Shown here: positions 1 through 64,000 of the stretch, one piece after another
Layout of the letters: the number at the start of each line of letters is the position of its first letter
How positions within the stretch are numbered: the stretch's first letter is position 1
NCBI GenBank assembly: GCA_020055645.1
Contig: CM034546.1
Span: 48,918,001-48,982,000, forward strand
Origin: Tomocerus qinae
Taxonomy: Eukaryota; Arthropoda; Collembola; Entomobryomorpha; Tomoceridae
Reading direction: 5' to 3'
DNA: 64,000 bases
Notes under the pieces: generated by a model
Told to the model about the DNA's origin: nothing
What the model saw: only the letters and a program-made list of their open reading frames with translations
Database searches by the model: none
Translations under genes and position numbers: made by a program

Positions 1-1311
1 AAGTTTTTACTTAATAATGTCTTGTTACACAATAATGGTTTCCAAAAGTAAATAATTACATGTCGTATGTGTTATTGTTTTAAAAATATTCATTATGATT
101 TTATTTTTAAATTGTTTTCTGATCTTTATCTGGTACTGTATCCATTGTCTTCTATTTTTCTCTAGATTGTAATTCAAAGTGTCCTAAAAGAAATATTTTT
201 TTAATTAATTTATGAATTATATATATTGGAATTAAATGGGACGGGGAGGGATTGATGGATTAGAAACTATTATATATTTTAGCTTTTGATTTCGACTACA
301 CTTACAGATACACTTTGCAAAATATATTCTCCCTGAGGGTATTCACTAAGGGGTTTTTAATACATTTTATTTAACAGAAGGTGAAAATGTAAGGTAGAGA
401 AGGTTAAAATACGTAAATCTAATGTATGTGCAATGTGCATGTGCATTTGATTATTTTGTAGAGGTTTAACATATTTTTAACTGTTTCTTTGTGAAATTTA
501 AGGTATAAAAGGTTTTTAGCCGTAATTTGATAATACCGACAAGTAAGCATGGTCTTAACTACTAACCCGGTTGACAGAAAAGCTAATATTAAATATAGAA
601 TTAAAATTATTGTGCTTAAAATGACCAAATATTTAATGGTTGTGAACATCAAAGTTTGTAATTTATTAGTTTCGCTGTAAAAATAGTATGTGAAACATTC
701 AATACGTCATTTCTTATTCCCAATCCAAAGTTTTGACACAATAAGGACAACGATTACTGTAACTATAAAATGACTGACACATTTAAAATGGCTATTGTGA
801 ATAATAATAGGCACAACTTCAGCCCACATAATATGCTTACTTTTATGAATGAAATAAATAGTTTTATAAAGGAACTTTTGAATTGCATAAAATATCAGAG
901 AATATTTAAAAACTAAAATTAGTTTGCAAACTGTTGCATGCATTTACTTTTATCATGCAATAAACTTTTAAAACTAAAACATAAAGAAATAAGACGTGTG
1001 GCTATTAAACACATTACATATAACGTAAATGAGTAACTGCATAATAAATTAACAAATTTTTCTTAGGACATTGTACCTACGCATGGTATTGCCATTTACA
1101 TGAAGCATGGTCATGGATTTAGTGAGGCATTAGTGGGGATTAAAACCTCGTTTCAAAGATTATCAGCTTTATTGAAATTTGATCATTGAATAGAAGAACA
1201 AGTTTAAGGCCAAGTCCTGCCATTTAATATTAACGGTGTTTATTCATCACTCAGATATACACAGCCTCCATTTTCCTACTCTTGGGCTATTAAAAAATAG
1301 TGATTTTAAAA
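1..1311. other. Upstream flank of IR gene 1; no gene seen
   Basis: AT-rich non-coding DNA. From about 157 onward it matches the flank of gene 2 (from about 3823), so it is the upstream part of a tandem repeat unit. A minus-strand open frame at 419-652 has a counterpart at 4158-4370. The differences between the two are mostly amino-acid changing, so it is not treated as a gene. Positions 1-156 show nothing recognisable. Confidence 0.7.
1201..1216 (+). promoter_or_regulatory. Conserved proximal promoter block of IR gene 1
   Basis: AGTTTAAGGCCAAGTC lies 111 bp before the ATG. The same block is 111 bp upstream of gene 2 (two changes in 16) and 100 bp upstream of gene 3 (identical), although the surrounding flank of gene 3 is otherwise diverged. 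That makes it a candidate shared cis element. The factor that binds it is unknown. Confidence 0.5.
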
Positions 1312-3614
1312 ATGAACCATTCAGTAATGTTCATATTCACATTGCTACAATTTTATCAATCAGTAAAATGTGAATTTGATACAGGTAAATTGAATCTACT
1401 TGGCCTGACATCAGACTGTTTAGTGAGATTTGTTGGGGAATTCAATGATTATCAATGGGAAATAGAGCTACAGAATTATCTCAAGTTGTACTCTGTGCAT
1501 TACAAATTAACTCCGTTTATCATAGATAATCCATTAAAACAATTACACCGACGTTACAGCAAACAAGTTCAATTGAATACTACTGAAGATGAAAACCCAA
1601 AAAACGTGTTTAGAAACTCAAAATTCTCTCCATGCTTCGCGCAAGTTTATTTTGTCAACAGCAGTAATTTTGGGAAGGTGGTGAAATTGTTGGAATCTAT
1701 AGCATCTCTTGTACTTGCCAATGAAGATCCAACTTTTGTATTTTTTGTGTATGCAGAAATTAACAGAAATTTTGTTCAGCAATTTATGCATAATTTCAAT
1801 GTTGAGTTTCTATATAACAGTTTGTACAGTAATAAATTAACGAGTATCTATTTCCATGTTGGCAAGGAATTACATTTGCTCTGCACAAAACCTAAGCATC
1901 TGTGTCAAAAAGCAATGTATTTCTCGCTATCAGAAAAAGACATATCTATTGCCTCCGTCCGTTCAATTTGGAAATTGGTCCATAAAAATCAATTAGGAGG
2001 ATTTGTTAACGACGGACTGAGATCTAATGAAGCAGTAATCAAATTTAAACAAATGTTGGATTCTGGGTCATGCAGTCCATACTACAATCGATTACTTCTC
2101 TATGAAAAAGTTTGTACAAATCTTATTTTGGGAAGAGTTTTTAATTACAGCGTTTTTGGAACTACGCATCAGAATAACGACCCTTTTCAATTGGTTGCGC
2201 ACATCAACAGCAAAGTCTTTGCCAATGCAATGAGCAATTTAGGTTTTTTAGACCGAAGATCCCGGTAAATTAATTTATAAACAAAAATTCATACCATAAT
2301 GTTTTTACTAGACCTCATTTATATTAAATAATTTTTAATTGCTTTTTTGGTTTGTTTAGAGAAAGACATGTATGGCTGTCAGCAGCGGAAACATTTTCTT
2401 GCTTTCGCTCATTGGTCATCACTGAAAACTCCGGACACAATGTAAACGCTTTACATGCTCCCCTATCTGCGGGAACTTGGCTTGGGGTATTTTTCAGTCT
2501 CTTAGTGACGTTAATCATTATCAAACTTATTCATACCTGGACAAAATGTGGAAGAAATGGACAAAGTGACTGGAGATCTTTTAGCTCTACCTTTTTCAGT
2601 TATGAACATGGAACATTTGGTGTTACGTTATTTGAACTGCTGACTGTATATTTAGAGCAAAGTCATAGCAATACAATAGTTCACCATTCAAGAACATACA
2701 ATTCAAATCAGACGATGGTTATTCATTGTGTGTGGATAATGACAGCTATTGTTATTACGGGAGCGTACAAAGGGAAATTGTTCTCATTTCTAACGAAAGG
2801 CACCGAGATCAACGTTCCTAAGAAAATCGAAGATATAACTAATGGCCCTTACCCGATTTTTACTTCGTCAGCCTATGAAAATTTAACTAACTCTGGTAAA
2901 ACGGAGATGTCCATGTTGAAAGATGGAATCCTTCCAGAAATGATGAGCGGTTCCCACCCAAAGTATTATGAAAAGCTCCAAAACATTTTAGTTTTTCTTA
3001 GAGGTTCTCGGCCCGCAGAATTGACTGTAGCCACATTGCTAAATCAAAAAATTGAAGGAAATGACAAAAATATGACTTTGCCCAAAATTTTTGTCTTTTT
3101 GGGTGAGGAGGAAGAGATATCCTTTTTACAATCATCATTTCTGGCACTTTCTGAAGACTATGAAACATTTTTGGGTACCCCTATTAATACTTTTCTTATG
3201 AGAATTCCATGGCGAATGGATAGAGGCTATTTTTCAAGATTGTTTCGCACTATGCTTTCGTATCTCTACGAATCGGGAATTTACAACAGATGGAAAAATC
3301 TTAATAGCAAGAATAACATTAAGCTTGATATGGCAAAAGTGATCTTAAAAGTAAACACAGAAATAATCACGACTCCCAATGCAATCTCTATTATGTCGGT
3401 TCTTGCCCAGGAAACCTCTACAAAGAAAATTAAGAAAATCTCTGCTATATCCATTGAAGTGCTATATCCCGTGTTGGCTGCATTCCTCAATGGAATTTTA
3501 ATCTGTGTAATAATTTTAATTTGTGAAAGCACAACTAGCTTCGCAAATATATCATGGGGAAGATTTTCTATTGTAAACTATACATCAAATTCTGTGAAAC
3601 TTTTCTTTCTTTAA
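1312..3614 (+). CDS. Divergent ionotropic receptor (IR), copy 1
   Basis: Predicted ligand-gated cation channel of the ionotropic glutamate receptor superfamily, insect IR type, acting at the plasma membrane. Exon 1 is 1312-2264, the intron is 2265-2359 (GT-AG, phase 2) and exon 2 is 2360-3614, giving 735 residues. The first ATG after an in-frame GTG was chosen, and it begins a clear signal peptide (residues 1 to about 21, ending VKC). Exon 1 encodes the extracellular N-terminal domain. Exon 2 encodes M1 (about 357-378), a pore loop (about 401-420), M3 (about 437-463, with an AYKGKLFSFLT motif in the place of the iGluR SYTANLAAFLT), the S2 ligand-binding lobe, and M4 (about 685-705). A polyadenylation signal AATAAA lies at 3663-3668. 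The ligand is unknown. The family call is strong from topology and the M3 motif. The weak N-terminal domain is typical of divergent IRs, and no orthologue name can be given. Confidence 0.88.
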
Positions 3615-5045
3615 AAGATGCATCATTTAATGCAAATGCTTACTGATTGCAGATAAAGAGCTAATAAAATGCTAGGTGCGCTGTTACTGAAAAACAGTTT
3701 TACAGATATTTTCTACGTTAATATCCATAATGGTTGTGCTTGAACTTGTACAGTGTAGAGCATAATAAATATTGTGTGGTTTATTTATGATGTCACTCAA
3801 AATATTTTTGAACATAAAAATTTCTTCTATTTTTCTCTAGATTGTAAATCAAAGTGTGCTAAAAGAAACATTTCTCTTATTAATTTATGAACTATACTGC
3901 CATTTTAAATGGGAGGGATTGCGGGATTAAAAACTCTTATTGATTTTAGGTTTTGATTTCGACTTCTCTTGTAAAATTAAAAGAAGAACAGATACACTTT
4001 GACAAAATGTATTCTCCTTGAGGGTATTCACTAAGGGGTTATTAATGCTTAATTTTCTAGTTTATACCTATTTTGAAGACATTTTATTCCATTGAAGGCG
4101 AAAATGTAAGGCAGGGAAGGTTAAAATACGTAAATCTAATGTAGGTATGTGCAATGTTCATGTGCATTTGATTATTATGTAGAGGTTTAACATATTTTTA
4201 ACTGTTTCTTTGTGAAATGTAAGGTAGAAAAGGTTTTTAGCCGTAATTAGATAATACTGACAAGTAAGCATGGTCTTAACTACTAACCCGGTTGACAAAA
4301 AAGCTAATGGCAAATATAGAATTGTAACTATTGTGCTTAAAATGACTAAATATTTCATGGTTGTGAACATCGAAGTTTGTAAATTATTAGTTTCGCTGTA
4401 AAAATAGTATGTGAAACATTCAATATATTATGTCATTTCTTATTCACAGTCCAAAGTTTTGACACAATAATGACAACGATACTGTAACTATAAAATGACT
4501 GACACATTTGAAATGGCTATTGTGAATAATAATAGGCTAACATTCAACCCACGTATGCTTACTTTTATGATTGAAATAAATAATTTCATAAAGGAACTTT
4601 TGAATTGCATAAAATATCAGAGAATAGTTAAAAACTAAAATTAGTTTGCGAACTAATGCATGCATTTGCTTTTATCATGCAATAAACTTTTAAAACTAAG
4701 CCATAAAGAAATGAGAAATTGGCTATTTAAACAGGGTAAATATACAATATATATTGCATATAGGGTAAATGATTAAGTGCATAATAAATTAACAAGTTTT
4801 CCTTGGAACATTGTACCTAAACATGGTATTTCCATCTACATGAAGCGTGGTCATGGATTTAGTGAGTAAGGATATTAAACATCGTTTCGAAGGCTTATCG
4901 AATTCATTAAAATTTGATCATTGATAGAAGAACATGTTTAAGGCCTAGTCATTTCCATTTAATATAACGGTCATTAGCCATTACTTAAATACCCTCAGGG
5001 TCCATTTTCCTTCTCTTGTGTTGCTAAAAAGTTGTGATTTTAAAA
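3615..5045. other. Spacer between IR genes 1 and 2
   Basis: 3' flank of copy 1 up to about 3822, then the upstream flank of the second tandem unit. No gene was seen. The junction of the tandem duplication lies at about 3822/3823. Confidence 0.7.
4935..4950 (+). promoter_or_regulatory. Conserved proximal promoter block of IR gene 2
   Basis: TGTTTAAGGCCTAGTC is the counterpart of the block at 1201-1216, again 111 bp before the start codon. Confidence 0.45.
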
Positions 5046-7346
5046 ATGAACCATTCAGTAATGTTGATATTCATATTGCTGCAATTTTATCCATTAGTAA
5101 AATGTGAATTTGATACAGGAAAATTGAATCTACTTAGCCTAACATCTGACTGTCTAGTGAGATTTGTTGGGGAATTCAATGATTATCAATGGGAAATAGA
5201 TCTACAGAATTATCTTGAGTTGTACTCTGTGCATTCCAAATTAACTCCGTTCATAATAGATAATCCATTAAAACAATTACACGGACGTTACAGCAAACAA
5301 GTTCAACTGAATACTACTGAAGATGAAAACCCCAAAAATGTGTTTAGAAACTCAAAATTTTCCCCATGCTTCGCACAAGTTTATTTTGCCAACAGCAGTA
5401 ATATTGCAAATATGGTGACATCGTTGGAATATATAGCATCTCTTGTACTTGCCAATGAAGATCCAACTTTTGTATTTTTTGTGTATGCAGAAATTAAAAG
5501 AAATTTTGTTCAGCAATTTATGCACAATATAAATGTTGAGTCTCTATATAACAGTTTGTACAGTAATAAAATAACCAGTATTTATTTCCATGTCGACAAG
5601 GAATTACATTTGATCTGCACGAAACCTAAAAATTTGTGTAAAAAGGCAATCTATTTGTCGTTATCAGAAAAATCTATTGCGTCCGTCCGTTTTATTTGGA
5701 GATCAGTCCATAAAAATCAATTAGGAGGATTTGTGAACGACGCAATGCGATTTAGTGAAGTATTAATCAAATATAAAAAAATGTTGGAAATGGGGTCTTG
5801 TAGTGTATACTACAATCGATTACTTCTCTATGAAAACGTTTGTACGCATGTTATTCTGGGAAAGGTTTTTAACTACAGCGTTTATGGAACCCCATATCAA
5901 AATAACGACCCTTTTCAATTGGTGGCGCACATCAACAGCAAAGTCTTTGCCAATGCAATGAGCAATTTAGGTTTTTTAGACCAAAGATCTAGGTAAATTA
6001 TTTTATAAGCAAAAATTCATTCCATGATGTTTTCACTACATGTCATTGTAATTATAATAAACAATTTTTATTGCTTTTTTTATTTATGTAGTACAAGAGA
6101 TGTATGGCTGTCAGCAGCGGAGACATTTTCTTGCTTTCGATCATTGGTCATCACTGAAAATTCCGGACACAATGTAAACGCTTTACAATCTCCACTTTCC
6201 AGTGATACTTGGATTGGCTTAATTATCAGTCTGTTAATGACGTTGATAATTATCAAACTTTTTCATACCTGGACCAAATGCGCAAGAAATGGAGTAAGGG
6301 ACTGGGAATCTTTTATTTCTACTTTTGTCAGCTATGAACATGGAACTTTTGGGGTTACGTTATTTGAACTGTTGACTGTATACTTAGAACAAAGTCATGG
6401 CAGCACAATAGTTTATCATTCAAGAAGTTACAATTCAAATCAGACAATGGTTATTCATTGTGTGTGGATAATGACCGCTATTGTTATAACGGGAGCCTAC
6501 AAAGGGAAATTGTTTTCATTTCTAACGAAAAACACTGAGATCAACGTGCCTAAAAAAATTGAAGATATAACAAATGGCCCTTATCCAATTTTTACTTTGT
6601 CAGCTTATGCAAATTTAACTAACTCTGGTAAAATGGATATGTCCATGCTAAAAGATGGAATTCTTCCAGAAATGATAAGCGGATCTCACCCAAAATATTA
6701 TGAAAACCTCCAAAACATTTTAATTTTTCTCAAAGGTTCTCGGCCTGCGGATTTGGCTACGGCTACGTTGCTAAATCGAAAAATTGAAGGAAATGAGAAA
6801 AATATGACTTTACCCAAGATTTTTGTCTTTCTGGGTGTGGAGGAAGAGATATCCTTTTTACACTCAACATTTCGTTTACTTTCTGAAGATTACGAAACAT
6901 TTTTGGGCTACCCTATCAATACTTTTCTCATGAGAATTCCATGGCGAATGGATAGAGGCTATTTTACAAGATTGTTTCGTACTATGCTTTCTTATCTTTA
7001 CGAATCGGGAATTTACAACAGATGGAAAAATCTTAATAACAGGTATAACATTCTGCAAGATATGACAAAGGTGTACTTAAAAATAAAGACAGAGTTAAAC
7101 TCGATTCCCAATACAATATCAAGTATGTCGGTTCTTACCCAGGAAAATTCTACAAAGAAAATTAAGAAAATCTCTGCTATATCCATTGATGTGCTATATC
7201 CTGTGTTGGCTTCATTCCTCAATTCAATTGTATTTTGTGTAATAATTTTTATTTGTGAACGCACAATTAATTTTGCAAAAATGGCATGGGGAAGATTTTC
7301 TATTGTTAACAATACATCAAATTCTGTGAAAATTTTCATTTCTTAA
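5046..7346 (+). CDS. Divergent ionotropic receptor (IR), copy 2
   Basis: Closest relative of copy 1, with the same design. Exon 1 is 5046-5992, the intron is 5993-6091 (phase 2, GTAAAT donor, TATGTAG acceptor) and exon 2 is 6092-7346, giving 733 residues. It has a signal peptide ending VKC, then an extracellular domain rich in aromatic residues. M1 begins at TWIGLIISLL, followed by the pore loop, M3 with GAYKGKLFSFLT, the S2 lobe, and M4 near the C-terminus (VLYPVLASFL). A polyadenylation signal AATAAA lies at 7395-7400, 49 bp after the stop. Coding changes relative to copy 1 are spread over the whole protein, and both copies are open throughout, so both look functional. The ligand is unknown. 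Confidence 0.88.
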
Positions 7347-7414
7347 AAGAAAAATCATTTTAATGCACTGCTTATTGCTTGAAGATAAAAAGCTAATAAA
7401 ATGCAGGGTGCTCT

Positions 7415-7633
7415 CAGGGAACAAAAAAGGTACTCCTTTTTTACAAAAAGATAAAAAGTACTACTTTTTCTAATAAAGCGGTACTTTTTACCTTTTTAAA
7501 TTTATTTACATGTAAAGTGGAAGTAAATGGGGCACGCTGCTACATCAAAAAAGGCTTTATTAGAATCTTACTCCTACCTTTTTTATAAAAAAGGCACAAA
7601 AAGAGAAAGGAAAAAAAGTTTTTTTGTTCCCTG
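7415..7633. mobile_element. hAT-like MITE in the 3' flank of IR gene 2
   Basis: A 219-bp insertion absent from the equivalent place after gene 1. It begins CAGGGAACAAAAAA and ends with the inverted form ending GTTCCCTG, giving terminal inverted repeats of about 14 bp. The interior is A/T-homopolymer rich with scattered GGTAC/GTACC motifs. The flanking 8-mers (ggtgctct and gaagcgat) match only in part, so the 8-bp target duplication expected for hAT is decayed or doubtful. It has no coding capacity. Confidence 0.65.
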
Positions 7634-9102
7634 GAAGCGATGGTACTGAAAGCAGTTTTATTTTCTGCGTTAATATTAATAATGGTTGTGTTTGGACTTG
7701 TACAGTGCCGAGCATAACACATAATACATGGTTTATGATGTCGATCCCTCAAAATATTTTTGAACGTTAAAAAATTTCGAATGAGAAATAGAAAGAAGTT
7801 TGAATACTTAATCATAATCATAACTAATATTATTATTTAAGTAAAATTTAAAAAAACTCAATTGTAAAGTGTCATCGAAAAAGGTATGTAATAGATCAAG
7901 TGAAATTAAGAGAACCTAGAATAGTGAAAAGTGCAACATATTTAAAATTAAATGTAATCAATTTACTATAATTACTGAAATTACTAATATTAACATAGGT
8001 AACAATATTTTGAATTCATATTAAATTATTATGTCTAACTAAAATTAACTTTGTGTATGTAGACGTTCGTCTGAGAAACACAATAAAGTAATACAATACA
8101 ATACTTAATCATAACCATAACTACTTTTCAGCAACATGAGACATTCACATATTATAAGCATAATAATGCATAGAATGACCATCAAATATTAAGCGATACT
8201 AATGGAGCCATAAATTCTAAGCCAGGAACAAAAATGGTTTTAAATATAAATTAAAGTAAATGGGGCACACCCAAAAATTTCATTTTTGGTTTTTGATGCT
8301 AAGTAGCTATGAATGTCAGCAGGGTACAATCTGTTATATAGTTAAGCTACTTCCTATTGTAATTAAAGTACTTAGTGTGAATGTACATAACCCAATCTGG
8401 CGCCAAAACTGTCAATTTCATTCACTGACTGCTAATTATGTTTTGGTACCGACCTACCTTGGCTATATATGTAAATAGCAAACAAAAAACTAGTATTTCA
8501 TTATTTGTTCGGTTGCTAAAAAGTAAGTTTGGATATCATTAGCTCATTTCGTATTCTAATCTAAAAACACAACAATCAAAACTGTATTGAAACACATACA
8601 ATTGCAAAATGGTGCTAAATACTTGGAATTCCTATTTTGAATAGTATTGTAACATACATAAGCTCCCTATCATCAGTGTAATAAATTGTTTCATAAGTAT
8701 ATAGGGCCTTTCAATTAACACAAAAGCTCGAAGAACATAATAGTGGTCCAAATACGAAAATTAGTTAGAAAGTAAAGCGTGTCTTTAATTTTTATCCAAA
8801 AGTTTCAATCATCAATAAAGATAATATTATTATGTAGCATGAGGAATATTATTTAATAACATTGTACGTATATTGTATGTAAAATTTTTGGAACAATGTA
8901 AACAAGGTATTTACACGTGAAGCCCATGGTATTAGAGAGTGGGTCGGGTCTATTCAACTCTGATCGAATTTTGTTTAGTTGAGTTCATTCAATAACATAC
9001 TAAGTTTAAGGCCAAGTCCCTGTCATTGAATAACCTTAGCATACGAAGATATAAATTGTCAACTATTCCTGAAACTACTACAGAAGAATTTCTATCTTCA
9101 AA
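7634..9102. other. Spacer between IR genes 2 and 3
   Basis: Homology to the tandem unit continues to about 7770, then the sequence is unique and AT-rich. No gene is supported. A few open frames of 60-95 codons have neither start context nor paralogues. Confidence 0.65.
9003..9018 (+). promoter_or_regulatory. Conserved proximal promoter block of IR gene 3
   Basis: AGTTTAAGGCCAAGTC is identical to the gene 1 block and lies 100 bp before the ATG. A possible TATA-like stretch (gatataaat) follows at about 9046. Confidence 0.5.
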
Positions 9103-12100
9103 ATGAGCAGATTGCTTCACAGTTCCCTAACGTTGATATTTACAGCACTTCAAGTTTATCCATCAATAAAATGTGAATTTAATGCGGGTAAATTAAGTCT
9201 ACTTGAGTTGACATCAGACTGTCTAGTGAGATTTGTTGGGGAATTCAATAAATATCAATGGAAAATTAGTCTGCAAAATTATTTTGAGTTGTACTCTCTG
9301 CATTCCCAATTAACTCCGTTCATTATAGACAATCCATTGAAGCAGTTAAATAGACGCTACAGCAACCAAGTTAAATTAAATATTTCTGAAGACCAATACC
9401 CAAAAAATGTGTTTAGAAACTCGAAATTTTCTCCGTGCTTCGCACAAATTTATTTTGTTAATAGCAGTAATATTAAAAATGTTGTGATACAATTTGAAGA
9501 CATGAATTCTTTAGTGTATGCCAATGAAGATCCAACTTTTGTATTTTTTGTGTATGCAGAAATTAAAAGAAATTCTGTTCAGCAATTTATGCATAACCAA
9601 TATGTTGAATTTTTGTACACTAATATTAATTCAATGAAAATAACTAGTATTTACTTCCATGTTGACCGGGAATTACAATTGATATGTACGAAACCCAAAA
9701 AAGCATGTAACAGTAAAATGTATTTTTCTTTGCATGAAAGCGGTCTATCTATTGCTTCAGTTCGTTCATTATGGAAGACAGTTCACAAAAATCAACTTGG
9801 AGGAGTTGTGGATGATGGATTGCCATTTACACCAGGAATTGTAGCATTAAGGAAATCTTTGCGGACGTGTAGCGTATATGAGACGGGATTATATCTTCCT
9901 GGAAAGGAAATGTGTACTCTTCATATTTTGAGCAAAGTTTTCAACTACAGTATTATTGAGTCATCTTGTCAATTGAAAAACTCTTTAGACATAGTAGCGC
10001 ACATCAATAGCAGAATATTTGCAAATGCAATGAGTAACTCAGTTTTTCTAAGCCGACGATCTGGGTAAGTTTTTATACGATACTAGTGATCCCAGCTAAG
10101 GGGCAAACCTAGCAGTTAAGAGAGATTCAACAGGCCTCCCAAAGCAGTAATGTAAACAATTTTGAAAAGATCCCTTAGGTTATTATGTTAACTTTGTTAA
10201 CTTTTTTAAATATGCAAAGTATATTTAAATTAATACTTTTATTTCTACAGGGGTTGGAAAATATAGCTGCAGCCCCAACTTTCTGCTATAAAAGAATTTC
10301 CTAAACCAAAATAATAACGATAGATCGTAGCATAAAATACAGGGAACAATTGAAGAGCATTTTTGAAAAAAACCACACTAAAAAGCTTTTTTTTAATCGG
10401 AAAAATAAGATTCCTCCAGGGATTTTGAAAAAAACGTACAAATTCTATGAGTACAACTATATACTCAAAAGTGTTGCAGTCAGCACTTGGGTTACATATC
10501 GTCTGCTTAACATTACAAGGTAACAAATGATGTGGTTTGTTACCTTGTCGCTGCCATGATAAAATGGTTTGTTACTTTGTAGCAGCCATGATAAAATGGC
10601 TTGTTACCTTGTAATATTAAGCAGACGATATGTGGAAGTTGGGTTTTGCGTTACGTGATATATGCAGGTTTCCTAAGCTCTCCTCCAAGACAAATATAGA
10701 TAGATCGGTAATTATTTCCAAGTCTGCGATTATATTATAGATGATAGTATACTCGGCTGAAAAAATCAAGCCGAAAAGTATAAACGTGCTAAAATATGTT
10801 TTCTCATTATGAGGGATTGATTAAAGTTGATTTTACAAAAAAATCGTATAAAACAACCAAACAGAATAAAATTTAAATTTTAAATCTTTAAGGATTTTAA
10901 ATCTTGTATTTCCCATCGTTTAGAAGCATAAAGTATAGTATCTGCTTATTTTAGCCGGTTACAACAAAGTTTGCCAGCCATTTGGCAAATCTTTTGGCGA
11001 AAACCCTGCTAGTATTATAAAAGCTTTCAAATAAATGGATAAAAATCAAATAATTAAATTTGCTTACAATATTTTTTGGTTTGTTTAGTGAAAGACATGT
11101 ATGGCTGTCAGCAGCGGAAACATTTTCTTGCTTTCGCTCATTGGTCATCACAGAAAATTCAGGACACAATGTAAATGCTCTACAGTCTCCACTTTCCAAT
11201 GACACTTGGCTTGGGATATATATCAGTCTCTTAGTGACGTTGATAATTATCAAACTTTTTCATACCTGGACAAAATGTACAAGAAATGGAATCAGGGACT
11301 GGGAATCTTTTATTTCTACGTTTGTCAGTTATGAACATGGAACTTTTGGAGTTGCGTTATTTGAACTGCTGACTGTATATTTAGAGCAAAGTCATAGCAG
11401 AGCTATAGTTCATCATTCAAGAGCATACAATTCAAATCAGACAATGATTGTTTATTGTGTGTGGATAATGACAGCTATTGTTTTAACGGGTGCCTACAAA
11501 GGGAAGTTGTTCTCATTTCTAACGAAAGGCACAGAGATCAACGTTCCTAAAAAAATTGAAGAAATAACAAATGGTCCATACCCGATTTTTACTTCGTCTT
11601 CATATGCGAATGTCACTGACACTCAAATGTCTATGTTGAAAGATGGGATCCTTCCAGAAATGATTAGCGGTCCCCACCCGAAATATTATGAACATCTACA
11701 GAAGATTTTAATTTTTCTCAAAGGTTCCCAGCCTGTAGATTTGGCTGTAGCAACAATCTTCAACCAAAAAATAATGGGAAATAGCGAAAATTTGACTTTA
11801 CCCAAAATTTTTGTTTTTCTGGGTGAGGAGGAAGAGATATCCACTTTACAGTCGGCATTTCTTGCTTTTTCTGAAGACCACGAAACATTCGTGGGTTCTG
11901 ATATCAATACATTTCTTACGAGAGTACCATGGCAAATGAATAGAGGATATTTCTCACGGTCGTTTCGTACTATGCTTTCTTATCTTTACGAGTCGGGAAT
12001 TTACAACAGATGGAAAAATCTTAATAGCAGGAATAACATTCTGCTTGATATGGCAAAAGTTTACTTAAAAGTAAAGACAGAGCTATTAAAATCAATTCCC

Positions 12101-12340
12101 AACGCCATTTCAATGATGTCTGTTCTAATTCAGGAAAATGCTAAAAAGAAATTTAGGAAAATTTCTTCTATATCTATTGATGTGCTTTATCCTGTGCTGG
12201 CTATATTCCTCATTGGAATTGTACTCTGTGTACTCATTTTTATTTGTGAACGCACAATTAATTGGGCAACAAGATCGTATTATGATGGATTTTCTTTAGT
12301 TAATAATACATCAAATGCAGTTACAAGTTTCATACCTTAG
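9103..12340 (+). CDS. Divergent ionotropic receptor (IR), copy 3
   Basis: Third and most diverged member of the array. Exon 1 is 9103-10064, the intron is 10065-11088 (1024 bp, GTAAGT donor, GTTTAG acceptor, phase 2 as in copies 1 and 2) and exon 2 is 11089-12340, giving 737 residues. The ATG begins a signal peptide ending IKC. The exon 1 extracellular domain has drifted most. The start of exon 2 (ERHVWLSAAETFSCFRSL), the pore region and M3 (GAYKGKLFSFLT) are nearly unchanged. M4 lies at VLYPVLAIFLIGIVLCV. The intron is about ten times longer than in the sister genes because it holds repeat insertions. A possible polyadenylation signal is at 12520-12525. Confidence 0.87.
10074..10458. repeat. 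Dispersed repeat copy in the IR gene 3 intron
   Basis: Diverged copy of a repeat also seen at 56686-56963. Shared blocks include ACTAGTGA(A/T)CCCAGCTAAGG at the left and GGAAAAATAAGATTCC toward the right. The opening block recurs at about 25590. The family is unknown; no ends or target duplication could be fixed. Confidence 0.55.
10494..10633. repeat. 140-bp foldback (MITE-like) in the IR gene 3 intron
   Basis: The outer 34 bp on each side (beginning acatatcgtctgcttaa) form an almost perfect inverted repeat. Between them lies the motif ggtttgttac(c/t)ttgt repeated with the phrase gccatgataaaatgg. It is absent from the introns of the two sister genes. Confidence 0.65.
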
Positions 12341-13007
12341 AATGTATATGACAACTTTTAATAGGAGTAAAAACAAGAAGTAGTAACAACATAAAAGCGT
12401 ATAGCAATAATAATTGTAGTTTCCTAAGAATTACAAAAGGCTGATGAGGCTGACAATCTTAGATGAATACTTATGTTAAGTTAATCAGTATTCTATCATA
12501 AGAGGTGGACGACTTACTAAATAAAATATGCCGTCCTACATGGGGGCTGGCAGTAGGTACGCAACATTAGTCATTTTATTTTATTGATACATAAATCACA
12601 CCCACCTAATATATTTCACTAGCACGTTAAGGTTATTAATGGATTTAATGTATGTGGACGCGACGGTGAGGGTACTAAATTAAATTTAAATTAGTATAAA
12701 CAAATATAAGAAATTATGGAATGAGTTATTTGGTATTACTTTATAACAGTTTTTGCAATTTATTTAAGTGTTATTTAATAGTAAATTATTTAACCGTTAA
12801 TTGATTACATCCTGGAAATTAGTAAATAATGTTTTTATAAAATATGTTTTACAATCATTTAAAATATCATATTAACCGTCACTTAGGTATAAAAAAAGCT
12901 GCAATATAAGATGAGGTACACACAACTAATTATAGCCACGCATTTAGTTTTCAACTAACTCCATGTATTTATCGGGGCCTACTTTATGCCACCTTTAATT
13001 ATCTCTT

Positions 13008-14452
13008 TGATTGATTGATAAGATTTTATTCAAATACACTCTTCGAACATTGCCCCATAGCATCTGTCAATTTTAATTACATACATTGACATTACAAATA
13101 ACGTGTAATATTCATCCACAAACAGAATAACTAACTACTTCAGAATAAATGTTATAATAATATGCTTACACTAGATACGATGTCGAACGAACGACGAAGG
13201 GTACAGCCCTTTCCCTATGCCAAACGACTTGCCAGGACACTCCTATAACTGGAAATGAAATAACATTTCGCACATATACGCCACAAATGTTGACCACATA
13301 TGTAAATAGGCTCAAGTAAATTTTAAGAGAAAATTAAAATACATTTTGACAATTTCATTTTTTAGCCAACTGACCAAATTTTTACTTATTAGGTAATGTC
13401 CGCCACGGTATAGGCACATCTTACTATGTGTTGACAAAAAGTGATTTCTAAAAATAATTTGTGGACAAAAAGGGGTAGGCCCAGGTACACATATTTAGTT
13501 ACTTATCTAGTTTTTGCTACAGAGAGGTCAGCAAAAATGTTAGATTATATCATACCATGAATTTTTCTTTGCTTTATAAGCTATAACTGTGATAGACCTT
13601 ACAGTATAGACAGCGGAATCTATAATATATTCACAGAAGTTACCCAAAGTATTCTTATACTTGGGGGGTTGGCAGCCAGAGTTACGAATATTCCCATTTC
13701 CCACCCCTGTTTGTTGGACGTCCGGGAAATGCGGGAAATTGTGGTCAATGGGAAATAGTGAGAAATATGGGAAATAAAGCCAAAATATTTGAATTTTGGC
13801 GCAACTTTGGCTCTATTTCCCACACTACCCATTTCCCACTCCATTTTGATACCCACATTTCCCAGTGGGAAATGGGAAACTTCCCGTTAGTGGTATTTCC
13901 CAGTCGAAACCTTGTTGGCAGCCAGCATTTCGTACATTTAGGACTCAACCAAAACTCGCTGTGTGTGTATATGTATGTTACCTATGTGCCCCCCTACCTT
14001 TTTCACTTATACACTGACTGAATGTTTGTGTTTGCGGAAGAGGAAGGTAAGTGTGTTGAGAGATATATCGGACAAGTTGCTAGTAAGAAAAACTCTCCGT
14101 CGTCCATTTGTTCGTCACATTATTTCGATAATTAGCAAGAAAGAACACAATGTAGCGCCAGCCGCTGCAACTTATCGCCCCTCTGCCTTCCAGAAACGCC
14201 GAAATAACCCCCTATGCAAATCCTAGGCCATAATTTCCGGAGCTTAACTTCTTCCCAAACGGTTTTTCAGAAAAATTACACTTTTTAGAAAATTCACTAT
14301 CAGTTCACGTTAATATTCGAATAGTCCGAAACTCTAGGGACACACAGATGTAAAAATTATCTCTCCAACCTCACTACCTCACTTTTTCTTACAAAAATCT
14401 TCACAATTATACGGACAATTACACATACAACCTTACACTTCAAGTACCAGCT
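13008..14452 (-). mobile_element. Old 1.45-kb insertion, possibly a truncated LINE
   Basis: The flank sequence GCCACCTTTAATTATCTCTT (12988-13007) reappears as GCCAACTTTAGTTATCTCTT (14453-14472), and the paralogous flanks are continuous at this point. This looks like a 20-bp target duplication with two later changes. The left end read on the minus strand finishes AATAAAATCTTATCAATCAA, a polyadenylation signal and short-repeat tail as seen at LINE 3' ends. No reverse transcriptase could be recognised inside, so the class is inference. Confidence 0.45.
13680..13913. repeat. 234-bp palindromic element flanked by 12-bp direct repeats
   Basis: GTTGGCAGCCAG occurs at 13668-13679 and again at 13914-13925. 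The DNA between is built from TTTCCCA / TGGGAAA motifs in both orientations, including TTTCCCAGTGGGAAA at about 13858, so it can fold extensively. It is nested inside the 13008-14452 insertion. Confidence 0.5.
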
Positions 14453-14854
14453 GCCAACTTTAGTTATCTCTTAGTCCCACCAATTTTTTGCCAAAGTGAA
14501 TCTTAAAGCCAACAGTATTACTTTTAGTTACGTTTGATTTTAACAATTGTGCTTATCCATAATATTATAATATGTTAAAACTGTAGAGGTATGGAGGGTT
14601 TTATGTAAACACAATACTTTATAGGGTATTAATAATAATTTTATTACTCTCTCAAAATACCATAATACACAGTAAAATATTTCCAGATAGAATTATAGAA
14701 ATAATAGGTTGAAAGTATTTAGCATAGAATAATAATTTATAAGATAAAATTATAACTGAATTTTAAATTCATCACTTTGTGGAATTGCTGCTGATCCTAA
14801 GGCAAAAAATAGATAGTAAAGAATCCAAAAACCAAAATCTTTCTAAATGCGTCA

Positions 14855-16595
14855 TTATTTTAATTTAGAGTAGAAATTGAACAACGACTCGTTGTTGCTG
14901 TTGTATTCATATTGCTTTATTGAGTCATAGTCGTATTCCTCCGAAGCCAAAAATTTTGGTGCATTGGGTCCTGTATAATCTGTTACACTTTCAAAATACT
15001 TATTATCCCAGAATTTTTCAAGTGAACAGTATTTTTCAATATGAGTAATTGCAAAATAAATGTAAATTAAAGGAAATAATACGGCACTACAAATGTTCAT
15101 GACTCCAATATACCAAATAATTTTTCTCATTTTTAAAATTACTGTTATTCTTTCGCCAAAATTAACTACATACTTCCTGCACATACCTAATTTTCTAACG
15201 AAGTTTCTACCAACTCTTATATTTTCGGCCTCATGGATATACTTTCTGCAATACTGCTGATAATGGTCCTCTACATCGCCAACACTCGGAATCATTTCAA
15301 AATCTTTATTTTGTTTATCGTGAGGGGTTTCTATGGCTTCCTTCTGGCACCAAAGGAGTGCCCGATTTGCTACAATCCCCACCATTGCAGAAATTACAAA
15401 TCCGACAGAGGTAAATGTCCAATTATCCGAAGCTTTATATATGGGACTTTTTGGAATATATTGATTCAAACCCTGAATGACAGTGACCATAGTCAGAAGA
15501 AGAGTGACAACAAGACCTAATCTCATTTGCACATCCGAGTATGAGTTTCCCAGGAGAAATGACAACCAGCAAACAAATACAAGTAGAGAAATTGGCAAGT
15601 AGATAGTGTAGATATAGTAGCCATGCTTTCTTCTCAGTTTCCATGATATTTTTTTGCTAGTCCGAACGTCATTATAATTTTCATATTCATCCTCTCTTGT
15701 ATCATGTATTGTCATATCTTCCAAGTAGTAATCATTTATATTAATCGCGACAATATCCCCTGGACCTGATTTATAATTAATTAAATTCGGAAAATCGGAT
15801 CTGTGGTAATTTTGGATGAAGAAACTGAAGTCGAGTTTGCATTCCATTGTGTCAAAGGGGAAAGCGGTGAAATCCTTTATGCAATCCAATTTTACTTTTA
15901 CAGGTTCTAACGCAATATATGAGAAGTGTTGCTCTGAATTTGAAGATAGTACCAGTGTACAGAGAACGGGGTTGTCTTCTATCGTGGCAACCTCGAATTC
16001 GAAATTGAAAGTTGGACATTTCACTTCGTGTTTCTTAATATCCCCTTTGAACCTAATTAGTTGAAAAGGAATCTCAGGATTTAGTGGGATTTTTGTGTTG
16101 CTATAAATGTAAATAGCGATTTTAATTTTGGCTGTCGGGGAGTTGAATCCTTCCGTCATTTCTTCTTCTAAAAATTCCATTAATTTCACATTAAGTAGTA
16201 TGTTCACGTCATGGACGATTGTAGGTGATACGTGCTCGTGTCTAAACCAGTCTATTATTTCACTAGCTAAATTAACTGTTTTCTCTTTTAGCCTGGTCAT
16301 TTTGATGTCCAGAGCATCCCATTCGGTTCCAAACAATATTTCACCGCGATCGGATAAAGACTTGCTATGATTGGCGAAAAGATCCTGACGATTGGAAACA
16401 AGATACTATAAGTAAATAATAATACAACTTTTAAAAACAAGTTTCAAAAATTTTAATACGTACCCATTCCGCGTTAATTTCAGAAATGTTTGAGAGAAGA
16501 ATAGGGCTCATATCATTTACTCCATCCGTTAAATATCGTACTGGGTTTGAATTTATGGAAACTAAGAACACAGTAAGTAAGAGTGGAATTTTCAT
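14855..16595 (-). CDS. Cys-loop ligand-gated ion channel subunit, gene A
   Basis: Predicted subunit of a pentameric plasma-membrane channel. Exon 1 is 16595-16464 (44 residues, signal peptide starting MKIPLLLTVF). The phase-0 intron runs from a GTACGT donor to a TCGTCAG acceptor, and exon 2 is 16384-14855, giving 553 residues in all. The signature cys-loop is C212-C226 with 13 residues between and FPFD inside. TM1 is about 302-323, TM2 about 332-352 (MRLGLVVTLLLTMVT: Arg 0', Gly 2', Leu 9'), TM3 about 366-388, then a cytoplasmic loop and TM4 about 467-490. The tail after TM4 (about 60 residues, Tyr/Asn rich) is longer than in genes B and D. A second conserved cysteine pair (about 167 and 186) precedes the cys-loop. 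The usual WxPD motif of the family is not visible. Ligand and ion selectivity are unknown. Confidence 0.88.
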
Positions 16596-16677
16596 TTTTA
16601 TGAAGAAAATTCTGTAGTCTGCAGCACTAACAACGAGAGTTAATCCAGTAGTGTCCACTAGAAAAGAATTGCACACG

Positions 16678-16706
16678 ACTGAATAGTTCAAGCTAGTCTT
16701 TATATA
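16678..16706 (-). promoter_or_regulatory. TATA + initiator core promoter of gene A
   Basis: Read on the minus strand, TATATAAAG (plus 16698-16706) is followed by TCAGT (plus 16678-16682), at the spacing expected of a TATA box and arthropod initiator. The predicted transcription start at about 16680 gives an 85-nt leader. The same arrangement, followed by GTGTGCAATT, precedes all five cys-loop genes. Confidence 0.65.
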
Positions 16707-19700
16707 AGAATCTGTAAGTTTATCTTCCGCCCAAAATAACGTCCTGCATGTTAATTATAAAATTAAAAGTAAGTATGTTTATTTAGCTACATGTTCACCA
16801 GAGAAGTAACTGTCTGCAGACATGGCATATTTAATGAATTTAGTTTTCTAATCCAGAAGTATCAAATTAAGGATGCGGAATAATGAATAATTGATGCGTG
16901 TAAGCCACTTAGCCCAATATCATGGAAATTTTATGTAACCTATTTATTATGTTTATTTCATGTTTTGATGGAATTAAGTTTGAAATGTGAAAAGTTTGGA
17001 AAATTCAAATAAATTATCAGTTGAACATTAAATTGAAACAAATAATAGTTAAAATTTCACTCCTATTTATTTCAATTGGAAGGAATTGTGGTACTAAAGC
17101 AGATAAAAGATGGAATGTTATGGCAATTGTAAACTATAGTTGGTCACTACTAGTAAACTTCTGCATTATATAAATCGTCCAACTAATAAACCTTTCTGAA
17201 TTTTTTATCACAAACATACATTTTGAATTTATTTCACTTCTTTCATAATTTAATGATTTTTTCTTGGAATTAATGACACTCTTCTAATCTGTGGTAATAA
17301 AGTTGTTCATTTAACTGGACGTAGTAGCAATGAAGTTACATACAGTGCCATGAATAAATCCAATCGCCAATGTTAATCTCCGTTTACATTTGCATTTTGC
17401 ATCAAAAAAGTAGGCCCGATGAGACGACCATGTAGCATGCCGGCTCAACTGTCAAACCAAATCATGAATTTTGGTGTTATTTGGTTTTGGATAAGATTTT
17501 TTTGTACAATGCTGGTGTGTGAAGAGCCTATCTCTTATAAGAGGTACGGTTGTAAGAGGTATATGTATGTAACTCAAGAACTCTTGAGCTACACCTCTTG
17601 TTGATTTTCTATTAGTCTGTACAGTAAAATAGCCATATATATTATAGTCCTTACACATGCAAACTCCTATGAGTACTTTTTAATGTGCCATACTGTAGAA
17701 TAGAAAGGTTATTTCCATTTGGTGAGGTAAATAACTTTTGGCCAATTATTGTTGAACTCTTCTGATCTGAATTACTGCTTTGAAACTCGGAGAACTATGT
17801 TTTTTTAATTATAAGATATTATTTTGGCAAAAATAAATTATTTTATATGGAAGGAAGACAAAATGAAAAGCGACGGAATGAGTGACTGAGACTTTTGGTT
17901 GCAATTTGGGGATTAGGGATTTATGCCTGTAGGGACTTGCGTTTCCATAATATATGGTGCTGAGTTTCATCACTGACAAGCAATGTAGTTAGTCCATTAG
18001 TATGATGATGAACTACACCCAAACAAAATTATATTTCTCTATTTTGTACAAAGATACCCAATAAATACCCACACAGAACCAGAAGAAATATTCCTCCTCG
18101 TTGTTGCCAGTCGTTGTTGGTGTAATATAAATGCCATTTGAAGTAGTATTTACTATATTATAATACTAAACCATTGCCGCATTTGCTCTCAGTTTGGCTG
18201 TGTAAGCCTAGAACTATCTGTGAGTGCAAGCATCTGACAAATCATCTAGAACAAATTGCACGAAGTTGAAGTTTACTCTGTAAAACACTAAAAATAATCA
18301 ATGAAATTGTTTTAAAAAAATTATTGTTTAGAAGTCACTTAATAAACTTTATTATACATTACACAAATAATCTCAATTATTATAAAAGGTAAGTTTTTAT
18401 ATTATTTATCATACTACCAACTACATAATACATAATATATTATTATTCTTATAGACTGTTCTATCTTTGTAAACAAAACGTCAAATCTGTATTCAGTAGA
18501 CAGCGCAATATGAATTGTTTTGAAAATAATCACAAAAGTTTTGACCAATAAATGACACTGACAACTGACCAAACATTTTTCAGTGGAAAATCTTTTGCTA
18601 GAAAATAAAGTAAATTCATCAGGTCTCAGTTGAAATGCAATATTAGCAATGGATTTTTGATCAGTTAGAATCATAGCTTGAAATGTATTTTAGATGATAA
18701 TCATAAAAGTAAACCAATGATGGTATGAAACAATATTCAGTGGACACCTTTCGCAACAATAATTATTATTTATTGAAATGGAATGATAACATACGTGGTG
18801 AAGCAAAAATTTTGGTATACTCAAACACGGTCATCATAATATGCAATATGAAACGGAGAACAGTTATTTCACTAACATATTTATGTTATTTAAATACTCG
18901 AATATCATTTATTATAATATATGATCGAAATTATATTTTAGGTCCTTCAATTAGTTGAATGTTACCATTAAACAGTCTATGCTGTGTATTTTACGGCATG
19001 TGGCATCTGAAAATAATTTACGGCAAGCCGCATTTATACTCTGAAAAACAATTTTGTTATGTAAAGCTTAAGTCACAAATACTTAGTAGTATAGAGTAGA
19101 GTATTCATAAATTACCGAACAACAGACATGAAACAACATTCAGTATGTTAATGATGATACTGTATTATTATTTCAGCTTATTGAAGCGATAGCAAATAGA
19201 TACACTAGGTGCATATAACTATATCAATTGTATATCTACATACTGTTGAATGTAAATAACATACCTACTATATTTACAAGGCATAGCATAACCAAAAAAA
19301 CCAACTCACTTTAGAGGTTAAGTTTAAAACCAATTTTGTTAACGGCCCTTATGTAAAGTCACAAATACTAAGTCGTATAGTGAAGGAGCCCAGCTTCAAG
19401 TGGGCGGTACTTGTTAGCACGTGATACATGGCTTCCATCCACTTGGCTCTTAATACATGTATCACGTGGTCACTTTTTTCAAAATTTTCTCCGCGCGGTT
19501 GCTGGAAGCATCAACGTAAATAAGATCTCTTCTTATTTACGTTATTAATCAACTAGTCGTATAGAAAAACAATGTTTGTAAAATTTCTTTGCCAAATTTT
19601 TATCGGGAATTGTGTGTTGGAGTATGAAAATATTACATATTTAGTTTAGTAAACAAAAAGTCTGACTGCTGGTTTGACTTTGAAACGAAATACTTTTTGT

Positions 19701-20340
19701 CATGTGAGTGAATGAAGAACTGGCTTTCCATAATTGTGCTGATACTACACCTACAACCGATACAGTAAATTTTAAAGAATTCTTCGAAACTTAATGTATA
19801 GAACTTATAAGGAACGTTTCACATTTTTGCCTTCGATTTGAGGATTATCATCGTTTGAAATGGAATATTTGTGTATTTTTGTGTGTTATATATTGCGAAT
19901 ATATATCCTAAAGTAAGTGACAAAAATGTGAAGTGTTAATTCCTATAGTAAACTGCTATAGTAAAAGTTTCGAGAAATTATACTTGTTTACTGTATGGAT
20001 GTCGGACGAGTGGCTTTAGATCATTTGAGAATTTCCAAAAAAGGTTACTGTCAAATACGATAGTCAAGTCATAGTCAGTTACTGGGACACCTTCTCGTTA
20101 ACGTTCACTTGGGTATACAATAATACAATATTAGTTTTCAGGTTTTAACTAAATAAACGTTTCTTTGGAATTTGCTTTTTGTTTATAAATAAATTCCTGA
20201 TTGCCAAATGAATTTATGACCGCCTGTCGAATAAGCCAAAAAACTGAACTAAAATGACATAGACACAACGAACTACAGACACACATTTCGTATCGTATTC
20301 ATACCCGTTGTTGCATTTAGACTTGTAGTTGTCCTATTCA
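16707..20340. other. Duplicated intergenic DNA between genes A and B
   Basis: No gene was seen. Long parts (about 17290-19250 and 19590-20300) align with the flanks of genes B to E, for example 45260-46800 and 55020-57790. This is the standard intergenic part of the array. A small insertion sits at 19381-19554. Confidence 0.65.
19381..19554. mobile_element. 174-bp insertion with 10-bp target duplication
   Basis: AGTCGTATAG at 19371-19380 is repeated at 19555-19564, while paralogous sites (for example about 46785 and 57832) read straight through. The insert holds two internal stem-loops: cacgtgatacatg with catgtatcacgtg, and acgtaaataaga with tcttatttacgt. It has no terminal inverted repeat. 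Family not recognised. Confidence 0.6.
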
Positions 20341-22019
20341 TTAATCCCACTTCAAAAAGCTCGGTGCATTTGGTCCTGTATAATCTGTGATACTTTCAAA
20401 ATACTTATCATCCCAGAATTTTTCAAGTGAACAGTATTTTTCAATATGGGTAATTGCAAAATAAATGTAAATCAAAGGAAATAATATTGCAAAGCAAATG
20501 TTCATTACTCTAATGTACCAAATCATTTTCCTTCCTCTTAAAAGTCTTGCTATTCTTTCGCCAAAATTAACTACAGACTTCCTGCACAGACCGAATTTTC
20601 TAACGCAGTTTCTACCAACTCTTATATTTTCGGCCTCATGATTATATTTTCTAGGCAACTTCTGAAATTGATCCTCAATATCGCCTACATTCGGAATGAT
20701 TTCAATTTCCTTATTTTGGTTATCATGAGGGATTTCTGAGGTTTCCGGCTGGCACCAAAGGAGTGCCCGATTTGCCACAATCGCCACCATTGCAGAAATT
20801 ACAAATCCGACAGAAGTGAATGACCAATTATCCGAAGCCTTATACTTGGGACTTTTTGGAACATATTGATTCAAACCCTGAATGACAGTGACCATAGTCA
20901 GAAGAATAGTTACTACAAGACCTAATCTCATTTGCACATCAGAGTAAGAGTTTCCCAGGAGAAATGACAACCAGCAAACAAATACAAGTAGAGAAATTGG
21001 CAAGTAGATAGTGTAGATATAATAGCCATGCTTTCTTCTCAGTTTCCATGAGAATTGTTGTTCAGTGGAAACAGAGTCAGAAAAAGTTACATAATGACTA
21101 ATATTATATATTTTCATATCTTCTAAGTAGTAATCATTTATATTAATCGTTGCTTCAAACTTTTGGTTTAATTTAACATTAATGTAAAATAATTCATCCA
21201 GTGGTTGGTTTCCCTGGTAAAAATGTTTGACAGAGAAAGCGAAGCCGAGTTTGCATTCCATTGTGTCGAAAGGGAAAGCAATGAAATCCTTGGAACAATC
21301 CACTTTTATTTTTTCAGTCAGCAGACCAACACCTGAAATTGAACTTGAATTTGAATCCAGTTTCACAGTACATTGTAGGGGATGAATGCGCATCGCAGAT
21401 GATAACGTGTCGCCCTCAAAGAAGATATCGAAGGCTGGGCATTTCGCATAAAGGAGGTCTCCTTCAAACCTCATTAGATGAAAAGGAATGGCAGAATTTA
21501 AAGGTATTTCGTTGTAGCTAAAAATTCCAATGGAAATTTCAAATTTGGCTTTCGGAGAGTTGAATCCGTCCGTCATTTCTTCTTCTAAGAATTGCAGCAA
21601 TGAAATATCAAGATCTATGTTCACGTCACGGTCGACGATAGATATTTCGTACATATTTCCAAACCAATCTATAATTTCAGCTGTTAAATTAGCTGTTGTC
21701 TTTTTTAATTTTTTATTTTTGATTCCTAGAGATTTCCAATCTTTCTTGTCTGTTCCATTCCACGATTCGCGGCGATCGGATAAAGAATTGCTAAGATTGG
21801 CGTAAAAATCCTGACGATTTGCAAACAAGATATTATATTTATAAATAATACATACAACTTTAAAAAACTACTTTCAAAACTTTTAATACGTACCCATTCT
21901 GCGTTAACTTCAGAAATGTTGAAACGAAGAATTGGATCCAAATCTTCAACCGTAAAACATTGAACTGAGTTTGACTTAATGGAAAACAAGAAAAGAATGA
22001 GTACTAGTGGAATTTTCAT
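20341..22019 (-). CDS. Cys-loop ligand-gated ion channel subunit, gene B
   Basis: Exon 1 is 22019-21894 (42 residues, signal peptide MKIPLVLILF). The phase-0 intron is 21893-21811 (GTACGT donor, TCGTCAG acceptor) and exon 2 is 21810-20341, giving 531 residues. The cys-loop is C-SKDFIAFPFDTME-C. Four membrane segments follow in the usual order, with TM1-TM3 almost identical to gene A and TM4 near the C-terminus (MIWYIRVMNICFAILFPLIY). The TM3-TM4 loop keeps the long form with the acidic stretch NKEIEIIPNVGDIEDQF. The extracellular domain is clearly different from that of gene A, and the spacing of the extra cysteine pair is 22 residues against 18 in A. All family features are intact, so it is likely functional. 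Ligand unknown. Confidence 0.88.
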
Positions 22020-22111
22020 TTTACGAAGGGAACTGTGTAGTCTGCTAGTCTGCAGCACCAACATCAATATCCGGTAGTGTCCAGGTGACCGCAAGAAAAT
22101 AATTGCACACG

Positions 22112-22140
22112 ACTGAGTAAGTCAGACTAGTGTTTATATA
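22112..22140 (-). promoter_or_regulatory. TATA + initiator core promoter of gene B
   Basis: Minus-strand TATATAAAC (plus 22132-22140) followed by TCAGT (plus 22112-22116) and the shared GTGTGCAATT. Confidence 0.65.
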
Positions 22141-22819
22141 TGAATAGCACCCGGAAATGAGATCATGCAGTTATTAAACTACATGCAATGTTTTTATTAG
22201 CTACATGTTCACCTGAGAAGTAACTAACTGTCTCGAGGCATGACATTTTAAATGAATTTGGTTTTCTATCCGGAAGTATCAAAAAATACTCCCATTTGGC
22301 GAAATAATTAAATTTTGGTTAAATTATTGTTGCCCTTTTCTGATCTGAGTTACTGTTTTGAAACGCGGAAAAGTAATTAATCATTTGAGGATATTATGTT
22401 GGCAAAACTAAATTATTTTATGTATGCAAAAAGCAGGGAAAGTTAAGCTCTGGGATTTTTGGCTGCGATTTGGGGATATTTAGACGCATAGGGATTTACA
22501 TTTTATGCACGAAGTTTACTCTGTAAAATACTAAAAATAATCAATGAAATTGGTTTTACAAAATTATTGTTTAGAAATCACATAATAAATTTTCATTAGA
22601 CATTACACTAGTAATACCATTCATTATAAAAGGTATGGTTAACTTGTTATATTATTATAATCATACTACCAACTACATATTTTATGCTTATCGACTCTTC
22701 TATCTCTGTAAATTAAAATGTCAAATCTGTTTTGAGTATACAGCGGAATATTTATTGTGTATATGCGTATGAATACTCTCTAAGAAATAGTACTGAATTA
22801 ACTATTACTATAAAATAAT
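22141..22819. other. Intergenic DNA upstream of gene B
   Basis: No gene. Aligns with the other array flanks. It is split from its continuation (26884 onward) by the Foldback element. Confidence 0.6.
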
Positions 22820-23842
22820 GGGTACTAGAAATTAGCTTACGCCGAATAGAAATTAGCACACGCCGAAGTGGAAAATAGCCGAAGCCGAAGTAAAATTTTA
22901 GCCCACGCCGAATAGAAGTTAGCCTACACCGAAGCATCTGCGCCTAAGCCGAAGGAAAATAGCCGAAGCCGAAGTGGAAAATAGCATAGCATAAGTTGGT
23001 TGAAATTGGCCAACGCCGAATGGAAAATAGCCGACGCCGAAGCAAAAGTGAAAAGTTGTCGGCGCCGAAGTAAAAATATACCTGCCGACGCCGAATAGAA
23101 CACAGCCGACGCCAAAATGGAAAATAGCCGAAGCCGAAGTGGAATTTAGCCGAAGCCGAATAGAAATTAGCCGACGCCGACGTGGAAATTGGCCGAAGCC
23201 GAAGTGGAAAATCACCGAAGCCTAAGTGGAAATTGGCATACGCCGATGCCTAAGCATAAATTGCAGAAGTTGGGGCGTAAATGTCACCGCCGACGCCGAA
23301 TAGAACACAGCCGACGCCAAAGTGGAAAATAGCCAAAGCCGAAATGGAATTTAGCCGAAGCCGAATAGAATTTAGCCGACGCCGACGTGGAAATTAGCCG
23401 AAGCCGAAGTGGAAAATCACCGAAGCCGAAATAATATATCTGTGATCCTACAAAATCATATGTAATGTCAGTATTTAAGATGTCAGGATGGTATTTTTGC
23501 ATCTATATATGCATGTAGTATGCATGTATGCATGGCTGTATATATGTAGTATGCATGTATCCATGGTTGTGTATATGTAGTATCTATGTATGAATGGCTG
23601 TATATGTGTAGCATGTATGAATGCATTACTTATATATAACCACCGTTATAGATAAAGCAGTAAATTTACCTACCTATGTATGTATCTATATGTGGTAAGT
23701 GGTAGGTCGAATTCAGGCACGTATCCAGACTTTGGTCAAGTGGGGGCGCCATAAATGGTTATGCAAGAGCTGCTTTGGAGGGTTGCTGCTCGCCCCTCCG
23801 CCTCCTCTACTGGATACGTGCTAGAGGGAGCTAGGATGTCCA
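22820..23842 (+). repeat. Left inverted repeat of the Foldback element
   Basis: Outer GCCGAAGCCGAAGTGG-type array about 22830-23440, inner 31-bp array about 23500-23640, then unique sequence ending GAGCTAGGATGTCCA. Open frames here are products of the repeat periodicity. Confidence 0.9.
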
Positions 23843-24256
23843 GATTACCTTCCTTGCAAAATCGAGATTTTAATCTGTCTTTGCAAAAATTCCGCAATGA
23901 ATGTTATTCTTCTTTGAGGGTCACTTTCCTGAAGAAGGTGTTCTTATTTTTACATTTTAAAAAATTTGGAATTTACTCAAAATCGCACGCTCTTTTTGAT
24001 GCCGTTAATTTCGTTGACCTGAACCCAATAATTCAAACGTCATTAAAGATCAAAGGGGCATTTAGTCATTTCTGGGAGAGCGAATTCACCTCTTTTCGTC
24101 GAATGAACTTTTTACCAAGTAATAAATTTTTGTTAGTATTCATTGTAGCCAATTTCTAAGTTTTCGCTTGGTCTTTCGAATGGTGTATATCTCGTTAGAA
24201 TATGAATGCTCAACCTGAATAAGGGTGTATCTTGGAATAATACTAGGCATTTATTT

Positions 24257-25297
24257 TTTAGCTCGTCTGAATAAGGCAGCTTATAGAACCGCACAGTCCG
24301 TTAGTGAACACGATAACTTTCGAACGCATTAATAGATTTTGACCAAACTTGGCGAAAACAATGCCTATGGACCACTGACAACCCCTATTGAAAATAGGCC
24401 ACATTGGTCCACTGATTACCAAGATACCGCGCGTTCACTTTGTCTTCATTTTGATAGTCAAAGTAGAAAATGAGCATTAAAAATTTCAATTGCGTTTCCC
24501 ATTAATTGTTAGCATATAGTATAAAATATTTCATACCGCTTCTAACGGACTTTAGAATTTTCTTGACTGTCATTATTAAATGAATTTTCCTCATCGTTTT
24601 GTTCAAATTCAACAGAGTGTGTTTCTACAGGGTCACATTCACGTTTTTCACTCTCCTTTTCTTGAGAAAATTTCAGGTAATCTATGTTTAGAAAAAGATT
24701 GTTTAATCAATTCATTATATCAAACATATAAAACTACATTAAGTCCAAACTATAGACGAAACAAAATAATATTAACATAATGGTATTTGAGCTTGTGGAT
24801 TCCTAAACTTCTACAGAAATGGAAAACTGATTCCTCCTGAGGCTTTTGCAAGAATAATATTACTTTTATGATTGGGAATGTATGAAGTAAAATGAAAATT
24901 TTTATTTATTTTATTACTTTCAACTTTTGACCAACCTTAGGTGTTTCATTTCCTTCGGATGTCGTCATTTTTTCTTTATATTATTTTGTCTGTTAAAAAA
25001 AAGAAAGATAATGATCCTCCCTGCTGATGAAATGCAGTTCGTTGTAAACGTTAATGTGTTTGCAATTGCGCCACTTTCAGCACAAGCATTGAAGAACCAA
25101 CCTGACTGCACCGTAGCGACCTGTGAAAATGTTCACAGGTCGCTACGGTGCACGGTTGTACGGTTGTCAGGGGTCCATAGGCATTGTTTTCGCCAAGTTT
25201 GGTCAAAATCTATTAATGGGTTCGAAAGTTATCGTGTTCACGGACGGACGGACGGACTGTGCGGTTCTATAAGCTGCCTTATTCAGGCGAGCTAAAA
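24257..25297. repeat. Nested inverted repeat pair in the Foldback core
   Basis: 24257-24381 and 25164-25297 are inverted copies, with slight differences. They include a GACGGACGGACGG run in the right copy and GAATAAGGCAGCTTATAGAACCGCACAGTC in both orientations, given here in shortened form: the left copy starts at AGCTCGTCTGAATAAGGC. The pair may be an older foldback captured by the element. Confidence 0.6.
25107..25152. repeat. Perfect 21-bp hairpin in the Foldback core
   Basis: A 21-bp arm (25107-25127) whose first bases are TGCACCGTAGCGACC is followed by the 4-base loop AATG and the exact complement (25132-25152). It is GC-rich against an AT-rich background. Confidence 0.8.
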
Positions 25298-25851
25298 TGG
25301 CGGGGTACCAACCCTCCTTCTGCCGAGAGGAGGGTAGATGGTAAGTACCCCACCTGTCCTGCCAGCGGTAGGGGCTGCAGCGTTCATAATGCGACCCTAA
25401 GAGTTATGTCAGTTCAACTATTGGTAAAATGTCGGATGTATTTTGTCAGATGTTGGGATTTTCAGATTATGATAATTCTCGTAACTATGGATTTTCAAAC
25501 ATTTAAAATCTTCTTTCTAACTTACACCGTTATTTGGGATATGCAATCATATGTTGAACCGTTTGGAAGTTATATATGTATATACATCCACTAGTGAACC
25601 CAGCAAAGGAAGGAACCTAGCACACAGATTAAATTGAAAATGCCACGTATAACCTTAATTACAAATGTTTATATAATATCTTACTCGAGCCTTGTAATTG
25701 TGCATGACTCGTATAATACTCTAAAACGAAACTTTAAATTCAACCACACCGTACCAACCATGCCCAAGGCACTAGCAAAACACTTTTCTATTTTCAAGCA
25801 ATCGAGAGTCGAGATTGCTGAAAATATTATGAAACATTTCCATTTGCTCTT

Positions 25852-26874
25852 TGGACATCCTAGCTCCCTCTAGCACGTATCCAGTAGAGGAGGCGGAGGG
25901 GCGAGCAGCAACCCTCCAAAGCAGCTCTTGCATAACCATTTATGGCGCCCCCACTTGACCAAAGTCTGGATACGTGCCTGAATTCGACCTACCACTTACC
26001 ACATATAGATACATACATAGGTAGGTAAATTTACTGCTTTATCTATAACGGTGGTTATATATAAGTAATGCATTCATACATGCTACACATATACAGCCAT
26101 TCATACATAGATACTACATATACACAACCATGGATACATGCATACTACATATATACAGCCATGCATACATGCATACTACATGCATATATAGATGCAAAAA
26201 TACCATCCTGACATCTTAAATACTGACATTACATATGATTTTGTAGGATCACAGATATATTATTTCGGCTTCGGTGATTTTCCACTTCGGCTTCGGCTAA
26301 TTTCCACGTCGGCGTCGGCTAAATTCTATTCGGCTTCGGCTAAATTCCATTTCGGCTTTGGCTATTTTCCACTTTGGCGTCGGCTGTGTTCTATTCGGCG
26401 TCGGCGGTGACATTTACGCCCCAACTTCTGCAATTTATGCTTAGGCATCGGCGTATGCCAATTTCCACTTAGGCTTCGGTGATTTTCCACTTCGGCTTCG
26501 GCCAATTTCCACGTCGGCGTCGGCTAATTTCTATTCGGCTTCGGCTAAATTCCACTTCGGCTTCGGCTATTTTCCATTTTGGCGTCGGCTGTGTTCTATT
26601 CGGCGTCGGCAGGTATATTTTTACTTCGGCGCCGACAACTTTTCACTTTTGCTTCGGCGTCGGCTATTTTCCATTCGGCGTTGGCCAATTTCAACCAACT
26701 TATGCTATGCTATTTTCCACTTCGGCTTCGGCTATTTTCCTTCGGCTTAGGCGCAGATGCTTCGGTGTAGGCTAACTTCTATTCGGCGTGGGCTAAAATT
26801 TTACTTCGGCTTCGGCTATTTTCCACTTCGGCGTGTGCTAATTTCTATTCGGCGTAAGCTAATTTCTAGTACCC
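25852..26874 (-). repeat. Right inverted repeat of the Foldback element
   Basis: Mirror image of 22820-23842. It contains the same module order read inward from the end. Confidence 0.9.
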
Positions 26875-26883
26875 TAAAATAAT

Positions 26884-28621
26884 AGATTTTACTATATTTA
26901 AAAAAACTTCGAGCTTTGCATAGCAATACATGTAGGGCAATGTTCCGTTGGCAAAAAAGAATAATATTAGTTTTAGAAATGATTAAGTGTACGCGAGTAC
27001 TAATAAAATCTAATAATTCCTTAAACCTGTTTTGAAAATCATCACAAAACTTTTGACAAAGAAATGACAATGATAACTGACCAACCATTTACATTTTTCA
27101 GTGGAAAATTGCTAGAAAATGAAATAAATTCATCAGATCTCTGTTGAAGTGAAATAACAATGGAATTTTAAGTCAGCTAGAATTTATAGCTTCAAATATA
27201 TTTTAGTTGATAATCATAAAAAATAGCAACAATGACGATATAAAATAATATTCAGGAAACCTTTTGCAACAATATTATTATTTATTGAAATGGAGTGGTA
27301 ACATACGTGGTAAAGCAAAATATTTTTTTTTAATTCAAATACAGACATCAAGTACAGATATGAAACGATAACAGTTATTTTACTGATGTATTTATGTTAT
27401 TTAAATGCTTAGCTGGTACTCTACATTATTGGTGGTACTATCATTCATAAATTACCGGACAACAGACATGAAACAATCTTCAGTATGTTAATGATAATAC
27501 TATATTTCAGCTTATTGAAGGGAAAGAAAATAGATACACTATAGGTACATATACCTATATCAATTGTATATATCTATACTGTAAATAACATACCTATATT
27601 TACAAGGCATAGCATAACCAAAAAACTATGTCTTTGCCACTAATGGGGATGTTGACAGGTAACCAGAAAATATTATCATAGAGGGTAAATGTGAATCGAG
27701 AAAATTGTTACTGTTTTTGGGAAAATTCACTAAAGATCTGACACCACTATACTGGTCCTACACTCATGCAGAAAATGTTAAGAAATTTTTCGAAACTAAT
27801 TCCATAGTATTTATACGGAAAATTTCGCATTTTTGCCTTCAACTTGAAGATATAATCGTTTGAAACCTAATATTTGTATATTTTTATGGATTCTATACTG
27901 CAAATTTATATCCTCCAGTAAAACACAAAAATTACTGTATGGTGTATCAGTTGTGTCAGATCATTTGGGAATTTCCAAAAAAAGTTACTGCCAAATATGA
28001 TAGTTATAGGTCATAGACATGGTTACTGACATACCAGCGCGTTAACGTTCACTTAGGTATAAAATATTCGTTTTACCGATTTTAACTAAATAAAACATTC
28101 CATTGGTCTTTGTTGATTTATTACCTAATTGCCAAATTAATTTGCGAATGCCTAACGAATAAGCCAAAGAACTGCATTAAAATGAAGTACACATTACGAA
28201 TTACAGCTACACATTTTGCTTTCCACTAACTGTGTATTTATAGGGGCTTCCATTGAGTCATCTTTGATTAGCTCTTAGTCTAAATTCTACTTACTTTCTG
28301 CCAAACTGAATCTTAGAGCCAAATTTTACTTTCATGATTGATTTTGAAATTTGTGGGTACCCAGACGCCAAATCTGTATAGGTTCAGTGCATTTCATTTA
28401 AAATTTAAACACAAACCAACCACTGCGCACTGTGAATGTGATACATACATATGTAAAGAATTCAAGAACCAAAATCTTTCTAACCACATAATCCTTTTAC
28501 GTAGTTTAGTAATCATTCAAAATACCATGACTGGTTGTTGTACTTAGACTGGTAGTTGTCCTATTCATGGCCTTACAAAAATCCGTCAGTTTGGTCTTTT
28601 ATAATCTGTGACACTTTAAAA
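26884..28621. other. Intergenic DNA between the Foldback element and gene C
   Basis: No gene. It continues the intergenic block interrupted at 22819. The first 500 bp closely match 63240-63676, and the stretch 27630-28340 matches 47250-47600 next to gene D. Confidence 0.65.
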
Positions 28622-30121
28622 TTATTTATCATCCCAGAACTTTTCAAGTGAACAGTATTTTTCAATATGGGCAATTGCAAAATAAATGTACAACAAAGGA
28701 AATAATACTGCAAAGCAAATGTTCATGACTCTAATGTACCAAATCATTTTTCTTGCTCTTAAAAGTTTTGCTATCCTTTCGCCAAAATTAACAACATACT
28801 TCCTGCACAGACCGAATTTTCCAACGCAGTTTCTACCAACTCTTATATTTTCAACCTCATGATCGTGGGGGATTTCTATGGTTTCCGTGTGGCACCAAAG
28901 GAGTGCCCGAATTACTACAATCCCCACCATTGCAGAAATTACAAATCCAACAGAGGTGAATGACCAATTATCCGAAGCTTTATATTTGGAACTTTTTGGA
29001 ATATATTGATTCAAACCCTGAATGACAGTGACCATAGTCAGAAGAATTGTGACAACAAGACCTAATCTCATTTGCACATCCGAGTATGAGTTTCCCAGGA
29101 GAAATGACAACCAGCAAACAAATACAAGTAGAGAAATTGGCAAGTAGATAGTGTAAATATAGTAACCATGCTTTCTTCTCAGTTTCCATGTCAATTGTTG
29201 CAGAGTGCCATCAGACAATGCAAAACGTTTATCTATTTTCATATCCTCCAAGTAGTAGTCGTTTAAATTAATCGTCGTGGCATAGTTTTTGTTAACTTTA
29301 AAATTAATTCCATTCAGGCCAATGTCTCCTTTGTAGTAATCATTGACATGGAAGTAGAAGCTGAGTTTGCATTCCATTGTGTCGAAGGGGAAAGCAGTGA
29401 AATCCTTGGTACAATCCAATTTTATTTTTTCATACCGCAGACTAAGATATGTAATGTAAAACGTTGAATTTGGATACAGTGTGATCACACATTTTAGTGA
29501 TGGATCTGTGTCGTCAAAAAAGTTGATATTAAAGGCTGGACATTTGACATAATTGAGGTGTCCTTCGAATCTAATTAGATGAAGAGGAATGTCAGGATTT
29601 AGTGGGATTTTACTATTATATTTAAAAACGTTAATGATAATGTTAATTTTGGCTTTCGGGGAGTTGATTCCGTCCGCCATTTCTTCTTCTATGAATTGAT
29701 TTAAATCCACATGAAAATCTATGTTCACGTCGCGGTTGACAATGGGTAAGTTGAATTTCTTTCCAAACAATTCTATAATGTCAGCTGATAAATTAGCTGC
29801 TGTCTTGCCTAGTCTTTCTTTTTTGATTCCTAGAGATTTCCATTCTTTTTCGTCTGTTTCATTCCATGATTTGCGACGATCGGATAAAGATTTGCTAAGA
29901 TTGGCGTAACGATCCTGAAAATTTGGAAACAAGATACTATAATTATAAATAATATACAACTTTTAAAAACAACTTTCAAAACTTTTAATACATACCCATT
30001 CTGCGTTAAATTCAGAAATGTTGGAACGAAGAATTGGATCCAAATCTTCAGCCGTCAAACATAACACTGATTTTGAATTTATGGAAAACAAGAAAACAAT
30101 TAGTAAGAGTGGAGTTTTCAT
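28622..30121 (-). CDS. Cys-loop ligand-gated ion channel subunit, gene C (short tail)
   Basis: Exon 1 is 30121-29996 (42 residues, signal peptide MKTPLLLIVF). The phase-0 intron is 29995-29915 (GTATGT donor, TTTTCAG acceptor) and exon 2 is 29914-28622, giving 472 residues. The cys-loop is C-TKDFTAFPFDTME-C, and TM1-TM4 are all present. Two oddities are visible. The TM3-TM4 loop lacks the roughly 27 residues (NQNKEIEIIPNV...) found in A and B, a deletion shared with gene D. The frame also stops at FWDDK, where the sisters continue YFES(I/V)TDYTGPNAP, so about 20 residues after TM4 are missing. Both changes lie outside the ligand-binding and pore parts, so the protein could still work. It may equally be an early stage of decay. 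Confidence 0.82.
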
Positions 30122-30224
30122 TTTACGAAGGAAACTATGTAGTCTGCACAGCCTACAGCACAAACAATAATACTAAATTGTTTCGGTAGTGTCCAGCTGT
30201 CCAAAGAGAAAAGTATTGCACACG

Positions 30225-30251
30225 ACTGAATAAGTCAGACTAGTATTTATA
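30225..30251 (-). promoter_or_regulatory. TATA + initiator core promoter of gene C
   Basis: Minus-strand TATAAATA (plus 30244-30251) and TCAGT (plus 30225-30229), followed by the shared GTGTGCAAT. Confidence 0.65.
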
Positions 30252-31530
30252 TATGAAAAGTACCTGAAATGAGGTCATGTGATTATTGAAAATAGAACAT
30301 ATTATGTCTGTTCAAGGTCATGGTCACTGGAGAAGTAACTATCTACAGTCATGATAGTTTTAATGAATTCAGAAGTACCAAATAAAGGATGCGAAATATT
30401 TGATCATGACGTTGATGCTTGTAAGCTAATTATCCCAAGTGAATATCATGGAAATTTAGTGCAACCTTAACATATTTAATTTCTTTATTTCATGTTCAAA
30501 TGAAATTGGGTTTGAAATGTGAATTTTACTGTTGACATAGCTATAATCTGGCTAAGGATGAAGAGGGCGTATCCGAAAATCGTATATTTTTGATTGTGTA
30601 TTATGAAGATAATCCCCAATAATGCTTGACACAATATGGAAAATTTTGATAGAGATAATTATATACCTAGAGATATTGAAATTGAAAGAATAATGTATAG
30701 ATTTATTAAATATATTATGAAGCAATTCGAGAAAATATGTTTGAAAATATTGAAATATTTAGGTAGTTAGAATCCAGTTTCTCTATGAAATAATCAAAAT
30801 TCTCATTTCACTTTGGAAGTAAGTGGTGAGTGAAGAGTACTAAAGCAGACATGAGACGGAATGTTGGGGCATTGGGTAAATACTGGATTACAAGCATCCC
30901 CCATTATATAAATGGTCCAATTGATAACCTTATCAAAAACATTTGTTGCATCATGTGAATCAAATTTCACTTATAGTTCATAATTTAATGAGTTTTTCAT
31001 AAAAGTAATGACATTCTCTGAACCTTAGTACTAGAGTGGTTCATTTTTTAATGCAATGCAATGTTGGACTAATTAATATTATTGTTAACCTAGCTGGGAA
31101 TTTCATCATAAAAATCATGTATTAGACATTATTATTTATTCAGGCGATAACCTTAATACCTATGCATTAATTGTAATTTTGAAAAACATTCAAGTTGTTC
31201 ATGCTTAATTTAAAAAAACATTCATATACTATTTTTTATGTTTGAATTTTAATAAAGACGATTTTACAAGTCCAAAAGGGCAAAGATGTTTACTTTTCAA
31301 GGATAAGGAGTGAGTTATAGACTTTCGATCAAACTATTACATAAAAACCACAAGGCATTTCTTAAATGTTATTTGCATCCTATTGATATGCGACATTTTG
31401 AACTTGTAACAATGTCCTCATTTAGAAAAAATAAACAATTGGACTACATAAATGCTTTTCTAGATTTTAAATATGAAGAGCTAGAATTCTTCAAAAATTT
31501 TGCCCATTGCTTCTAGCCATTAAGCTTAAT
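30252..31530. other. Intergenic DNA upstream of gene C
   Basis: No gene. It aligns with 53336-54635 upstream of gene D up to the point where the LTR element inserted. An open frame at 31310-31516 has a partly matching stretch at 54410-54620, but the reading frame is not kept there. Confidence 0.65.
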
Positions 31531-31548
31531 GCCTTATAATGGTATAGG

Positions 31549-31960
31549 CAGTGTTGTGCAGTGGTTAAAACCACTAGTGGTCATAATGGTCATAATGGTC
31601 AAAATGGCCCGGTCAAAAAAAATTAAAAAGTGGTCAAAATGGTCAAAATGGACAAAATGCCTGTTTGGGGTTAATTGAGACCCCAAGGTAGCTTTTACTG
31701 CAACAGTAAACAACAAATACAACTTTCTAAAGATTGCAGTTAAAAATGATTAGAGAGTGTCATTCTGTAGTCTGATGTTAGTAGAATAGTGTTTCATTGG
31801 TTTTAGGCCATATTTCATTCTCTAAATATTTTAAATTTAATTTGCTAGCCTAAGTAACTGTATACTGATATTTTGACCATTTTAGCCATTTTGACCATTT
31901 TGACCATTTTGACCAGTGGCCCGGTCAAAATGCAAAAAAGTGGTCAACAGTACAACACTG
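31549..31960. mobile_element. hAT-type MITE inside the LTR
   Basis: A 412-bp element with ends CAGTGTTGT and ACAACACTG and a perfect 8-bp target duplication GGTATAGG (31541-31548 and 31961-31968). Both traits are typical of hAT. Subterminal regions hold many TGGTCAAAAT-type repeats in both orientations, likely transposase-binding sites. No open frame. Confidence 0.9.
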
Positions 31961-32064
31961 GGTATAGGTATAGTACAGGAATTAGGCAAGAATGAGTGCA
32001 ATACTCTATGAGCAGGCAGGTGATGTAGAAAGCTATAAGAACGGTGGTGATAATAGTTAGGATG

Positions 32065-35000
32065 TGTGTGTTAGTGGGAGAGTGTGTTCAATACTATTGA
32101 GTAGCAAAGACACACTACCGCTCAAGCCGCGAGGACTTACTTGCAGTTGCTCCCTGAACAGCTTTACTGTTCGGAGAAGCCACTCATTCGTCCTGCAGAC
32201 ATACAAAATGAAAGCAGAGACGACAAGGGCAACCCCGGTAACTCATCCACGTGAACGAGAAACTTACTCAGGTGCTTGAATCTCAACTCGCTCAAAGCTG
32301 GGCATTCAGCCACATGGTGGACCGACGTCTCGACGCTTATTGCACACAATGGGCAGAGCGGAGACGAATGATTCCCCAATAGATTCTGATGCTTGGCCAA
32401 GGAGGAGAAACCAGTAATTAAATGAGTGAAGACCCTGAGCGTTCTTCTACTCAAACTTGTGAAATATATGCTTTTGATGTGTGAAGGTGAAGGCAAGAAT
32501 AATTTTGTATTTTTACAATCCGTACGTTTTTTCCAATTTTGAATATTCAATTTGTTGAAATATTTTGAGATGACAGTTTTTGCACATTGTGCTGAAAGAG
32601 GCAGTATTGGTTCAGGACCAAAAACTTCCATTTTTGTGGACTCTTTCGCTAGTGAATCCGCCTCATCGTTTCCTATGATCCCAGTATGACTGGGAACCCA
32701 TTGAAGGGTAACGGATGCGTTATTGGAAAGTATATGCAAGGCTTTGAAGCATTCGAGAATCAAGGCCGACTGTGTGTAATTAGCCTCAAGAGCTTTTAGA
32801 GAACTGAGAGAATCACTGTAGATGACTACTTCATCTCTCCAGTTCAGATCAGTGATTCGTAAGATAACCATTAGAATAGCTACCAGTTCCGCTTGAAACA
32901 CAGTAGAATATTTTCCTAAGCATTGTTGTATGATGATGTGGCTGTCAGTGCTACGAACGATTGCAGCACATCCAGCGAAGTTGTCAATTTTTGACCCGTC
33001 AGTGTAACAGACCAGTCTTCGGTTTGAAGGTTGAAGAATGACAGGTTTTTCTGTGTCCAAAACTGTAAAATTCTTACCCATGAGGGCAGTTGAGGGAATT
33101 GAATCCATAGGAAATTCCAACTCAGGTAATTGTTTCAAAATATTTGTAATAAGATCAACGTGTGTTAATCTTTTAAGGCTCCCTCTCCCATGCCAATGAA
33201 GCCATTTACCAGTACAACGCAGTCGATGCGCTGTAGTAATAGCTGTTTTGGTAAGAAATAATTCTATAGGCTCAATACCTACTATACATTCTAATGCTGC
33301 AGAGGGTGAACTATGCATAGCACTAGTAGTCATAAGGCAGGCCAGTCGTTGAACACTGGCCAAAGCTGTCATTCTAGATTTGTTGTGAACAGCCGTTAGC
33401 CACGAACAAGCTGCATATGATAAAGCCGGTCTAACTACCGCTGTGTAAAGCCACAGTGTGATTTTTGGGGAAAGGCCCCATGTTTGGCCAACAGCTCTTT
33501 TGCATTGCATAAGAGCTGCTTTTGCCTTGGCGCTTTTAATATTACAGTGAGTGCACCAAGTCAGTCCATTGTCCAAATAGACACCCAGGTACCGAACATT
33601 TTTGACAAATGCAATGTCCTTACCCCTTAATCTAAGAGGTTTCATGTTGGGTTTTTTATGCCGTGTATGAAATATAATAATTTCTATCTTGTCAGGGTGG
33701 ATAGAAAGATCCCGCTGACTGCACCAATTTTCGATGATACTGAGGGCTCTTTGCCCCAGAGCTCTTATTGTAGCTTCGTCTATGCCAACCTGAAGAAGGC
33801 CAAGATCATCAGCATATGCTTGTCTATAGATAGAACTGACGTTGGAGAGCCTCTCCAGTAGTTCGTGAATGACTAGATTCCATAATAATGGCGAGAGCAC
33901 CCCCCCTTGAGGGCACCCTCGTTCCACATTAATGCATTGAATGGCGCTACCAACAGTAACGTTAACGCTACGATCTTTTAGCATTCGTTCTATCCAACGA
34001 ATAATGGTTACGTTTATTCCCTCTCTTTCCAGAGCCAGGTGAATCGTTTTGAAGGTGGCATGGCTAAAGGCCCCTTCGATATCCAAGAAGATGCCAAGAG
34101 CCATTTGATTATTCTTGAGGGCACATTCAGTACGAGCAATGTATTGATGAAGAGCTGCATCAGTGGAAATACCACGCAAATATGCAAACTGTCCTGCATC
34201 TTTCATTTTATTTTCAAGTTCTGGAGTTTTGATACTCCAGTCAATAAGACGTTCAAGTATTTTCATACAAGTCGAGATAAGTGATATTGGTCGCCACGAG
34301 TTAGCTCTTTGATAGCTACTCTTGCCTGGCTTTGGTATGAAGATTACTTTAGTTTGTCGCCATGCTATTGGAATATATCCAAAGTCGAGACTAGCCTTAA
34401 GAATATTACACAGATGAGGAGCTAATTCTCTCCTCGCCATTTGAAGCATGACTGGCATAATGCCATCGCAGCTGCCAGCTTTATATGGTCCAAAAGAACT
34501 AATAGCCCTTTGGACTTTTTCTAACGTGATTAACTCTGCAATAGAGCTATCAGCACAGATGCTATAATCAGGCGTAGAGTTAATTATTTGATGATCATTT
34601 GGAAAATGAATTTTCAGAAGGTAAATCAATGATTCATCCATGTCTGAAGTATAGCTACCATCAGCAGTTTCAATTGGACCTAGTGTCCTGCTTCTATCTT
34701 TAACGAGAATTTTAGCAAGCTTTGATGCTTGTTGAGCATCTTCAATCTCATTGCAAAAGGCTCTCCATGAGTCCCTTTTAGCTTTTCGTAAGGTGCTGTT
34801 GAAAAGCAAACGAATGTCTCTTAACTCTGATTTTGATTCTAAGGTTCTTTTAGATTTGAATTTCCTAAGAGCAACCTTTAATTTTTTCCTAAGACTAGTT
34901 AGATCTTGATTCCACCATGGAGCAAGTTTGCCACCACTCCTTATGGTCTTCATTGGGCAAGCTTTATGGAAGGCGTCAATAATGATTTTGTTGACCATAT

Positions 35001-35779
35001 TTACTTGTTCATCGAGTTGGTCAACTGTTGCAATTGGAGTACAGGCTAATTTAGTTATGCTTTTCTTGACTGTCCTACTATATAAGGACCAGTCGGCTTT
35101 TTTTGGATTTCTAAATTGAATTGGCTTTGGAGGCTTTATTTCTAGATCATAAGAAATATACATGTGATCTGAAAGAGTGATTTCGTTTTCAACTCTCCAA
35201 TTGCGGATATACTGTGACAGGTTTTCGGAACAGACCGTGATGTCTAGGACCTCCTCTCTTCCCATGCCATCACGAAAAGTTGGTTTATGCCCTTGATTAA
35301 GTATTTCAAGGTTAGAGCCTACTATGAAATCAAGTAGGGCTTCGCCTCGTGCATTAGTATTTGTGCTACCCCATACTGTGTTGTGGGCATTGACATCCCC
35401 AGCAAATAGTATGGGTAAAGAATTTTGGTTGCAAAAGTTGACCACCTTATCTACTTCTTTTGAAATGGGATTTTTTTCCTTGTCTGGTAAATATGCTGAT
35501 ATCAGAACGATGTCACCATCATCCATTTTGATTTTAATGGCAACCAAATCTCTGCTCCAAAAGGAGCAAAGAGGCCAGACTTCCAAATTATTTGATGTGA
35601 CAATGCATGCCCTTGGGTTTTCAGGACCCTCATATACATGTAGTTTTCCTTTTCGTGATAGGCCACAAACCTTTCCCTTGTAGGCATATGGCTCCTGAAT
35701 GCAAATGACAAAATTGTTCCCTAAAAGACGATTACTAATCAGAGCAGTTGCAGCTTTACAATGCTGCAGATTGGCCTGT
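32065..35779 (-). mobile_element. LINE (I/LOA-like group), 5'-truncated, inserted in the LTR
   Basis: A 3715-bp non-LTR element flanked by the 11-bp target duplication TAGTTAGGATG (32054-32064 and 35780-35790). The 5' end is cut inside the start of the endonuclease domain, so ORF1 and the 5' UTR are missing. The 3' end lies at 32065, about 100 bp past the ORF2 stop, and shows no long poly(A). Confidence 0.93.
32164..35778 (-). CDS. LINE ORF2: endonuclease, reverse transcriptase, RNase H
   Basis: The frame is open from the truncation point (35778) to the stop at 32164, about 1204 codons without interruption. The first internal start codon candidate lies at 35586. Domains in order: an apurinic-type endonuclease starting at NLQHCKAAT and IQEPY; a reverse transcriptase with the YADD catalytic motif near 33815; an RNase H with YTDGS near 32990, then YSDS and the SHTGIIGNDEAD motif; and a C-terminal CPLC...HH...C zinc motif near 32320. 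This domain set places it in the I/LOA part of the LINEs. R1 relatives share the endonuclease style but usually lack RNase H. The protein would copy LINE RNA into target DNA. Because of the 5' truncation the copy lacks its own promoter, although the frame has not decayed, which indicates a recent insertion. Confidence 0.9.
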   Translation of the reverse strand, partial: QANLQHCKAATALISNRLLGNNFVICIQEPYAYKGKVCGLSRKGKLHVYEGPENPRACIVTSNNLEVWPLCSFWSRDLVAIKIKMDDGDIVLISAYLPDKEKNPISKEVDKVVNFCNQNSLPILFAGDVNAHNTVWGSTNTNARGEALLDFIVGSNLEILNQGHKPTFRDGMGREEVLDITVCSENLSQYIRNWRVENEITLSDHMYISYDLEIKPPKPIQFRNPKKADWSLYSRTVKKSITKLACTPIATVDQLDEQVNMVNKIIIDAFHKACPMKTIRSGGKLAPWWNQDLTSLRKKLKVALRKFKSKRTLESKSELRDIRLLFNSTLRKAKRDSWRAFCNEIEDAQQASKLAKILVKDRSRTLGPIETADGSYTSDMDESLIYLLKIHFPNDHQIINSTPDYSICADSSIAELITLEKVQRAISSFGPYKAGSCDGIMPVMLQMARRELAPHLCNILKASLDFGYIPIAWRQTKVIFIPKPGKSSYQRANSWRPISLISTCMKILERLIDWSIKTPELENKMKDAGQFAYLRGISTDAALHQYIARTECALKNNQMALGIFLDIEGAFSHATFKTIHLALEREGINVTIIRWIERMLKDRSVNVTVGSAIQCINVERGCPQGGVLSPLLWNLVIHELLERLSNVSSIYRQAYADDLGLLQVGIDEATIRALGQRALSIIENWCSQRDLSIHPDKIEIIIFHTRHKKPNMKPLRLRGKDIAFVKNVRYLGVYLDNGLTWCTHCNIKSAKAKAALMQCKRAVGQTWGLSPKITLWLYTAVVRPALSYAACSWLTAVHNKSRMTALASVQRLACLMTTSAMHSSPSAALECIVGIEPIELFLTKTAITTAHRLRCTGKWLHWHGRGSLKRLTHVDLITNILKQLPELEFPMDSIPSTALMGKNFTVLDTEKPVILQPSNRRLVCYTDGSKIDNFAGCAAIVRSTDSHIIIQQCLGKYSTVFQAELVAILMVILRITDLNWRDEVVIYSDSLSSLKALEANYTQSALILECFKALHILSNNASVTLQWVPSHTGIIGNDEADSLAKESTKMEVFGPEPILPLSAQCAKTVISKYFNKLNIQNWKKRTDCKNTKLFLPSPSHIKSIYFTSLSRRTLRVFTHLITGFSSLAKHQNLLGNHSSPLCPLCAISVETSVHHVAECPALSELRFKHLSKFLVHVDELPGLPLSSLLSFCMSAGRMSGFSEQ

Positions 35780-36632
35780 TAGTTAGGATGGTGGTGACAT
35801 TAAAGTAGGATGGTGGTGATATTGGTTAGAAGGGTGGTGACATTAGAATAAGACGGTGGCGTGAGGACACATGGACGGTGGTGACAAATAGGTATGATCC
35901 TATATGTAAGATGAGGATACTGCGATACATACGGTGGTGACACGTAAAGATGCCTATGGTCTAACGGTCATGCAACGTATCGAAGATGGCAAGACAAGAC
36001 TACACATACGCAAGTAGGAATACAAGTAATAGGATGAGTTTATTCTGGACTAAGGAAGTTAGGACAGAAGGAACTATTACTTAACTTAACTACAAGACTA
36101 ACTATTACTAACTTAATACTTAACTAACTTAAACACTACAAGGGACTTACGACAGATTGACAATCAACCGCACACGTAAGGAAGTCGAGTTGTCGAGCAA
36201 CTGAAAAACCGTTGAGACACAACGAGGGGAGAATAAGTTGAACACAACTAAAGGAACAAGTCCAGAGAAGTCCACACAAGTTGACTGGAAGCAACCACAC
36301 AGTGGAAAACAGGAACGACTGGAACGACAGGAACAGCGTCGGAAAGGAGTCCAAGAGCAACTGATCAAGACTAAGGAATTGCCGGTTGTATTTATACCCG
36401 AGCGATTCCTTTGTCTTTTGACAATTTTCAATCTTAATTATCATCTAATTAAATATTTAATTTTGAGCTAAGATAACAGAAAATGCTTATACATTGGTCT
36501 TACGAGAAAACTTACTGGTTCTAACTAGTTTTTAGTTTAAATACTTAGATAAATTTAGCATAAGAATTGATTAAGCATATTTCTAACAATTAGGTAAACT
36601 AGACTTAATATATAACAATAGAATCCTATATA

Positions 36633-37592
36633 CAGGGTGGCGCAGAATGATGTATACATGAACTTTGACCTTTAATAACTGACGATCGGTTTGACGTATT
36701 TCAATGATATGCACACCATGTGAAAGAACATGCGTTTTTTAGTGAGATTTCTGAATTTGAAAACCCTCCATCACCAGACACCGGCGTAATGGCTTCAGCA
36801 CTGACCTACCTGAATTTTTGTAATATTCCTGATTTATTTCCCATTTCCGTAACGATGCATGCGCGTAGTTGCATCAATGTTGTTGAGTTTTCGGCATGGA
36901 CATTATCCTCGACGATTCCCCAAAGACTGAAATCACATGGTGTTAAGTCCGGTGATCTCGGTGGCCATGAAACCGATTCTCTCCAACCGACCCATCTTTC
37001 AGGGAAGTGGGCATCAAACCATTTCCCAACATCAAGCTTAAATTGCTTAATGGCTAAACGATTTTAAACGACTGTGATTTGGAATTACTTGAATAGCTGG
37101 CCAATTAAGTCATTGGGCAGAAAAAAGACTTAATGGGTGAATGATGATGGGGCAGATTGGGCACCGGCGCATTTCAGGCTTGATGTTAGGATTAGTGAAT
37201 TGTTTGATACCCACTTTCCTGCATGACAGATGCATCAGTAGGGGAGGACAGGTTTCATGGCCATTAAGATCACCGGACTTAACACCATGTGATTTTAGTC
37301 TTTAGGGAATCGTTGAGGATAATGTTAATGCCGAAAAGTCAACAACATTGATGCAACTACGCGCATGCATCGTTACGGAAATGGGAAATAAATCAGGAAT
37401 ATTACAATTATTCAGGTCGGTCAGTGTTGGAGCGATTACGTCGGTGTCTGGTGATGGAGGGTCTTCAAATTCAGAAATCTCACTAAAAAACGCATGCTCT
37501 TTCACATGGTGTGCATAGCATTGAAATACACCAAACCGATCGTCAGTTATTAAAGGTCAAAGTTCATGTATACATCATTCTGCGCCACCCGG
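36633..37592. mobile_element. Tc1/mariner-related foldback element inside the LTR
   Basis: A 960-bp element bounded by TA (36631-36632 and 37593-37594), with ends C(A/C)GGGTGGCGCAGAATG in inverted orientation. The inverted arms are about 340 bp each and imperfect. Both arms contain the 3' part of a transposase gene: read inward on the proper strand they encode WPPRSPDLTPCDFSLWG (left) and WPLRSPDLTPCDF (right), the region around the third catalytic Asp of mariner-type DDE/D transposases. It is therefore a head-to-head fusion of two transposon ends, not an intact transposon. Confidence 0.88.
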
Positions 37593-37786
37593 TATATAGC
37601 ATGTAATTTAAATGTAATTATAATTAAGGATATCTGAGGATTAAGGAGAAGTTTAGGGTAATCGAGTGGGGAGAAGACTGACCTCAACGGATTTGCTTAT
37701 ACACAGCTACCGTGGTACTCAATACGAGTTGTAAAGTTTAACCTCACGGTTGGACTTTACATAGCCCCCACACAAAAAGGCGACAT

Positions 37787-38446
37787 TTATTGTCGTTGAG
37801 ACACTGAATTCCCGTACTTCCTTCTCATTCTGCTTGCATAACGACGAGTAGCTTTAGGTTCCATGCAGTGGAAACGTTGATGTCCGAACTGGTGACAATT
37901 GTAGCATCGTAGTTCAAGTTTAGGATTGTCGTCACGTGGATAATGGCGTTTCCGAATAGGATTGAAGCGTGCTTTCTTGGAAACTTTGTTCGTGGATGAT
38001 GAAGATGCTTTTGGAGTAGATTCCACCTCGATGGTCAAGTCAGGCAGAGTGATTGAAGGCGATAATGTGATGTCAAGTAGTTTTGGAAGACCCTGGCCAG
38101 TAGTATCCAGAACAGCATCATGCTTCAAATTCACCTCTTCAGCCCAACCAAAGAGAACTGGATCCAAAGCAAGGCGAAGGCTGACTCCGCAAGTTGGATG
38201 GTCCTTCGGATCATATGGAAGATGTTTCGCCAATTCAGGACATAGACCCAAGCAAGTGCGTCGTGTAGCTTGAAGTTCAAATTCCTGGTCAGAAAGAGAG
38301 ATGTAGCGAGGAATAGCAAGCATCTGGTTTCGAACACGGTTGAAGAAGTCACGATAATGCTCATCCTTTTGTTGTTCCCAATTGAATGAAGTATCCATCT
38401 GGATTTGAGTTAGAGTAAAACAAAGGATTATAGCTTTCCACAACAC
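37787..38446 (-). CDS. Extra frame of the LTR element with CCHC zinc knuckle
   Basis: A 219-codon frame in the position between integrase and 3' LTR where some relatives carry env. It has no obvious signal peptide-plus-anchor pattern of an envelope protein. Near its C-terminus it holds a zinc knuckle, CYNCHQFGHQRFHC, with basic flanks, so it resembles a nucleic-acid-binding, gag-like protein. Function unknown; part of a fossil element. Confidence 0.6.
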   Translation of the reverse strand: MLWKAIILCFTLTQIQMDTSFNWEQQKDEHYRDFFNRVRNQMLAIPRYISLSDQEFELQATRRTCLGLCPELAKHLPYDPKDHPTCGVSLRLALDPVLFGWAEEVNLKHDAVLDTTGQGLPKLLDITLSPSITLPDLTIEVESTPKASSSSTNKVSKKARFNPIRKRHYPRDDNPKLELRCYNCHQFGHQRFHCMEPKATRRYASRMRRKYGNSVSQRQ

Positions 38447-38540
38447 GTGATAATGTTAACAATATTACAACAATATGGCGACAAGATATGTGAAAATTCT
38501 GCAGAGTTACATGGATCTTGGCCGAAAGCAAAAATAGTAA

Positions 38541-41354
38541 TTAGAAAGGATATACTGAATCAGGTTTATCAAAGTACGGCTTAAGATTCATGGTGTTGTG
38601 AATACCCCTGTTTTCACCAGTAAATACATCGATTAACTCATAAGTTAAATTTGAAATTACTTTAGTAACACGATAGGGACCTATGAATCTAAAAGCAAAT
38701 TTTTTAACAAATTTTTTATCCTTATTTGACAAGTAATGAGTTCTAAGAAGTACTAAATCATTTAACTTGTAAGTAACAGGTTTGTGTTTCTTATTATAAT
38801 GGACGGCCTGAGATGCCTGTGCTTTTGTCATATTGGAAATAGCTATATCATAGACACGTTTTAACTTACTAATTAAATCATTCTTATATACAATACGTGA
38901 TTCTATGACTTCCTCACAATCATCTTCTAACCAATGATCTATGGGTAATTTTAGCTCTCTTCCAAATGTAAGCATAGCAGGACTAAACCCAGTCGTATCC
39001 GAAACAGCTGTACGTAACGCTAAAGCTACCATATTAAGATTTTCATCCCATTTGTTATGCTGTTTATGGATATAGGAGGAAAGAATTGCTCTAATGTTTC
39101 TATTTACTCTTTCTACAATATTACTCTGGGGGTGATAAGTTGTAGTGTACTTATGCTTAATTCCCCACGATTTGCACATGTCATCTAAGTCTTTAGATCT
39201 AAAATTAGTGGCATTATCAGACAGCAATGAGCTAGGAGCACCAAAGCGAGAGAAAATCTGATTCTGTAATACCTCTTTAACTTTGCTTGTTCGTGCATCA
39301 ACTAACGGAAAGAGTTCAACCCATTTCGTGAAATGGTCAACTACAACCAAAAGTTGAGTATTACGACGTGCAGTTCTCGGAAATGGCCCCATCATGTCAA
39401 TGGCAAGAAGCTCCCAAGGGCCTCTAGTAATTGTACTTTTCAGCTCACCCGCAGGTAACTGATTTGTTGATTTGACCGATTGACAGATGTGACATGAACG
39501 AACATATTGTAAAATATCTTCATGCATGCCAAACCAAAAGACCCTGCGTAAAATTTTAAGCAAAGTTTTACGATAACCTAAATGACCGGAACCCGGTGCA
39601 TCATGGAAATATTCCAAGATTACCTTGCGCAGGTTAGAAGGAATAAAAGGATAGTGAATTCCAAGTTTATTTAATCTACCAAATATACCATTTCTAACTT
39701 CAAAACCTTTCGGCATATCAGAAATGAGAGCTTGAACCTCTGCATCCGCCTTTTGAGCTTCACGCAAAGAGTCCAAAGTAACAGTAGGAGTAAACGTACA
39801 AAGAATAGGAATCGGAACTCTGGTTGGAGTAAACATCTCCTCTATGGATTCCTCTTCTTCTGGTTTACCTACTGGAGCTCTACTGAGTGCATCAGCAACC
39901 TTATTATGCCTACCTGGTATGTGTATTATTTGGGGTTGATACTCCTGTATTTGAAGTGCCCAACGCATGAATTTAGAATTAACTGCCTTCATTTTGTTGA
40001 GCCAAGTAAGAGCTTTATTATCAGTCTGTAACTCGAAAAGTTGACAATCCAAATACGTTTCGAACTTTCTCAAAGCCCAAACGATTGCCAAACATTCCTG
40101 TTCACAAGCATGATAATTCTGCTCTCCTGGACTAAGGGAACGAGACGCAAAAGCAATAGGTCTTTCCTTGCCATCCGCGGTACCTTGAGACAAGCATGCA
40201 CCCAAACCATATTTACACGCATCCGTTCTTAAGATAAAAGGACGAGAAAAATCAGGGAATGCTAATGTTGTAGCGTCACAAATCAATGTTCTAATTTTGT
40301 CAAAAGCTTCCTGCTGCTCTTTTCCCCAAACAAATTTTACTGATTTCTTTAACAATTTATTTAAATGAAATGTATGTTCAGCAAATGAGGGAATGAAATG
40401 ACGATACCAAGAGCAGAGACCTAGAAATCTTTTGACATCCTTAGGACGCCGAGGAGTTGGATAACTTTTTAAGGGCTCAATCTTCTCAGGATTGGTTTGC
40501 ACACCATCAGGAGTTATCACAAAGCCTAAGTATTTTACTGAGGTTTTACCAAAACTACACTTATCGACATTTGCCGTAAACCCAGCATCTGCTAATAGTT
40601 GAAAAACGGTCTCAAGATGCTCAATATGTTCCTGCCAAGTCTGAGAGTAAACCTTAATGTCATCTAAGTACGCATCCGCGAATTTACCACGACATGGAGC
40701 TAATACTTGATTCATGATTCGTTGAAAAGCACTGGTACCTAAACAAATTCCAAATGGTAATCTTGTGAAGTAGAATTTTCCAGCTTCACAGATGAAAGAA
40801 GTGTACTTCATAGAGTCAGGATGAAGTCTGATCTGCCAATATCCCTTCTTAAGATCAATAGTACTAATGTAATTAGCACTGCCTAGTCTATGGATCAATT
40901 CTTGAATATTTGGAGTTGGAAATGGATCCTTTGGGATACGACTATTCAACTTCCTATAATCTATGCAGAACCTAAAATCATCACCCTGTTTGCACAAGTT
41001 TACTGGAGAACACCATTCTGAATTTGAGGGTTTAATAATGCCTAGTTCGAGCATTTGATCAACGTGCTTTTGTATAGCTTCACGTTTGGCATGTGAGACA
41101 GGATAAGGTTTCTGAGCAATTGGAGGACCAGTTGGTGTGAACTCAATCTCAGCCACATTGGTCACTCCAATTTTACCAGAGAAGACTTGGGGAAAGGTTT
41201 TTATTAGTGTATCTAATTCTTGTTCTTGATTAGTGTTTAAACCTTGTAAAGCACAAAGAAAATTCTTATTATAAAGAGCAAAAGATTCCCTTGGTTTTTT
41301 CTTAAAAATAAAGGAACCCGAATCTGGATCAATTAACAAACTAGAAAATCTCAT
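38541..41354 (-). CDS. Pol region of the LTR element
   Basis: Long frame with the Ty3/Gypsy order: reverse transcriptase (YLDD), RNase H of the Gypsy type, then integrase with an HHCC zinc finger and DDE core. A protease motif (DTGSS) lies upstream near 41580. The domain order RT-RNase H-integrase separates it from Copia-type elements. The frame is long and open. Treated as a fossil. Confidence 0.88.
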   Translation of the reverse strand: MRFSSLLIDPDSGSFIFKKKPRESFALYNKNFLCALQGLNTNQEQELDTLIKTFPQVFSGKIGVTNVAEIEFTPTGPPIAQKPYPVSHAKREAIQKHVDQMLELGIIKPSNSEWCSPVNLCKQGDDFRFCIDYRKLNSRIPKDPFPTPNIQELIHRLGSANYISTIDLKKGYWQIRLHPDSMKYTSFICEAGKFYFTRLPFGICLGTSAFQRIMNQVLAPCRGKFADAYLDDIKVYSQTWQEHIEHLETVFQLLADAGFTANVDKCSFGKTSVKYLGFVITPDGVQTNPEKIEPLKSYPTPRRPKDVKRFLGLCSWYRHFIPSFAEHTFHLNKLLKKSVKFVWGKEQQEAFDKIRTLICDATTLAFPDFSRPFILRTDACKYGLGACLSQGTADGKERPIAFASRSLSPGEQNYHACEQECLAIVWALRKFETYLDCQLFELQTDNKALTWLNKMKAVNSKFMRWALQIQEYQPQIIHIPGRHNKVADALSRAPVGKPEEEESIEEMFTPTRVPIPILCTFTPTVTLDSLREAQKADAEVQALISDMPKGFEVRNGIFGRLNKLGIHYPFIPSNLRKVILEYFHDAPGSGHLGYRKTLLKILRRVFWFGMHEDILQYVRSCHICQSVKSTNQLPAGELKSTITRGPWELLAIDMMGPFPRTARRNTQLLVVVDHFTKWVELFPLVDARTSKVKEVLQNQIFSRFGAPSSLLSDNATNFRSKDLDDMCKSWGIKHKYTTTYHPQSNIVERVNRNIRAILSSYIHKQHNKWDENLNMVALALRTAVSDTTGFSPAMLTFGRELKLPIDHWLEDDCEEVIESRIVYKNDLISKLKRVYDIAISNMTKAQASQAVHYNKKHKPVTYKLNDLVLLRTHYLSNKDKKFVKKFAFRFIGPYRVTKVISNLTYELIDVFTGENRGIHNTMNLKPYFDKPDSVYPF

Positions 41355-41680
41355 GAAATCCCAACCTAAGACTATGGGGCATGGTAAATTCTTTAATACA
41401 TGAAAAGTGAAAGAGAAATTTCTACTAGCTAATTTAAATCGTAATTTAATGGAACCAAGAGTTTTTACTGTTGCTAAATTTGCTAAATTAACTTGATTAA
41501 TTAAGGAAGGTTCTAAATTAACTTTAAGGGAATTGAAAGTATTTTCATCAACAAAAGAATGGGAAGATCCCGTATCAAGTAAAGAAATAAAGCAATTGTC
41601 CGAAATATTTACAAGGACCTGAGGAATGTCTTTGGAAGCAAATAAGTGAGAAAGACTTGCTTCCGATTTGTCCTTCTCAA

Positions 41681-42709
41681 CTATTTGTTTTCCGGATTCT
41701 CATTTTTGAGATTTTGAGCTTTTCGCTCTTCATTCCTTTTCCTTTTATTGCATACATCTATAGTATGTCCTAATTTTTTACAATATCTGCATCTAACTGG
41801 GGATTCGCTAGAGGCAGACTCATCTTCTTTAGATGTCTCAAATGATTTTTTATCATTTTTGCCAGAAGTCGAGGCTTTAGCAGTTTGATTGGCCGATTGG
41901 TCACTATGCTCCGTCAAACTGTTAGAGGCAAACGACTGGAACTTTTTAAAGTTCTTCTGGAACTTCTTGGGGAGTGGGTCAGTCTCACAACCACGTAAAA
42001 GCTGCTGGTTACGAAAGGCACGATTTTTGTTTATATCAATTATAATTTCGCGGCCTTTCATAATTAACTCAACTAAATTTGTGTAATGAGCCTGTCTGAG
42101 TGGTTGAGCAATTTCTGGGAGACATGAGTTGATAATTCTATCTATGATTTTAGCCTTGTCAACGGTCGTATCTATTTTAGAATAGAGGGAATTGATTTTC
42201 CAACAAAACGTTTCAAATGGTTCAGTGAACCCTTGTTTTGTGGCGAACATCTTTTCCGTTAACATATCAGCGCTACGGCTTAACCTGTGATATGAATTAA
42301 AGTTCACTTTGAACGTGTCCCAATCCGTGCAAGCTACTTTGGATTCTCTCCACCAATTACGAACATCTGAATTGTTGTCAAACATTCTACTTATCATACT
42401 TAACCAAGTATTCCTAGGGGCATTTTTCCAAACAAGATATTCCTCTAATTCTATAAGAAATGATTCTGGAGTAGTCTCAGCCGGATTAAATTTGGGCAAA
42501 GGTATAGCCGCAGCTGTATCTACTACCAGCGCCGTGTTTGGGAGGGGAGTGGGAATTGCACCTTTGAGCACACCTAACTCTGCTGTTAATGTTGCATTGG
42601 AATTCCTTACTGATATTAATTCAATTCTAAGATCGTGAACTATCTTTTCATTAGCTTTAATTAATGCTTCCAGCTCCTCATTGGATTTAGGATTTCCTTT
42701 AGTTGCCAT
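41681..42709 (-). CDS. Gag of the LTR element
   Basis: 342-codon frame with an N-terminal coiled-coil-like stretch, a retrotransposon gag core and a C-terminal zinc knuckle (CRYCKKLGHTIDVC). It lies just before the pol region, as in Gypsy-type elements. Fossil. Confidence 0.82.
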   Translation of the reverse strand: MATKGNPKSNEELEALIKANEKIVHDLRIELISVRNSNATLTAELGVLKGAIPTPLPNTALVVDTAAAIPLPKFNPAETTPESFLIELEEYLVWKNAPRNTWLSMISRMFDNNSDVRNWWRESKVACTDWDTFKVNFNSYHRLSRSADMLTEKMFATKQGFTEPFETFCWKINSLYSKIDTTVDKAKIIDRIINSCLPEIAQPLRQAHYTNLVELIMKGREIIIDINKNRAFRNQQLLRGCETDPLPKKFQKNFKKFQSFASNSLTEHSDQSANQTAKASTSGKNDKKSFETSKEDESASSESPVRCRYCKKLGHTIDVCNKRKRNEERKAQNLKNENPENK

Positions 42710-43156
42710 TTTAAATATTTGAAAATTGAAAGTTTAATTAACCAAATTTAAAAGTGAAACTTAACTCAAATAGCTTTAATATTACTGATTATATCCAAAT
42801 AAAAACTCTAATTTCATATAGCAGACCTTAAAGAAATCAACTATAAAGAAAATTTTTTACTAAGTTTATTTATATGTATAGCAAATGATCAAAAGTTTTG
42901 TATATGGTTAAGCTTAATAAGTTTCAATATTACTGAAAGTGAAAATGTCATATGGCAAACTAAAGCGAAACTAAACAGATGAGAAACAATGTTAAACTAA
43001 ATGAAGTTGTATCTTAAGTCTATGAACAAAGCTAGAGTTATATTCAAAGAGACATATGGAACTAGTATGAATGAAACTATAAATGCAAGTATATAAGGAA
43101 AGAAACTACACAAAGCAACCAAGGCGAATTCCATGAAGCAATTACTTAATGTTTAT

Positions 43157-43438
43157 TTAAAAATGTGCGACGACACGACATTGGTACAGTACTTCATTAG
43201 TATGTGCATTAACAATGGTTTCTCCGTTATTAATTAAAATATATGTGTTTTGGAACTGAAACCAAAATGTGACCTCAAGGTAGGTCATGAGGTAGAGATT
43301 CATGCGGCATAGAGCGTTATCAACCTCTAGGCAAGCTTCGTTATGCTTAGCATAAGTTATTTCTTGAAGTGCCGGAGGCAAGACAGGTAACGTCTGGAGG
43401 AACAAAGATAATGCGGAAGTCAGTTCGTTTTCAGGCAA
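43157..43438 (-). CDS. Short frame in the leader of the LTR element
   Basis: 93 codons between the 5' LTR and gag, with no recognised domain. It may be an accessory frame of the element or chance. Confidence 0.3.
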   Translation of the reverse strand: MPENELTSALSLFLQTLPVLPPALQEITYAKHNEACLEVDNALCRMNLYLMTYLEVTFWFQFQNTYILINNGETIVNAHTNEVLYQCRVVAHF

Positions 43439-43925
43439 GAAAACATTTGGTGGGTATGACGGAGCTGAACTAACAGTGGGCGGAGCTCTGGTAGCTTGTG
43501 GTCGAACTACATTAGGCGGAGGCCTGTGTTGGATAGAGTAGTCGCTGTCAGAATCCGAAACCCGGATGATGGAGGCAGGCGATGCTGCTCGCTGGTATTC
43601 ACCCAGCCATACAACGTCGTCGTCTGTTTGCTAATATAAGGCAAAGATAAAGGTAAGAAAAAAGCCTAAGCAAGTGCCTCAATTCTAATAGCTTATAACT
43701 CAGAAAAGAAATATAATTAAAGCAAAGCTAATTAGTTACCGAAGAGTCACTAGATAGGTCCTGACTGGAATCGTCCAAGATGATAGTCCGTATATCGGTT
43801 GTTCGGCAAGTCTCACATGAGTGGGAACGGCCGTTTCTACTAATTGACGACATTACACACTGCAAGCCCATTAAAATATGCCATATACTTTATACCAATT
43901 ATACTTATCAAAAGGGGAGCCAATA

Positions 43926-45044
43926 TATAATGGTATAGGTATAGTACAGGAATTAGGCAAGAATGAGTGCAATACTCTATGAGCAGGCAGGTGATGTAGA
44001 AAGCTATAAGAACGGTGGTGATAATAGTTAGGATGGTGGTGACATTAAAGTAGGATGGTGGTGATATTGGTTAGAAGGGTGGTGACATTAGAATAAGACG
44101 GTGGCGTGAGGACACATGGACGGTGGTGACAAATAGGTATGATCCTATATGTAAGGTGAGGATACTGCGATACATACGGTGGTGACACGTAAAGATGCCT
44201 ATGGTCTAACGGTCATGCAACGTATCGAAGATGGCAAGACAAGACTACACATACGCAAGTAGGAATACAAGTAATAGGATGAGTTTATTCTGGACTAAGG
44301 AAGTTAGGACAGAAGGAACTATTACTTAACTTAACTACAAGACTAACTATTACTAACTTAATACTTAACTAACTTAAACACTACAAGGGACTTACGACAG
44401 ATTGACAATCAACCGCACACGTAAGGAAGTCGAGTTGTCGAGCAACTGAAAAACCGTTGAGACACAACGAGGGGAGAATAAGTTGAACACAACTAAAGGA
44501 ACAAGTCCAGAGAAGTCCACACAAGTTGACTGGAAGCAACCACACAGTGGAAAACAGGAACGACTGGAACGACAGGAACAGCGTCGGAAAGGAGTCCAAG
44601 AGCAACTGATCAAGACTAAGGAATTGCCGGTTGTATTTATACCCGAGCGATTCCTTTGTCTTTTGACAATTTTCAATCTTAATTATCATCTAATTAAATA
44701 TTTAATTTTGAGCTAAGATAACAGAAAATGCTTATACATTGGTCTTACGAGAAAACTTACTGGTTCTAACTAGTTTTTAGTTTAAATACTTAGATAAATT
44801 TAGCATAAGAATTGATTAAGCATATTTCTAACAATTAGGTAAACTAGACTTAATATATAACAATAGAATCCTATATATATAGCATGTAATTTAAATGTAA
44901 TTATAATTAAGGATATCTGAGGATTAAGGAGAAGTTTAGGGTAATCGAGTGGGGAGAAGACTGACCTCAACGGATTTGCTTATACACAGCTACCGTGGTA
45001 CTCAATACGAGTTGTAAAGTTTAACCTCACGGTTGGACTTTACA
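43926..45044 (-). repeat. 5' LTR of the Gypsy-like element
   Basis: 1119 bp, uninterrupted. Next to it inside the element (about 43905-43923) lies TTGGCTCCCCTTTTGATAAG on the element strand, a plausible primer-binding site beginning TGG. A purine-rich tract beside the other LTR fits the plus-strand primer. Confidence 0.88.
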
Positions 45045-45048
45045 GCCT

Positions 45049-47773
45049 AAATGCACTTATTGCCGTTAAAATAGATACAACTTAGGTGATGCACAAATTA
45101 CGTAATAATGTAGACCACCACATATTAATTATGGCTGGCATGCAAAATGCAAACACAAATTACACGAAAAATATACATAAAGACAACGACTAATTGTCAA
45201 TTAAGTATAGTCGTTATTGTATCTATAGAATAATTTTCGTCTATACCTGTATAGCTCGCCAAAAAAGGGATACTCCCATTTTAGTCAGCTAATTAAATTT
45301 TTGGTTAAATTATGGTTGCGCTCTTTTGATCAGAATTGCTGTTTTGAAATGTGGAAAAGTAATTAATCATTTGAGGACATTACGTTGGTATAAGTATATT
45401 ATTTTATAGATACAAAAAGAAGGGAAAGTTAAGCCATGAGAGTTTTGGCTGCAATTTTGGCATACGCTTAGGGACTTGCGTTTCCACAATATATAGTACT
45501 GAGTATCATCACTGACAAAAAAGGCAATTAGTCCACTAACATGATAATGAACTACACCCAAAAATTTATATTCCTATATTAGTTAAGTAGATATACACAG
45601 ATAGATACCCACACAGAACATCAAGAAATATTCCTCCTGGTTATTGCCAGCCGTTGTTGGTTTAATGAGATTGCAATTTGAAGTAGTAACTACTATAATA
45701 CTTAAACTTGCCGCATTTGCTCTGAGTTTATCTAGAAGTCTAGAACTATCTGTGGGTGCAAGCATCTGACCCAACATTTAGAACAAATTGGACAAAGTTT
45801 TACTAAAAATAATCTATGAAATTGTTTTTAAAAAATTGTGGTTTAGTGATCATTTTGATAAAATTATTTAATTATACATTACACAAATAATACCATTTAT
45901 TATAAAAGGTATGGGTAAGTAGTTATACTTTTATCATACAACTAATCACATAATATTCTCCTTATTGACTATTATATTTCCGTAAATAAAACTTCAGCTC
46001 TGTAGATACCGGAATATTTATTGTGTCCATATGCAAGAATGCTCTCTAAGAAACAGTACTTACTTAAAAATTATTTTAAAATAATGGGTTTTACTATATT
46101 AAAAAACTTAGAGCTCTACATAGCAAGACATTGTAGGCAGTGTTCTGTTGACATAAATGGAATAGATTGTTTTTAGAAATGATTGTATGCGAATGCGACC
46201 GCTAATAGAATCTAGTACCTCCTTAAACCTGTTTAAAAATCATCACGAAACCTTCGCGGAATTAATGTCACTTATAGCCGACCTAACATTCATCAGTGGA
46301 AAATCCATTACTAGAAAATAAAGTACATTTTCCAGGTGTCAGTTGAAATGACATAACTATGGAATTGTTGGTTAGTTATCATAGTTTAAAATGTATTTTT
46401 CATGATAATTATAAAAGAATATGAGGGTACAAAACAACATTCAGTTGAAATGTTTCGATAGTTATTATTGATTGAAATAACGTGATAACATATCAGATAA
46501 AGCTAAATATTTTGGCAAATTCAATTACAGATATGAAACGAATAACAGTTATTTTATTGACATAATTAATGTTATTTAAAATTCTAGTATATGTTAATGG
46601 TGGCAGTTAATAATACCCATACATTTAGTTCATATTTCAACTTTTTCAATGATAACAAATATGTGTATCAATTACACGAATTTGAATACATATGTTAATG
46701 TACATCTCTCTTGTAAATGACAATTCATTATTTACATGTCATAGCATTGTCAAAAAATTATAGTCACAAATAATAAGTCATAGAGAAAAACAATCTTTGT
46801 AATGCTTCTTTGGCAAAGTTTTACCAGGAATTATATGTTAGGGTATAAAAACATTAGATATTTAGTATAGTAAAGAAAAAACTGACTGGCTGTAAATAAA
46901 AGGCGATTTGACTTTTCGGCTTCCGCTATTTTGCTTTCAGATTCAGATAATTCGGCGTTGGCTAATTTCTTTTCGGAGTGGGCTATATACATAGGGATGG
47001 TTAGGGTATACTAAATTTTGATTTTATTACAAATATAAAGAATAATAAAATGATAATTTTAAATGATAATTATTAAGTTTAGATTTCAAAGAACTTCATG
47101 ACAGTTTTTGCAATTGCGTTTTTAGAAACAACTAATAAACAATTAGTTGATAATGTCCTGGCAACTAGTATCATAATGTCCTATAATAAAAAAAATAGAT
47201 AATAATCTTCAAATATCATGTAAAGGCTAAGGTCTAAAAGGCTTAAACTGTTTTTGCCACTAATGGGGATGTTGACATAGGTAACCAGAAAATATTACCA
47301 TAGAGGGTAAATTGGAATCGAGAAAATTGTTACTATTTTTGGAAATTCACTAAGGATCTGTGACCACTATTATACTGGTTCTACACCCATGCAGAATATT
47401 TTAAGAAATTTTTCGAAACTTATTCCATAGTATAAGGAACATTTTCATTTTTGCCTTCGACTGTGAATTTGTCGGGGCTTCCGTAGAGTCATCTTTAATT
47501 AGCCCTTAGTCTAAATTCCACTTACTTTCTGCCAAAATGAATCTTAGAGCCAAATTTTACTTTTATATGAATGATTTTGGAATTTGTGGATGCACAGACG
47601 TCAAATCTGTATAGGTTCAGTGCATTGGATTTAAAAACAAACCTACTACTGTGATATGTACATAAAAAATTCAAGAACCAAAATCTTTTTAAACATTGAA
47701 TTCTTTTACGTAGTACAGTAATAATTCATAATACGATGACTGGTTGTTATATTTAGACTGGTAGTTGTCCTAT
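45049..47773. other. Intergenic DNA between the LTR element and gene D
   Basis: No gene. Matches other array flanks: about 45240-46800 with 55020-57790, and 47250-47650 with 27640-28400. A relic of a Foldback arm is at about 46915-46985. Confidence 0.65.
46915..46985. repeat. Relic of a Foldback arm
   Basis: Degenerate TTCGGCTTCCGCTATTTTGC and TTCGGCGTTGGCTAATTTC units, followed by a GGGTA(TA)CTAAAT end. They match the arms of 22820-26874 but are old and short. Confidence 0.6.
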
Positions 47774-49342
47774 TCATGGACTGACTAAAATCCGTCTGTC
47801 TGGTCTTTTATAATCTGTGACACTTTCAAAATATTTATCATCCCAGAATTTCTCAAATGAACAGTATTTTTCAATATGAGCAATTGCAAAATAAATGTAA
47901 ATCAAAGGAAATAATACTGCAAAGCAAATGTTCATGACTCTAATGTACCAAATCATTTTACTTGTTTTTAAAAGTTTTGCTATCCTTTCACCAAAATTAA
48001 CCACGTACTTCCTGCACAGACCGAATTTTCCAACACAGTTTCTACCAACTCTTATATTTTCGGCCTCATGATCGTGGGGGATTTCCATGGTTTCCTTCTG
48101 GCACCAAAGGAGTGCCCGATTTGCTACAATCCCCACCATTGCAGAAACTATAAATCCAACTGAGGTAAATGTCCAATTATCCGATGCTTTATATACGGGA
48201 CTTTTTGGAGTATATTGATTCAAACCTTGAATGACAGTGACCATAGTCAGAAGAATAGTGACAACAAGACCTAATCTCATTTGCACATCCGAGTATGAGT
48301 TTCCCAGGAGAAATGACAACCAGCAAACAAATACAAGTAGAGAAATAGGCAAGTAGATAGTGTAGATATAATAGCCATGCTTTCTTCTCAGTTTCCATGA
48401 TAATTGTTGTTGAGTAAAAGAATAGTGTACAGCATTTTCATGTATTTTCACATTCTCCAAGTAGTAATCATTTATATTAATCGCCGTGTAATACGGTTGG
48501 CCTAATATAAATTTTGTTTTATTCAGAAACATATTTCCGCGGTAGCGGTAGTTATCGTTGACAGAGAAGAAGAAGACGAGTTTACATTCCATTGTGTCGA
48601 AGGGGAAAGCAGTGAAATTCTTTGTACAATCCGATTTTGCTTTTCCAGATTTCAGAGTAATAAATGAAACGTAAAACGTTGAATTTGAATGCAATCTGAT
48701 ATTACAATTTAGTGGCGTTATTGTTTGTGGCAATAGGGGATTAAAGAAGAATTTAAAGACTGGGCATTTTTCATAATGGAGTTCTCCATCAAACCTTATT
48801 GGATGAAAAGGAATGGCAGAATTTAGCGGGATTTTGGGGGCACCAAAAATACTAATGGCAACTTCAAAATTGGCTTTCGGGGAGTTCAATGCGTCCGTCA
48901 TCTCTTCTTCTAAGAATTGATCCAATCTTACTGAAAGAGCTATGTTAACGTCACGGTTCACGATGGGTAAGAAGTATTTATTTCGAAACCATTCTATAAT
49001 GTCAGCTGTTATATTAACTGTTGCATTTGTCAATCTTTCCCTTTTGATTTCTAGAGAATTATATTCTTCAATGTCTGTTTCATTCCATGATTTGCGGCGA
49101 TCGGATAAAGATTTTCTAACGTTGGCGTACTCATCCTGACGAATTGGAAAAACAAGATGCTTTAATTATAAATAATATACCACTTTTAAAAAACTTACTA
49201 AATTTTTAATACGCACCCATTCCGCGTTAATCTCAGAAATGTTGACACGAAGAATTGGATCCAAATCTTTAGCCGTAAATCGTCGTACTGGGTTTGAATT
49301 TATGGGAAAAAAGAAAACAATAAATAAGAGTGGAATTTTCAT
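47774..49342 (-). CDS. Cys-loop ligand-gated ion channel subunit, gene D
   Basis: Exon 1 is 49342-49217 (42 residues, signal peptide MKIPLLFIVF). The phase-0 intron is 49216-49136 (GTGCGT donor, TCGTCAG acceptor) and exon 2 is 49135-47774, giving 495 residues. Exon 2 must start at the acceptor (DEYANVRKSLSDRR), well before any internal start codon. The cys-loop is C-TKNFTAFPFDTME-C, and TM1-TM4 are intact. It has the short TM3-TM4 loop, like gene C. The C-terminal tail follows the family up to SVTDY and then differs (KRPDRRILVSP), as expected from a small frame change in the last dozen codons. An LTR element lies only 160 bp upstream of the start codon and about 50 bp upstream of the predicted transcription start, so its expression may differ from the sisters. 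Confidence 0.86.
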
Positions 49343-49450
49343 TTTTAGGAAGGAAACTATGTAGTAGTTTGCACTGTGTTTGCAACGCCAACAGCAATCC
49401 AGAGGTGTCCCATGAGTGTCCAGGTGTCCGCAAGAAAAGAATTGCACACG

Positions 49451-49477
49451 ACTGAATAGGTCAGATCAGTATTTATA
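49451..49477 (-). promoter_or_regulatory. TATA + initiator core promoter of gene D
   Basis: Minus-strand TATAAAT (plus 49471-49477) and TCAGT (plus 49451-49455). The core is intact, but array-type flank upstream is replaced from 49502 by an LTR element. Confidence 0.62.
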
Positions 49478-49501
49478 CATGAAAACTACCTGAAGAAATA
49501 A

Positions 49502-50640
49502 TGTAACGATTTTTATATGGACCTTATGTTTAAGTATGTGTATTTGTAGCAACTGCAATGTGAATTGTGTATTGCATGTGAATTTTAGCTTTCGTGTTAT
49601 GTAACCCGATACTTATTGTGGAGGGGTGAGCACTCAAAAGAGACTTGCAGTGCACGTGAAAGGAACGTGCATGTGTTTTACTATTACAGATACGTTCTTG
49701 TACTATTTATAGTCTGAATCGGTTTTATAGTAAAAGCAAGCTCTCCCTCATCCGCTCTCTGGTATAAAAGACGGACCCGAAGCTCAAGAAGTCACTCTTT
49801 TAGGGTCACTCAGTCGGGCAACTAGTGCCTGCTGAGTTTAGTGCAGATAGCTTAAATTTTAAGTCTAGTATTAGGTACCTAGGATTTTAGTAGTGTTATG
49901 CAATCTCTAGTAGGACAGTGTTAAAAGCTTGTCCATAATGAGAGATGTATATTACTCATGCTAGAGCAAATCGAAGGACTGCTTGTGTGTTTTTCTATCC
50001 GTTTGTATATGTATGTGTATGTACGAGTTGAGTCGAAAAGTATGAGTCTGTATGTGTGCGTATGTGTGCGTATGAGGATGAGATTATAATTATATCTGAC
50101 CAATGTATAAAGAAATGATATGTGAGTGAGCACTCGTCACTGTGAGAATATCACTTGACTTGAGGGCTCATGTTGACCATATAAATGTAACGTGGCAGAT
50201 GTTAATTGTGAGATAGGTATAGAGAGCCTGTTGTCCCGATGCGTTGAATGAGTATAAAAGTACTCAAATGTACGTATGGGATGGTATGGATCTCTTATAT
50301 GAACGGATACTGGAGACACGTATGAGATGGTTGATTTGCCGTGCAGAGGGCTACTGTTTAATAATAATTATGCTGTTACTGTAGTTAAGACTATAATCTA
50401 AATTACATTGAAGTAGGAGAATATATTGTATAACCCTATCACCTATTTCCTATCTGCCTTTATCTAAATAAAAAACTCTTCACAAAGTATAAACGAATGG
50501 CGTTATGAGAATAATATTATTGGTATGGGCATAAAACGTAATATATAAATTATAGCATATAATACAAGCGAGTAATTAATACATCACCCAAACGATTCCC
50601 TCCCTATTAGAAGATTTTGATTAGGGAAAACAACGATACA
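49502..50640 (+). repeat. 5' LTR of the non-coding element
   Basis: 1139 bp. Contains a TATAAAAG box near 49763 that could start element RNA. Short frames in the LTR are repeated in the partner only because the LTRs are copies. Confidence 0.88.
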
Positions 50641-50944
50641 ATTATGGTGGAGATTAAGCGGGGTATATAGTGTTACCTAAAATATTTTGTATTTGCCCAA
50701 AATAATATCAAACTGACGTCAAAAAGAAATTATTTGCGAAAGGTATTCAACAAATATAGAATACATTACTTATATTTAGTGCGGTTCTATTAGTTTTGAA
50801 AAATACTGACCATTTCTATGTAATTTACATGTGAGCAGCTATTCAGAATAGAGTCTGAATGGGAAAAGGCATTCCCATTCCCGTATAGTTAGCTACTTTT
50901 TAAGTGCGAGTAGGAAATCCAGCCATTTATATTTAAGCATACGT

Positions 50945-51530
50945 GTGCATGCATGCACCAGGCAGTTAAATGATGAACTGCACCAGGCAGTTAAATGATG
51001 AACTGCACCAGGCAGTTAAATGATGAACTGCACCAGGCAGTTAAATGATGAACTGCACCAGGCAGTTAAATGATGAACTGCACCAGGCAGTTAAATGATG
51101 AACTGCACCAGGCAGTTAAATGATGAACTGCACCAGGCAGTTAAATGATGAACTGCACCAGGCAGTTAAATGATGAACTGCACCAGGCAGTTAAATAATG
51201 AACTGCAACAGGCAGTTAAATGAAAAACTGCAACAGGCAGTTAAATGAAAAACTGCATCAGGCAGTTGAATGTTATAAGATTTGTACCAGGCAGTTGAAT
51301 ATTATAAGGACTGCATCACATAGTTGAATGTAACTTCATCTGGCAGTTTATTTTATAGGAAGTGCTTCAGACAGTTAATTTTATAGGAAGTGCTTCAGAC
51401 AGTTAATTTTTATAGGAAGTGCATCAGGCAGTTAAATGTTATAAGAACTGCATCAGGCAGTCTAATGTTATAGGAACTGTGTCAGGTAATTAAACTTGGA
51501 AGGAATTTGTTCAGTCAGTTAATGACTCAA
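50945..51530 (+). repeat. 25-bp tandem array in the LTR element interior
   Basis: Unit AACTGCACCAGGCAGTTAAA plus TGATG (25 bp), about ten near-perfect copies from about 50952 to 51195. Increasingly diverged copies with variable spacing follow to about 51530. Each unit holds the small inverted repeat AACTGC...GCAGTT, so the transcript could form a row of short hairpins. Confidence 0.88.
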
Positions 51531-52192
51531 AAATCATGTAGGGCAATTGTATGATTTCTCGATGCTACAAACACTGTCTTATGTTATGGGATTACCATCA
51601 CAAAGTTGAAACAGGGTAGATATTTTTGCTCCGAAGTAATGCGAGTATTAAATAGCCTGGTTTCCAAATTAATATTATCACTGGATGACATTTAAGAAGC
51701 TTAAATAAAACAACCTTATAGATAAATATCCACATGAGCTGTGCAGATGTTCCATGTTGGAGAATATTGGGGCCTAACTGGAGGCGACTGATGTCATCAA
51801 TTTGGAAATGCTTTATAAATATTGTTCAACAATACTGTAGTGCCTTGGATAAGAAACGGTAAATTCTTTAAAGCGTTTAAAACATTATTATTGGATCAGA
51901 AAACGCACAGAGGAGATCTACATATTCAAATATCTGGAATTTATTTCGTGTCTATTTGTTGTTCATGGATTAAAATCTACGAAAAGTGAAGTGCATTATT
52001 GAACATATATAAGTGAAGTGATATCATTTAAAATTACTGATATCCGAAAATTTGTTTATGAAAGAGATTTATCAAGATTTTTCAAGATTTTTTAAAATTG
52101 ATGGCTTGTAAAACATTTGTGTTAAATTTTATAGCTTGAAAAATTGTAAGCGTAAATGATCGAGTCGATCATTATTGGAGAGGAGGACTAAT

Positions 52193-53331
52193 TGTAACGA
52201 TTTTTATATGGACCTTATGTTTAAGTATGTGTATTTGTAGCAACTGCAATGTGAATTGTGTATTGCATGTGAATTTTAGCTTTCGTGTTATGTAACCCGA
52301 TACTTATTGTGGAGGGGTGAGCACTCAAAAGAGACTTGCAGTGCACGTGAAAGGAACGTGCATGTGTTTTACTATTACAGATACGTTCTTGTACTATTTA
52401 TAGTCTGAATCGGTTTTATAGTAAAAGCAAGCTCTCCCTCATCCGCTCTCTGGTATAAAAGACGGACCCGAAGCTCAAGAAGTCACTCTTTTAGGGTCAC
52501 TCAGTCGGGCAACTAGTGCCTGCTGAGTTTAGTGCAGATAGCTTAAATTTTAAGTCTAGTATTAGGTACCTAGGATTTTAGTAGTGTTATGCAATCTCTA
52601 GTAGGACAGTGTTAAAAGCTTGTCCATAATGAGAGATGTATATTACTCATGCTAGAGCAAATCGAAGGACTGCTTGTGTGTTTTTCTATCCGTTTGTATA
52701 TGTATGTGTATGTACGAGTTGAGTCGAAAAGTATGAGTCCGTATGTGTGCGTATGTGTGCGTATGAGGATGAGATTATAATTATATCTGACCAATGTATA
52801 AAGAAATGATATGTGAGTGAGCACTCGTCACTGTGAGAATATCACTTGACTTGAGGGCTCATGTTGACCATATAAATGTAACGTGGCAGATGTTAATTGT
52901 GAGATAGGTATAGAGAGCCTGTTGTCCCGATGCGTTGAATGAGTATAAAAGTACTCAAATGTACGTATGGGATGGTATGGATCTCTTATATGAACGGATA
53001 CTGGAGACACGTATGAGATGGTTGATTTGCCGTGCAGAGGGCTACTGTTTAATAATAATTATGCTGTTACTGTAGTTAAGACTATAATCTAAATTACATT
53101 GAAGTAGGAGAATATATTGTATAACCCTATCACCTATTTCCTATCTGCCTTTATCTAAATAAAAAACTCTTCACAAAGTATAAACGAATGGCGTTATGAG
53201 AATAATATTATTGGTATGGGCATAAAACGTAATATATAAATTATAGCATATAATACAAGCGAGTAATTAATACATCACCCAAACGATTCCCTCCCTATTA
53301 GAAGATTTTGATTAGGGAAAACAACGTTACA
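52193..53331 (+). repeat. 3' LTR of the non-coding element
   Basis: 1139 bp, almost identical to 49502-50640. Confidence 0.88.
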
Positions 53332-53439
53332 ATAAGGTCATGTGGTTATCGAAAATAGAACTTATTATGTCTGTTCATGGTCATGGTCACTGGAGAAGTA
53401 ACTGTCTACAGACATGACAGTTTTAATGAATTTAGTTTT

Positions 53440-54910
53440 CTATCCAGAAGTATTAAATAAAAGATGCGAAATACTATCTCTGTAGTTGTTGCTTCAAAAC
53501 TAATTAATCGGATTATCCCTGAATATCATGGAATGTAATGCAATCTATTTATTTTGATTATTTCATGTTTAGATGAAATTGGGAAATGTTTGAATGACTA
53601 AAACCAATTCTCGGTTTTGTACCTTAAATTCCTTAATACATGAGAATTTATTAGTTCAAAATGAATGGACTGTGTTTAAAGTGTTTCAATATATTGGACG
53701 TGGGCTTGATGAGGAGGAGAGAGGGCGTGTCCAACAACCCGCATATTTTTGATTATGTAGGTATTATATGAATCTTCCCCAATTATGTTTGATACAATGT
53801 GAAAAATTTTGAAAAAGTTATTCTTATATACTTAATATATTTAAGTTGAATGGTTAATAGATCAAATATTTTATGAAATACTTCTTGAAAATAAGTTGGT
53901 GAAATTATTGAACAATTAGTTCGAATCCACTTCCCTTGAAATATGAGTTAATAATCAAAATTCTTATTTTACTTTTTATCATTTCAATTGGAAGGAAGTG
54001 GGGTGAGTGACGAATGAGTAGTACTAAAGCAGATCTAAGATGGAAATGGAATGTGGGGGCAATTGGTAAACACAAATAATTTAAGTAATTTCAATTTCAC
54101 TTGTTCATAATTCAGTGAATTTTTTTTTAAATTAGTGCCGATCTCTGATCCGTAGTAGTACAGATGTACATTTAAATGCTTGTGACAACTATATGCAGTG
54201 GCAGACTAGTTAATATCGTAATTCAAATTGTGCTAACCCGGCTGGGAAGTTCATCATATTATCAATCATTATAGATGTTAATAGCAATAAGTAAATTTAA
54301 GAAATGGTTAGATTAAAAAATATTCTGATTGCATAATTTTGTGTTTGTATTTTAATAAACATTTTACAAGTCCATAAAAGGGCAAAGATGTTTACTGTTC
54401 AAGAATAAGGAGTGAGTTATTGAATTTCAATCAAACTACTATATACTGCATAAAAACCGCATAACACTTCTTAAATAATTTGCATCCTATTGATATGCAG
54501 CATTTTGAACTTGTAATAATGTCCGCATTTAGGAAAAATAAACAATTGGACTACATAAATGGTTTTCTAGATTTTAAATATGAAGAGCTAGAATTCTTCA
54601 AAAATTTTGCTTATTGCTAAGGCATTAAGCTTAATGCCTGCATTCACTTATTACCGTTAAAATATAGATACAACTTGTGTGGTGCACAAACACAAATGTA
54701 AGAATGTAGACCACCTCATTAACATTTCTATCCAGAAGTATTAAATAAAAGATGCAAAATATTATCTGTAGTTGACGCTTCAATACTAATCGGATTAGCT
54801 CTAGTGAATATCATGGAATGTAATGCAAATCTATTTATTTTGATTATTTCATGTTTAGTTGAAATTGGGAAATGTTTGAATGCCTAAAAAAAATTCTGGA
54901 TTTTGTACCT
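53440..54910. repeat. Local direct duplication of about 185 bp
   Basis: About 53440-53630 and 54728-54910 share the same order, from CTATCCAGAAGTATTAAATA to TTGTACCT. The intervening 1.1 kb is ordinary array flank. Confidence 0.6.
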
Positions 54911-55743
54911 AGAATTCAATTATAATTATAAGTTGCATGCAAACATAAATAATATGCATCAAGACAACGACTAATTATCAATTAATTATAGGCGTTATTG
55001 TATCTATGGAATAATTTTTGTCTATACCTGTATATCTCGCCAAAAAAGGGATACTCCCATTTGGGCAGCTAATTAAATTTTTGTTTAAATTGTTGTTGCG
55101 CTCTATTGATCAGAATTTTCTGTTTTGAAACCTGGAAAAGTAATTAATCATTTGAAGATATCATGTTGGCAAAACTAAAATGTTTTATAGACACAAAAGA
55201 GAAAGTTAAGCCATGAGACATTTGCCTGCAATTTGGGACATGCGTTTCCACAATATATAGTGCTGCGAGTGTCATCACTCACAAAATGCAATTAGTCCAC
55301 TAACACGATAATGAACTACACCCAAACAATATTATAATTCTATATTATGACACAGATACACACATATAGATACCCACAGAATATATTCCTCCTCTTTGTT
55401 GCCAGTCGTTGGCGTTGGTGTAATGTAATTGCAATTTGAAGTAGTAACTACTATAATACTAAAGCATTGCCGTATTTGCACTCAGTTTGTCTGTGTAAGC
55501 CTAAACTATCTGTCAGTGCAAGAATCTGACACATCGTCTTGAACACATGGCACGAAGTTTACCCCGAAAAATACTAACAAAACAACCTATGAAATTGTTT
55601 TTAGAAAATTGTTGTTTAGTGATCACCTATCATAAAATTATTACATTATACAATACACAAATGATACCATTTATTATAGAAGCTATGGGTAAGTAGTTAT
55701 TTTATTGTACTGAATTAAAGTACTTGCACACCCGTTCTGTTTG

Positions 55744-55893
55744 TAAGAAATAAGTTTTTTAAGCTATCGGGTGTATTAAGTAAAGATAAAAAATTATTTG
55801 ATTGTCAATTCAGGAATCGAACTTGAGTACTTTCGATTTGCGAAATTTTCATCCTTACTAATACACCCGAAAGCTTAAAATACTTATTTCTTA
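55744..55893. repeat. 150-bp foldback element with about 43-bp inverted ends
   Basis: Inverted arms begin TAAGAAATAAGT and include TCGGGTGTATTA. The insert is absent from sister flanks (for example 18400, 22650, 45920). The centre contains GTTCGATTCC on the minus strand, like a tRNA B box, which probably occurs by chance in a MITE. Confidence 0.55.
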
Positions 55894-56685
55894 TAATCAT
55901 ACTACCAACTACATAATATTATCTTCATCTCTTTTGTAATTAAAACGTCATCTCTGTAGACAGCGGCATATTTATTGTGTAACACGCAAGAATAGTCTCT
56001 AAGAAATATTACTTACTTAACTATTACTAAAAAATAATAGGTTTTACTATATTAAAAAACTTAGAGCTCTACATCGCAAAACGTTATAGGGAAGTTATTT
56101 GTTGACATAAATAGAATATTATATTAATTTTTAGAACTGATTATACGCAAACACTAATAGAATCTAGTACCTCCTTAAACCTGTTTTGAAAATCTTCACA
56201 AAAGTCTCGACGAATAAATGACACTAATGGCCGACACTAAACATTTATCAGTGGAAAATCCTTTGCTAGAAAATAAAGTAAATTTTCCAGGTCTTAGTTG
56301 AAATGACATAAGAATCGAATTTCTGGTCAGTTAGAATCATAATTTGGAATGTATTTTACATGACAATAATAAAAGACAACAATGAAGGTACAAAACAATA
56401 ATATTCAGCTGAAACCTTTCGCAACAATAGTTATTATTTATTGAAATGGCAAAGTAACATAATATACGAGGTAAAGCAATATATTTTGGTAAATTCCAAT
56501 GCACAAATTAAACGAAGAACAGTTTTTTCATTGACATATTTGTATTATTTTAAATACTTAACTATATTTATATAGCTATAGTATCTTTACTATAGTACAA
56601 GCGTGAAATGGGACATGCACAGTGAGTAAGTCCGTATGTTTGCCCATAAGCAGGCATGTATCCATAAATATTTAATCACTAGTGA

Positions 56686-56963
56686 ACCCAGCTAAGGGGC
56701 GCAATCACAGTAATAAAAACAATTCCGAAAAATCATCGGTATTTCCCTTAGGTTATTATATTTGTAAATACAAATATAGTTTTAGTTTCTACAGTGGCTG
56801 GAAAAATTAACTGCAGTTCCAACTTCCTGATAAAAAGGATGAAAGACTCCATTTTTAATAAACAGCCCAATAAGTTACCAAAAAGCTCCTATATAAAATC
56901 AGAAAAATAAGATTCCCCCTGGGATTTTGGAAAAACGTACAAATCCCATGAGTGCAACTTGCG
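56686..56963. repeat. Second copy of the dispersed repeat of the IR gene 3 intron
   Basis: Shares ACTAGTGAACCCAGCTAAGG, CTTAGGTTATTAT, TTTCTACAG(G/T)GG(T/C)TGGAAAA and GGAAAAATAAGATTCC with 10074-10458. It lies in a larger insertion of about 56576-57200 not found in sister flanks. Confidence 0.55.
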
Positions 56964-58094
56964 AATTAATATTTTTGAAGGATAAATAGTGGCCCCCAGT
57001 ACTGTTATTTAATTCTACAAATAAATGTGCAAGCTGGCACAAAGGAATCAAGGGGGTCCAGGGGGTAATAAAAAGTAAAACCAACTCTACTAAAAACTGC
57101 TAAATAAGTGTATAGATTTAACAGAACCAATTTGGATTAGGAGTTTTGAAATGTCGATTAATACGCACATTACGATCATAACGAAATGTTCCCTTTCGCC
57201 AATCATTTCCATCACAAAATAATCATCTTATGTAAATTTCTATTTTTGTTTTGATGTTATAATAATATAGGCACCCAGCACCATTGCTGAATTTCAAAAT
57301 GATTATGCATATTATCATTGTCTAATTTCGAAATAAGCTAATGTTAACCTATATTGGACTTCCTTGCTTTATGAAACATGTATTGTATACGCGCATGTGT
57401 ATTGCAACAAAATGCCGCATTGTCCATGGCATAGATAGATACATAGATAGTTACCTGCAACATAGGAAGAAATAATTTTATTATATAGAGATAATTATAG
57501 CTATATACTAACCAATATTGCTATAATTGTTTATATAAGTAACACACACATATAAGTACAAATTATCGAACAAGAAATATTAGACCTTTTTCGTTATGTT
57601 AATGATGAAATTAATTAACAACGATCATATTGAAGTTCTTATTTCTGCTTATTCAAGTGATAACAAATAATATGTGTATCAATTACACGAATTTAAATAC
57701 CTATGTCTATTTTACATCAGATTTTACATTTTACATGATGTAGTATAGCCAAAAGGTCCTACTAACTTTAGAGGTTTGCTTTAACAACAATTTTGCTAAC
57801 ACCCGATATGTAAAGCGTCAGTATCAAATACTAAGTCGTAGAGAAAAACAATCTTTGTAATATTTCTTAGAGAAAATTTTATCGGGAATTATATGTTAGA
57901 GTATAAAAACATTAGATATTTAGTTTAATAGTAAGGTAAAAGGCTGGCTGCAAATAAAAGGCTGGATTGATTTGGAAAGGAAATACTTTTCATCATGCGA
58001 ATAAATATAAACTAGCGGTCCAAATTAAGTTGATATACCAAACCAAACCTAATTAAAATAAACCAACTTAGATTGAGATACACTTTCAACTTTC

Positions 58095-58255
58095 GTTTCG
58101 GCAACTTTTCACTTGGGCATCTGCCTTCTTGGGTCTATTTTCCATTTGACGTTAACCAATTTCAACGTAAATATGCTGTGCTGATTTCCACTTAGGCTTT
58201 TGCACATATTATGTAGCGTTGGTGAACTTCTATTCGGCGTGGACTATATACACAT
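58095..58255. repeat. Relic of a Foldback arm
   Basis: Diverged units such as TTTCGGCAACTTTTCAC and TATTCGGCGTGGAC, ending GGGTACTAAAT. They match the arms of the young Foldback element. The position corresponds to the relic near 46.9 kb, so an old insertion was copied along with the array unit. Confidence 0.55.
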
Positions 58256-58652
58256 GGAGAAGGTAAGGGTACTAAATTTTAATACAAATATAAGGAATAA
58301 TAAAATAATAATTTTGTATTCGTAGTATTTTATTATAACATTTTTTGCAATTCCTGATATATAGTAAATAATGTTCTAATAAAAACCATATCACGAATAA
58401 GCCAAAAAATTGAACTCAAATGAAATACACATTAAGAATTACAGCCATAATATTTCGTTTTCCAATAACACTGTATTTATCTGGGCTCACCTTGAGGCAT
58501 CTTTAATTAGCTCCTAGCTCTGCCAACTTTCTGCCAAAATGAATCCAAAACCGATGAAGCAAAAAAAGCCCACAATTATACTTTTAGTTATAATTGATTT
58601 TGAAATTTGTGAGTAGCCTCAAATCAAAACTAAAAATATTACGTAATACATC

Positions 58653-58800
58653 ATCCTTCTGGATAGTTATAAAGACTCTTCCAACCTCTAAAATTGGTAT
58701 TTAAATCAACATTCATGACGATCGAGATTTAATAAAGCACGTTTATTCTGTTCGAATAAAGCTTTATTAAACTTGGAGAGTCATAAATGTTGATTTAAAT
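58653..58800. repeat. Small foldback insertion between direct repeats
   Basis: ATACATCATCCTT occurs at both borders (about 58653 and 58800). Inside, ATTTAAATCAACATTCATGAC and its near complement form a stem, with GCTTTATTAAA / TTTAATAAAGC in the middle. Confidence 0.45.
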
Positions 58801-58873
58801 ACATCATCCTTTTACTTAGTATAAACATCGTATTCATACTCGTTTGTATTTAGACTTGTAACTGTCCTATTCA

Positions 58874-60523
58874 TTACTCCCTCTTCATAAAGCTCGGTGC
58901 GTTTGGTCCTGTATAATCTGGGATACTTTCAAAATACTTATTATCCCAGAATTTTTCAAATGAACAGTATTTTACAATATGGGTAATTGCAAAATAAATG
59001 CACATCAAAGGAAATAATACTGCAAAGCAAATGTTCATGACTCTAATGTACCAAATCATGTTTCTTGTTTTTAAAAGATTTGCTATCCTTCCCCCCAAAT
59101 TAACTACATACTTCCTGCACATACCGAACTTTCCAACGCAGTTGCTATCAACGCTTATCTTTTCGACCTCATGATTATATTTTCTACCAACCTGCTGAAA
59201 TTGATCCTCAACATCGCCTACATTATGAATGATTTCAATTTCCTTATTTTGGTTATCGTGATCGTGAGGGATTTCTGTGGTTTCCTTCTTGCACCAAAGG
59301 AGTGCCCGATTTGTCACAATCGCCACCATTGCAGAAATTACAAATCCGACAGAGGTAAATGTCCAATTATCAGAAGCTTTAGACTTTTTGGAATATATTG
59401 ATTCAAACCCTGAATGACAGTAACCATAGTCAGAAGAATAGTGACAACAAGACCTAATTTCATTTGCACATCTGAGTATGAGTTTCCGAGGAGAAATGAC
59501 AACCAGCAAACAAATACAAGTAGAGAAATTGGCAAGTAGATAGTGTAGATATAGTAACCATGCTTTCTTCTCAGTTTAAATGGTAATTGTTTCCTTCACG
59601 AATTGGCGTTTTTAAATATGAAAACTGCCTTCGAGTTATATATTTTCATATCTTCCAAGTAGTAATCACTTATGTCAATCGTAGCCGGCCATGGTTGGTT
59701 TATTGTAAAATTTATTTCGTGGTAGCTATATTTGGCAATCAAGTAGAAGTCGAGTTTGCATTTCATTGTGTCGAAGGGGAAAGCGGTGAAATCTTTTGTA
59801 CAATCCAATTTTATTTTTTCAGAGTTCATATAAATAGATGAAATGTAAAACGTTGAATTTGAAGATTGTGTGATACTATTGATACTAGTGCCATTGGATG
59901 AATGTCCCCTTTTTGGACGTCCCTAAAGTATGATTCAAAGGCTGGGCATTTCCTGTGTTTCAGGTCTCCTACGAACCTCATTAGATGAAAAGGAATGGCA
60001 GAATTTAACGGTATTTTGTTGTTCCTATAAATGCGAATACGAATGTCAACTTTGGCTTTCGGGGAGTTGAATCCGTCCGTCATTTCTTCTTCTATGAATT
60101 CCATTAATCCTAATTTAAAATCTGTGTTCACGTCACGGTCGAAGATAGATATTCCGTACTTTCCAAATAATTCAAAAATTTCAGCTGTTAAATTAGCTGC
60201 TGTCTCGCGCAATCTTTTATTTCTGATTTCTAGAGATTTCCATTCTTTCTTGTCTGTTTCATTCCATGATTGATAACGATCGGATAAAGAATTGCTAAGA
60301 TTAGCGTAATGATCCTGACGATTTGGAAACAAGATACAATAATTATAAATAATATACAACTTTTAAAAACAACTTTCAAAACTTTTAATACGTACCCATT
60401 CTGCGTTAAACTCAGAAATGTTGTAATGAAGAATTGGATCCAAATCTTCAACCGTAAAACATTGAACTGAGTTTGAATTTATGGAAAACAAGAAAACAAT
60501 AAGTAAAAGGGTGGAATTTTCAT
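58874..60523 (-). pseudogene. Cys-loop channel pseudogene, gene E
   Basis: Same structure as A-D: exon 1 60523-60396, acceptor before 60314, exon 2 to the stop at 58874. The frame is broken at least four times. There is a 2-bp insertion in the signal-peptide part (near 60508), a frame change in the extracellular domain (between about 59830 and 59900), an in-frame TGA at 59596-59598 just before TM1, and a frame change in the TM2-TM3 loop (near 59380). Cys-loop, TM1-TM4 and the long TM3-TM4 loop are all still recognisable, so inactivation is fairly recent. The TATA region survives, but its initiator reads TCAAT instead of TCAGT (plus 60617-60621). It could still be transcribed but cannot give a normal subunit. 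Confidence 0.88.
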
Positions 60524-60775
60524 TTTTATGAAGGAAACAAGTCTGCAGCACCAACCAACAATACAAAGTTTTTCCAGGAGTGTCCTGCAGGGGCCCACAA
60601 GAAGAGAATTGCACACGATTGAATAAGTCAGACTGGTATTTATATGAAAACCTGAAATTAGGTCACATGGCTATTAAAAGTGTGCTTATATTTACATTAT
60701 ACATCATAATATTATACTTATATGTTCACTGGAGAAGTATCTGTCTACACACATGGCAGTTTGATTGAATTTTGT

Positions 60776-61101
60776 ATGTATGTATGTATGTATGTATGTA
60801 TTTATTAAATCGAACATAGGTCCCGCCAGCCCGATACATGGTACAGTTAGATAAGCATTAGTTAAAAGTATATAGTCCGTTGTTTTACATTAAGGCACTT
60901 TTCATAAAATTGTATAGGTTAAAGTATAGGTCAACACTTTCATACATAAATAATAATTCTATAAAATTATTTTCATTAATATCCTCAAAGGTTTTGACGA
61001 ATGGTAAGAATTTTTCTCTTAGATTATTTAGATAAGGACATTGTATTATTGTGTGGTAAAGCGATAATTCCCTTAAATAACAGTCCTTGCAAACCGTAAT
61101 G
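60776..61101 (-). mobile_element. 5'-truncated LINE end with (TACA)n-type tail
   Basis: About 326 bp between direct repeats TTTGATTGAATTTTGT (60760-60775 and 61102-61117), a 16-bp target duplication. On the minus strand it encodes a C-terminal ORF2 fragment with a CxxC...H...C zinc motif (CKDCYLRELSLYHTIIQC), ending in a stop at about 60890. About 100 bp of 3' UTR and a CATA/TACA repeat tail at the target site follow. Confidence 0.82.
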
Positions 61102-61117
61102 TTTGATTGAATTTTGT

Positions 61118-63676
61118 TTTCTATCCAGAAGTATCAAATAAAGAATGCGAAACAGTTGATGCTTGTCAGCTAATTATCCCAAGAGTATACAATGGAAGTG
61201 TAATGTAAATGTAACCTAGTTATTTTGTGTATTCCATGTTTAGATGAAATTGGGTTTGATTTAAATATTAAATGTTTGAATAACTCAAACGAATTCTCGA
61301 TTATTTATCTAGAATTCCTTAATACAAGAGAATTTAATATTTCAAAATGAATTGCTTATGTGTTTAAAGTGTTTCAATACTTTCAAGATATAAGTGGAGG
61401 TGCGAATCAGCGTTGCGTTGATATAATCTTTACTCTTTACTCTACATGAACATAATCTTTTAAAAATAAAGTGGGACATGCGCATGGAATTCTTTCACCT
61501 TTCTTGTATTAAGGTTTGTATATTTGTCCGTAATATTTTGTAATTAATGAGTAAGGGTAATATTTTGTAATTAATGAGCAAGGACTAGACTTAGACTATC
61601 AGTCCAATCAACGGTCTATGAAATTCGGGTCAATGCGCAGTCGCTAGAAATTTACTGATTTAAACATTTTCTAGCACACTTTATGTACTAGGATTCAACT
61701 AGTGCCATAAAAGATCCAACAAATTTTAATGTTTCTTGACAAGGGCTGGCTGTGGAGGAGAGAGGACTTGTCCAAAAATCGCATATTTTTGATTATGTAT
61801 TAATTCGATCTTCTCCAATTATATTTGGGACAATATGAAAAATTTTGATAGAGTTACCTTTATATACTTAATATATTGAAGTTGAATGATTAATTGATCT
61901 GTCAAGTATACTATGAAATACTTCTTGAGAAGAAGTTGGTGAAATTAATGAATAATTAGTTCCAATCCACTTTCCTTGAAATATGAATTTATCAAAATTC
62001 TTATTTCAGCCTTATTCATTTTAAATGTGGAATGAATTAATGGAAGGAAGTATCCCCTTCATATAAATTGTCCAATGGATCCTTACCAATAACATTCATT
62101 ACATTAACATGTAATTTAAAATTCACTTTGTTGGTAATTCCATGAGTTTCTTTTTGAAATTAGTGTCATCCTCTGATCCGTGTTAATAAAGTAGGTCATT
62201 TAAATATACATGTGGCAGCAATGCATTAGTAGATTAATTAATTTAATTAAAAATTTACCCAAATTTAGATGGGCATTTAATCAAGTCAAGTATATAGATA
62301 TAGCTTGCAATACAAAAATTCATAACGACAAGGATTAATTATCAATTAATTATATAGCCTTTATCTTTGTACTTAAATGGTTTTCACCAATAGCTGTATA
62401 ACTCCCCGGCTCATCAAATGGGAGTATCCCATTTGTTGACCTAAATAACTTTTGGTTCAATTATTGTTGCTCCTTTGTGAATTACTGTTTTGAAACGCGG
62501 AACATCAATTAATCGTTTGAGGATCGTTTATTGGCAAAACTAAATTATTTTATAACCCTGAGACCTTTTTCTGAAATTTGGGGATTTGTAATTTATATAT
62601 GCATGTGTAGGGACTTACGTTTTCGTAATAATGGGTTTCGTCACTGACAAGCGCAAAGCAATTAGCCCAAAAAATTAATAATGGTAATGAACTACACCTA
62701 AACAAAATTCCTGTACTATGTACATAGATTTACGCATATTAGATAGGTAACCACACAGAACCACAAAAATCATTTCTCGGTGCCAGCAGTCGTCGGTATT
62801 ATGTTATTTGCAATTTGAAGTAGTACGTAGTATAGTAACTCTACTATTAACATAATACAAAAGCATTGCCCGCATTTGTACTCAGTTTGTCTATGCAAGC
62901 CTACTTTCATTCTGTCCGTTCAAGCATCTAACACATCATCTAGCACAAGTTACGCAAAGTTTACTTTGAAAAATACTAAATCTATGAAACTGTTTTTAGA
63001 AAATTGTTGTTTAGACATCCAATAATAAAGTTATTTCATTATACATTAAATAAATAATACCATTTTTACTATAAATCGTACTGGTACGTAGTTAATAATC
63101 ATACTGCCAACCACATATTATTATTAATTTCCTTATCCACTGTTCTATCTCTGTAAACAAAATTTCAAATCTGTATTCAGTATACAGCGGAATATTTATT
63201 GTGAATATACGTATGAATAGTCTCTAAGAAATATTACTCACTTAACTATTACTATATAATAATAGGTTTTACTATATTAAAAACTTAGAGCTCTACATAG
63301 CAATACATGTAGGGCAATGTTCCGTTGGCATAAAAAGAATAATATTAGTTTTATAACTGATTAAGTGTACGCGAGCACTAATAAAATCTAGTAATTTCTT
63401 AAACCTGTTTTGAAAATTATCACAAAATTTTTAACGATTAAATGTCAATGATAACTGACCAACCATTTACATTTTTCAGTGGAAAATTGCTAGAAAAGTA
63501 AAATCAGATCTCAGTTGATGTGAAATAACAATGGAATTGTAGGTCAGCTAGAATTTATAGCTTAAAATTGATTTTAGTTGATAATCATAAAAAATACCAA
63601 CAATGACGATATAAAATAATATTCAGGAAACCTTTTGCAACAGTAATTATTATTTATTGAAATGGAGTGGTAATAT
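61118..63676. other. Intergenic DNA upstream of gene E
   Basis: No gene. Array-type flank: about 62400-63676 matches 17700-18800, 26884-27310 and 55050-56470. Because each such block precedes a channel gene at its right, another copy probably lies beyond the window. Confidence 0.6.
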
Positions 63677-63800
63677 CAGTGTACAAAAAACCATTTACCA
63701 CTTACCAGTGGTAAGTGGTTTTTAATGGTATTTAACGTTAAATACCACTACCTAAAAAGTAGTGGTAAGTGGTATAAATAGTAAAAATGGTAAAAAATAG
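63677..63800. mobile_element. hAT-like MITE, left part
   Basis: CAGTGTACAAAAAACC interrupts the array flank at 63677 (compare 27308). Direct and inverted TACCACTTACC / GGTAAGTGGT motifs follow, in the style of the hAT MITEs at 7415 and 31549. The right end was not found and may lie near or beyond the window end. Positions 63801-64000 show nothing recognisable. Confidence 0.5.
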
Positions 63801-64000
63801 GTTCATTTAAATTTCGTGTTTTAATTTTGAATAAAATTCGGTGCCAAAGTATGAAATAGCTTAGCAGATGATCATTGTTGTCACAAATTGATACGTGTTC
63901 ATCAATCAGAGTATGATTCAACCAATGGGGGCGCTAACAACCCTTGCTGATTGAGAAATTAATTGTAATTAAATTAGCTTCAATTTTAAATTGGCGATAC

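Follow-up and report, generated by a model that had tools for sequence, protein, structure and literature searches.

A Foldback-type transposon family with modular arms in Tomocerus qinae, including a copy in which one arm was most likely copied onto the other

The DNA analysed here, called the window, is a stretch of 64,000 nucleotides (G000:C1:48918001-48982000) from the genome of Tomocerus qinae, which comprises 334 Mb in 115 contigs, with C1 accounting for 140 Mb. In repeated DNA between genes the window carries a Foldback element of 4,055 bp (22820-26874) that starts with GGGTACTAG and finishes with CTAGTACCC. An initial annotation had described these defined ends together with a perfect 9-bp duplication, 1023-bp arms without mismatch, a layering of each arm into arrays of 21-22 bp and 31-bp units followed by unique DNA, and empty sister sites at 46.07, 56.03 and 63.25 kb. 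All of these were borne out, the layering by Tandem Repeats Finder, with innermost DNA that lacks tandem structure (Table 1). The flanks of the element have paralogues inside the window, and when the two flanks are joined they align over the junction to three unoccupied ones, each with a single copy of the target. A fourth paralogue of the flanks, at ~18.5 kb in the window, gives no alignment around the junction and is uninformative on the empty site.

Table 1. Positions of the element's parts, its target site and the corresponding empty sites in the window.
Feature	Position	Strand	Remark
Left target-site duplication, TAAAATAAT	22811-22819	+	present once at paralogous empty sites
Left arm, 1023 bp	22820-23842	+	exact reverse complement of right arm
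Terminal 26-mer, family-wide	22820-22845	+	107 genome places with up to 3 mismatches; control 0
Outer 21-22 bp array, left arm	22841-23430	+	Tandem Repeats Finder; mirror 26264-26866
31-bp array, left arm	23513-23637	+	tandem-repeat analysis; mirror 26057-26181
Innermost 205 bp, left arm	23638-23842	+	dispersed repeat without tandem structure
Piece of unrelated element's inverted repeat	23837-24204	.	88-89% to L052 and L053
Spacer, 2009 bp	23843-25851	.	partly other repeats; three frames of at least 120 aa
Insertion splitting the unrelated inverted repeat	24205-25548	.	ATATG at both edges
Innermost 205 bp, right arm	25852-26056	-	same 205 bp as left arm
Right arm, 1023 bp	25852-26874	-	exact reverse complement of left arm, 0/1,023 mismatches
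Right target-site duplication, TAAAATAAT	26875-26883	+	perfect 9-bp duplication
Empty paralogous site	46077-46085		one target copy, TAAAATAAT
Empty paralogous site	56030-56038		one target copy, AAAAATAAT
Empty paralogous site	63255-63263		one target copy, TATAATAAT

The spacer between the arms is not symmetrical. The match to the inverted repeat of L052 and L053, which is interrupted by the insertion, picks up again at 25549-25576. The insertion itself includes two stretches of an abundant repeat, one at about 24255-24560 and the other, inverted, at about 25162-25297. We considered the innermost 205 bp of the arms as the middle of this unrelated inverted-repeat element and rejected this origin, L052 and L053 matching from 23837 on only. 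None of the three longer reading frames in the spacer yielded a Pfam family over the cut-off, and no transposase domain was recognised in them. A single sub-threshold Pfam match (E 0.049) in one spacer frame was taken as chance. An Rfam scan of the window at gathering scores gave no match.

According to the initial annotation, a genome search with an arm end would return further copies with 9-bp duplications, while the absence of any other copy with such ends would speak against the reading. The terminal 26-mer, used as query with up to 3 mismatches, was found in the whole genome 54 times in forward and 53 times in reverse orientation; the reversed control gave none. Among the 100 listed of these 107 ends, 70 make up 35 two-ended copies and 30 are orphans, so that the family has at least 35 two-ended copies, spanning 351 to 13,498 bp. 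We studied a sample of 36 copies or parts. It includes three one-ended stretches and all two-ended copies except the two shortest, of 351 and 465 bp; of the 33 two-ended copies included, 32 (among them the window copy) were read in one piece and one in two. Exact 9-bp duplications flank 23 of the 32 one-piece copies. Three more have exact 10-bp duplications (L024, L036, L037), three have duplications with one mismatch (L034, L042, L044), and three have no matching duplication (L030, L039, L045). Cross-paired flanks, used as a control for the exact 9-bp duplications, gave 0 of 992. The 13.5-kb copy (L012+L013) showed no matching duplication. By eye, no fixed target motif was noticed among the 23 exact 9-bp sites. 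GGG stands at 64/64 ends of the 32 copies, which had themselves been found via the end sequence.

The layers of the arm are unequally distributed over the family. Array-like DNA of the outer arm was matched in 36/36 copies or parts, with the window copy counted in, and the arm stretch 23438-23637, which includes the 31-bp array, in 35/36. The innermost 205 bp, which both window-copy arms carry without mismatch, were detected in that copy alone, 1 of the 36 (blastn E 1e-5). Relatives of these 205 bp occur at a minimum of 41 other places in the genome besides the window's own two, with 77-89% identity (40 of 240 candidates scored). The middles of the copies vary as well: the window spacer was matched over 59-355 bp in L010, L019 and L045, three of the 35 others sampled, and some copies share their middles with one another (L037 with L041; L018, L023, L028 and L035). 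Long inverted arms with tandem repeats, target duplication, empty site and variable middle are all structural features of Foldback elements, and the sequences support a Foldback-type transposon with modular arms.

We then compared the arms of individual copies. For the 29 two-ended copies exceeding 2.5 kb, the outer 640 bp of the left and the right arm were aligned, which leaves out four shorter two-ended copies and the three one-ended stretches. Over this length the arms are identical in 7/29 copies and differ in 22/29. This bears on the possibility that collapse or polishing during assembly made the arms of the window copy identical, a condition that the initial annotation had named as fatal to its reading. 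As the sole cause such an artefact is unlikely, because 22 copies in the same assembly have retained arm differences; furthermore the spacer is asymmetrical, and the exact duplication together with the empty sites shows an insertion. Overall we hold an assembly artefact to be hardly credible.

One pair of copies informs on the relation between transposition and the arms. L037 on C1 and L041 on C2 lie in opposite orientation and differ by 19 mismatches in 4,691 aligned bases, with 30 gap columns. Each has a duplication of its own, of 10 and 9 bp respectively, and their flanks show no similarity over 500 bp per side. Of the sites that differ between the arms of L037, 18/20 are preserved in L041. 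This pair supports the view that the family moved recently in this genome. Since their jump preserved 18 of 20 arm differences, transposition can leave the arms as they are; a jump need not homogenise them, and their equalising is a separate event. The idea that the element is a self-templating palindrome whose arms are rebuilt from one arm at every transposition is thereby refuted as a general rule by one pair, and we consider it very unlikely. It can point to the copies without any difference in the outer 640 bp and to L020, which is inverted-repetitive over its whole length of 3,914 bp (98.8%), and arms could have been rebuilt from one arm in some jumps. L037 and L041 thus provide a contrast case of sister copies that were parted by a jump and yet preserve their arm differences.

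The window copy behaves differently from this pair in its arms. It has no arm difference in 640 positions and carries 16 private variants, all of them in both arms and none in one only. A single substitution alters only one of the two arms, and the shared variants are therefore best understood as having been copied across. The innermost 205 bp lead to the same reading, because two independent insertions of a dispersed repeat ending at the same base are not credible. On the sequence evidence one arm was most likely copied onto the other, either in the window copy or in its source. Alternatively, the arms could be identical merely because a source with identical arms inserted very recently, with no copying between arms. 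The exact duplication, the lack of any mismatch in 1,023 bp and the occurrence of recent jumps in this genome, as seen in L037 and L041, agree with such an insertion, which nevertheless requires that the private variants and the 205-bp repeat crossed between arms, here or in the source. We regard it as distinctly unlikely. As copying from arm to arm explains the match, the arm identity of the window copy is no clock and tells nothing on the date of insertion. The initial annotation had called the element young from its identical arms, which the variants and the dispersed repeat common to both arms contradict, and had offered recent movement or arm-to-arm conversion as the meaning of the identity. 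Conversion is the part that stands, while identity as a measure of age does not; recent movement holds for the family by virtue of L037 and L041 and does not follow from the arms of the window copy. With its two arms sharing a captured dispersed repeat, this copy is a clean case of Foldback arm identity that cannot be read as a clock.

Copying between arms appears to be real in some copies and is not general in the family. The two arms of a copy are nearest to each other in 16/29 copies; in the remaining 13/29 other arms are as near or nearer. L022 resembles the window copy, with 12 private variants in both arms and none in one only. In several copies from both of these groups, e.g. L011, L026, L032, L033, L036, L039 and L045, private variants are mostly one-armed. 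The 13 copies lacking the nearest-own-arm relation and the copies with mostly one-armed variants are the reason for limiting the process to part of the family, and the window copy is its clearest case because the 205-bp stretch of dispersed repeat went into both arms.

Within the family some arms are shorter than 1 kb while others take up the complete element, with arms of about 3.3 kb in L035 and about 2.6 kb in L023. For Galileo, arm growth has been proposed to occur by copying of DNA beside one arm into the other (PMC3573991). By analogy, the longer arms of L020, L023 and L035 would fit inward growth by copying past the arm, and the inward growth proposed in that account of Galileo would be traceable across the copies of one family, from arms of under 1 kb to an element that is arm throughout (PMC3573991).

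To look for coding capacity, frames of at least 150 aa were inspected in 32 copies and frames of at least 100 aa, filtered for repetitiveness, in 15 copies or parts, mostly by eye; Pfam was run on 20 frames or stretches, some of them outside the family. No transposase belonging to the family was recognised in any of the 35 others sampled, their frames being partly judged by eye. The longer frames in the copies were translations of the arrays, LINE-like frames or unassigned. RVT_1 was found in L032 and L013, and the 13.5-kb copy holds LINE-like frames with reverse transcriptase and endonuclease domains. One MULE and one P-type protein of this genome, used as queries, matched none of the 36 sampled sequences well. 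The initial annotation had expected a transposase between the arms of some copy to identify the driver; among the copies read, none belonging to the family was found.

We also set profile matches from the whole genome against the 100 listed ends. The profiles gave 59 matches for PF10551 (MULE), 133 for PF04500 (FLYWCH), 19 for PF12762 (Merlin, IS1595-type) and 157 for PF21787 (P-type), all of which are lower bounds since only the best candidates are scored. For PF21787, 137 of the 157 positions were set against ends, the rest apparently being adjoining second pieces or lying on C7 and C28, contigs without a listed end. Within 15 kb inward of the listed ends, most of the 30 orphan ends among them being unread, we found 0/59 scored matches of PF10551, 0/133 of PF04500 and 0/19 of PF12762. 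Outward of ends there were one MULE (at 6.5 kb) and one FLYWCH match (at 5.1 kb). The MULE locus L050 was rejected as the driver, since its gene does not lie on the inner side of the end. A 122-aa frame in L045 that looks MULE-like by eye received no Pfam call and is a member of a dispersed family of its own; because of this separate membership it was not taken as the driver. Some relatives of this frame adjoin PF10551 matches.

A single P-type match (1/137) falls inward of a listed end; it is on C3, at a distance of about 5.5 kb from an orphan end. The gene (L049, L051) was discarded as the driver: it has inverted 31-bp ends of its own (C3:50014068-50017041), flanked on either side by ACTATAC. 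The 31-bp end occurs a third time to the left of these, and the 16.9 kb read gave no left arm of the Foldback family. Target duplications of the P element are 8 bp long. These observations bear on whether the family could be a Galileo-like element of the P superfamily, whose arms are described as long and internally repetitive (PMC3573991). P-type matches are common in this genome, and one of them falls inward of a family end. The duplications, however, are 9-10 bp and not the 7 bp of Galileo, so that a size of 7-8 bp was not found, and the C3 gene sits within its own ends and duplication, with no left arm of the family in the 16.9 kb read. We therefore give a Galileo-like origin almost no credence.

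We consider it highly probable that the family is a non-autonomous cut-and-paste (class II) Foldback transposon, most likely of the MULE group, whose arms are sometimes equalised by copying. The assignment to class II and to MULEs rests on structure, as no coding copy was found, and a MULE-type driver is likely on this structural basis, being favoured by long arms, GGG ends and the 9-bp size of the duplication; we do not classify the family as a MULE on these grounds. Duplications of 8-11 bp, commonly 9 bp, together with long arms have been reported as usual for MULEs, and the majority of Foldback elements are regarded as MULEs (PMC6446971, PMC4079207, PMC3169594). G or C as the first three bases is described as usual for MULEs, not as defining (PMC13359780). 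In the present family the size typical of MULEs is seen in the 23/32 exact 9-bp and 3/32 exact 10-bp duplications. A transposase supplied in trans would recognise the element ends, with the sub-terminal array perhaps giving it repeated binding sites. In some copies one arm would be copied onto the other, by which the arms become equal and grow inwards; in the window copy this copying would have taken the 205-bp stretch into both arms. It is unlikely, in our view, that the driver belongs to none of the MULE, P and Merlin groups or was missed by their profiles, the arms acting as a trap that copies adjoining DNA into ever longer palindromes up to the spacer-free L020. The autonomous and perhaps active relative suggested by the initial annotation was sought without success among the copies read and inward of the listed ends, and it may still be present in the genome.

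The FB and FB-NOF elements of D. melanogaster have long inverted arms of short tandem repeats, a 9-bp duplication and a variable middle. By description alone the family resembles them in arms, duplication and middle, and it differs in that no NOF-like coding region was recognised in the copies read here. Tm1 of Meloidogyne, a Mutator/Foldback element, has composite arms with internal tandem repeats, duplications of 8-10 bp, mostly 9 bp, in 45/53 elements and identical arms in 5/61; two of its three groups are described as lacking a transposase, and a transposase-coding type is known (PMC3169594). Composite tandem-repeat arms, duplications of ~9 bp and elements without transposase are shared with our family; Tm1 has asymmetric 7-bp end motifs and units of 13-15 bp, whereas our family has symmetric ends and yielded no coding copy (PMC3169594). 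Tetris of Drosophila virilis is an apparently non-autonomous Foldback element with arms built in domains and duplications of 8-10 bp, for which that report names no driver and suggests the Mutator superfamily from the size of the duplication (PMC4079207). It is similar in its domain-built arms, in duplication size and in the driver not having been found, and differs in its unit of about 220 bp and its three structurally complete copies (PMC4079207). Galileo, of the P superfamily, has internally repetitive arms in one subfamily and an arm identity of 98-100% per copy (PMC3573991). Internally repeated, near-identical arms and the proposed arm growth are held in common, in contrast to its 7-bp duplications and P-type transposase as compared with duplications of 9-10 bp here (PMC3573991). 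In a limited literature text search with the end sequences, the 10 of 74 papers listed carried CTAGTACCC alone and appear unrelated from their titles. As far as this search reaches the family is new by sequence, and as a kind of transposon it is ordinary.

Relatives of the ends were also sought with 17 exact bases, which gives a lower bound. The plain 17-mer occurs at 74 places, 72 of which also fit a pattern with two further fixed bases. The remaining two are C1:32029329, which is also a place of the 26-mer, and C1:39597785, which has the exact 17-base end and is absent from the 100 listed 26-mer places; the latter may represent either a family end that has diverged or a relative whose sub-terminal stretch is different. 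None of the 100 listed ends is located in C1 86.5-124.7 Mb. C1, which makes up 42% of the genome, carries 30 of the 35 two-ended copies (two-sided binomial p = 1.2e-7).

The non-autonomous Foldback-type copies are unevenly spread over the assembly. Among the listed ends (100 of the 107 genome places matching the terminal 26-mer with up to three mismatches), C1, the largest contig, which makes up 42% of the genome, carries 30 of the 35 two-ended copies. The stretch of C1 from 86.5 to 124.7 Mb contains not one of these 100 ends. One copy of the family read elsewhere in the genome (L020) is flanked by an exact 9-bp duplication, and its whole length of 3,914 bp (L020 positions 515–4428) is inverted-repetitive at 98.8%. 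A 17-mer search also returned an exact 17-base match to the end of the family at C1:39597785-39597801, outside the 100 listed 26-mer places; it may be a diverged family end or belong to a relative.

A fragment related to a frame in another copy of the family (L045) recurs on contig C33 and at about 39.02–39.03 Mb of C1, with a period of mostly 1.76–1.79 kb. This periodic fragment looks as if a transposon piece had turned into a satellite.

The unrelated inverted-repeat element, part of which sits in the spacer of the window copy, was read at two further places (L052 and L053). It is dispersed and about 1.1–1.2 kb long, its inverted ends measure about 475 bp, and it carries ACAGGGTGGCC near its outer edge. 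The P-type transposon on contig C3 holds one frame that is THAP-like by eye and one TNP-like RNase H frame.

Other features of the window are collected in the table, together with this P-type transposon. The Cys-loop receptor-like calls are based on PF02932 at the cut-off for 14855-16405 and on likeness of the frames for the other four; the ionotropic-receptor-like calls are based on PF00060 below the cut-off in the single frame scanned and on likeness for the others. The frame adjoining the Gypsy-like pol frame on the minus strand gave sub-threshold Arc-like capsid matches.

Coordinates of genes, repeats and elements (window positions unless a contig is named)
Feature	Position	Strand	Remarks
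Cys-loop receptor-like gene	14855-16405, 20341-21867, 28622-29962, 47774-49165, 58874-60362	minus	tandem copies
Ionotropic-receptor-like genes	1294-12340	plus	three in tandem
LINE-like frame	32164-35778	minus	1,204 aa without stop
Gypsy-like pol frame	38541-42733 (together with the adjoining frame)	minus	
25-bp tandem array	50954-51493		12.8 copies, 97%; diverged units after array
P-type transposon	C3:50014068-50017041 (stretches L051, L049)		about 3.0 kb; 31-bp inverted ends; 7-bp ACTATAC on both sides
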